Part shown: piece after piece, positions 1 to 24,284 of the stretch
Numbering within the stretch: the stretch's first letter is position 1
Layout: the number at the start of each line of letters is the position of its first letter
Source: a virus
Virus record (IMG/VR): IMGVR_UViG_3300038954_000074
Coordinates: 1 to 24,284 of that record
Length of the DNA stretch: 24,284 nt
Strand: one strand, 5' to 3'
Program-made: the position numbers and the translations under genes
Notes under the pieces: generated by a model
The model's input: only the letters and a program-made list of their open reading frames with translations
What the model was told of the DNA's origin: nothing
Databases searched by the model: none

Positions 1-42
1 ACCCAGGTTGCGCATGCCGCGCCCGCCGTAGTTGTCGCTCAT
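1..42 (-). CDS. start of an unidentified virion-region gene (partial)
   Basis: Only the first 14 codons are inside the window, beginning MSDNYGGRGMRNLG; the gene runs off the left edge. Its ATG overlaps the TGA of the preceding gene as ATGA, the usual coupling in this genome. By position, after the internal virion protein, it is probably a further internal virion or tail protein. The visible residues do not allow a family call. Confidence 0.6.
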   Translation of the reverse strand, partial: MSDNYGGRGMRNLG

Positions 43-584
43 GAGACCCCCATGTTCAGACCGCGGCCCACTGCCCCTACGAAATCTCCGACGAAATCGG
101 TGATGTCGGCGCCGAGCTGCCATTTGCGGTTCGCGTCGACTTCATCGGCACCGCGTTCCAGACGCGCGATATCGTACTGGCCACCGAGTCTGGCTATGTC
201 GATCTGCTCGAGCCCGAGCTGGAGATCCTTACGTGCTTCGTTCAGGCTTTCCCGAGTGAGGCCGCTGAGCCTGGTGCGCTGTACGCCTACCGATCCGTTG
301 CCACGAACGCCGCGCGCTCCCGCGGTGGCCCGGAGCGTTCCCTGCGCCTGCATGGCCTGGCGCTTGATCTGTTGCGTGGTGCGCTGATAATCGGTGCGCA
401 GTCGGTCCTCGCGGAGATCAAGCTCTTTCTCCATGAGAATCCGCTGTTCTTCGGCTTGTCGGCGCAGTTCCTCCTCTTCTCGACGCGCCTCGGCGTTGTT
501 TCCGAACAGGTTAAGGCTGCGGCCGGCGAGGCCGGTCACTCCCATTGTCGATACAATCGCTCCTGCGATGGGGAGTAGAATCAT
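39..584 (-). CDS. internal virion protein candidate, N-terminal membrane-like segment and long coiled coil
   Basis: This 181-residue protein opens with a hydrophobic Gly/Ala-rich segment (residues 1-25, MILLPIAGAIVSTMGVTGLAG) and continues with a Glu/Arg/Gln-rich helical stretch (about 32-80) that should form a coiled coil. A Gly/Arg-rich centre and a second helix (about 110-150) follow, and the end is again Gly-rich and hydrophobic. It comes directly after tail tubular protein B, where short-tailed phages carry the small internal core protein ejected with DNA (T7 gp14 position). The role is inferred from position and architecture, not from recognised sequence. The ATG at 584 has GGAGG nine bases upstream, inside the end of the preceding region. 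Confidence 0.65.
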   Translation of the reverse strand: MILLPIAGAIVSTMGVTGLAGRSLNLFGNNAEARREEEELRRQAEEQRILMEKELDLREDRLRTDYQRTTQQIKRQAMQAQGTLRATAGARGVRGNGSVGVQRTRLSGLTRESLNEARKDLQLGLEQIDIARLGGQYDIARLERGADEVDANRKWQLGADITDFVGDFVGAVGRGLNMGVS

Positions 585-585
585 A

Positions 586-3000
586 TCACTGCCCTCCTCG
601 GTATGCGCCGAGCTCCGGTAGGATCACCGCGACGGTACACGGGACCGGGAGAGAACTCTCGATCGTCACGCGCTGATCGTTGTCGTAATCTCCGCCGAGC
701 GGCACGAGCTTTTCACCAGTGAACAATTGTGTTGGCTGTCCGTACGGTGTGCTCGGTTCTCTGAATATGATCTCTTCAAGCGCGTCCGGGTCGTATCCGG
801 CTTGTGCCTGCATTGTGTTGATGAAACGGGCACGAACCGCATGCATTCGGCCGCGTTTTGCTTCGGCCAGGGCGGCCATGATGTTCATGGTCTGCATGCG
901 CATTGTGAACGGTAGGCCGACGTGAATGACGTTTCCATAGCGTCCGTCGTCGAGTGTGACCGTTCCGCTTGTTACTGTGCGATCTCCGTGCGGGCCGCCG
1001 TCGACGGCTATGCTCACGGTTTCGCCTTCCAGGTGCGTGAGTCCAGTAACCTGCGCGTAGACCTGCTCCATCGTGCCGGCGGTTGCAGGGTCACGGCCCG
1101 TCCCGTCCTCATTGTCCAGCGTGAACGTGTTGGCGTCGGTCACGGTGATCAGAAAGGTACGGCCCTCGAGCTCGGTCATGCCAGTGACGTCGGTGATCCG
1201 CACACGGTCGCCGGTGCTCAGCCCGTGCGCCGTTGCGGTTACGCTCACGGGGTCGGCGGCGGTTGCCGCCTCGAGCGCGAAACTGTCGCCGCCGTCAAGA
1301 ATCGTTCCGGCGTCCACGTGGTGCCGTTCGGCCAGGTCCGTCGGGTATCGTGCGCTCATGTATTCGACGTACCGAGTCACCGATCCATCGATTGTGCGCT
1401 TCACGGTCATCCAAAGCTCATCCTCGGATCCCGCGGGGATCGTGGCGATGCTCTCGATCTCTCCATCTGTCACGTGGCGCGCCCATCCCATCGTTTCGGT
1501 CGACTTTTCATAGGTGAGAGAAAGTAGCACGCCGTCGGTGCGCAGTATCCACAGTACGGGGTCGGGGTCGCTCGAGAACGCAAGCTCACGAATCCCAGGG
1601 TCGGTGATGTGGTCGCTCCAGAATGTGAGATCGGCCGCGCGATATGCCTGCAGCTCGTTGCGATAGAAGTATTCGCGAATCTTCTTCGCTCCCTTCTGTA
1701 CAAACAGGACGTTCTCGTTAATGAGCATGCCCTGGATATTGGCGCTACCGAACGTTGTTCGACGGTCTGCGACGACCGAGCGAGGTGTGATTCCTGCCTC
1801 TCCGCCCCCCATGACCCATTCGCTACCGGTCGTGCCGATGATGAGCATGTTCTTCGATGCGATCCACTGAATCTTGTCGCTTCGATCGGAGAGAAGCGAG
1901 TATTGCCACGCGTCCTGGTCGGTCGGGCCGAGAAGAAACAGGGTGTAGTAGCCGGTCGCGCTGCCCCAGACTGTGTTGTTGGCATTGATGGTGCCGGCAA
2001 AGATGAGTCGGTCTTGAAAGTATCCGACCGCGGCGGGATAGTCGCCCGACTCGTCAAACGGATTCGGGTTGATCGTGGTTGAAATCGCGACCCAATTCGT
2101 CGTGTCGCTTGATGGCTCCGTCTCCGAGTAGACTTCGTTCAGACACCGATAGTACGTACCCGCGTACTCGACAATTTGCCCCGGGGCGTACGTGGTCGCG
2201 AATCGTCGGATGCCGGTGATGTTTCCTTCACGATCACGAATATAGACGGTTTCCGGGCTCTGCCAGGACGGCACGGCGAGCTCGAGATCTTCCCACGTCC
2301 ACGCCGTCGGTCCGTAGTAGGTCAGAAGTTTTGGGGGCTTGTTTGGCTGTACGAGCGCGAGCTGATTGTTCGCCTGAACGTATTTGATCGTGGAGAGCTC
2401 TGCCTGCGCATAGAACGCTGCGCTGTCTTGCTCGACGACGATTGTGTCAACGGTGCTGGTGGCGACGCTTGGATAGCCGGCGCCTTGGTTCGCGCTCTGC
2501 GTGTTTCCGTCGGCGTCCTTGGCTGAAAGCTCTTCGCCGTCAGTAAATGTGCCCGACGGTGCAGAAATCAGATACTCGAGCGAGCTATTCTGCTTCAAGA
2601 TGTAGGCGGTCACTCCGGATGTCCCACCGGTCAGTTCCGCCCCGGCGGCCCATGGTTGTGTCGGAGCGGCATCAAGAGTCATGGTGTAGCGGGTCGTGTA
2701 CAGAAGATGATCGCCATCGTCATTGTGCATGACGCGGACCCCGCCGTCGAAGAACTCGAGCACGTAGCGGGTATTCTCGTCCACGACGAACTCGATCAGT
2801 CTGCTTGCTGCGGTGATGTCGGCTGTCTCGGCCATCCAGACCGTGCCCGGACGCTTCTCGGCGCCCCCCTGGGGGAGCACGAGCGCGTTCTGCAGCTCGG
2901 CGAGTCCCTGATAGAACGCCTCGGCGTCGCTTCGTCCTTCCATCCGCGGGCTGAGCTCGCCGCGGACAAAGTTACTGATCACCGGCGTCATGAGACTCAT
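586..3000 (-). CDS. tail tubular protein B-like tail/nozzle protein
   Basis: This is an 804-residue structural protein. The N-terminus, with NFVRGELSPRMEGRSD at residues 9-24 followed by LVLPQGGAEKRPGT, carries the signature of the large tail protein of BPP-1-type and related podoviruses, which forms the lower tail tube or nozzle together with tail tubular protein A. The remainder is beta-rich with many Thr/Ser/Asp. The frame is open far upstream (to 3522), but the ATG at 3000 is chosen because it overlaps the stop of tail tubular protein A as ATGA and because the conserved N-terminus begins there. Family placement is firm; the exact position in the virion is inferred from T7 gp12-type proteins. 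Confidence 0.87.
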   Translation of the reverse strand: MSLMTPVISNFVRGELSPRMEGRSDAEAFYQGLAELQNALVLPQGGAEKRPGTVWMAETADITAASRLIEFVVDENTRYVLEFFDGGVRVMHNDDGDHLLYTTRYTMTLDAAPTQPWAAGAELTGGTSGVTAYILKQNSSLEYLISAPSGTFTDGEELSAKDADGNTQSANQGAGYPSVATSTVDTIVVEQDSAAFYAQAELSTIKYVQANNQLALVQPNKPPKLLTYYGPTAWTWEDLELAVPSWQSPETVYIRDREGNITGIRRFATTYAPGQIVEYAGTYYRCLNEVYSETEPSSDTTNWVAISTTINPNPFDESGDYPAAVGYFQDRLIFAGTINANNTVWGSATGYYTLFLLGPTDQDAWQYSLLSDRSDKIQWIASKNMLIIGTTGSEWVMGGGEAGITPRSVVADRRTTFGSANIQGMLINENVLFVQKGAKKIREYFYRNELQAYRAADLTFWSDHITDPGIRELAFSSDPDPVLWILRTDGVLLSLTYEKSTETMGWARHVTDGEIESIATIPAGSEDELWMTVKRTIDGSVTRYVEYMSARYPTDLAERHHVDAGTILDGGDSFALEAATAADPVSVTATAHGLSTGDRVRITDVTGMTELEGRTFLITVTDANTFTLDNEDGTGRDPATAGTMEQVYAQVTGLTHLEGETVSIAVDGGPHGDRTVTSGTVTLDDGRYGNVIHVGLPFTMRMQTMNIMAALAEAKRGRMHAVRARFINTMQAQAGYDPDALEEIIFREPSTPYGQPTQLFTGEKLVPLGGDYDNDQRVTIESSLPVPCTVAVILPELGAYRGGQ

Positions 3001-3632
3001 TCGTAGAACCTCTCGCGCGTCGGATGGTTGCCGACCGAAACGTCGCGGAACGATGTCGTGTCGCGGTATCCCTGCCAGCGGTGCGCCGCGTCCGCGCCGG
3101 CGGCTTCCATTCGCTTCGATCCGTAGAGCCTGAGCGCGTACTCCTCGTTTTCGTGGCTCTGCGTGAGCTTGAAGGCCATCGCCGCGGCCATGGCGTAGGC
3201 CATCGCGTAGACGAGAAGCGGGTCGAAGAGCGTGACGTCTTCGATCTGAGCGACGTACTTGATCGCGCACCGATCGCCGTCGTAGTACAGCGAGCGGCCT
3301 TCGATCATGTACTTCGCCTGCGATGCGTCGATGTCGGCGTAGTCGTTGGTCGGATCCACGAGCCCGATCACACGAAGACACCGCGGATCGGCGGGAAGCT
3401 GATACGCGTAATCGAACGGCGTGTAATTGTCGATGTCGAGCTGCGCGAGCTCGGCGCGCCGGACCGCCACGGACCAGTTCGCTTCCGGGTCTGCGAGCAC
3501 GTTGTCGCGTACGGTGTCCCATAGCTCGTTTGCGAGCACGCTCTTTGCGTCGGATCCGTCGATGCTCGATATGCGCTCGGCGCCGATTGCGGTCAATCCC
3601 AGGTTGACGATCTTGGTGACGGTTGTACTCAT
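2997..3632 (-). CDS. tail tubular protein A-like (head-tail adaptor)
   Basis: The 211-residue protein begins MSTTVTKIVNLGLTAIGAERI, then ELWDTVRDNVLADPEANWSVAVRRAELA and YAYQLPADPRCLRVIG. This is the pattern of T7 gp11-like tail tubular protein A: a helical N-terminus with a W-(S/A) turn and a YxLP-DxLRV strand. It should form a dodecameric ring between portal and nozzle. It is translationally coupled to the tail tubular B gene by an ATGA overlap. The Ala-rich helix near residues 140-156 (YAMAYAMAAAMAFKLTQ) is typical of the family. A GC-rich hairpin lies just upstream in the mRNA. Confidence 0.88.
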   Translation of the reverse strand: MSTTVTKIVNLGLTAIGAERISSIDGSDAKSVLANELWDTVRDNVLADPEANWSVAVRRAELAQLDIDNYTPFDYAYQLPADPRCLRVIGLVDPTNDYADIDASQAKYMIEGRSLYYDGDRCAIKYVAQIEDVTLFDPLLVYAMAYAMAAAMAFKLTQSHENEEYALRLYGSKRMEAAGADAAHRWQGYRDTTSFRDVSVGNHPTRERFYE

Positions 3633-3653
3633 CGGTTCCTCCGGAAGTGAAAC

Positions 3654-3679
3654 GGGCGGGCCGCGCTACCGACCCGCCC
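3654..3679 (-). other. GC-rich hairpin between virion genes
   Basis: Seven-base arms GGGCGGG (3654-3660) and CCCGCCC (3673-3679) flank a 12-base loop in the short gap before the tail tubular A gene. On the minus strand it is followed by GTTTCAC, not a real U-tract, so it is at best a weak terminator or attenuator, or an mRNA-stabilising or processing structure. Confidence 0.5.
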
Positions 3680-3685
3680 TTGTGC

Positions 3686-4009
3686 TCACTTCTTTCCGTC
3701 GTCCTTCGGCTCGTCCTTCGGCGCAGCCTTGGCCTTGGGCACTTCCTTGCCCGCGGCCTTCATCTGCTCCTCGAACGTGCCGGCGCGAAGCGGATCGTAG
3801 CCGTCGTACACCATGCCGGTGTCGGGGTTGTATCCCTTCGGCGGGTCACCGGTGACGAGCTCGCCGCCGGGGGCGACGTCGGCCACGTACTGTGCGTACT
3901 TGTGGCCGGGCCAGTCCGCCGGACGGTCGATCGTGGCGCCCTCCATGCGAAGGGCGCCGTCGAAGTAGCACCGCCGGACGATGCGGTAACGCTTGCTCTT
4001 GGCGGCCAT
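3686..4009 (-). CDS. small virion-module protein, unknown
   Basis: A 107-residue protein starting MAAKSKRYRIVRRCYFDG. The N-terminal half looks like a compact beta domain; an intermediate segment reads DPPKGYNPDTGMVYDGYDPLRAG; the last 25 residues are Lys/Ala/Asp-rich (KAKAAPKDEPKDDGKK) and probably disordered. It lies between the cement protein gene and the tail tubular A gene, one base after the former. I do not recognise the family. Position suggests a head-decoration, head-completion or assembly role, but this is only inference. Confidence 0.75.
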   Translation of the reverse strand: MAAKSKRYRIVRRCYFDGALRMEGATIDRPADWPGHKYAQYVADVAPGGELVTGDPPKGYNPDTGMVYDGYDPLRAGTFEEQMKAAGKEVPKAKAAPKDEPKDDGKK

Positions 4010-4010
4010 C

Positions 4011-4412
4011 TTACAGCGCCTCCAGCCAGCAATTCACGTTGCCGGACGTGAAGTCCTCTCCGCTGACGGTGTAGTAGACACCGACGTACCGCTTGATCGA
4101 GCCCGGCGGCACGATCATTTCCAGGCGGTAGCCTGCGCCGAGACTGGCCTCGGCGATAGCGGCGGATTCCACGATCACCGTGCTCGAGCCGTCGATGGGT
4201 TCGGCCGCGTCGTCCACGAGCGATACCACGAGACTCGCGCCGTCTGCGGCGCTGTCGAGCTCGGTTTCCACGGTGAACACGAGCCGCACGGGCGTCCCTT
4301 CACCGAAACCGGGATCCTCGGCCGCGTAGAGATCCAGGTTGTTCGTCGCCGCGGCCGATGCGGTGAGCGCCTGATTGTCGGAGAATCGATGCAGTGCATC
4401 AACGATTGCCAT
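4011..4412 (-). CDS. Bbp16-like capsid cement protein
   Basis: A 133-residue, beta-rich, cysteine-poor protein beginning MAIVDALHRFSDNQALTASAAATNNLDL, followed by FGEGTPVRLVFTVET and ending YVGVYYTVSGEDFTSGNVNCWLEAL. The opening (DNQ...T.S...S.N.LDL), size and beta character fit the Bbp16 family, the jelly-roll cement protein that sits on the BPP-1 capsid. Its place directly after the major capsid gene agrees. The 57-base gap before it contains its Shine-Dalgarno (GGAGGAGGACAGT before the ATG) and a strong hairpin, which may help set cement and capsid levels separately. Confidence 0.85.
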   Translation of the reverse strand: MAIVDALHRFSDNQALTASAAATNNLDLYAAEDPGFGEGTPVRLVFTVETELDSAADGASLVVSLVDDAAEPIDGSSTVIVESAAIAEASLGAGYRLEMIVPPGSIKRYVGVYYTVSGEDFTSGNVNCWLEAL

Positions 4413-4440
4413 ACTGTCCTCCTCCTGTAAGGAGATTCAC

Positions 4441-4461
4441 GCCGCCCCTGCGCGGGGCGGC
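4441..4461 (-). other. perfect 8-bp hairpin downstream of capsid gene
   Basis: Arms GCCGCCCC (4441-4448) and GGGGCGGC (4454-4461) with a five-base loop, located nine bases past the capsid stop codon. No U-tract follows on either strand (minus strand continues GTGAATCTCC), so it is not a standard intrinsic terminator. A 3'-stabiliser for capsid mRNA or an RNase processing signal is more likely. Confidence 0.6.
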
Positions 4462-4469
4462 ATGACGCT

Positions 4470-5447
4470 TTATGAGACGGCCGACTCGGTGTCGAGAATC
4501 TGCTCGACGACTGCGATCGGAGATCCATTGAAACGCGTGATGTTCGTTCCATCCTGGAGCACGTCCAGGGTGAAGTAGGCGTTCGACTTGTCGTGCGCCC
4601 ACACGTCGAACTGACCCTTGGTGGTCCGGTTGACGTAGATCACGCTGTCGCGGCCGAACCGCGGGAGCTGGGCCTGCAGGAGAATCAGATTCTCCGCCAC
4701 GTTGTCGGCGCGCAGGTTGTTGGACGTCCCGGCGCTTTCGACGTTGGCCAGGCGGTGCACGGCGCGATCCTCGTCGGGAATCGCGAGGCCGATCTTCACC
4801 TGGACCTGGTACTCGTAGCCGCGGTACGGCTTCGAGCTCGAGTCGTAGAGCGTGTTCTCGCCGAGCGCCTTCGACATGATACCGGCCTCGCTACCCTTCG
4901 GGTAGAAAAGGTGCGCGGCGTCGCGGCCCCATTCGACGAGCCACACGCTCGTGAGATCGCTTCCCGAACCGCCGGCGCTCACGACGTGATTCGACGCCAG
5001 CGCGTTGTACCGCGTGGCCAGACCGTCGATCACCTTCGGGTCACTTGCGGTGTTCCCGTAGATGAAGTTGTAGGCGAACGCCTGGAGCTCTGCCTCCATG
5101 TGTGCCTTGACTTCACCCATCATGAACTCGTTGAAATCGGGCTCGGGCCCGTAGATCAGCTCGTCCACCTGAATGATCGAGTCCAGGACCATGATACCCT
5201 CACGGACCTGGCGGACCTTGCTGACGGTGTTCGTCGCGCCTTCGTTCGGACCTCGGGCGCTCACCGTCGGAAGGGCTCCACGGATCGTGGAAACGTGGCT
5301 GTGCACGTCGTTGCCCTCGTAGGCCGCGGCGGTCTTGAAGATATCGTTCAATTCGTCCAGGATCTCGGCGATCTTCTGGACCTCACCGTTGTAGCGGCGC
5401 TTGGCCTGCTCGAGAACGGTGATTACGTTCTGTGAAAGGGTTGACAT
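4470..5447 (-). CDS. major capsid protein, BPP-1-like
   Basis: A 325-residue protein, starting MSTLSQNVITVLEQAKRR. Features of this podovirus capsid family are the N-terminal helix, the central ELIYGPEPDFNEFMMGEVKAHMEA block, the segment after NFIYGNTASDPKVIDGLATR, and the late GRDSVIYVNRTTKGQFDVWA. BPP-1 capsid has an HK97-like fold with rearranged topology; the sequence resembles that group rather than classic HK97 or P22. It is preceded by a scaffold gene and followed by the cement protein gene, the standard order. The ATG has AGGAGA upstream in a 31-base gap that also contains a small GCGCG/CGCGC inverted repeat. Confidence 0.88.
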   Translation of the reverse strand: MSTLSQNVITVLEQAKRRYNGEVQKIAEILDELNDIFKTAAAYEGNDVHSHVSTIRGALPTVSARGPNEGATNTVSKVRQVREGIMVLDSIIQVDELIYGPEPDFNEFMMGEVKAHMEAELQAFAYNFIYGNTASDPKVIDGLATRYNALASNHVVSAGGSGSDLTSVWLVEWGRDAAHLFYPKGSEAGIMSKALGENTLYDSSSKPYRGYEYQVQVKIGLAIPDEDRAVHRLANVESAGTSNNLRADNVAENLILLQAQLPRFGRDSVIYVNRTTKGQFDVWAHDKSNAYFTLDVLQDGTNITRFNGSPIAVVEQILDTESAVS

Positions 5448-5478
5448 TGCGCGTTCTCCTTTGACGCGCTACCAATCC

Positions 5479-6246
5479 CTATGAGCTCCTCCCGAAATCG
5501 AGCATAGGCAGTCCAGTGTTGATGCTTCGTCCGTCTTCGCCGCCCAGGCTGCCCGGCTGCCCCGCGGGGCCCCGGTCTTCGCTGATCATCGTCGCGACCT
5601 GGTGGAATGCGCGGAATAGATCGACGCTCACGGTCGCCGGCAATTCTGCCAGCGTTTTCGCGAGCTTGTCGCCTCCCAGTTTGCGCGCTGCTTCCACCGC
5701 CGCTTCCGCATTGGCCTCGTAGTTGTCCGACCATTCCTCTCGCAAGCCTTTCTCCGCGGCATCGGCCGCTTTGTTGTGCTCCTCGAGCGCTGATCGGTGG
5801 GCCTCGACGTTCTTTTCGTAGAGCGTCTGTGCCTGCTCGGGCGTCAAGTGCGCCTCGTGGGCGCGTTGGGCGAACTCACTGACGTACTTCTCTGGTACGA
5901 TCTCGTTCGGCTCAAGTTGGTAGCCTTCGGGTGACTCGGGTACGCCTATCTTCTGATAGTACGCTGCCCGATCCTCATCCGTGGCATCCTCGCCGGGTAC
6001 GGTGATTCCGTTCTTCTGCTGCTCGATGTAACGCTCGGCGAGCTCGCTCGGCGAATTGATGCCGGCGAGCGCTTCGTTTCCGCGTAGATCAAGGCGCAGT
6101 TGGCGGTGCCACGAGTCCGACGCTTGGGGTGAGTCCGTTCGCCCATTGTCGCCCGTCGCGGGTTCACTCTGCGGGGTGGCGTCGGTCTGAGTGGCGCCAT
6201 CCTGCGGAGCTGCATCGGTTTCGGACGTTTGGCTATTTGGGTCCAT
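5479..6246 (-). CDS. scaffolding protein (phage capsid assembly)
   Basis: This 255-residue acidic protein has an N-terminal disordered Gln/Thr/Asp/Ala-rich region (1-45), then SWHRQLRLDLRGNEALAG and ELAERYIEQQKN. The block YYQKIGVPESPEGYQL with EYQ-like spacing is the hallmark of podovirus and siphovirus scaffold proteins. A long helical middle (about 130-215, rich in Glu/Ala/Lys) and a C-terminal tail follow. It lies directly upstream of the capsid gene. Scaffold proteins line the inside of the prohead and leave before DNA packaging. Assignment rests on the IGVPESPEGY motif, composition and position. Confidence 0.87.
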   Translation of the reverse strand: MDPNSQTSETDAAPQDGATQTDATPQSEPATGDNGRTDSPQASDSWHRQLRLDLRGNEALAGINSPSELAERYIEQQKNGITVPGEDATDEDRAAYYQKIGVPESPEGYQLEPNEIVPEKYVSEFAQRAHEAHLTPEQAQTLYEKNVEAHRSALEEHNKAADAAEKGLREEWSDNYEANAEAAVEAARKLGGDKLAKTLAELPATVSVDLFRAFHQVATMISEDRGPAGQPGSLGGEDGRSINTGLPMLDFGRSS

Positions 6247-6255
6247 GCGTTCCTG

Positions 6256-6588
6256 TTACTCCGTTCGTTTTGGTCGATTGTAGCTCGGGATCCTCCCGGG
6301 GATCTCAAGATACGCCGCTGTTACACTGCGGAGCTGTTCAGCATGCCATATGCCGAGCTCCGCGAGAATCAGCTTCGCCACGTTTCCGAGCGCTGCCTCG
6401 GCCGCCGACGCGTCTGACGTCGAGAAGTGGCCCAGGATGCTCAGTAGCTTGGCGAGCACTTCCTTTCCGTTCTCTGTGCCGAAAACCTCCCTCCACGTGT
6501 TGATGGTGTTCGCGTCGATCTGGAGATACTCCTGCCGTACGCGCTCGAGAATGCGGTCTATGCCGTCGTGCTCAAGTTGCTCGCTCAT
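6256..6588 (-). CDS. small protein of the portal-scaffold interval, unknown
   Basis: A 110-residue, mainly helical protein beginning MSEQLEHDGIDRILERVRQEYLQIDANTINTWREVFGTENGKEVLAKLLSIL. It contains W32 and an Ala-rich helix, and ends with a Pro/Arg tail. Its ATG overlaps the portal stop codon (ATGA), so it is made with the portal. Small helical genes at this position are common in BPP-1-type genomes, but I know no function. It could be an assembly chaperone or minor head protein; that is a guess from position. Confidence 0.78.
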   Translation of the reverse strand: MSEQLEHDGIDRILERVRQEYLQIDANTINTWREVFGTENGKEVLAKLLSILGHFSTSDASAAEAALGNVAKLILAELGIWHAEQLRSVTAAYLEIPGRIPSYNRPKRTE

Positions 6589-8282
6589 CCTATCCCCGGT
6601 GGTCGCGCCGTGCCGCCCCCTCCGGGCATCCCGGATCCGCCGGCCTTGGCAAGTGTTGCCTGTAGCTCCGCCGCCTGCTTGGCGAGCGCGATCTCGCGCT
6701 CCTGCGCGGCCATCCTGTTACGCTGCTCTCTGATCGCCTGTACGTCTTCTTCGCTTCGGATCAGATCCTCGGGCGTGTCCATGCGGCGAAGCGCCTCCTT
6801 CATGAGCGCATTCCCGTCGATGTAGTCGATCGTCTCGGGGATCATCTGCGTCACGAGCGACGCCTGGTTGAGAATCTGGATCACGTTCATCTGCCCATAG
6901 TGACGCTTCTGGAGCTGCGCCAGGGGCCCGTCGTAGGTGAACCGGGTGTCTGCGATACGATCCCGGATCTCCGGCGGCGGATCCGGCATCATGCCTTCCT
7001 GCTCGAGAATGTAAGCGATTGTCGCAAGCGACGGATCCAAGAACTCGCTTTCGTAGCGCCCGACCTCGGCGCCCATGACGGCGGCCTTCTCGCCGGCGAG
7101 CTGCGCCGTCTCATAGGCGGTGCGCTGGCCAGACTGGCTCTGGCTCAGCATGAGCCAGAAATCAACGTGGTAGTGACGGCGAATCGACTCCCGGATATCG
7201 TCCTGGAGATCCACCCCCCACGGGTAGCTGCCGACCGCCGCGACCTGCGTGACCTGCCGCCGCGGGTCGTAGTACGGCGTCATGCCGTGTGGGTTCAGGT
7301 TCAGCTTTCCCTCGAGCTCGGCCGGGTACTGCATCGGCGGGCGCACCGCCAGGTCCGCGGCGAGCAGCATCGTCTCGTTGATCTTCTCGGCTCGCAAGAG
7401 ATCGATCAGCGCAAGGTGGCTCGGCCCGCGTCCGTACGGGGAGCCGGGATAGCGCGAGAAGCGCCAGAAGATGTCGCGCAATCTGTCGTATCCGGATTCG
7501 CGCAGCATGCGGTTTGGACCCATGAGGATCCAGACGCTCGCATAGTTCTTGTCCGTGTTCACGCGCAGTCCATCGACCATTTTGTCGCGTCGCGGGTAGC
7601 ACGCGTGGAGTACCTTTTTCGTCGCAAGCGGCTGCCGGCGCGCTTGATCCAGCTCGTGTGACTCGAGCGCTTGCTCGCCGAACTCGTCGACGATCTGCCG
7701 CCAGTTGAGCTCTTCGACGATGTAGACCGTATCCACCATGCCGAGCGCGTTCTCGGCGATGTATACCTGATTCGGATGCCGCGGTCGGAAGTGCAGCTTT
7801 CGGTGCGCCTGACTGAAATCGATGGTCCATCCGCCGGTGCCGACGGATCCGCCGGCCTTCAACACGGGCTGAATGCTGTCGTAGAAGTTGGAGCTCTGCA
7901 GTTGCCACGTGATGACTTCCGTGCGCTCCTGGAGATAGCGTCGGACGCCGGCGGCTTTCATGAGCTTGTGGTCAGCGAGCGTTTCCTTGACCCACGGGGA
8001 ATTGCGCGGCGTCGTGTAGCCTTGAAAACCGTTTGCCCACAAGCGCAGCGCGTCCCGCCCGGTGGCGTCGAAGTTCTGCGCCACGCGCCGCTCGGGTAGC
8101 GATGCGTCGGCGACCTCGTTCATGATGTCCGAGTACTCGGGCGCGATGATCTCGGTGATGTCTTCCCAAATGGATTCTTCGCGCTGGCGGATCTTCTTCA
8201 TTTCCTCGAGCCGCGTAAGGATTTCGCTCGTGAGTCGTGCGGTTCGGGCGTCCTGTCTGCTTACCAGCGCGGTATCGCTCAT
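6585..8282 (-). CDS. portal protein (head-to-tail connecting protein family)
   Basis: A 565-residue protein matching the podovirus head-to-tail connector: an N-terminal helix with IRQREESIWEDITEIIAPEY (about residues 35-54), RDALRLWANGFQGYTTP near residue 80, then NFYDSIQPVLKAGGSVGTGGW, and PYGRGPSHLALIDLLRAEKINE in the core. The C-terminus is coiled-coil (VQAIREQRNRMAAQEREIALAKQAAEL) with a Gly/Pro tail. It should form the dodecameric portal through which DNA is packaged and ejected. Length fits the family. The gene is four bases downstream of its upstream neighbour and overlaps the next gene by ATGA. Confidence 0.92.
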   Translation of the reverse strand: MSDTALVSRQDARTARLTSEILTRLEEMKKIRQREESIWEDITEIIAPEYSDIMNEVADASLPERRVAQNFDATGRDALRLWANGFQGYTTPRNSPWVKETLADHKLMKAAGVRRYLQERTEVITWQLQSSNFYDSIQPVLKAGGSVGTGGWTIDFSQAHRKLHFRPRHPNQVYIAENALGMVDTVYIVEELNWRQIVDEFGEQALESHELDQARRQPLATKKVLHACYPRRDKMVDGLRVNTDKNYASVWILMGPNRMLRESGYDRLRDIFWRFSRYPGSPYGRGPSHLALIDLLRAEKINETMLLAADLAVRPPMQYPAELEGKLNLNPHGMTPYYDPRRQVTQVAAVGSYPWGVDLQDDIRESIRRHYHVDFWLMLSQSQSGQRTAYETAQLAGEKAAVMGAEVGRYESEFLDPSLATIAYILEQEGMMPDPPPEIRDRIADTRFTYDGPLAQLQKRHYGQMNVIQILNQASLVTQMIPETIDYIDGNALMKEALRRMDTPEDLIRSEEDVQAIREQRNRMAAQEREIALAKQAAELQATLAKAGGSGMPGGGGTARPPGIG

Positions 8283-8285
8283 GGG

Positions 8286-8987
8286 TTACTGCCTCCGCAT
8301 GTTGCCCTGGGCGTTGCGCAGTTCTTCGCTCAACGCCTCGACCGGGTTTCGGTCTGGCGGGAGATCGCGGCCGAACGCTTTGCGATAGATCTCACGCGCC
8401 TGATCGGGGGAAAGATCGCGCGCCGTTCTGTAGTTGATCTCGCGCGGAGCCGCCGCGGTGTTTCCGGATCCGATTGTGAGTCCTTCCGGGGTGGGCACGA
8501 ACGCGGTGCCATCCGGATGAAAGCTGACGCCGCCGGATGCACGGGCTTCGCTCATGCGCTGTTCGCGCTGTTCACGTCGCTCGCCTACGAAATCGGTCCG
8601 GTTCTCGCGCGCCGCGCCTTCGGCCGGCGCGCGCTGGCGTTCTCCGCTGCGATCCGGAGCGTCTCCGCCGGAGGGCATGTTGACCGCCTGTTGCGATTCA
8701 AGATCGAACACTTTGCCTTCCCTCTGCGCAAGATCGAACGCGCGCGCCGCTTCCTGCTGCTGACCCTCGATAGGGTTGCCATCCTGGTCGACGTACTGGA
8801 TCCGACCGTTCTGCTCGCGTCGATAGAATCCGCTCTCGACGAGCTGGTTGCCGTTCTTCACGCGAATCGGCTCGCCGGGTGGTCGCTTGTTGCGATCGCG
8901 GCCGCGCAGACCGCTCGCCATGATGTCAAAGCGGTTCGGCCCGGTCTGAGGGGTTCCGAGTGGATCGGTCATCTGCCAGTCACTCAT
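8286..8987 (-). CDS. virion-module protein, largely disordered, unknown
   Basis: A 233-residue polar protein, rich in Arg, Gln, Gly and Asp. It contains GFYRREQNGRIQYVDQDGNPIEGQQQEAARAFDLAQREG (about 53-87 in the full product; a small beta unit and helix) and a long charged low-complexity centre. Its C-terminal segment, TARDLSPDQAREIYRKAFGRDLPPDRNP, looks like an independently folding helical piece. It lies directly upstream of the portal gene. No family recognised. The ATG at 8987 has AGGAG eight bases upstream; an in-frame ATG at 8972 is a weaker alternative. Confidence 0.78.
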   Translation of the reverse strand: MSDWQMTDPLGTPQTGPNRFDIMASGLRGRDRNKRPPGEPIRVKNGNQLVESGFYRREQNGRIQYVDQDGNPIEGQQQEAARAFDLAQREGKVFDLESQQAVNMPSGGDAPDRSGERQRAPAEGAARENRTDFVGERREQREQRMSEARASGGVSFHPDGTAFVPTPEGLTIGSGNTAAAPREINYRTARDLSPDQAREIYRKAFGRDLPPDRNPVEALSEELRNAQGNMRRQ

Positions 8988-8992
8988 CGCGT

Positions 8993-9154
8993 TTACTCCT
9001 GCTTCGCATTGATCGCGTTGGCCTGGCGTTGGGCTGCGTTACGGCTGGTGTGTCCTCCCCCATCGACAGGGGAACCGCTCTTGTTGCGTACGATCTGACC
9101 GTTCGGCTCCACGACGCGGTATCGCTTTCCTCGCTTCGCCACCTTCGCCGGCAT
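8993..9154 (-). CDS. small basic protein, first gene of the late virion operon
   Basis: A 53-residue basic protein, MPAKVAKRGKRYRVVEPNGQ at the start, then a Gly-rich turn and TSRNAAQRQANAINA. The pattern resembles the small KRGKRYRVVE-type proteins found next to portal or terminase genes in many phages, perhaps a DNA-binding or assembly factor; function unknown. The frame is open further upstream, to 9277, but that would run through the promoter at 9171-9200. The ATG at 9154 has AAGAGGG upstream and lies about ten bases after the predicted transcription start. Confidence 0.72.
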   Translation of the reverse strand: MPAKVAKRGKRYRVVEPNGQIVRNKSGSPVDGGGHTSRNAAQRQANAINAKQE

Positions 9155-9170
9155 ACGCCCTCTTCGGCCT

Positions 9171-9200
9171 ACTATACTGCATGTGTCGCGATTGTTCCAA
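9171..9200 (-). promoter_or_regulatory. sigma70-type promoter of the virion operon
   Basis: On the minus strand: -35 TTGGAA (9195-9200), 18-bp spacer, -10 TATAGT (9171-9176). It lies between the terminator at 9221-9251 and the first gene of the structural operon, so it would start a transcript near 9164 with a leader of only about ten bases. No phage-specific operator palindrome like those at the other promoters is visible here. Confidence 0.72.
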
Positions 9201-9220
9201 GTCCCTGTTTCGCGGCGGGC

Positions 9221-9251
9221 AAAAGAAAGCCCCCGGCGGGCAACCGGGGGC
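9221..9251 (-). terminator. rho-independent terminator ending the accessory operon
   Basis: On the minus strand a perfect 8-bp stem, GCCCCCGG (from 9251) and CCGGGGGC (to 9229), seven-base loop, is followed directly by TTTCTTTT (9228-9221). It lies 43 bases past the last accessory gene and 20 bases before the -35 box of the virion promoter, so it separates the two transcription units. Confidence 0.9.
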
Positions 9252-9293
9252 AAAGGAGCTGTGACGGCCATCGCCACTGCCAGAAAGGTGAGA

Positions 9294-9575
9294 CTACCTT
9301 ACAGATTCTTCGTCTGGTACGTCAATGGGCTCCAGCTCCTGCCGGATGTACGCCGCCTGCGCACGTTTCAGCGTTCGTAGCGTGGGGTTCGACTCCGTCT
9401 CCGCTTCGCTGTCAAGCTCATCGGCAATGTGGTTAATTCGAAAGATCATAGCCTTCCGGAGAAACTCGCCGTAGGTTTCGCCGGTCGCCGCCATTACTGC
9501 ACGCATTGCTTCATACGCTGCAGCATGAGCCCGAAAAGATAGGTTCTTCGTGAGATTGCGCTTATCCCGTGCCAT
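9294..9575 (-). CDS. small DNA-binding candidate, ribbon-helix-helix-like
   Basis: A 93-residue protein, MARDKRNLTKNLSFRAHAAA at the start. The order of a short basic strand (KNLSFRAH), a helix (AAAYEAMRAVMAATG) and a second helix (TYGEFLRKAMIFRINHIADEL) is the layout of a ribbon-helix-helix domain such as MobC or Arc proteins. The C-terminal 35 residues are acidic. The start at 9575 is chosen because the upstream in-frame extension is read from within the preceding gene and has no conserved look. As last gene before the terminator it could regulate phage promoters; its target is unknown. Confidence 0.68.
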   Translation of the reverse strand: MARDKRNLTKNLSFRAHAAAYEAMRAVMAATGETYGEFLRKAMIFRINHIADELDSEAETESNPTLRTLKRAQAAYIRQELEPIDVPDEESVR

Positions 9576-9900
9576 TCGCGTCTCCGGTAGCGACGTGTGC
9601 GCTCTCGTGGTTCTGTAGAAGTTGCGCGGCGAGCTGCGTGTTCGCAATGAGAATGGCACGTAGCCGCCCGACTTCTGCTCGCGCGTCGTCGCGCTCGTGT
9701 GTCAAGCGGTTGATCTCGCCCTGCTTTTCGTGGATCGTTCCTACAAGCTCTTCCCGATCGTCTACCTCATGCCGGCGTCGGAGCGTCCACCGGGTCACAA
9801 TGATCGTGAGCCATATCGTAAAGCTGTAAACGATCGCCTGGGCCGCCGTGAACGCGATGCCGGGCCAGTGGAATTGTATCAATCCTGACAGTCCTTGCAC
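9562..9900 (-). CDS. single-pass membrane protein with coiled coil
   Basis: A 112-residue protein with an N-terminal transmembrane helix (about residues 14-38, GIAFTAAQAIVYSFTIWLTIIV) followed by basic RWTLRRRHE and a long heptad-like region (about 47-95). The layout resembles an inner-membrane spanin (Rz), but the gene is far from the candidate holins and no outer-membrane partner was seen, so a membrane-anchored regulator is equally possible. The start is GTG at 9900, with AGGAGG five bases upstream; the gene overlaps its upstream neighbour by 22 bases. Confidence 0.75.
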   Translation of the reverse strand: MQGLSGLIQFHWPGIAFTAAQAIVYSFTIWLTIIVTRWTLRRRHEVDDREELVGTIHEKQGEINRLTHERDDARAEVGRLRAILIANTQLAAQLLQNHESAHVATGDANGTG

Positions 9901-10643
9901 GGATCCTCCTGCTTGTCTTCGCTGGTTTCGATGGGCTTGCCGCAGTAGGGGCAGTATCGAAAGTTGTTTTCCATTACCCCGTCGTGACTGAACTGGAATG
10001 ACTCCCTACACTCGGTACCCCATATACCCCACTCATCATCTTCCTCTTGGCCCCACTGGCATGTCTCGCCCTGCTCCGGGGTGTCTGCCACGATGGTCAT
10101 GGTGGTTTTCTTGCGTGATCGTCCGACCATGTTGAGGTTGATTCTCACACCCTCGATAGATGGGGAGTAAACAATCCGGCGCATTGCAGCTATGACCAGC
10201 TCGTTCTCCGCATGGTACGACTTCTCCTCATGATGCTCAGCGTGGCGAACCACAATAACGCGCCCACGTGGAGTCAGATGCAGAAGCCCCCACTTTTCTG
10301 GGATATCCTGCTCGCTGATGATGTCGGGACCAGTGGTCAGGTAGTACCGGAAGTCTCCAACGCCGTGCGCTGGGTTTACCCGAAAACTCTTGCTTGCATC
10401 GGCTTTGAAGTCGGCACGCGATGCCTTGCATTCGATCAAGAACGTCCATCCCCCATGCCACCCTATCGCGTCTGGCATTTCTGCCGATGTCCAGCACCCA
10501 GCCTCAGTGAGCACGAACGCACACGCACCCCTAATGTCGGGCCATTGGCTACCATCGTCTGCGCGGCGGCTCTCAAACTGAGGATTTCGAGCAAGCCACC
10601 CCTCCGCGATTCTGACGAGGTCATCGTGTGTTCGATGTCTCAT
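9879..10643 (-). CDS. PD-(D/E)XK nuclease-like protein with C-terminal zinc motif
   Basis: A 254-residue protein in two parts. Residues 1-135 contain EMPDAIGW (D58) and TFLIECKASRADF (E71, K73), then GVGDFRYYLTTG and PEKWGLLHL. This PD-x(12)-E-x-K arrangement is that of Holliday-resolvase-like PD-(D/E)XK nucleases seen in phages. Residues about 185-240 hold C195, C212 and a CPYCGKPI knuckle (C231, C234), resembling the zinc motif of Lar-type restriction-alleviation proteins. The combination could act on host DNA or defence, but activity is unproven. The gene is coupled by ATGA to the one upstream. A 20-bp stretch in the linker is repeated at the end of that upstream gene. Confidence 0.78.
   Translation of the reverse strand: MRHRTHDDLVRIAEGWLARNPQFESRRADDGSQWPDIRGACAFVLTEAGCWTSAEMPDAIGWHGGWTFLIECKASRADFKADASKSFRVNPAHGVGDFRYYLTTGPDIISEQDIPEKWGLLHLTPRGRVIVVRHAEHHEEKSYHAENELVIAAMRRIVYSPSIEGVRINLNMVGRSRKKTTMTIVADTPEQGETCQWGQEEDDEWGIWGTECRESFQFSHDGVMENNFRYCPYCGKPIETSEDKQEDPCKDCQD
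10066..10085. repeat. 20-bp direct repeat, copy 1
   Basis: TCGCCCTGCTCCGGGGTGTC occurs here and at 10659-10678, both in coding sequence and in the same orientation. Both copies encode DTPEQGE-type peptides in adjacent genes, here in the linker between the nuclease domain and the zinc motif. Confidence 0.85.
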
Positions 10644-11239
10644 TCCGCACCTCCGCGTTCGCCCTGCTCCGGGGTGTCGGGGTGGAGAGTGTCCGACTTA
10701 CGAATCGCAGCGAGGCATCGATCAACCGGGTCGTCAGCATCACCGCTCTCGAAGTCTTGGAGCACCGAGTAGATGTACGCGATGGTCTTCGCCCGCTTCA
10801 CCGCAATGGCGTCGAGCCTATCCCGCTCCTCGCGGAGCTTGTCACAGTCCGTGATAGGATCGTCCACAGTTTGTGACACCTGTGGTACGTCTTGCAGGGC
10901 GGCGAGAGCTTCACTTGCCAGTCGGTTACACACTGCGTATCGCCTCAGACTTTCCTTATCGCCTTGATCGTCGATGAAAGACGTGTCCGCGATGTCGCTC
11001 AGCGCTTCTACCGCTCGGGCGAGCTTGGCGCGGAGATTGACCTCTGCGTCTGCTGCCCTGACCACATCTCTGGAGTACCTGTCGAGGTCTTCGCATTCCT
11101 GCTCCAGCTCTGCGATGCGAATCTTCCAGTACGTTTCGCGAGCTATAAACCGATTGTACAGCACGTATGCGCCGTTCGTTGTCGGGGCCATCGTTCCGGT
11201 GTCGTCGTCGATGTCGTAGCGCTGCACGTTATCAATCAT
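10640..11239 (-). CDS. accessory protein with coiled coil, unknown
   Basis: A 199-residue protein. The N-terminus (MIDNVQRYDIDDDTGTMAPTTNGAYVLY) is the start of a common small-phage-protein type in which a short beta unit carries the bound name-tag sequence RYD-D. A long helical region (about 38-90, IAELEQECEDLDRYSRDVV) follows, then a second helical block, and the C-terminus reads DTPEQGERGGAE. Such proteins are frequent in early or accessory regions of siphoviruses and podoviruses; no biochemical role is known to me. The start at 11239 has AAGGAG upstream and overlaps the previous gene by eight bases. Confidence 0.74.
   Translation of the reverse strand: MIDNVQRYDIDDDTGTMAPTTNGAYVLYNRFIARETYWKIRIAELEQECEDLDRYSRDVVRAADAEVNLRAKLARAVEALSDIADTSFIDDQGDKESLRRYAVCNRLASEALAALQDVPQVSQTVDDPITDCDKLREERDRLDAIAVKRAKTIAYIYSVLQDFESGDADDPVDRCLAAIRKSDTLHPDTPEQGERGGAE
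10659..10678. repeat. 20-bp direct repeat, copy 2
   Basis: Second copy of the 20-mer found at 10066-10085. It lies at the 3' end of the upstream gene. Homologous recombination between copies would remove the N-terminal nuclease region of the following gene and fuse the two genes. Confidence 0.85.
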
Positions 11240-11441
11240 GGTTCTCTCCTTCGTGGCGGGCGAGGAGCGTCTTAATTGCCCTAAATCCCGGCACCAAAGG
11301 CTGGGCCTGTTGAAGCAACCGCACCGCCTCGGCCAGCTCGTCGCGGTACTCTCGGGCGAGGGCGAGAAGGTCTTTGCAGTCATCTATAGTCCACGTAGTC
11401 GGTCGATGCTCTATCTCGCTCAGACGTTCGTCGAGTGTCAT
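11232..11441 (-). CDS. small helical protein, unknown
   Basis: A 69-residue protein, MTLDERLSEIEHRPTTWTID at the start and then DCKDLLALAREYRDELAEAVRLLQQA, probably an amphipathic helical hairpin. The ATG overlaps the stop of the membrane metalloprotease-like gene as ATGA. It is close in style to the LDERL-EIE small phage proteins often found in accessory operons; function unknown. Confidence 0.7.
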   Translation of the reverse strand: MTLDERLSEIEHRPTTWTIDDCKDLLALAREYRDELAEAVRLLQQAQPLVPGFRAIKTLLARHEGENHD

Positions 11442-11980
11442 GCGACTCGCCTCGTCATTTCGTCGGCGAGCTCCTTCGCCTTGCGCTGCGCTTCGCGCTC
11501 TTCTTTTGGCTGCCAGGTTACGACCATGCGCGCGGTCACCACTGTCGCTCCGATCACAAAACCGGCAAACGCGCTCACGTGCAGGCCAGTCCATATCACG
11601 TACTCGTTCCACGTCATGAGCGATGCGTCGATCCCGTTGCCGACGAACCATCCGAGCCATTCGATCACGAGCCGGCCCCATATCCATCCCACGATCGCCG
11701 GATTCGCCTTCTTCGACGACAGCCATACCAGCGCGACCGCGCGGACCATGATCGCGAATCCGGTTCCCATGTACGCGCTCATCCCGTCGTATCCGCTGGC
11801 GGTGATATAGTCGAACCTGATCACGCCGACCTCGCCTCCGCGCAGCACGACGAACAATGCATGTCCAAGCTCGTGAATAAGATCCATCCCGCTGAATACG
11901 TGGTAGCAGATTGCGAATCCTGCCGCGAGTCCTGCCACGAAAAGCGTCTGTGTCGGTGTCACCTTTCCCTTGTCCGTCAT
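11438..11980 (-). CDS. membrane protein with HELGH motif, M50-type metalloprotease-like
   Basis: This 180-residue protein has about four hydrophobic segments. The first (about residues 12-30) leads into MDLIHELGHALFVVLRGGEV, where HELGH is at residues 36-40. An HExxH motif embedded in or next to a membrane helix, followed by a Gly-Gly turn and a beta-like VGVIRFDYI, is the layout of site-2-protease-type M50 peptidases (M50B-like). The third zinc ligand of these enzymes (LDG/NPDG-type motif) is not obvious, so activity is uncertain. The C-terminus is a charged helix. ATGA coupling with the upstream helix-turn-helix gene; the ATG at 11980 has AAGGAG six bases upstream. Confidence 0.7.
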   Translation of the reverse strand: MTDKGKVTPTQTLFVAGLAAGFAICYHVFSGMDLIHELGHALFVVLRGGEVGVIRFDYITASGYDGMSAYMGTGFAIMVRAVALVWLSSKKANPAIVGWIWGRLVIEWLGWFVGNGIDASLMTWNEYVIWTGLHVSAFAGFVIGATVVTARMVVTWQPKEEREAQRKAKELADEMTRRVA

Positions 11981-12171
11981 GCCCTGCTCCTTTCTCGATC
12001 CCACGGCCGCCCGCGGCGCTCGCGGATCCGCTGTGCGAGCTCGGCTACCTGGTCCTCGTCAAGGATCCATTCGCGGCCGACCCGCGCTATGCCCATCTTC
12101 CGGCAGTGCAGCGTGACCGTCGAATACGCGCAACCGATCTGTCTCGCTGCCTGTCGTGCTGTCAATGCCAT
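11977..12171 (-). CDS. small helix-turn-helix protein, excisionase/MerR-like
   Basis: A 64-residue protein beginning MALTARQAARQIGCAYSTVT, with a helix-turn-helix (about residues 4-24) and a wing-like GREWILDEDQVAELAQRI. This is the standard small excisionase or MerR-type DNA-binding fold. The ATG at 12171 is preferred over one two codons upstream because GGAGG is then eight bases away. The 100-base gap upstream contains a tandem CGTTGCA repeat that may be its binding site. With no integrase in the window, a regulatory role is as likely as excision. Confidence 0.75.
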   Translation of the reverse strand: MALTARQAARQIGCAYSTVTLHCRKMGIARVGREWILDEDQVAELAQRIRERRGRPWDRERSRA

Positions 12172-12195
12172 CTGCATCGCCTCCCGCGCGCATCA

Positions 12196-12214
12196 CGTTG
12201 CATTCTGCGTTGCA
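12196..12214. promoter_or_regulatory. tandem CGTTGCA repeat upstream of the helix-turn-helix gene
   Basis: CGTTGCA occurs at 12196-12202 and 12208-12214, a 12-bp period, in the 108-base gap before the excisionase-like gene. Tandem sites of this spacing suit a small winged-helix protein. No clear -35/-10 pair could be placed in the gap. Confidence 0.35.
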
Positions 12215-12279
12215 GTTTCCGCCCCATACCGTAGCGCACCCGCCGTATCATCCACCGCAACCACGTCTGCCGGCGCCAC

Positions 12280-12537
12280 TCATATCTGCGGCCGAGTATC
12301 ATCGCCCTCATCTTTGACCCCTCGGATCATTTCGCTCAGCCGGCGAAGATCCTGCGCCTGCCGCCCGGCCCGTTCATGCTGGACGTTCTCGTTGTAGCGA
12401 GCTCCGCAATGCGCGCACCGAACCACGAGCTCGACGTCCCACTCGGTCGCGTTCGGATCGTGCGTGTGATCCACGAGCTCGGGTCGCACGCTCAGCGGTT
12501 CGCACTCGCATGCTGCCTGATACCTGACTCTCATCAT
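12280..12537 (-). CDS. small Cys-rich protein, zinc-ribbon-like
   Basis: An 85-residue protein, MMRVRYQAACECEPLSVRPE at the start, with C10 and C12 and later VRCAHCGARYNEN (a CxxC knuckle). The pairs could bind one zinc. The C-terminal half is helical and charged. ATGA overlap with the upstream gene; a second ATG follows immediately. Function unknown; zinc-ribbon proteins of this size are common in phage accessory operons. Confidence 0.7.
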   Translation of the reverse strand: MMRVRYQAACECEPLSVRPELVDHTHDPNATEWDVELVVRCAHCGARYNENVQHERAGRQAQDLRRLSEMIRGVKDEGDDTRPQI

Positions 12538-12950
12538 TGCCCCCTTCTGGTTGCCAGTTGATTGATCAGCTCCGCATTCTCTTCGCGCAGCTTCCGTAAC
12601 TCAGTATTCGCAGCCGCGAGCTGCATCGCTTCGACGCTTGCCGGCGGGCTTGCATCCCAATATCCCCGCCGCGAAAGCTCCCTTTGCAGCATCTTCGCAT
12701 GTCGCCGTGCTACTCGAGCTTCTCGCCACCACCGGCGCGCCGTCGCATAGTAACGTTCCAGTCGCTCAAGCGCTGACCCACGCCCCGGATGATTGGGCTC
12801 GAACATTGCCCGACACGTTCGATCTCCATTGACCATGCTCGCGACCGCGCCCATCACGCCGCAAGTCCCGCCGAGCCGGTCCCACTGATACCATCGGCAC
12901 ATTGCACAAACCGGATGCCGATAGCCTGTTCGTTTCCTGACGTTCATCAT
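12534..12950 (-). CDS. Cys-containing protein with coiled coil, first gene of second accessory operon
   Basis: A 138-residue protein. The N-terminus holds a Cys set (C15, C18, C30, C46) in HPVCAMCRWYQ, GTCGVMG and DRTCRAMFEP, suggesting a metal- or Fe-S-binding knob. The region from about 58 is Arg-rich and helical, and the C-terminus (MQLAAANTELRKLREENAEL) is a leucine-zipper-like coiled coil. The gene starts only eight bases after the -10 box of the promoter at 12959-12987, so its message would be nearly leaderless. Two consecutive ATGs (12950, 12947) are possible starts. Function unknown. Confidence 0.73.
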   Translation of the reverse strand: MMNVRKRTGYRHPVCAMCRWYQWDRLGGTCGVMGAVASMVNGDRTCRAMFEPNHPGRGSALERLERYYATARRWWREARVARRHAKMLQRELSRRGYWDASPPASVEAMQLAAANTELRKLREENAELINQLATRRGQ

Positions 12951-12958
12951 CGCCTCTT

Positions 12959-12987
12959 AATTTAGCACGTCTGCTACTTTATCGCAA
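12959..12987 (-). promoter_or_regulatory. promoter with TAGCA-N4-TGCTA operator in its spacer
   Basis: Minus strand: -35 TTGCGA (12982-12987), 17-bp spacer, -10 TAAATT (12959-12964). The spacer and the first two -10 bases carry the palindrome TAGCAGACGTGCTA (12963-12976). A 24-bp stretch (12959-12982) matches 22 of 24 bases at the promoter 17125-17148. Palindrome placement between -35 and -10 is classic for a repressor site. Expected start is near 12952, directly before the ATG. Confidence 0.75.
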
Positions 12988-12995
12988 CCCTTTTG

Positions 12996-13625
12996 TCACG
13001 ACTGGTCGTCGGTCCATTCTACATTCACGATGGGCCCGATCTTCGGCTCCTCTTGCTCGACAACCTCGACCGGAAGGTAGCGCGTGATCTCGCCTCCGGT
13101 GTCGACTTCCACCGCTTCGGCAACGTGCTCTCCCTCGCTGTTCTTCGTAAACTGTAGCTTCACGTCAAAGTGCTGCGCAGCCGGTAATCGCCTTTTGCTC
13201 AGCGTGCGATATGTCCTGGCGTCTTCTTCACCGCAAGCTATCGCGAGCTCTTCCATCTGCGTGAGCTCGGCCATCCGGCGCTCGGCGACCTGCAACGGAT
13301 CTGTTCCGAACTCGAACGCCTCTCCGATCATCGACGTCAGTACCTTCCGACACTCTTCCATCGCCTGGCGTCTGATCTCGTGATACCACCCAGTGTCAAT
13401 GGTCATTGACGCCCCACCGCGTGAGCGTATGCTCGTCTCTCCGATATTCATGAGCCGCCTCTCGGCTTCCACTGCCTTATCCCGATACTTATCAACCTCG
13501 TCGATAAGTCCCGCTTTCGCGTTTTCGATATCCAGTTGCGCGGTTTCCATCCTGACTTTCAGTTCGTAGAGCGCGTCCTCGATGTACCCGGCGTAATCTC
13601 CGTAGTTGTCTGGTAGCTTGGCCAT
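12996..13625 (-). CDS. accessory protein, unknown (last gene of first accessory operon)
   Basis: A 209-residue protein: MAKLPDNYGDYAGYIEDALY, a long helical region with coiled-coil character (about 12-60), a Gly/Ser turn (SRGGASMTIDTGWYHEIRRQAME), further helices, and a beta-like C-terminus (HFDVKLQFTKNSEGEHVAEAV, then YLPVEVVEQEEP). The basic/acidic helical body could be a recombination or single-strand-binding helper, but I see no diagnostic motif. GGGAGG lies five bases before the ATG; the gene begins immediately after the stop of its neighbour. Confidence 0.7.
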   Translation of the reverse strand: MAKLPDNYGDYAGYIEDALYELKVRMETAQLDIENAKAGLIDEVDKYRDKAVEAERRLMNIGETSIRSRGGASMTIDTGWYHEIRRQAMEECRKVLTSMIGEAFEFGTDPLQVAERRMAELTQMEELAIACGEEDARTYRTLSKRRLPAAQHFDVKLQFTKNSEGEHVAEAVEVDTGGEITRYLPVEVVEQEEPKIGPIVNVEWTDDQS

Positions 13626-14015
13626 CTATTCCTCCCCGATTAGGTCCAGTTGCTCCCCCGCCGGGAACACGTCTTCCATCTGCGATGCGAGCGCGCGCTT
13701 CACCGCGGCGATCGCTGACAGCCGCCCCTCGAGACTGTGCAGGTACTCGAGTACCTCCGACCGGCTCGTGGCGACCTTGTACCCTTGACTGGTCGCGATC
13801 AGACACGGAACCATGCCCGACCGCCGTATGTGATTCACGATCTTGCGGATGCGCGGGCCCGCCTTCCGGTTGCCCGCCGGCAGTCCCAGGTACCGCGCGA
13901 TCTCATCGGACGTGTGCCATATCGGATTGCGATAGAGCATGTCCGCGATGTCGGCGGCCTGCCGCATTTCCTCGTCGCTCAGTGCTTCGGTTTGCTCCTC
14001 GAATCCGGTGATCAT
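13626..14015 (-). CDS. winged-helix DNA-binding protein
   Basis: A 129-residue protein. Residues about 15-80 (MRQAADIADMLYRNPIWHTS, EIARYLGLPAG, RKIVNHIRRSGMVPCLIA, GYKVATSRSEVLEYLHSLEG) form a winged-helix domain: a helix-turn-helix then an IATSQGYKVA wing of the kind found in phage regulators and primosomal-type proteins. A C-terminal helix follows. ATGA overlap with the upstream gene. It could be the regulator of the two TAGCA-type promoters that bracket its operon; this is a guess from location. Confidence 0.72.
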   Translation of the reverse strand: MITGFEEQTEALSDEEMRQAADIADMLYRNPIWHTSDEIARYLGLPAGNRKAGPRIRKIVNHIRRSGMVPCLIATSQGYKVATSRSEVLEYLHSLEGRLSAIAAVKRALASQMEDVFPAGEQLDLIGEE

Positions 14016-14293
14016 GATTCAATCGCCTCCAGTAGCATCGGCTTGACCTCGTGCTCCCACGAACCGACAAAGCGCTTCGCCTCTCGGATGAATCCGACGA
14101 TCAGTCGCGGATCCGCGTCGACCTGTCCAAGTATCTCGCCCATCATTTGCGGACGCTCGACCGCTACCATGTCGATCATATCGCCGAGCTCTTCGCCCAC
14201 GTCGATCTCGACGTCCACGTCTACCTTGCCCACGTCGACCGTGGTTGCTATCTCGAGTAGGTAGCGCGACCCCACCTTTCTGACTCTGCTCAT
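14012..14293 (-). CDS. small protein, unknown
   Basis: A 93-residue protein with an acidic, Val-rich beta stretch (VDVGKVDVDVEIDVGEELGD, about 19-38) and helical remainder (RPQMMGEILGQVDADPRLIVGFIREAKRFV). No recognised domain. GGAGGT lies eight bases before the ATG, inside the end of the preceding gene. Confidence 0.68.
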   Translation of the reverse strand: MSRVRKVGSRYLLEIATTVDVGKVDVDVEIDVGEELGDMIDMVAVERPQMMGEILGQVDADPRLIVGFIREAKRFVGSWEHEVKPMLLEAIES

Positions 14294-14297
14294 CCTG

Positions 14298-14768
14298 TCA
14301 TACCTCCCTGATCTGACCGTCGACTACCTGGAGCATGGCCCCGGATCGACTCCGATACGGCTCGCCGCGGCGCGCGCGGCGACGGTCCTTCTTCGTTGCC
14401 GGCTGCGCCTTGTGGGCCCCGCGAATCGTGCGTCCGTCAGGCGCTATCACGACCTTGCGCCATCCTCCTCGGTCGTTCTCGTACGCTGTGCCGTCGCGAA
14501 ACTTGATCGCACGTCGCTTTCGCTCGACCCGTTTGGCGGGCTGATCGGCACGATCACTTGCCTTGATCATCTTCCCGAACGGGCTCGCTGTCTCGACCGT
14601 CCGGCCGGCGCCGGCGTCCTGTACCACGTGGATCTGCTTGCGCTCTTCGTCCGTGCTCCCGTCGGCGGCGAACGTCGCGTACATGGCTGTTCGGTACGTG
14701 CACCGATACCGCACGCCTGAAAACGTGCGGTATACGGTGTCCTGCTCGAAACGGATCGGCTCACTCAT
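14298..14768 (-). CDS. basic accessory protein, unknown
   Basis: A 156-residue protein. The first half is beta-like (FEQDTVYRTFSGVRYRCTYR); the second is strongly basic (VERKRRAIKFRDG and TKKDRRRARRGEP), with a short RSRSGAMLQVVDGQI end. The charge suggests nucleic-acid binding. Overlaps the upstream gene by eight bases. No family recognised. Confidence 0.68.
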   Translation of the reverse strand: MSEPIRFEQDTVYRTFSGVRYRCTYRTAMYATFAADGSTDEERKQIHVVQDAGAGRTVETASPFGKMIKASDRADQPAKRVERKRRAIKFRDGTAYENDRGGWRKVVIAPDGRTIRGAHKAQPATKKDRRRARRGEPYRSRSGAMLQVVDGQIREV

Positions 14769-15069
14769 CCTGATACCCTTCCGGGCGCTCGAGTACCTGG
14801 AACACGTGCACGGGGCCGGTGCCCATCATGCGCGTTTTCACCGTGGCGACGTGCACGCGATACTCGCTGTCGTCGAGCTCCTGAAACGGCTCTCCGGTCC
14901 TGTAGAGCTCGAGCTCCACCGGGCGCTGGTACCCGTCTTCCTGCGGCTGGACAATCGCCCATACGTTGATCTTCCCATCTACCGTCCCGACGTGGATGAT
15001 GTCCGCCGGAAGCGGGATGTCCACGACCTGTCTCGTCACTGACTGTAGCTCGAATCGCCATACCTTCAT
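14761..15069 (-). CDS. DUF7352-like small phage protein
   Basis: A 102-residue beta protein: MKVWRFELQSVTRQVVDIPL, IIHVGTVDGKINVWAIVQP, LELYRTGEPFQE, YRVHVATVKTR, HVFQVLE. The strand order, the WAxV-P segment and the YRTG turn match the widespread small phage family DUF7352, of unknown function. The frame is open upstream, but the ATG at 15069 overlaps the previous stop by ATGA and starts the conserved part. Confidence 0.8.
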   Translation of the reverse strand: MKVWRFELQSVTRQVVDIPLPADIIHVGTVDGKINVWAIVQPQEDGYQRPVELELYRTGEPFQELDDSEYRVHVATVKTRMMGTGPVHVFQVLERPEGYQDE

Positions 15070-15335
15070 GCTGTTCGCTCCTCTTCGTCGACCGTGATCG
15101 GTCCCTCGACTGGCGCGAGATCGTGCTCTTCGGCCAGTAGGCGATACGGCGTGCTCGCCTTGCACCGTGCGATGCGCTCGACGACCTCGGCCCGGTTCTC
15201 CGCGTCGGCGAAGTACCTCGGGTTGATCGCGTCTGCGATGTCCGGCGGGTCGAGCTGCCGGCCTGCGGCAACCTCCGCTTCCAGGATCGCGGTGATCACT
15301 GGCACGCGGCTCTCGTCGTCCTTGCTCCTTCTCAT
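15066..15335 (-). CDS. small acidic protein, unknown
   Basis: An 89-residue mainly helical protein, MRRSKDDESRVPVITAILEA, then PPDIADAINPRYFADAENRAEVVERIARCK and a Pro/Glu tail. Start selected by ATGA overlap with the gene upstream; the earlier in-frame region has no support. Function unknown. Confidence 0.68.
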   Translation of the reverse strand: MRRSKDDESRVPVITAILEAEVAAGRQLDPPDIADAINPRYFADAENRAEVVERIARCKASTPYRLLAEEHDLAPVEGPITVDEEERTA

Positions 15336-15535
15336 GCTATGCCCCTTTCCTGTGGTGTATGCCATCCGCCAAACGTGGCGTATGTGGCCTGCTTCACGTC
15401 GGCGCGCAGCTCGTGCAACTCGGTGAGCCGGCGCTCGATGTCCTCGAGTAGATCGTAGGCGTGGTTCTCGCTTTGGATCCCGTGCTCTTCGCGGAGATAC
15501 GCCTCCGCGCTCTCGTAGTACTTCAACCGCTTCAT
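15332..15535 (-). CDS. small helical protein, unknown
   Basis: A 67-residue protein, MKRLKYYESAEAYLREEHGI at the start, with a second helix EDIERRLTELHELRADVKQA. Probably a helical hairpin. ATGA overlap at both ends places it firmly within the operon. No function recognised. Confidence 0.68.
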   Translation of the reverse strand: MKRLKYYESAEAYLREEHGIQSENHAYDLLEDIERRLTELHELRADVKQATYATFGGWHTPQERGIA

Positions 15536-15777
15536 ACCTGTTCTGCCTCCTGTAGCGCCAAGTCCAGTTGATCAATGGCGCTCTCCATCTTGACGCGGAG
15601 CTCCATCGCAATCTCGGCCCATCGGACTACGCGCTCTTGGAGCTCCTTCTCTCGGGCCTCGTAGTCTGCGAGCTTCACGTACAGTTCGTTCGGATCTCCC
15701 GGTAGGTTGTTCTCGCTGAGCTCGTGCATGGGCGGGTTATCGTCCACGACGGCTGCGGGGAAGTAGATGTTCGGCAT
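15532..15777 (-). CDS. small coiled-coil protein, unknown
   Basis: An 81-residue acidic protein with a disordered N-terminus (about 1-30) and a coiled-coil C-terminus (YVKLADYEAREKELQERVVR through LQEAEQV). Its ATG shares one base with the methyltransferase stop codon (TAATG), a coupling arrangement different from the usual ATGA. Function unknown. Confidence 0.68.
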   Translation of the reverse strand: MPNIYFPAAVVDDNPPMHELSENNLPGDPNELYVKLADYEAREKELQERVVRWAEIAMELRVKMESAIDQLDLALQEAEQV

Positions 15778-16700
15778 TAGCTGCTCCTCCTGTTCTCCAG
15801 TGCTGCGATTGTTGCGAATATCGGGTACGCCTGCTGGGGTACTACTGCGTTTCCGAGACTTCGCAATCGGTCCACCCGATTGGGAATCCCATGAGCCACT
15901 CGACCCACGTCGGGTTCAGTTGCCCACCATTCGGCGTGATTCCATACTTCGGATCCGTGAGTTGTGCTTTCCGGTTGCCTCCCTTCCAGACGTTCGCGTC
16001 CGGCGTCGCTACCATCTTCGCGAGGCCCTGCAGGCTCGGCCTCGCCTTCGTGTGGTCGCCCCGGTCGTACTGGTAATCGCCCCGCTTGTGGTCGATCGCG
16101 GTGGGAGTCGGGAACATTTTCACGTATTGATGCAACGACGCTCCGCTTTGATGTCCGTTCCCTAACTTGCCGCCGCGAATCCCGTGACCATTTGGGCTGA
16201 GGCCCGTGTCCGGCGTGGGCAACAATGAATACTCGGTCCCTCCTGTGCGGGGCGCCGACGCTTGCAGCCGGATAATGGAACGGGAGTGTTTCGTATCCTT
16301 CACGCTCCAGGTCAGAAAGCACAAGCTCGAACTCGGCTCCATCGTTGAGAGAAAGTAGTCCAGAAACGTTCTCTGCCACGACGTATGTCGGGGATAGCTC
16401 GCGAACAACTCGTAGCATCTGCGGCCAGAGGTAGCGGTCATCCTCCGCGCCTCCTCGCTTCCCGGCCTGAGAGAACGGCTGGCACGGGAATCCTCCGGAA
16501 ATAACGGTAGGGTAGATCCATCGTTCATCCGCTGTTACCTCCGCGATGTCGGTGAGTCGTGGTACGTCCGGCCAGTGTCGCTCGAGCACGCGCAGCGCAT
16601 ACGGGTCGCGCTCTACCTGCAGGATCGTGCGAAAACCGGCGGCCTCGGCGGCCAGGTCCAGACCGCCGATACCGGTGAAAAGCGATACGTGCGTCATCAT
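15777..16700 (-). CDS. cytosine-5 DNA methyltransferase (Dcm-type)
   Basis: A 307-residue enzyme that would transfer a methyl group from S-adenosylmethionine to cytosine C5 in DNA. Motifs: I, LFTGIGGLDLA (residues 7-17); IV, GGFPCQPFS with catalytic C73; VI, ENV (110-112); VIII, RRDRVFIVA (153-161); IX/X, GRVAHGIPNRVDRLRSLGNAVVP (about 266-288). The region between VIII and IX (target recognition, about 162-265) is polar and repetitive, probably because a second gene is read through it in another frame. The ATG at 16700 overlaps the previous stop by ATGA; an upstream open extension lacks support. Likely protects phage DNA from host restriction. No cognate restriction enzyme is present, as expected for an orphan phage enzyme. 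Confidence 0.92.
   Translation of the reverse strand: MMTHVSLFTGIGGLDLAAEAAGFRTILQVERDPYALRVLERHWPDVPRLTDIAEVTADERWIYPTVISGGFPCQPFSQAGKRGGAEDDRYLWPQMLRVVRELSPTYVVAENVSGLLSLNDGAEFELVLSDLEREGYETLPFHYPAASVGAPHRRDRVFIVAHAGHGPQPKWSRDSRRQVRERTSKRSVVASIRENVPDSHRDRPQAGRLPVRPGRPHEGEAEPAGPREDGSDAGRERLEGRQPESTTHGSEVWNHAEWWATEPDVGRVAHGIPNRVDRLRSLGNAVVPQQAYPIFATIAALENRRSS
15842..16528 (-). CDS. gene nested inside the methyltransferase, phage LPTP/VEWLMGFP family
   Basis: A 228-residue product read from the same strand as the methyltransferase but in another frame, entirely within it (methyltransferase residues 58-287). It has its own Shine-Dalgarno, GGAGGT at 16537-16542, eight bases before the ATG. The sequence is not shadow-like: CFLTWSVKDTK (70-80), SAPRTGGTEYSLLPTP (91-106), FPTPTAIDHKRG (139-150), ATPDANVWKGG (174-184) and LNPTWVEWLMGFPIGWT (204-220) are the recurring blocks of a phage protein family I know from genomes carrying Dcm genes, function unknown. 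The last block resembles the motif IX region of other phage methyltransferases. Presence of the family is firm; expression is inferred. Confidence 0.78.
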   Translation of the reverse strand: MNDGSTLPLFPEDSRASRSLRPGSEEARRMTATSGRRCYELFASYPRHTSWQRTFLDYFLSTMEPSSSLCFLTWSVKDTKHSRSIIRLQASAPRTGGTEYSLLPTPDTGLSPNGHGIRGGKLGNGHQSGASLHQYVKMFPTPTAIDHKRGDYQYDRGDHTKARPSLQGLAKMVATPDANVWKGGNRKAQLTDPKYGITPNGGQLNPTWVEWLMGFPIGWTDCEVSETQ

Positions 16701-16891
16701 CTTGCCCGTCGTGGATCCTGGCGCGCGGCGGCCGGCGTCGTCAATGCGACGATCTCGGCCGCGCACGCTTCCCATTGCTGGCGAGCCGCGTCTGTCTCCG
16801 GTCCGGATCCGTGGAACACGAGCCGAAACCATTCAGTGTGCGCGGCGCGGCCACGCTCCAAGGCCGCGCGCAGTTCGTCGCGGTTGATCAT
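16697..16891 (-). CDS. small helical protein, unknown
   Basis: A 64-residue protein, MINRDELRAALERGRAAHTE at the start, then DAARQQWEACAAEIVALT. Two helices with a basic tail. ATGA overlap with both the zinc-ribbon gene upstream and the methyltransferase downstream, so the three are co-translated. Function unknown. Confidence 0.7.
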   Translation of the reverse strand: MINRDELRAALERGRAAHTEWFRLVFHGSGPETDAARQQWEACAAEIVALTTPAAARQDPRRAR

Positions 16892-17106
16892 GCGGTGACC
16901 TCTACGGGTGCGCCGTAGGACACTTTTCGCGGTTTGTCCCGGTCAAAGTTGATCTGCCATCGGCACCGCGGGCACCGCTCGCCGAGACAAAGGTCTGACT
17001 CGTCGAGATAGACCTCGACGCCTTGGCCGCATCGGTAGCAGGTATCGAGCTCATCGTCCGACGTGTACCATCGGTTCGGATCGTAGCCGGTTCGCCCTCC
17101 TGACAT
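16888..17106 (-). CDS. zinc-ribbon protein, first gene of first accessory operon
   Basis: A 72-residue protein with DTCYRCGQGVEVYL (CxxC) and RCPRCRWQINFD (second CxxC), a two-knuckle zinc ribbon with a further Cys between. The message from the promoter at 17125-17153 would have a leader of about a dozen bases with AGGAGG six bases before the ATG. Zinc ribbons of this form bind nucleic acid or protein; target unknown. Confidence 0.75.
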   Translation of the reverse strand: MSGGRTGYDPNRWYTSDDELDTCYRCGQGVEVYLDESDLCLGERCPRCRWQINFDRDKPRKVSYGAPVEVTA

Positions 17107-17124
17107 AGTAGCCTCCTGCCATCT

Positions 17125-17153
17125 AATTTAGCACGGCTGCTATTTTATTGCAA
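17125..17153 (-). promoter_or_regulatory. promoter with TAGCA-N4-TGCTA operator in its spacer
   Basis: Minus strand: -35 TTGCAA (17148-17153), 17-bp spacer, -10 TAAATT (17125-17130). Palindrome TAGCAGCCGTGCTA (17129-17142) fills the spacer. Nearly the same sequence as at 12959-12987. It lies in the 54-base gap after the PP-loop gene and starts the operon that contains the methyltransferase. Confidence 0.76.
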
Positions 17154-17160
17154 GGCTTTT

Positions 17161-17910
17161 CTACAATCCGCAGTAGCCTTCGCATTCGTTGCCCCATAGA
17201 TCCCCCTGATCCTCGGAGAAGTCCACGTTTTCAAGCGGGCGCGCGCTCCTGTGAAGGAACGTTTCATCCTGCAATCGATCAAGCTTCCGGATCGAGCGGT
17301 CGAACGCCACCGCGTCGGCAAACTCTTCCGGCGAGTCCATTTTCAGGCGACGCCAGTAGTGGTCGTCATGGAACGGGCATCCAATGCAACTTGACTTTGG
17401 AACGTCCCATCCGCGTGCCTCAAGGTAGATCCTGCAGGCATTGCGGTCGATGCGTGCATCGATCAGCGGCCAGCGATGCGTTGTGTACTTCACAAAGCTG
17501 TCTTTCATCCGGTGGGCTTCATCGATGCTGATTCCGACCCATACCTCGGCTGGGTTCTTTGCCGACGCTCCGAGCTCGCGACACTTCTTCTGAATCGGAG
17601 CAACCTTGTATTCGCGCGTGCATTGCCGGCGCAGCATCGATACTTTGCCCGTCGTTTCGTTCTTGGTGAATAGCGGCATCGATGCGAAACGAGAGTCTGA
17701 TAGCGCGTCTGCTCGTAGGTTTCCCGCGCTGACTGTGAGAATCGGAATTTCGTTCAGCGCTTTTAGCCGATCAAGGTGGTCGTAGACTGCCTGCGGCTCC
17801 CATCCTGTATCTGCGAAGATTGCGTAGTCAGCTCTCGGAAGCTCGCCGCTGGCTGACATTAGGTACAGCGTGGTTGATTGAACGCCGGCCCCAAGACTGA
17901 TAACGGTCAC
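17161..17910 (-). CDS. PAPS-reductase-like PP-loop ATPase
   Basis: A 249-residue protein of the phage phosphoadenosine-phosphosulfate-reductase-like family (adenine nucleotide alpha hydrolase fold). The PP-loop is the variant ISLGAGVQSTTLYLM (4-18), followed by YAIFADTGWEP. Cysteines lie in QCTREYKVAPIQ, SSCIGCPFHDD and at the extreme C-terminus, NECEGYCGL; the latter two pairs could hold an Fe-S cluster. Classic members activate sulfate; the phage members have no proven substrate, and sulfur transfer to a nucleic acid base or backbone is a reasonable possibility. It is ATGA-coupled to the terminase nuclease gene, so it is made with the packaging proteins, and it sits directly before the methyltransferase operon. 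Confidence 0.85.
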   Translation of the reverse strand: MTVISLGAGVQSTTLYLMSASGELPRADYAIFADTGWEPQAVYDHLDRLKALNEIPILTVSAGNLRADALSDSRFASMPLFTKNETTGKVSMLRRQCTREYKVAPIQKKCRELGASAKNPAEVWVGISIDEAHRMKDSFVKYTTHRWPLIDARIDRNACRIYLEARGWDVPKSSCIGCPFHDDHYWRRLKMDSPEEFADAVAFDRSIRKLDRLQDETFLHRSARPLENVDFSEDQGDLWGNECEGYCGL

Positions 17911-18608
17911 TTTTGCCTCCCTTGGTCGCGATATAGTCGTAGCGGGTTATACGACGGCGCCTGTTCCTCGCCCCGGATGGGGGCCGGGACGGCGATTCCG
18001 AACGCCCGCTCGAAGTACCAGACTGCGATCGCCGCGGCGAGTACGATGTCGTCGTGCTCGCCCTCCTCGGCGCTGTACTTTTCGTTCTTCGCCTGACTGG
18101 TCGTGCGCCTGAATACGCGCAGCTCGTTCTCGAATTGCTCGGCGAGCTCGAGCGCCGGCGCGACCTGCAGCCTGCGATTCTGCGCGACTACCTGCAGGGC
18201 GCTGACGAGATCGCGTTTCGGGACGGTGTAGCCGACCTCGTTCTGCGCTACCGATGTACCGCCGGTGATCGTGACGCCGACCACGGCGATCCCGCCGCCG
18301 ATCATCTGCTGGACCACGGGGTAGCCGACGCCAGTGGCGTCCATCACGATCTGGATGTCCTGCCGGAATAGCTGCGGCATGTCCAGGATAGAGCGGATCC
18401 GCGCGATCAGTTGTCGGTACTCGATACCGAGCGGGAGACGCTCCATCAGCGGTACCTCATACGTCGAGTAGATCATGCGCCGTTCGCTCAGCTCTTCCCA
18501 CGTACCGGGAAGCGCGCGCCCCGGCTGCAGGCGTTCGCTTCTGCGCACGAGCACGATCGCGCTGTGGTCCTGGCGCGTTCCCACGTCCACGCCCATCACG
18601 TACTTCAC
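17907..18608 (-). CDS. terminase large subunit, nuclease domain as separate gene
   Basis: A 233-residue protein that begins immediately at the RNase-H-like nuclease domain: YVMGVDVGTRQDHSAIVLV (D8, D14), IVMDATGVG (D90) and GEHDDIVLAAAIA (D186, D187). These are the acidic residues that bind two metals and cut the genome at packaging ends. The start is GTG at 18608, overlapping the stop of the preceding gene as GTGA; the longer open frame upstream is a shadow of that gene. The ATPase half of the terminase is a different gene, 515 bases away (19123-19926). Confidence 0.88.
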   Translation of the reverse strand: MKYVMGVDVGTRQDHSAIVLVRRSERLQPGRALPGTWEELSERRMIYSTYEVPLMERLPLGIEYRQLIARIRSILDMPQLFRQDIQIVMDATGVGYPVVQQMIGGGIAVVGVTITGGTSVAQNEVGYTVPKRDLVSALQVVAQNRRLQVAPALELAEQFENELRVFRRTTSQAKNEKYSAEEGEHDDIVLAAAIAVWYFERAFGIAVPAPIRGEEQAPSYNPLRLYRDQGRQK

Positions 18609-19126
18609 GGCTCGGGTACCTCGTAGCCTTCCGGCCGCGACGCCGGCCTGAATCGGTGATCCATCCAGCGGAGCTCTCGGGCCCGCGCAAGTTCGTCGAT
18701 CTCCATGGGATCCGGTTGCTGCGCGCTCCCTCCCCATGCGGCATCGGCTATCGCGGTACATAGGCCGAACCATGCTTTCCACGGGATGACCGTGGGCTCT
18801 GACGTTGGCTTGTCCTCGCGCATCCACCACGGATTTGGTACGTCCTCGCGCTTCATCGTGCGCAGCTCTTTCGCATACGCTTCCGCGTTGTCCATCTGTA
18901 CGGCGATCAAGTGCGAGGCACATTCCTCGATCGTCGCGTTGCGAGCTCGTTCTACATAGTCGTCGTTCATTGGTTCCCCCCACTGTATCTTGTATGTTGT
19001 CGTCAACGGATCCGGCCATTTTGTGCCGTAGAGAAGCTCGTTCGATCGTTCTTTGCTCAGCGTCTTGGCGAGTTGGTGCACGTGCGCCTCGATCGCCCGT
19101 TTGCGCATTTCGTCTATCATGCTCAT
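18605..19126 (-). CDS. unknown gene inserted between the two terminase halves
   Basis: A 173-residue protein, MSMIDEMRKRAIEAHVHQLAKTLSKERS at the start. It has a middle segment DYVERARNATIEECASHLIAVQMDNAEAYAKELRTM, a WKAWFGLCTAIADAAWGG block and a DHRFRPASRPEGYEVPEP tail. The Ala-Glu-Cys helical segment resembles small accessory phage proteins that carry AAIEECA-type helices. No homing-endonuclease motif (HNH, LAGLIDADG, GIY-YIG) is visible, and the gene has overlapping start and stop (ATGA upstream, GTGA downstream), so it is coupled to both terminase parts. ATG 19126 chosen by that overlap; 19120 possible. Confidence 0.75.
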   Translation of the reverse strand: MSMIDEMRKRAIEAHVHQLAKTLSKERSNELLYGTKWPDPLTTTYKIQWGEPMNDDYVERARNATIEECASHLIAVQMDNAEAYAKELRTMKREDVPNPWWMREDKPTSEPTVIPWKAWFGLCTAIADAAWGGSAQQPDPMEIDELARARELRWMDHRFRPASRPEGYEVPEP

Positions 19127-19926
19127 AGCGCCTCTACCTCCGGATTCATGATCGTGTGCTCGCCCTCTTCGCCAAGCGGCTTCACGTCGTTGTCGAACAT
19201 ATCCCGGATCTGTTCGGCTGTGAAAGTCGCACCTTCGGGGTCCACGAACTCGGCCAGATACTCGCGCCTGAACTGGTAGTCCGGCGTGAGTAGCTGTTTT
19301 CGCTCGATCCATTCGCGCGGCACGCGCTCGCTCTCCCATACGGTGACGCGATAGCGGCTCCAGTACGGGTCGTCTCCGGTAGCGATCTTGTAGAAAAAGC
19401 CGGTCGTCTCGTAGGCGCTCGAGAGTAGAATGATCTGCCCGTTCGTCTGCAGGACCATCGGCTCGACCGCATAGTAGAGCTCGTCCTCGGCGAACGCGGC
19501 CTCATCGACTATGAGCATGGTCACATCCGACCACGATCGCGACGTCTTCGGGTCGCCGGGGAGCGCGACCATCCGGGCCCCGTTGAGAAACTCGATCTCG
19601 GTGCGTAGCTCCTTCTTGATCGGCAAGCCGGCGTGCTGGATATGCTGCTTCGCCTTCCGCATCAGATTGATCGATTGCTGCTGCGTGTCTGAGAAGATCA
19701 GCGCAAGACCGTTCGGTGTGGTCGCGCAGTGCTGGCTCGCCTTCAACGATACGGTGAAGGATTTGCCGATCTGCCGGCTGCAGGTGATACAGATTCGCCG
19801 CTCTGAGTCTCTGAGTATGTCCGCCTGCCATCCTTCCGGCTCGACGCCCATGCGCTCGCGCACGAACGCAACGGGGTCGAGATTGATCCGGATGGATTCA
19901 AGCACTCTCGCGGCGACGGAAGACAC
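19123..19926 (-). CDS. terminase large subunit, ATPase domain as separate gene
   Basis: A 267-residue DNA-packaging motor protein. Walker A CSRQIGKS (49-56), Walker B TMLIVDEAAF (136-145, D141/E142) and coupling motif IILLSSAYE (165-173) are present. The sequence ends at FRREYLAEFVDPEGATFTAEQI plus about 20 residues, the point where the linker to the nuclease domain normally begins, so the nuclease is absent. It begins with GTG at 19926, GGAGGAG seven bases upstream, and overlaps the small subunit gene by 29 bases. Function requires the nuclease gene at 17907-18608. Confidence 0.9.
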   Translation of the reverse strand: MSSVAARVLESIRINLDPVAFVRERMGVEPEGWQADILRDSERRICITCSRQIGKSFTVSLKASQHCATTPNGLALIFSDTQQQSINLMRKAKQHIQHAGLPIKKELRTEIEFLNGARMVALPGDPKTSRSWSDVTMLIVDEAAFAEDELYYAVEPMVLQTNGQIILLSSAYETTGFFYKIATGDDPYWSRYRVTVWESERVPREWIERKQLLTPDYQFRREYLAEFVDPEGATFTAEQIRDMFDNDVKPLGEEGEHTIMNPEVEAL

Positions 19927-20665
19927 TCGCTATCTCCTCCACGAGCTCTGGATACTTGCTGAACGCCTCCATGAGCTCTTGCTCGAGCTGGTGATACTCG
20001 GGGTGGCGCGTGATATCGCTGTTTCCCTGCGCGCGTAGCTCCGCGGCGTAGTCGATCAAGAGCTTCATTTGCCCCTGCAGCCCCTTGGCCGCCGATAGCA
20101 CGAGCGTACGCGGGTCGTTCGCCATGTTCCGCGGCTGCAGGATCTCCGATTGCGGCGAAGCGTACTCGCCGTTATTCGCCTCGTAGAGCGCCTCCTGCAG
20201 CGTCATGCTCTCGTAGGTGGGCGCGCCGCGGTCATTGTACGTGACTTTCTGTACCAGAATCTCCTCGGCGCGCGGCGCGAGCGTGTAGCGCGACGGATCG
20301 GCCGGATCGGTGAGATAGGCGTCGCACGCGTCAAAGAGCTTTCGCACGCGCTTGATGATCCCGTTCACTTCCCGTAGCAGGTCGATGCCCTCGAGCAGCT
20401 CGTCCTCCTCGAGCTTCGCTTGCACGCGGTCGACGTTGATCGCCGGGCCGGCGCGCGCGCCAGTCTTGCGTTTTGCCCTGTTCACCGTGACGCCGGCCAT
20501 CTGCGCGACGAGCTTGTTTTTGCGATAGCGCGACAATGTGGACGGGTGAATCCCGTACTTCTTACCGATCTCGGCGAGCGAAAGCTCTTGCTTGATCAGC
20601 GCCTTCTCGATCTGCTTTCGCTTCGGATGGTGCTCGATCAGGTACTTATTTCGCTCCGTGCCCAT
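19898..20665 (-). CDS. terminase small subunit
   Basis: A 255-residue protein with a helix-turn-helix near the N-terminus (QELSLAEIGKKYGIHPSTLSRYRKN, about 26-50), a basic linker (NRAKRKTGARAG), and a helical remainder typical of small terminase subunits that recognise the genome end and recruit the large subunit. It is directly upstream of the ATPase gene, the usual order. It overlaps the preceding small gene by 20 bases. Confidence 0.86.
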   Translation of the reverse strand: MGTERNKYLIEHHPKRKQIEKALIKQELSLAEIGKKYGIHPSTLSRYRKNKLVAQMAGVTVNRAKRKTGARAGPAINVDRVQAKLEEDELLEGIDLLREVNGIIKRVRKLFDACDAYLTDPADPSRYTLAPRAEEILVQKVTYNDRGAPTYESMTLQEALYEANNGEYASPQSEILQPRNMANDPRTLVLSAAKGLQGQMKLLIDYAAELRAQGNSDITRHPEYHQLEQELMEAFSKYPELVEEIASVFRRRESA

Positions 20666-20837
20666 CGAATGCCCTCGTCGGTTTCGCGTTCCGCCAGTAG
20701 TCTTTCAGGCTTTCAATGTCGCCCCGGATACGATCACCTTCCGGGCCGGTGAGTTCCTCGTGCGATACGTGAATCTCGAACACGTAGACGAGCTCGCTGT
20801 TCACGAAATCTTTGCGCTGGCTGACTGTGTGTTTCAT
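20646..20837 (-). CDS. small protein upstream of terminase, unknown
   Basis: A 63-residue protein, MKHTVSQRKDFVNSELVYVF at the start, then a helix LTGPEGDRIRGDIESLKDYW. The ATG at 20837 overlaps the preceding stop as ATGA; an in-frame ATG six codons earlier (20855) is possible but has poorer Shine-Dalgarno. Function unknown. Confidence 0.68.
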   Translation of the reverse strand: MKHTVSQRKDFVNSELVYVFEIHVSHEELTGPEGDRIRGDIESLKDYWRNAKPTRAFDGHGAK

Positions 20838-21088
20838 AGACTCCAGGGCCTCCATCGCCTGATCGAATCGACTACGCTCGGGCGAACCTTCGCGTCGATC
20901 TTCAATCCCGTGTCACGGAAAACGTACCACGGCTCGCCGTGGCGTGGCTTGATGATGTCAACCTTCACGTCCACGCCGTTCATCCGTAGCGTCGTCTGCG
21001 CCACCGCGCGCTCGTACTTATTGCCGGGTGCGGTGGCTGCCTCCTCCCACGACGAGTACGTTCGCATGACTTTTCGCGGGTCACTCAT
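20834..21088 (-). CDS. small early protein, unknown
   Basis: An 84-residue protein, MSDPRKVMRTYSSWEEAATA at the start, then beta-like LRMNGVDVKVDIIKPRHGEPWYVFRD. GAGGAGG is well placed before the ATG, and the gene overlaps its upstream neighbour by eight bases. Longer open frame upstream is not supported. Unknown family. Confidence 0.7.
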   Translation of the reverse strand: MSDPRKVMRTYSSWEEAATAPGNKYERAVAQTTLRMNGVDVKVDIIKPRHGEPWYVFRDTGLKIDAKVRPSVVDSIRRWRPWSL

Positions 21089-21296
21089 TGTCGCGTACCT
21101 CCTCATATGTCGCCTCGAAGATTCCCGGCTTGCGCGGCATCTTCGCCTTTGCCGCCTCTTCGGCCTGACGGGCAAGGCGGATCCGGTCCGGATGCTCGGT
21201 GATCCGCACGTGAAACGGTATGTGGGTCCAGTCTCCGGTATCACGGGTTACCCGTCCGGTTCGATTGTACTGTTCGTAGTGGTCGACCATTCTCAT
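21081..21296 (-). CDS. small early protein, unknown
   Basis: A 71-residue protein, MRMVDHYEQYNRTGRVTRDT at the start, with DHPDR-like helix PDRIRLARQAEEAAKAKMPRK. ATGA overlap with the replication-protein candidate. Unknown family. Confidence 0.68.
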   Translation of the reverse strand: MRMVDHYEQYNRTGRVTRDTGDWTHIPFHVRITEHPDRIRLARQAEEAAKAKMPRKPGIFEATYEEVRDNE

Positions 21297-21856
21297 CCCT
21301 CGCCACCCTCGGCCTTTTTCCAGGGCAGACTGGTCCGCAAGTGCTCGGCCAGGTCGATCGGTTCGCCGCGCCCCGGATACCGTATCGATACCGTATCCGT
21401 TTCGTTCGGGTTTGTTTGTATGTCTGTCTGTCTGTGCGATACCCTATCGATACCGTATCGATACCGTATCGATTCCAGCGCCGGCGGCAGTTTGTAGCCG
21501 ATCGAAAGCGCCCACGCCATGACGTCCTCCGGGACCATTTCGTAGAGCTCGCGCGCGTGCGTGATCATCTGCGGTGACTGCGGCATGTGCTGCACCGCCT
21601 GGGTGACGCAGGCCCATCCGTTCAGCCATCCGGCCATCCGATCGCGCTCGAGCCTGTTGAGCCAGCGCTGTAACGTCTCCCGATCAGTGCCGACGTTGCG
21701 CTGTATCTGGCCAAGCGATACGCGGTAGAGCCCCTCCATGTTCGACCGCTCCCCGGCGATCAGATACAGGTAGACCATCTTGCCGGTGGTATCGAGCTCC
21801 TCCTCGACATAGGCGCTGTGCCAGAACGCCCGGTGTAATTGCCTGTACTCGCTCAC
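21293..21856 (-). CDS. replication initiation protein candidate, gene contains iteron-like repeats
   Basis: A 187-residue protein. Residues about 1-90 (WHSAYVEEELDTTGKMVYLYL, NMEGLYRVSLGQIQRNVGTD, LQRWLNRLERDRMAGWLNGW) are a winged-helix domain of the type found in phage replication organisers. The C-terminal part (about 115-170), QTDIQTNPNETDTVSIRYPG, is encoded by repeat DNA (five 11-bp units). A replication initiator whose gene holds its own binding sites is the lambda O arrangement. The start is GTG at 21856 with AGGAGG eight bases away; the longer frame to 21970 would run over the regulatory palindrome and the end of the preceding gene. Initiator role is inferred. Confidence 0.72.
   Translation of the reverse strand: MSEYRQLHRAFWHSAYVEEELDTTGKMVYLYLIAGERSNMEGLYRVSLGQIQRNVGTDRETLQRWLNRLERDRMAGWLNGWACVTQAVQHMPQSPQMITHARELYEMVPEDVMAWALSIGYKLPPALESIRYRYGIDRVSHRQTDIQTNPNETDTVSIRYPGRGEPIDLAEHLRTSLPWKKAEGGEG
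21375..21469 (-). repeat. five 11-bp iterons, candidate replication origin
   Basis: Written on the plus strand the unit is CGATACCGTAT. Units: 21375-21385 (first base G), 21386-21396, then a 40-base gap, 21437-21447 (one change, CCC), 21448-21458 and 21459-21469. Units within each group are contiguous, one helical turn apart. The gap holds GTTTGTTTG and a TCTG microsatellite (21422-21434), an AT/GT-rich stretch that could unwind. Such clustered direct repeats inside a replication gene are the mark of an iteron origin. Confidence 0.72.
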
Positions 21857-21914
21857 GGTGTTTCCCTCCTGTTCCCCTTCCTGACAGTAGGTGACCGCTT
21901 CTGTTTTTCTCTGA

Positions 21915-21931
21915 GAGCCTACAAACGTAGG
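21915..21931. promoter_or_regulatory. palindromic operator copy upstream of the replication gene
   Basis: The 17-mer GAGCCTACAAACGTAGG is identical (complement strand) to part of the operator at 23584-23607. Core palindrome CCTAC-AAAC-GTAGG occupies 21918-21931. It lies in the gap between the ribbon-helix-helix gene and the replication-protein start. No convincing -35/-10 pair surrounds it, so a roadblock or autoregulatory site is possible. Confidence 0.7.
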
Positions 21932-21938
21932 GTACACG

Positions 21939-22136
21939 CTATTTCCCCTGCCCTTCGGGTACTTCGACACGGTGCAATCGCTCCCACGCCTTTCTCACGG
22001 CGCTGGTGGCATATTTGGCCATGTGACTGTAGACCGCGTTCTTCACGTATTCGTTGCGCGTGAGCCCCTTGTACTGCGCATCCCGATCGATCAGTGCGGC
22101 GGCCTCCTCGGGTAGTCTGATCTCGATTCTCGTCAT
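21939..22136 (-). CDS. ribbon-helix-helix transcriptional regulator
   Basis: A 65-residue protein, MTRIEIRLPEEAAALIDRDA then YKGLTRNEYVKNAVYSHMAK. The strand (TRIEIRLP), helix 1 (EEAAALIDRDAQYKG) and helix 2 (TRNEYVKNAVYSHM) give a typical Arc/CopG ribbon-helix-helix, which binds palindromic DNA as paired dimers. The gene ends only seven bases before the operator copy at 21915-21931, and the same sequence is in the early promoter region, which makes this protein the best candidate to bind it. ATGA overlap with the gene upstream. Confidence 0.84.
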   Translation of the reverse strand: MTRIEIRLPEEAAALIDRDAQYKGLTRNEYVKNAVYSHMAKYATSAVRKAWERLHRVEVPEGQGK

Positions 22137-22633
22137 TGGTCGCTTTCTCCTTCCTGCAGATTTGGCGCCCCTCGCAAGCCGTTGACCATTTCTTGTTCAT
22201 TCCACGGGATTTGGACCATACTGATCAGCTCCAGTGCTTCGGCCGCGTTTCCATCGGCAATGAGCGCCTGCGCCGTCATGATCTCGTCTGCAAGCTGCAG
22301 CACGCGCCGGCGCGCGTCCAGGTATGCCGGGAGCCATCGCCGTTCGTCGTCCGGGTGCTCGGGCCGGCCGACGTCGTTGATCCATTCCTGCTCGAGCTCG
22401 AGCTCGCGGATCCGGGCATGCGCGCGCTGTAGTTCGCGCGGAATGTCGGCGATGGCGCGCATATAAGGAACGTCCGCGTCGAAGATTGGTTCGGCAGACC
22501 ATGTGACGTCCATGGAGTCGGGCGGTTCCTCGAGCTCGTCCAGAGGAATGTTTTCCTCCATGTCATCATCGTCGATTCTCGTGGTAGGCTGGTCGCCGTA
22601 CCATTGCAGATAGATCACTTGTGGTGCGTGCAT
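22133..22633 (-). CDS. accessory early protein with coiled coil, unknown
   Basis: A 166-residue acidic protein starting MHAPQVIYLQWYGDQPTTRI, followed by an acidic stretch (DDDDMEENIPLDELEEPPDS) and a long helical region (about 62-100, HARIRELELEQEWINDVG). The IYLQ-YGD start with a WSAEPIFDADVPYMRA element is typical of small early phage proteins found by nuclease or replication genes; role unknown. AGGAGGAAAC precedes the ATG. It overlaps the RusA gene by 19 bases. Confidence 0.74.
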   Translation of the reverse strand: MHAPQVIYLQWYGDQPTTRIDDDDMEENIPLDELEEPPDSMDVTWSAEPIFDADVPYMRAIADIPRELQRAHARIRELELEQEWINDVGRPEHPDDERRWLPAYLDARRRVLQLADEIMTAQALIADGNAAEALELISMVQIPWNEQEMVNGLRGAPNLQEGESDQ

Positions 22634-23094
22634 GTTTCCTCCTGTAGCTCCTCGATTACGATGCCCACGCCTTCGGGCCAGTCCGTCGTCGCGTACCATT
22701 TACTCACGCGGAGATCGAATACCTGGCAATCGTCGCGGTAGACTCCAATGTCAGTTGCCACGTCCATGACCGCCTTTGCGAGATTGTCCACGTCCATGCG
22801 GTTCGGCATGGGAAGAGGCTCATCGCTTGCTTTGGCGAGTCGTTTCGGCCGTTTGAAGAAGAAGTCGAGCCGGATGCGGATTGGACCGGATGCCGGCTCG
22901 CGTTTGCCGCGGGGGCGCATGGCGATCGCGAGAATGTGTTTCCACGGTGTGACGCTCGACGGATTGATCGTGCGGCTGCGCCCGCGCGCGTCCGTATAGG
23001 TCCGTGGTCGCGGCATTGGTTTCGGCCGGCCTTCGGCGAACACGTCGACGAGCGAGGACCACGGTCGGGGGTGATTCGTTCCGAGCCAGTTCAT
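22615..23094 (-). CDS. RusA-type Holliday junction resolvase
   Basis: A 159-residue endonuclease of the RusA family, which cuts four-way DNA junctions during recombination or resolves branched DNA before packaging. The signature appears as PMPRPRTYTDARG near residue 26, then NRMDVDNLAKAVMD (D101, D103) and GVYRDDCQVFDL (D122): the three catalytic Asp residues. The ATG at 23094 overlaps the stop of the upstream gene as ATGA. Longer open frame upstream is unsupported. Confidence 0.9.
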   Translation of the reverse strand: MNWLGTNHPRPWSSLVDVFAEGRPKPMPRPRTYTDARGRSRTINPSSVTPWKHILAIAMRPRGKREPASGPIRIRLDFFFKRPKRLAKASDEPLPMPNRMDVDNLAKAVMDVATDIGVYRDDCQVFDLRVSKWYATTDWPEGVGIVIEELQEETCTHHK

Positions 23095-23345
23095 CCGCTG
23101 CGCCCCTTTTTCCAACCCGTCGCTGGTGTGACGTACTTTGACTTTTCGACGTTCTTTGCTGCGCCTCGTGCATACTCGAAGTGCTCGAGACAAAGCGCCT
23201 TCGTCGGCCGTGAAACATAGCCGTAGGCCGGCTTGCCGCATGCCCGCATGCCGTTGATCTCCTTGTCGTATTCCTCGAATGTGCACGTGAAGAACTCGGC
23301 AAACGCCTTTTCGGCGTTCTCGGTCATGGGTTCAGCGAATAGCAT
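23091..23345 (-). CDS. first early-operon gene, small Cys/His protein
   Basis: An 84-residue protein, MLFAEPMTENAEKAFAEFFT at the start. The middle, RACGKPAYGYVSRPTKALCLEHFEYA (C36, C52, H55), resembles the small CGxPA...LCxxH zinc-binding motif common in phage proteins. It is the first gene after the early regulatory region, with AGGAGG about ten bases before the ATG, so it should be the earliest product of the leftward promoter. Function unknown. Confidence 0.73.
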   Translation of the reverse strand: MLFAEPMTENAEKAFAEFFTCTFEEYDKEINGMRACGKPAYGYVSRPTKALCLEHFEYARGAAKNVEKSKYVTPATGWKKGRSG

Positions 23346-23413
23346 ATCTGGTGCCCTCCTGGTCAGTGTTGACGATAGGGGCTCTGCATGTAGTGCGGCG
23401 ATGCGAATCGGGC

Positions 23414-23442
23414 TTGCGGTTGTCGGCGGGATTGTGTATTCT
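23414..23442 (+). promoter_or_regulatory. plus-strand promoter opposing the early transcript
   Basis: -35 TTGCGG (23414-23419), 17-bp spacer, -10 TATTCT (23437-23442). It points away from all protein genes, toward the plus-strand terminator at 23490-23522. Match to consensus is moderate, but the spacing is ideal and the terminator downstream gives it meaning. Confidence 0.5.
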
Positions 23443-23448
23443 ACGCTC

Positions 23449-23522
23449 GATCATAGCCGTACTTCATGATCAGTTTCCCCCATCCCTCTGCCCGGCGCCC
23501 TCCACGCCGGGCTTTCTTTTCT
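23449..23522 (+). ncRNA. candidate antisense small RNA over the early leader
   Basis: Predicted from the promoter at 23414-23442 and the terminator at 23490-23522: about 74 nt. It would contain a GATCAT / ATGATC hairpin (23449-23471), a C-rich single-stranded segment TTTCCCCCATCCCTCT and the terminator stem. It is complementary to the 5' leader of the leftward early transcript. No coding frame with a Shine-Dalgarno was found. Comparable phage RNAs are OOP of lambda and Sar of P22. Expression is unproven. Confidence 0.5.
23490..23522 (+). terminator. rho-independent terminator on the plus strand
   Basis: Perfect stem GCCCGGCG (23490-23497) / CGCCGGGC (23505-23512), seven-base loop, followed by TTTCTTTTCT. 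A U-tract is present only for plus-strand transcription, although all protein genes here are on the minus strand, which implies a plus-strand transcript. Confidence 0.88.
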
Positions 23523-23529
23523 CGAGTCC

Positions 23530-23578
23530 GTAGCATCCCTTGCTACTCCATATCCGCCTCCTCCCGTAGGCTTCTACG
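23530..23578. promoter_or_regulatory. two palindromes in the early leader
   Basis: GTAGCA-TCCCT-TGCTAC (23530-23546), of the same class as the palindrome over the -10 box, and CGTAG-GCTT-CTACG (23565-23578), which shares the GCCTACG half-site with the operator next to it. Both lie downstream of the leftward start point, suitable for additional repressor binding. Confidence 0.6.
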
Positions 23579-23583
23579 TTAAT

Positions 23584-23607
23584 TCGAGCCTACGTTTGTA
23601 GGCTCGA
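23584..23607. promoter_or_regulatory. main early operator, 24-bp perfect palindrome
   Basis: Arms TCGAGCCTAC and GTAGGCTCGA, ten bases each, separated by GTTT, placed directly downstream of the -10 box of the leftward early promoter, where bound protein would block transcription. A 17-bp part recurs at 21915-21931, next to the ribbon-helix-helix regulator gene. Confidence 0.78.
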
Positions 23608-23636
23608 TTGTAGCGGGGATGCTACTTTACCGTCAA
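23607..23636 (-). promoter_or_regulatory. leftward early promoter
   Basis: Minus strand: -35 TTGACG (23631-23636), 18-bp spacer, -10 TACAAT (23607-23612). The best match to sigma70 consensus in the window. The spacer shares TAAAGTAGCA with the promoters at 12959 and 17125, and a palindrome GTAGC-GGGGAT-GCTAC (23610-23625) covers the -10 box. The start is expected near 23600, inside the operator, leaving a leader of about 255 bases before the first gene. Confidence 0.82.
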
Positions 23637-23644
23637 GCTCGTCC

Positions 23645-23848
23645 TTACGACGAGCCGCCGGTTTGGTTGCTCGGCTTCTTCGGTGGTATCCATTCGATCC
23701 CCGCCCAGGTGTCGAGCACGATCACGATGATCACCGTGACCGCATCCCACCATTCCAGCGGCCATCCGTAGATCACCGCCAGACCGAGAATCGCGGACGC
23801 CACGAGATTCAGCACGAGCACGATCAGTCGCTTGATCTGATCTGACAT
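23645..23848 (-). CDS. small two-segment membrane protein, holin candidate
   Basis: A 67-residue protein, MSDQIKRLIVLVLNLVASAI at the start, with hydrophobic segments about 8-27 and 32-52 (LEWWDAVTVIIVIVLDTWAG) and a polar PPKKPSNQTGGSS tail. Size and two hydrophobic stretches fit a small holin, or an accessory to one. The ATG at 23848 is chosen over a TTG ten codons upstream because GAGGAGG lies right before it. It is the last gene before the early regulatory region. Confidence 0.7.
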   Translation of the reverse strand: MSDQIKRLIVLVLNLVASAILGLAVIYGWPLEWWDAVTVIIVIVLDTWAGIEWIPPKKPSNQTGGSS

Positions 23849-23890
23849 ACCGCCTCCTCGTTGCGTTGCGGCCTTCAAGGCTACCGCTGC

Positions 23891-24284
23891 CTATTCCTCG
23901 TCGCGGCTGCGCCGCGCTGCATCCTCGAATCGGGATTGAATCTGGCGCTGGTCGCGCTCGCCCTGGGATCCTCCGTAGAGGAAATCGACGATTGTGTTCA
24001 CCTTCGTGCTCATCGCGGTGAATACGCTCGTGATCAGCACGATCGCCCATTGCGGCAAGTCCATCGCCACCACGGCGGCCGGGAATAACGAGAGCACGAG
24101 CCATAGCATGATCCCGCTGATCGCGAGATACCCGGCAAGGAAAACGACCGCAAACGCCTTCTGCAGTCCTGAATCCTTTTCGTACATGGCTCGGGCGCTT
24201 GCGCGGTCTTCGAGATACGCCTGCTCGAGATCCATCCGGAACTTCTGCAGCTCCAGGTTCACGCGGCGCAACGCGAGCTCGGCC
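23891..24284 (-). CDS. membrane protein with charged ends, holin-like (5' end outside window)
   Basis: The open frame enters from the right edge, so the true start is outside; a TTG at 24271 is the first internal candidate but continuation AELALRRVN looks like coding sequence. It has an N-terminal charged helix (LEQAYLEDRASARAMYEKDS), two hydrophobic segments (about KAFAVVFLAGYLAISGIMLWLVLSLF and WAIVLITSVFTAMS) and then VNTIVDFLYGGSQGERDQRQ. The last part resembles the cytoplasmic segment of phage holin-like proteins with a VDFxxGSS-type turn. Pairing with the small membrane gene next door suggests a lysis module. Confidence 0.68.
   Translation of the reverse strand, partial: AELALRRVNLELQKFRMDLEQAYLEDRASARAMYEKDSGLQKAFAVVFLAGYLAISGIMLWLVLSLFPAAVVAMDLPQWAIVLITSVFTAMSTKVNTIVDFLYGGSQGERDQRQIQSRFEDAARRSRDEE

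Follow-up and report, generated by a model that had tools for sequence, protein, structure and literature searches.

Enzyme halves encoded in two frames of one stretch of DNA are known from one laboratory-studied enzyme. According to work by Lee, Kam and Shaw in 1995, the small chain of EcoHK31I is reportedly encoded in a second reading frame within the gene of the large chain, and methylation is said to need both chains. M.EaeI is also among the closest known systems. M.EcoHK31I (YGGCCR) is a C5 methyltransferase made of two polypeptides: the large subunit carries motifs I-VIII and X, with the recognition domain predicted in it, while the small subunit carries motif IX (PMC3404938).

The window analysed here is a stretch of 24,284 nucleotides from an IMG/VR virus contig, with head, tail and connector genes on the same strand. 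It contains a cytosine-5 methyltransferase gene (alpha) and, inside it, a second gene in another frame (beta). Compared by motif layout, the two systems are alike: alpha has motifs I-VIII and X, beta has motif IX, and the small chain lies in another frame inside the gene of the large chain. By this analogy the window is a further case of the same kind of enzyme, with M.EcoHK31I as the precedent. The systems differ in the recognition domain, which is predicted in the large chain of M.EcoHK31I, whereas the sequence evidence here points to the nested chain. They also differ in context. M.EcoHK31I belongs to a restriction-modification system; the window has a phage gene, and PADLOC recognised no restriction gene in the neighbouring genes tested. 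A search of E. coli genomes for an EcoHK31I-like system gave only prophage-like copies in the two loci inspected.

The M.AquI type (CYCGRG) has a small chain with motifs IX and X. This arrangement is resembled by 34 split relatives of the window locus; in the window itself, however, beta is fully nested and motif X is in alpha. Alpha and beta match PHROG 363 and PHROG 1008, respectively. Both families carry the label 'DNA methyltransferase', which is silent on overlapping halves of one enzyme. Positions 284-311 of phrog_1008 correspond to motif X, which in the window sits in the other frame.

The first-pass annotation, made from the window alone, described a complete 228-codon gene out of frame inside the methyltransferase, with GGAGGT eight nucleotides before its ATG; the ORF list and the sequence confirm this (Table 1). 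The beta ORF lies wholly within the Dcm-like ORF 15777..16832 (-) and extends over alpha from motif IV into the beginning of motif X. For the outer gene, 16832 is a less likely start than the ATG at 16700 (MMTHVSLF...), which coincides with the end of the upstream ORF 16697-16891. Each beta codon begins at base 2 of an alpha codon; therefore, alpha third bases are beta second bases. The outer frame matches PF00145 (3e-42, residues 46-242 of the longer ORF) and phrog_363 (1.1e-79). The beta frame matches phrog_1008 (2.8e-29) and has no match in Pfam or NCBIfam, both of which cover the outer frame only.

Table 1. Features of the two-frame methyltransferase locus (positions in the window)
Feature	Position	Strand	Remarks
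Alpha, cytosine-5 methyltransferase catalytic chain	15777..16700	-	Motifs I-VIII and X; C73 in GGFPCQPFS
Beta, nested 228-aa protein	15842..16528	-	+1 frame relative to alpha; ATG start; supported by phrog_1008 match and constraint tests
GGAGGT Shine-Dalgarno of beta	16537..16542	-	8 nt before beta ATG; reads GGAGGT-AACAGCGG-ATG
Alpha motif IV (GGFPCQPFS)	16470..16496	-	Overlapped by beta N-terminal residues; G70, P72, C73, Q74 and S77 invariant (alignment A3)
Alpha motif VIII region (APHRRDRVFIVA)	16218..16253	-	R154 and R156 invariant (alignment A3)
Beta recognition region, LPTP / FPTPTAIDH repeats	15929..16231	-	Alpha frame here an unconstrained, predicted disordered linker (substitution pattern, AF2)
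Beta motif IX block LNPTWVEWLMGFPIGWT	15869..15919	-	Dual-coding with alpha EPDVGRVAHGIPNRVDRL; alpha third-base entropy low
Alpha motif X (LGNAVVP)	15837..15857	-	Contains beta stop codon; L282, G283, N284, A285, V287 and P288 nearly invariant (alignment A3)

The sequence evidence favours, with a probability of about 0.85, a locus that encodes one two-polypeptide C5 methyltransferase, in which alpha supplies motifs I-VIII and X and the nested beta contributes the recognition region together with motif IX. Alpha would bind AdoMet and hold the catalytic cysteine, with motif X joined via a disordered linker. Beta would begin with an N-terminal segment that overlaps motifs IV-VIII, followed by the recognition region with its PTP repeats and by motif IX. 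The two chains would assemble in trans and rebuild the two-domain C5 enzyme; the active pair would then methylate phage DNA at a target sequence chosen by beta. Orphan phage methyltransferases usually protect against host restriction, and shielding of phage DNA from host restriction would also be the most likely purpose here. The overlap would keep both chains linked in transmission and may allow them to be co-translated.

Motifs I, IV (PCQ), VI (ENV), VIII (RxR) and X (GNA) are present in alpha and show little or no variation across 89 relatives. In members of PF00145, one chain carries both motif IX and a recognition domain; alpha lacks this combination, and the PF00145 match ends at residue 242 of the longer ORF. 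AF2 models alpha with confidence at residues 1-165 and 275-307, while about 166-272 is of low confidence (pLDDT about 40-50). Foldseek aligns the alpha model with the large domain of M.HhaI only (about 164 columns, 1.6 A).

Substitution rates were obtained from frame-neutral pairs chosen at the DNA level. Outside the overlap, the rates at alpha positions 1/2/3 are 0.093/0.065/0.410, which is an ordinary outer-frame pattern. Over catalytic motifs IV-VIII they are 0.125/0.070/0.214 (a double-constraint pattern), and over the recognition region 0.368/0.142/0.136 (a clean beta-frame pattern). Amino acid identity in the recognition region is 0.785 in the beta frame, 0.565 in the alpha frame and 0.551 in the third frame; between motifs VIII and X, the alpha frame is conserved no better than a non-coding frame. 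Because this linker is unconstrained and predicted to be disordered, alpha alone is, by conservation and modelling, an incomplete methyltransferase without a recognition domain.

Beta contains PTP repeats which end in LNPxWVEWLMGFPxGWT. The block occupies the place of motif IX and, from its sequence, looks like this motif. A resemblance of the second-frame LNPTWVEWLMGFP to motif IX had been pointed out in the first-pass annotation, and single-chain relatives support it: the mycobacteriophages WillSterrel, DillTech15 and prophiFSIL01-1 carry, between motifs VIII and X and in the same frame as these, PTP repeats and an LNPxFxEWMMGWP block. WillSterrel gp71 thus has a recognition region and motif IX block of the same kind as the window, but all in one frame and in a single chain. 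In two of the three mycobacteriophage enzymes, the motif IX block gives a profile match of ~97% probability; the confident match is to this block only, and the PTP-repeat part is weak (34-53 bits).

Structure prediction of beta alone, also put forward in the first-pass annotation, yields a model, albeit a poor one (pLDDT 61.8, pTM 0.28). A fold search with this weak AF2 model gives no match, and a search of the PDB with the beta profile gives nothing meaningful. Since the model is poor and there is no fold match, the recognition-domain role of beta rests on sequence and position; by these, beta is most likely the part that chooses where to mark DNA.

It is improbable that alpha is instead a complete methyltransferase and beta an unrelated overprinted protein (e.g. 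an inhibitor or DNA-binding protein). In favour of this reading, the alpha frame stays open up to motif X; against it, the linker in alpha is unconstrained and predicted to be disordered, which leaves no recognition domain. Overprinting usually yields unrelated proteins, and the want of a known fold match for beta is compatible with this; against it, a segment of beta type is found in frame in the single-chain enzymes, and beta itself has motif X in the 34 split relatives.

In these split relatives, alpha stops a median of 7 residues after motif VIII. The beta ORF (median 358 codons) spans the recognition region and motifs IX and X, with an overlap of ~320 nt. The nested and staggered forms seem to interconvert because at least 9 changes are required to place the staggered form on a quick tree of catalytic domains; 5 of these are forced by well-supported branches, in a tree where few branches are strongly supported. 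It is likely that, across a large phage family, beta rather than alpha is the whole specificity subunit, that motif X repeatedly switches frame (nested, staggered, single-chain) and that many one-protein 'Dcm' genes are two-frame heterodimers.

The +1 frame of the single-chain WillSterrel gp71 (L087 2293-3465) retains a truncated N-terminal half of beta which is close to that of the window (LLPTPETGMSPNGHGRRGGKVGNGHQSGASL; 43% over residues 14-139). Because this half is kept in the +1 frame of a single-chain enzyme, gp71 looks like a recombinant.

The first-pass annotation proposed analysis of synonymous-site constraint, and this shows that alpha third bases vary freely before the overlap begins and are restricted inside it. 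At fourfold-degenerate codons of conserved alpha residues, mean third-base entropy is 1.91 bits outside the overlap (11 sites, upstream of it) versus 1.32 bits inside (22 sites; p=2e-5). The constrained stretch inside the overlap is alpha codons 68-160, i.e. the first ~100 beta codons, over motifs IV-VIII; one conserved alpha alanine is GCT in 98 of 105 sequences. Entropy around motif IX was tabulated from a landmark in alpha, for loci that matched both profiles. It is 0.1-0.8 over the LNPxWVEWLMGFPxGWT block and 1.7-1.9 just after it, around the beta stop.

An ATG with a Shine-Dalgarno-like site near the beta start is found in 50 of 108 relatives versus 16.4 expected. At the level of sequence, beta is initiated independently of alpha. 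This bears on programmed frameshifting, an improbable alternative in which alpha is translated to motif VIII and the ribosome then slips into the beta frame, so that the recognition region of beta becomes fused to the methyltransferase. Single-chain forms do exist, and in the split relatives alpha ends just past motif VIII, where the beta frame takes over. However, beta has its own Shine-Dalgarno and ATG in the window, such starts are in excess across relatives, and the constrained first ~100 beta codons are needless for a slip after motif VIII. In the window, the fusion would also be without motif X, barring a second slip back into the alpha frame. A frameshift-made second form of the methyltransferase, one of two origins suggested in the first-pass annotation, is disfavoured by the separate start and ribosome-binding site of beta and by the constraint on its first ~100 codons. 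Neither this nor the other suggestion, an ancient duplication with frame change, fits best; a second subunit with the recognition region and motif IX is the better description.

The longest open run in the +1 frame of the window is 230 codons, versus a mean of 94 in 5000 synonymous-codon shuffles that preserve both the outer protein and its codon usage (p=0.0002). The same test gives p<0.05 in 97 of 108 non-redundant relatives. Third-base entropy, substitution pattern and permutation together show both frames to be under protein-level selection, in line with the conserved sequence noted in both at first pass; by these tests, beta is a real gene and no shadow. Ordinary C5 methyltransferases provide a control: 19 of them, from the same bacterial genomes as overlapping-type genes, have 9-34 stops in the +1 frame and no match, or a marginal one, to the beta family. 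The +1 open runs of the overlapping-type genes in those genomes are 192-318 codons long. Of the refuting outcomes named at first pass, neither free stops without protein-level constraint in the second frame nor family hits that are database shadows is borne out.

It is scarcely credible that the second frame is a mere untranslated shadow of conserved Dcm codons: beta blocks do overlie Dcm motifs and the frames share information, but alpha-synonymous third bases are constrained, the +1 frame is stop-free beyond permutation expectation, ordinary C5 methyltransferases have many stops there, and the recognition region is better conserved in the beta frame than in alpha, so that entropy, permutation and ordinary-methyltransferase controls refute this reading as far as sequence can.

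The beta protein is widespread. Used as a query against IMG/VR, it finds at least 597 related stretches; in bacterial genomes, taken one per species, it finds 347, spread over many phyla, among them Bacillota, Actinomycetota, Pseudomonadota, Bacteroidota, Acidobacteriota, Nitrospirota and Spirochaetota. The protein search suggested at first pass, with the question of how often the hits are nested, has a clear answer: each of the 84 loci examined from the beta query has beta within the Dcm gene, always in the +1 phase. The family had been described as lying beside phage Dcm genes; it does accompany them, but its place is inside Dcm, in the same phase, in nearly every locus examined. Loci found with the beta query are a biased set; hence, two further searches used the outer protein. 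With a single-sequence alpha query, a beta match is present in 27 of 27 loci. With an alpha-profile query, the motif IX block is in the +1 frame in 76 of 78 usable loci; motif X is in the outer ORF in 74 of these 76 and in another ORF in two. Many loci are metagenomic, and joint frame breaks in L140, L143, L180, L182 and L197 may be sequencing errors or pseudogenes.

The two-frame arrangement is very common in phages, and genome annotations usually omit it. The first-pass annotation could not say whether the overlap had been described elsewhere. Besides the M.EcoHK31I precedent, it appears in single-genome annotations: phage Shelly gp56 is annotated as 'g55 internal gene', and K1ind2 ORF28 overlaps the methylase ORF29. 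A literature search found no paper on the beta/Dcm overlap in phages; 'Mte8' occurs as an annotation only. Added here are the generality of the arrangement, statistical evidence for dual coding, the assignment of the recognition region to the nested chain and a series of different architectures.

Annotation usually treats phage and prophage cytosine methyltransferases of the alpha-beta type as single genes; the RefSeq record of an E. coli prophage copy is an example. If beta is needed, alpha cloned alone would be a dead enzyme and specificity predicted from alpha would be meaningless. The locus is a clear case of two superimposed frames that would encode two halves of one enzyme. Since there are many relatives in three architectures, the origin of overlapping genes becomes testable.

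Several individual loci deserve mention. In E. coli XYEH3314, the prophage copy (L235 2863-4032) is annotated as two DNA cytosine methyltransferase pseudogene fragments, and RefSeq has the outer frame only. In L072 (2740-3900), the outer frame is intact and the beta frame has early stops, with an open run of 20 codons at the match start; this is possibly a natural loss of beta. The Roseovarius chromosome OX638333.1 has five beta-type loci (L115, L117, L118, L120 and L121) in different places with identical match statistics, which suggests repeated prophages.

Just upstream of the methyltransferase in the window is a PAPS-reductase-like gene, 17161-17910 (-), which matches phrog_424 (1.6e-41) and PADLOC SspD (6.4e-17). 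Phages C72C1 and BS-TP4 also have a PAPS-reductase-like gene near the methyltransferase; a general link between the two genes was rejected, as only 6 of 107 viral loci have both. The adjoining gene, 17907-19019 (-), encodes a 370-aa protein which is weakly similar to the nuclease half of the terminase large subunit; it matches phrog_27743, phrog_2 (1.1e-4) and Pfam Terminase_6C (0.093).

Follow-up and report, generated by a model that had tools for sequence, protein, structure and literature searches.

Separate genes for the ATPase and nuclease halves of a podovirus large terminase, very probably with a passenger gene between them

Introduction

How does a phage package its genome when the ATPase and the nuclease of its large terminase (TerL) are made as two proteins, and what is a third gene doing between the two? 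The C-terminal nuclease domain of TerL has been called universal (PMC7824862), and T4 gp17 retains both activities when it is severed at the linker, while translocation is abolished (PMC3012670). The locus that raises the question lies in the window, a 24,284-base IMG/VR record. We suggest that, very probably, the window comes from a podovirus of an old and wide lineage with a two-protein TerL, in which the gene between the halves, P0002, is a passenger and not a required bridge.

Results

Two intact terminase halves and an orphan gene

In downstream order, the minus strand of the window carries genes for TerS, the ATPase, P0002, the nuclease and a PAPS-reductase-like protein. The virion genes form a podovirus module with portal, scaffold-like, major head, two tail and internal virion proteins. 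The main features are as follows.

19898..20665, minus strand: putative small terminase (TerS), 255 aa, HTH at the N-terminus, immediately before the ATPase gene
19123..19926, minus strand: ATPase half of the large terminase, 267 aa, GTG start, Walker A and B
19171..19188, minus strand: DVKPLG motif close to the C-terminal end of the ATPase, a candidate for a docking peptide (putative function)
18605..19126, minus strand: middle gene P0002, an orphan of 173 aa, with ATGA upstream and GTGA downstream
17907..18608, minus strand: nuclease half of the large terminase, 233 aa, GTG start, RNase H fold
17161..17910, minus strand: PAPS-reductase-like accessory gene (phrog_424, E 2e-41), GTGA overlap with the nuclease stop
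6585..8282, minus strand: portal/head-tail adaptor of the podovirus module (phrog_332, E 2e-95)
4470..5447, minus strand: major head protein (phrog_212, E 3e-51)
2997..3632, minus strand: tail protein, tail tubular A-like (phrog_394, E 2e-35)
586..3522, minus strand: ORF with the large tail protein, tail tubular B-like (phrog_376, E 9e-146)

The best stretch of the last match covers residues 474-971 and, because this ORF overlaps the previous gene, the true start of the large tail gene is placed further inside it. About 9 kb of accessory genes (8993-17910), including a C5 DNA methylase gene (15777-16832) and the PAPS-reductase-like gene, separate the nuclease gene from the portal gene; the two are close in many relatives.

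The ATPase, P0002 and nuclease genes are three coupled, intact frames, and a purine-rich RBS-like stretch lies upstream of each start. Both terminase genes have a far higher coding score in their own frame than in any other. P0002 has phage-like codon usage and a coding signal of 0.325 bits per codon in frame, with negative values in the other five frames. It overlaps the ATPase gene by ATGA and the nuclease gene by GTGA, so that the original prediction of a 173-residue gene coupled on both sides is confirmed.

The ATPase half contains a P-loop ATPase domain; its Walker A motif is CSRQIGKS and its Walker B motif is LIVDEA, the key residues are invariant across the ATPase alignment (A2), and the C-terminus reads DNDVKPLGEEGEHTIMNPEVEAL up to the stop codon. 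It matches phrog_7579 over nearly its full length (PHROGs, E 3e-32) and Pfam Terminase_6N above the cut-off (E 6e-10), while profile A2 matches the ATPase structure of P74-26 TerL (4zni, E 5e-24) and also 3cpe. The nuclease half starts with VKYVMGVDVG, i.e., the first catalytic strand, and matches phrog_27743 over nearly its full length (PHROGs, E 7e-38), structures 5tge and 5m1f by profile, and Pfam Terminase_6C only below the cut-off. The predicted catalytic residues Asp8, Asp90 and Asp186/187 are conserved in the alignment. A model of the nuclease built with 20 relatives has a mean pLDDT of 86 and an RNase H fold that Foldseek matches to the G20c terminase nuclease (E 3e-8) as well as to the P74-26 and SPP1 nucleases. 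Like the window halves, phrog_7579 (239 positions, TerL) is ATPase-length and phrog_27743 (233 positions) is nuclease-length; judged by the sequence match, the latter family, listed with unknown function, is identified as the terminase nuclease half. The podovirus nucleases (window, L100, L101, L019, L032, L104 and L106) also have a conserved C-terminal Y[DN]P tail (alignment A4).

Comparison with fused relatives, e.g., Thermus phage Riverbug, places the ATPase end and the nuclease start at the interdomain linker, and the end of the window ATPase coincides with that of other split ATPases. Both domains of a TerL are, therefore, present but not in one polypeptide, and because the two genes are separate and in different frames, this is a split variant and not a standard TerL. 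The predicted position of the split, with the nuclease gene beginning at its first catalytic strand, is borne out.

Separate halves are shared by a clade

The first single-protein scans of IMG/VR gave only distant fused relatives or none, and profiles were needed; scans with profiles of the nuclease, the portal, the head protein and the ATPase, together with earlier searches, gave 349 loci in all. After removal of duplicates, 169 non-redundant viral or prophage loci have separate ATPase and nuclease genes. The gap from the ATPase stop to the nuclease domain is at most 130 bp in 137 of them, 131-400 bp in 18 and larger in 14, the window included, proportions that are not unbiased frequencies because the scans were seeded with split members. 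In the 137 loci, the two genes are directly adjacent, and the nearest podovirus relatives found are among these. The junction in split loci is usually an overlap of the ATGA or GTGA type. Loci with an assignable organism, 48 of them bacterial and 17 archaeal, fall in 13 phyla, and many are metagenome bins.

In the nuclease tree with 63 rows, a single branch parts split from fused terminases (bootstrap 99, SH-aLRT 95, present in all 200 bootstrap trees), and the window nuclease groups with the separately encoded nucleases; a quick tree of 162 rows has the same separation (SH-aLRT 98). The nuclease tree is unrooted and, thus, does not give which state came first; from the near-universality of fused TerL, we infer that the fused state is ancestral.

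The podovirus relatives that are closest in their portal, capsid and tail genes (L100, L101, L019, L032, L041, L103 and L106) have the gene order TerS-ATPase-nuclease-portal-scaffold-head-tail and, judged where the terminase genes are within reach, an ATPase gene that adjoins the nuclease gene without a middle gene. TerS homologues lie directly upstream of the ATPase gene in L019, L100, L101, L103 and L106. L100 is the sister of the window ATPase (FastTree; 40% identical), and the L101 nuclease is 40% identical to that of the window. As judged from these sequence comparisons, the split is old and common to the clade, neither recent nor peculiar to the window phage. The original prediction was thus right that this is not a recent interruption. 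Its stable three-gene arrangement, by contrast, is not conserved in related phages: the nearest relatives lack the middle gene, most split loci have directly adjacent halves, and the intervening genes found elsewhere differ each time.

Two loci call for separate mention. L021, a candidate fused terminase, was rejected as such, its ATPase being in two frames; in this locus (4175-5647), the nuclease shares the first of the two ATPase frames, as expected of a split terminase that is frame-broken or was mis-sequenced. In L125, a relative by its capsid, the terminase is fused and unrelated, indicating that terminase modules have been swapped in the group of the window phage.

Annotation schemes for phages already carry separate names for ATPase-domain and nuclease-domain terminases, and individual split cases must, therefore, have been met before. 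In an incomplete literature search, no paper on lineages with a split terminase was found.

The junction tolerates insertions

No homologue of P0002 was found by tblastn (phages, plasmids), by an IMG/VR scan, in Pfam, PHROGs, NCBIfam or the PDB, or by phmmer among all ORFs of the 349 loci; thus, conservation of P0002 together with the split halves was not seen in the relatives and collections searched, which may lack close kin of the window. Family profiles gave no link to a packaging family and, in Pfam, PHROGs and other families, no match to a homing endonuclease or intein; an Rfam search of the window found no intron. The interruption, therefore, contains neither a self-splicing element nor a homing endonuclease that these searches detect, in line with what had been proposed from the first reading. 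The single-sequence AlphaFold model of P0002 is mostly helical at very low confidence (pLDDT 40).

Other loci also have genes between the halves: L015 has three small ORFs there, L113 has two and L104 one, L016 and L036 likewise have small ORFs, and L049, L051, L229, L251, L252, L327 and L338 have several genes. The inserted proteins compared (window, L113, L104, L015, L036, L016 and L049) have no mutual similarity, and L229, L251 and L252 look related and may have one insertion in common. A TIEDLIRREGREPGG-like stretch is repeated at the N-terminus of the inserted small ORFs of L015 (7055-8017). L104 and L106, with 78% identical ATPases and 80% identical nucleases, are a clean pair that shows the insertion of a single gene with both overlaps kept: in L106, the ATPase and nuclease genes overlap by ATGGCTGA, while L104 has one extra ORF of 98 aa (phrog_419, a common phage orphan family of unknown function) that overlaps at both sides, the far-end overlap being as in L106. 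In some phages, the halves are 2-5 kb apart (∼3.3 kb in L043 if the contig is circular) and, thus, a fixed bridging gene is not needed. Gaps of more than 400 bp are scattered on the 162-row tree and require a minimum of 10 changes; however, well-supported branches alone force only 3, and the count of independent insertions is, therefore, uncertain.

Because the junction tolerates insertions and a detectable homologue was not found, P0002 is most likely a lineage-specific passenger at the ATPase-nuclease junction, and in itself it is probably an ordinary gene.

A recurrent motif at the end of split ATPases

A [DE][VI]xPL(F) motif recurs in the short C-terminal tail of split ATPases. The pattern [DNSE][VIFL]xP[LMIV] is present in 83 of the 175 split ATPases, compared to a mean of 2.7% and a maximum of 6.3% for shuffled tails, and in 0 of 38 linkers of fused relatives; because common descent explains part of this enrichment and the fused proteins belong to another clade, we offer a docking role for this candidate peptide as a hypothesis from sequence. 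The motif starts at a median of 11 residues from the C-terminus, and the window copy, DVKPLG, starts 21 residues from the ATPase end.

Discussion

The window terminase has the same two domains and the same catalytic motifs as the TerL proteins of Thermus phage P74-26/G20c and T4 gp17; however, those are one polypeptide with a covalent linker, whereas the window encodes two proteins. The best named phage matches of the window ATPase are Meiothermus phages MMP7/MMP17 and Thermus phage Riverbug (32-34% identity), and unlike the window, MMP17 and Riverbug encode a fused terminase of 415-417 aa in one gene. In Campylobacter phage IBB_35 and cyanophage Mic1, the large terminase gene is also interrupted, by an intron or intein (PMC3322345, PMC7156551). 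There, splicing restores one protein; the window has no splicing element, and the halves stay separate.

The window shares its separate genes with small plasmids. By tblastn with the nuclease, Salinibacter ruber pSR11, pSR14 and pSR31 and 16-kb Streptomyces virginiae plasmids were found to have separate, adjacent and overlapping ATPase and nuclease genes; in contrast to the window, these are small plasmid-borne elements, and they lack a middle gene. In pSR31 (L011, 5178-5780 and 5798-6436) and in L038 (7159-8492), one ATPase gene is followed by two terminase-nuclease genes in tandem. Three of the Salinibacter and Streptomyces plasmids (L010, L012 and L013) encode a split terminase together with primase genes and ParA or an integrase, L010 and L012 also encode a tape-measure-like protein, and all three may be phage-plasmids or satellites.

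Because gp17 cut at the linker loses translocation, a natural split must restore contact between the halves in some other way, and by analogy the window halves presumably join non-covalently. We suggest that the ATPase, ending inside the interdomain linker, and the RNase H-fold nuclease, beginning at its first catalytic strand, would assemble at the portal as a single packaging motor, and that co-translation, and perhaps also the conserved C-terminal peptide of the ATPase, would help this assembly. P0002 would have been inserted at the junction between the two genes, with the overlaps kept at both sides. The wider proposal, a clade-wide two-subunit motor in which the C-terminal peptide docks the nuclease non-covalently and the covalent link is dispensable, is more tentative; we regard it as possible but doubtful.

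Three other explanations have to be weighed against this scenario. The window is a metagenome contig, and one relative, L021, has a frame-broken ATPase; accordingly, the split could be a sequencing or assembly error or a decayed terminase, in which a fused gene was broken by a frameshift or by a misassembled insert. We find this hardly credible, since the nearest relatives have their split at this place too, both halves keep every catalytic residue, the overlaps are precise and accompanied by RBS-like sites, and all three genes have an in-frame coding signal. Fused nearest relatives and a frameshift, which would have spoken against the original prediction, were not seen; that no frameshift is apparent follows from the intact catalytic residues of both halves and from an ATPase end like that of other split ATPases. 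It is also conceivable that P0002 belongs to the terminase of the window phage and bridges or regulates both halves. Its translational coupling to both halves, its clear coding signal with phage-like codon usage and its mostly helical, albeit very low-confidence, prediction are consistent with such a role. However, P0002 is absent from all relatives examined, which manage without it, unrelated genes take its place in other phages, and family searches link it to no packaging family, making a bridging role very unlikely. Of the two roles originally considered for the middle protein, bridge or passenger, passenger is thus strongly favored.

The third explanation concerns how the halves work and not the passenger status of P0002: the ATPase alone might package DNA, as in phi29, with the nuclease a free enzyme and the two halves not forming one motor. 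The distance of up to several kb between the halves in some phages and the two nuclease genes per ATPase gene in pSR31 and L038 fit this idea, as does the phi29 ATPase, which has only a vestigial nuclease according to PMC7672431. In most loci, by contrast, adjacency and overlapping stop and start codons are kept, and this, like the enrichment of the C-terminal ATPase motif, suggests joint work, so that we consider separate enzymes rather unlikely. We, therefore, favor the joining of the two halves in one motor, with P0002 as a passenger.

The interest of the locus lies in the split and not in P0002. The assignment of phrog_27743 gives this family a name and explains why nuclease halves were left hypothetical in records such as pSR11. 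If the docking reading is true, the covalent link between ATPase and nuclease would be dispensable for genome packaging. A natural clade split at the linker is a direct test of whether translocation needs the covalent join of ATPase and nuclease, and it offers separable subunits for motor studies.

Follow-up and report, generated by a model that had tools for sequence, protein, structure and literature searches.

The window analysed here, the whole of IMG/VR record IMGVR_UViG_3300038954_000074, is a genome fragment of 24,284 bases with its predicted genes on the minus strand. The source is an unclassified, podovirus-like tailed phage and an orphan, for which the collections searched yielded no near relative. 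Podoviruses related to epsilon15/phiV10, BPP-1 and HTVC010P have a similar capsid and portal (25%–37% identity), and the terminase is similar to those of Meiothermus, Thermus and Halogranum viruses. No match was returned when the whole window was compared with phages by megablast, the portal alone and the terminase alone as queries retrieved no near relative, the capsid alone found none in genomes, and the relatives among the matches listed in capsid- and terminase-alignment scans were all distant (37% identity or less). The large terminase (17907-19926) appears split into an ATPase part (19123-19926) and a nuclease part ending at 17907, with a frame at 18605-19126 standing between the two. 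Two overlapping minus-strand frames (15777-16832 and 15842-16528) both match phage DNA methyltransferase families (phrog_363, 1e-79; phrog_1008, 3e-29), and in Paenibacillus phages the same match falls on two features annotated as methyltransferases.

The early operon and the inverted repeats associated with it comprise the following features, in the order of transcription:

23607..23636, minus strand: early promoter, TTGACG-18-TACAAT
23610..23625, minus strand: dyad A, GTAGCATCCCCGCTAC, in the promoter spacer, of the TAGCA-N4-YGCTA class
23584..23607, minus strand: dyad B, TCGAGCCTAC-AAAC-GTAGGCTCGA, overlapping the end of the early -10 and the predicted start site
23565..23578, no strand assigned: dyad C, CGTAG-N4-CTACG, downstream of the start
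23530..23546, no strand assigned: dyad D, GTAGC-N7-GCTAC (TAGCA-N5-TGCTA), in the early leader
22133..23345, minus strand: early operon genes ahead of the ribbon-helix-helix (RHH) gene, from profiles, namely the next three
23091-23345, minus strand: unknown gene
22615-23094, minus strand: RusA-like resolvase
22133-22633, minus strand: unknown gene
21939..22136, minus strand: 65-aa RHH-like protein, candidate repressor, from profiles and model
21915..21931, plus strand: site 2, GAGCCTACAAACGTAGG, with dyad CCTAC-N4-GTAGG, in the gap between the RHH and replication genes
21293..21856, minus strand: putative replication initiator, GTG start with AGGAGG

The early promoter is the sole sigma-70 match in 20800-24284 and the second best of the whole minus strand by weight matrix (score 14.1). 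Dyad B overlaps the last base of its -10 element and covers the predicted start near 23600, in agreement with the first-pass annotation, which had placed a palindrome at the early promoter start site. The sequence described there as a 24-bp palindrome (23584-23607, TCGAGCCTACGTTTGTAGGCTCGA) does have inverted symmetry, with perfect inverted 10-bp arms, but it is a dyad and not a literal palindrome, because the arms invert around a 4-nt spacer. The 17-bp sequence that it was said to share with 21915-21931 is indeed common to both places, the second copy being inverted: GAGCCTACAAACGTAGG reads on the plus strand at 21915-21931 and as its reverse complement at 23589-23605. Of all inverted repeats linking separate places in the window, this core is the longest; the 17-mer has no further copies there, and the arms of site 2 are shorter than those of dyad B. 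The identity of the 17-mers alone is weak evidence, since repeats of 17 or more bp arose somewhere in the window in 19 of 200 dinucleotide shuffles, about 10%. The dyad CCTAC-N4-GTAGG was found twice, with 0.02 expected per window and none of 100 shuffles containing two, and the presence of the two dyads is not due to chance. The palindrome is probably a repressor binding site.

Tetrads of CTAC/GTAG, unmentioned in the first-pass annotation, occur eight times in 97 bp around the early promoter and are arranged as inverted pairs at distances of 8, 12 and 13 bp; beyond dyad B, six more copies lie in 23521-23640 (P ~2e-4, the word having been pre-specified from B). The cluster was dropped as stand-alone evidence, as it is not exceptional once all 4-mers are compared. 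In the early leader, a two-codon frame, ATG GAG TAG, closely follows a strong AGGAGG (23545-23566, minus strand), and a possible short frame of ~31 codons comes directly after it; the arrangement resembles a minigene or leader peptide. At 23490-23512 on the plus strand, a good intrinsic terminator (8 G-C pairs, TTTCTTTT) is oriented opposite to the early operon, and no gene is evident ahead of it on the plus strand.

The 65-residue protein of 21939-22136, which begins MTRIEIRLPEEAAALIDRD, falls within the RHH family by profile in both PHROGs (phrog_13890, 1.3e-8; Arc-like repressor phrog_582, 0.013) and Pfam, where the scores are marginal (TacA1, 23.6 bits against a cut-off of 21; RHH_1, 18.7, under the cut-off of 20.5). 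Modelled from its sequence alone (pLDDT 82), the protein has helices at 10-22 and 27-42 (~90), and the model can be aligned with Reg576, CopG and Arc (Z 4.7–5.2) and also with AmrZ; the model shows no strand, which is expected only in the dimer, and Foldseek gave E-values of at best 0.41. The assignment of the adjacent protein as RHH-like in the first-pass annotation is thus supported by PHROGs, Pfam and model alignment, and the protein is a plausible early repressor and a candidate owner of the operators. A second RHH candidate (9294-9575), with one weak Arc-like match (0.035), was dropped because its model is all helical, itself weak evidence from a single sequence. The 65-aa protein gave only matches with E of 5 or more in tblastn against phages and plasmids and, besides those, MobC-like matches at E 0.07 or more; scans of IMG/VR and GTDB genomes revealed no relative. 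Among the matches listed, the capsid and terminase relatives had no homologues of the RHH or replication genes, and one terminase relative had a weak RusA-like match. Two operator patterns were scanned against IMG/VR: GCTACNATN4CCTACN4GTAGG occurred in eight contigs that have one similar sequence in common, unrelated to this locus, and GAGCCTACN4GTAGGCTC in eight contigs, in terminator-like or otherwise unrelated contexts. Operator copies in relatives lacking the regulator had been named beforehand as evidence against a role of the RHH protein; the scans found no such case, as the matched contigs are unrelated to this locus.

Site 2 lies 7 bp past the stop codon of the RHH-like gene, in an 82-nt gap before the putative replication gene, and this is the sole gap among the junctions between 23345 and 19123, the remainder of which overlap by 4–29 nt. 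The N-terminal domain of the replication gene product resembles a DnaD-like helicase loader/replisome organizer (phrog_1701, 4.4e-10; phrog_6251, 1.8e-9). No sigma-70-like promoter was found on the coding strand of the gap, where the best score was 4.1 versus 14.1 for the early promoter, so the earlier suggestion that site 2 regulates the replication gene finds no support in the form of promoter repression and is the weakest part of that reading. As no promoter is visible there, we infer, rather than observe, a role of site 2 as a roadblock or partner site. Inside the 3′ end of the replication gene (21376-21481), tandem 11-bp palindromes, GATACCGTATC, form two clusters around a T-rich stretch and are the most clustered words of the window; the stretch resembles an origin embedded in the initiator gene, in the way that the origin of phage lambda lies inside O.

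Dyad A is not a variant of dyad B, and its half-sites point the opposite way. It belongs to a second class, TAGCA-N4-YGCTA, also found at two other minus-strand promoters:

17125..17153, minus strand: promoter TTGCAA-17-TAAATT with dyad TAGCAGCCGTGCTA (17129-17142)
12959..12987, minus strand: promoter TTGCGA-17-TAAATT with dyad TAGCAGACGTGCTA (12963-12976)

The class sequences are TTGCAATAAAATAGCAGCCGTGCTAAATT at 17153 and TTGCGATAAAGTAGCAGACGTGCTAAATT at 12987, and both occupy gaps immediately ahead of genes (54 nt and 45 nt). All three promoters (12959-12987, 17125-17153 and 23607-23636) have TAAARTAGCA-N4-YGCTAMAWT in common. The dyad followed by MAWT has three copies, all of them overlapping a minus-strand -10 (promoters 23636, 17153 and 12987), and occurred in none of 100 shuffles, a zero that is somewhat flattering because the pattern was defined after seeing the sites; the narrower dyad TAGCA-N4-TGCTA alone was found twice versus 0.01 expected. 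This class, which the first-pass annotation had missed, points more clearly to a phage regulon, with three promoters of one genome as its candidate members. It is probably read by a second regulator and less likely by the same regulator as dyad B. At 9171-9260 on the minus strand, a terminator-like GC stem with a TTTCTTTT tail is followed by a promoter, TTGGAA-18-TATAGT, before the head genes; it is likely a late promoter and is associated with neither dyad class.

Returning to the CCTAC-N4-GTAGG sites, we consider the chances evenly balanced that they are operators for phage-encoded repression of the early operon, with RHH feedback at dyad B and a roadblock or partner role for site 2. The early operon, transcribed from its strong sigma-70-like promoter, would make the RHH product, dimers of which would bind CCTAC-N4-GTAGG at dyad B, and its accumulation would shut the early promoter in a negative feedback of the CopG/Arc/Cro kind; protein bound at site 2 might halt elongation ahead of the replication gene, as a roadblock, or take part as a partner in cooperative binding over a distance. 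The feedback reading rests on the two exact dyads, on the position of B over the -10 end and start, and on that of site 2 in the sole operon gap, and it is from the sequence that we infer binding of the RHH protein to both. The proposal of the first-pass annotation, one protein acting at two sites, appears reasonable; it would be ordinary in kind, with a new orphan member.

The closest known arrangement is copG–repB of pMV158, in which the RHH protein CopG, encoded immediately before repB, represses the shared copG–repB transcript at its promoter, its dimers binding cooperatively and blocking RNA polymerase (PMC5703833). Similarly, the RHH gene (21939-22136) directly precedes a gene with an initiator-like N-terminus (21293-21856) in one predicted operon. 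Dyads lie over the early promoter of that operon, whose transcript would include both genes, and nothing promoter-like lies directly before either gene. Unlike in pMV158, the RHH gene is internal to a phage early operon with its promoter 1.5 kb upstream, and the second site, where binding is predicted, lies between the RHH and replication genes. For an operator inside an operon, the model is offered by the stoperators of cluster A mycobacteriophages, sites of the L5 repressor found at promoters and in short intergenic gaps, where they stop elongation (PMC9283540). In L5, a two-domain monomer binds asymmetric 13-mers, of which a genome has more than twenty, whereas the window has, in place of many transcription-oriented sites, two symmetric ones in 24 kb, in opposite orientation, and an RHH candidate. 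The operators of RHH antitoxins and omega are palindromes or repeats over promoters (PMC4803016); the Omega repressor of pSM19035 likewise places RHH dimers on arrays of short repeated elements over promoters (PMC4803016), but reads 7-bp heptads, in contrast to the inverted tetrad pairs of the window, with their distances of 8, 12 and 13 bp. The searches yielded no usable literature on phage RHH repressors with early promoters, on a GTAGGC operator or on P22 Arc. The candidate resembles Arc in being a small phage RHH protein, and its model aligns to Arc chains at Z 4.7 and 3.0 Å over 42–44 residues, but sequence identity is ~20%. The Arc operator differs from the present dyads in half-site and spacing.

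A serious rival, to which we nevertheless give rather less than even credence, is that the dyads are operators of another regulator, CI/Cro-like or of another helix-turn-helix (HTH) type, encoded in a part of the genome that the record lacks, and that the RHH protein does something else, such as partition, regulation of other sites or service as an orphan antitoxin. The genome is incomplete, the record being a fragment, and its remainder may encode a conventional HTH repressor; HTH dimers, too, would suit perfect inverted repeats whose half-sites are 8–9 bp apart, a spacer dyad at three promoters resembles a classical phage operator set, and in NCBIfam the RHH protein comes closest to VapB/BrnA/RelB antitoxins, all under cut-off. 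However, the window proteins tested included no such HTH repressor, PHROGs and Pfam recognised no toxin-like gene beside the RHH gene, and this gene adjoins site 2 inside the very operon that B would control.

It is improbable that the 17-bp identity reflects chance or a recent duplication, functionless at site 2, such that only the early-promoter dyads matter: repeats of this length do arise in shuffled windows, and site 2 has the shorter arms and no promoter, but both copies are noncoding dyads and site 2 occupies the only gap of the operon. About as improbable is an action of dyad B in RNA, through a hairpin formed on read-through from upstream genes that affects processing or termination, for although 23565-23607 folds as RNA at -22.2 kcal/mol (z -7.6), the early transcript could not form the hairpin because its predicted start lies inside the dyad, no U-run follows dyad B, the scan for intrinsic terminators returned neither dyad, and the RNA of site 2 is no more stably folded than its shuffles (z -0.08), so that it is not as a hairpin that the common sequence is kept.

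Whether the two classes form one scheme, with CCTAC-N4-GTAGG serving the RHH protein in early shut-off and as a roadblock before the replication gene, TAGCA-N4-YGCTA serving three promoters and both converging on the early promoter, is a speculative proposition that we consider unlikely to hold in full. The operator sequences attributed to the RHH protein are short and exact, and binding is directly testable on two oligonucleotides. If RHH-mediated feedback on the early operon is true, the pairing of a CopG-like RHH repressor with a replication gene would extend to a podovirus that stands without a near relative in the collections searched.

Follow-up and report, generated by a model that had tools for sequence, protein, structure and literature searches.

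A plus-strand terminator opposite the early-operon leader of an uncultured podovirus-like phage and the antisense RNA that it may end

In an uncultured, podovirus-like phage, the leader of the early operon is faced on its opposite strand by a GC-rich hairpin that, judged from its sequence, is well supported as an intrinsic terminator. Several features can be read directly from the window, which is the whole virus record of 24,284 bases and probably a fragment: the terminator and the direction in which it faces, the promoter of the leader together with operator-like sites, and a plus strand free of genes with known relatives. We tentatively favor, while stopping short of calling it probable, the reading that this hairpin is a working terminator that ends plus-strand transcripts of ~65-75 nt begun inside the leader and thereby gives rise to a cis-antisense RNA. 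This reading draws on a terminator that is directional and far beyond chance, on a tail also found on the one sense-strand terminator that is comparably strong, on two weak overlapping promoter-like sites 40-75 bp upstream of the terminator, and on the existence of phage antisense RNAs of such size (OOP and sar) and of a leader-facing one for dnaA. Since plus-strand genes with a known relative are absent to the left of the terminator, the transcripts that it stops should be non-coding.

Genomic Context

All protein-family matches in the window lie on the minus strand. They include a RusA-like resolvase, a helicase-loader-like protein, terminase, a PAPS reductase-like protein, and a DNA methyltransferase, along with the structural portal (head-tail adaptor), major head, tail, and internal virion proteins. 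The portal shares ~26% identity with the portals of Bordetella phage BPP-1 and Pelagibacter podoviruses. The largest plus-strand ORFs gave no matches to PHROGs, in agreement with the initial annotation, which had placed every gene on the minus strand. The terminase large subunit is seemingly split (minus strand, 19926-17907) into two ORFs, one for the ATPase half (19926-19123) and one for the nuclease half (17907 to ~18600). About 500 bp separate the two, and an ORF without a known family (within 18605-19339) lies in the interval.

The terminator region sits in a ~300-bp gap that runs from the two right-most ORFs to the 84-aa gene (23345-23091; Table 1). We take these two ORFs as holin-like from their sequence; neither reached a family cut-off.

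Table 1. Features of the early control region and its surroundings (positions in the window).
Feature	Position	Strand	Description
Small membrane protein ORF	23891-24283	-	Right-most pair, read from sequence
Small membrane protein ORF	23645-23848	-	Right-most pair, read from sequence
Early promoter	23607-23636	-	TTGACG-18-TACAAT; second-best promoter-like site of the window
Operator-like palindrome O1	23610-23625	-	GTAGC-N6-GCTAC; between the early-promoter hexamers
10-bp palindrome	23584-23607		TCGAGCCTAC-GTTT-GTAGGCTCGA; over the predicted early start site
Predicted early-operon leader, ~255 nt	23346-23600	-	From promoter position and ORF start; runs up to the 84-aa gene
O2, related copy of O1	23530-23546		GTAGCATCCC TT GCTAC on the plus strand; just past the plus-strand terminator tail
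Intrinsic terminator	23490-23522	+	8-bp all-GC stem, 7-nt loop CCCTCCA, U-tract TTTCTTTTCT
Hypothetical antisense RNA, 74 nt (or ~69 nt)	23449-23522	+	Predicted; complements leader nt ~79-152
Weak candidate promoter	23414-23442	+	TTGCGG-17-TATTCT; from the initial annotation; predicted start near 23449; rank 87
Overlapping weak candidate promoter	23420-23447	+	TTGTCG-16-TACGCT; predicted start near 23454; rank 59
First early-operon gene, 84 aa	23091-23345	-	ORF without known family; RusA-like resolvase gene next

The Plus-Strand Terminator

The hairpin at 23490-23512 reads GCCCGGCG-CCCTCCA-CGCCGGGC and is followed by the tail TTTCTTTTCT, an orientation that fits plus-strand transcription. With an energy of -16.6 kcal/mol and a U-tract score of 3.97, it is one of only two strong terminators that a stricter scan of both strands found in 24 kb, the other being on the minus strand at 9251-9229 (energy -19.2, tail score 3.79). 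A comparable terminator (energy of -14 or lower and U-tract score of at least 3.5) was found in 0 of 200 window-length dinucleotide shuffles, with one strand scanned per shuffle. A loose consensus terminator scan returned four sites, with 4.3 expected, and is uninformative on its own. When the 12 distinct GC-rich perfect hairpins with at least seven pairs are considered, a U-tract adjoins these same two only, and ten-base stretches with at least eight T (or A), of which the tail has eight, make up 4e-5 of the window. The strong plus-strand terminator claimed in the initial annotation thus stands exactly as described.

Both strong terminators have in common the 12 bases GGGCTTTCTTTT, which are absent elsewhere in the window. 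The minus-strand terminator is located after a gene ending at 9294 and just ahead of a good promoter at 9200-9171; it likely marks the expected early-to-late boundary and ends an operon, and 9251-9171 is likely the boundary of the early/middle and late operons. The tail shared with this sense terminator at an operon boundary supports regarding the plus-strand hairpin as a true terminator for plus-strand transcripts. As side observations on the 9251-9171 region, the promoter directly after the terminator (TTGGAA-18-TATAGT) does not carry the spacer palindrome TAGC-N6-GCTA described below, and a weak Rfam anti-hemB match, below the gathering score, covers the terminator itself.

The same hairpin would also be present in the early mRNA, and it is conceivable that it acts there, on the minus strand, in mRNA stability, in attenuation, or as an anti-termination site like HK022 put, the T-run being merely the mirror image of the purine tract GAGAAAAGAAAG. 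The leader does contain several hairpins, of which 23490-23512 is the strongest, and on the minus strand its loop carries GGAGGG. We nevertheless consider a minus-strand role distinctly unlikely, given that runs of eight T or A in ten are so rare, that the T-run directly joins the stem just as it does in the sense terminator at 9251-9229, down to the same 12 bases, and that the leader as a whole folds just slightly better than shuffled sequence (-83.3 kcal/mol, z -1.8).

The Early Leader and Its Operator-Like Sites

From the promoter and the start of the first gene, a minus-strand leader of ~250 nt is credible. The first early gene starts at 23345 behind a GGAGGG site, which places its ribosome site at ~23353-23358. 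Further upstream, leader nt ~79-152 contain G-rich sequence that resembles ribosome sites, together with tiny ORFs of 8-11 codons (judged by eye).

The control region at the head of the leader resembles an array of operators on which a regulator would act. The first 10 bases of O2 form a perfect inverted repeat with O1, and the 100 bp from 23530 hold eight GTAG/CTAC words, whereas across 300 shuffled windows the richest stretch of this length had five. The third palindrome (23584-23607) may be an operator or an RNA hairpin. A core of O1, TAGC-N6-GCTA, lies between the hexamers of three minus-strand promoters, P23607 (early), P17125, and P12959, and these are its only three sites in the window, against a shuffle mean of 0.08. 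These palindrome promoters (23607-23636, 17125-17153, and 12959-12987) are intergenic, and two share TAAATT as their -10. Three promoters with a common spacer palindrome predict a regulon of a phage repressor or activator; no regulator for the operator-like sites was identified in the window. The spacer motif of P17125 and P12959 was absent from every fetched locus, and an 18-base form of the O1/O2 motif had zero sites, as it demands a 3-base gap lacking in both O1 and O2. The palindrome GAGCCTAC-N4-GTAGGCTC had eight matches in viral contigs, which is about the chance expectation. It may also be mentioned that across 23530-23625 a long nested hairpin (GTAGCATCCC/GGGATGCTAC) could be adopted by RNA reading through from the lysis genes but not by RNAs begun at the early promoter.

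The presence of operator-like sites invites the thought that a plus-strand gene, now lost or located elsewhere, once ended at this terminator; a repressor gene that faced the early operon would be an example. Temperate phages often carry a repressor gene facing their early genes, and the sites would imply a regulator that the window does not reveal. However, among the plus-strand ORFs tested there is zero trace of a gene of known family, and the 144 bp to the first early gene are too short for a gene, which makes such a remnant highly improbable.

The plus-strand terminator lies between genes and closely precedes O2 and the early promoter on the plus strand, a position in which plus-strand transcripts would halt just before the operator-like array. 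An alternative possibility is that, without a dedicated RNA gene, it serves to halt stray or long antisense polymerases coming from the early operon, which would be stopped before O2 and the early promoter and would otherwise displace a repressor or collide with an initiating polymerase. This would account for a strong terminator that lacks a convincing promoter and that stands just before O2, ~85 bp ahead of the early promoter -10, and in a synthetic system in E. coli, antisense transcription has been found capable of tuning gene expression (PMC4731013). Against it, weak promoter-like sites are present at the right distance, and of 15 intergenic terminators in the fetched loci only two, which are one shared element, are antisense to both neighbors, a survey that used crude gene calls and is a rough guide. 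The window's own site was unlisted in that survey, probably because a spurious plus-strand ORF spans 23490-23522. On balance, a terminator of this protective kind seems possible but somewhat unlikely.

Candidate Plus-Strand Promoters

A cis-antisense RNA of its own would call for a plus-strand start within the leader. Promoter-like sites were scored with an approximate, self-made sigma-70 weight matrix and ranked over all placements in the window. The top-scoring sites are mostly intergenic and on the minus strand (17153-17125, 23636-23607, 9200-9171, and 12987-12959), which suggests that the matrix works for this phage. The plus-strand promoter proposed in the initial annotation, described as having ideal 17-bp spacing, does have the right spacing; its strength is another matter, as its hexamers match at 3/6 and 4/6 positions, its score is 7.4 (rank 87), and a consensus promoter scan did not report it. 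The overlapping candidate scores 7.98. Sites scoring at least as well as the best one near the plus-strand candidate occur in 16% of 170-nt stretches, and this counts against the antisense reading. A dedicated plus-strand promoter is thus not supported beyond chance, and it is possible that the promoter is weak or depends on an activator.

Properties and Possible Action of the Antisense RNA

The RNA predicted from 23449 to 23522 folds at -22.3 kcal/mol (z -4.8), in keeping with the hairpin of the ~74-nt RNA proposed in the initial annotation. Its full complementarity to the leader, also put forward in that description, is true and at the same time trivial, because the RNA lies on the opposite strand; likewise, its C-richness mirrors the G-rich leader. 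The further proposal that the C-rich part could pair with GGAGG-type ribosome sites in other messages found no support. Across 28 phage start regions, the pairing energies of the predicted RNA were like those of shuffled RNA (z +1.8 to -1.0, with one at -2.1) and no target stood out, so that a trans-acting anti-Shine-Dalgarno RNA is not supported by these phage sites.

To return to the cis-antisense reading, we infer that a plus-strand transcript may start within the early leader and stop at the terminator at 23490-23522, and that the resulting RNA would cover leader nt ~79-152. Pairing of this RNA with the leader could then lead to RNase III cleavage or to altered leader folding or transcription; alternatively, plus-strand transcription could collide with that of the early operon. 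In either case, the net effect would be to lower expression of the early operon at times when its promoter is weak or under repression. Also counted against this reading is that the predicted RNA misses the ribosome site of the first gene, ending ~90 nt short of it, and direct blocking as in P22 Sar is consequently unlikely. Leader cleavage, altered leader folding, or transcriptional interference would each be possible.

A more elaborate version of the same reading combines a repressor bound to O1 and O2 with a dedicated antisense RNA as a double lock on the early operon. The centers of O1 and O2 are ~80 bp apart, a spacing that would suit a DNA loop, and the RNA would end just before the second operator and target the untranslated leader as opposed to the coding region. 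We judge this arrangement quite improbable.

Searches for Relatives

Relatives were sought in phage records, IMG/VR, and bacterial genomes, and the negative results hold at the sensitivity of these searches. Neither megablast and blastn of the leader in phages nor protein-guided scans (RusA, portal, terminase, 84-aa protein, capsid, and holin) showed a relative carrying the leader, which also counts against the antisense reading. The only locus with the same gene order (holin - helicase loader; L109) is AT-rich, and its holin gene is immediately followed by a further ORF. A prophage-like locus with a 58% identical holin-like gene (L033) was set aside, since its sequence is different and the window DNA was not matched. 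In two related viral contigs, a terminator-like hairpin faces against both neighboring genes (L116:5759-5778 and L117:9598-9617).

Comparison With Known Antisense RNAs

Small antisense RNAs of phages are well documented, with OOP at 77 nt and sar at 68/69 nt (PMC12197685), and the four previously reported small RNAs of P22 are all antisense to genes (PMC13397905). The initial annotation had likened the predicted RNA to OOP and Sar, and the well-supported terminator makes a short antisense RNA opposite the early leader a reasonable reading, while the dedicated promoter is not above chance. As in OOP and sar, the terminator lies opposite the target strand. Lambda OOP, for which RNase III-linked cleavage has been proposed (PMC5869508), is similarly a short RNA opposite early genes with an intrinsic hairpin end (tO), and its 77 nt compare with a predicted 74 nt here. 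In contrast, OOP overlaps the 3' end of cII, whereas the RNA described here would face a leader; pO is proven, while the promoter here is weak and the RNA predicted; and the flanking genes differ from those of the lambda region.

P22 sar is likewise small, intergenic, and opposite an operon. Sar hinders initiation of ant translation, whereas the RNA predicted here does not overlap the ribosome site of the first gene. In addition, the site lacks an Rfam match, with covariance models run over 23400-23530 giving none up to E = 1. With respect to its target, the predicted RNA is closer to arrA of Bacillus subtilis dnaA, which is antisense to a 5' leader and likewise lies where protein-binding sites are dense, although arrA has a near-consensus promoter and is much longer, at 270 and 667 nt (PMC12112137). 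An antisense RNA of the kind proposed here would thus be ordinary in kind, its novelty lying in the lineage and in the use of a leader as target. If the RNA is made, control of the OOP and sar kind extends to a phage lineage without studied relatives.
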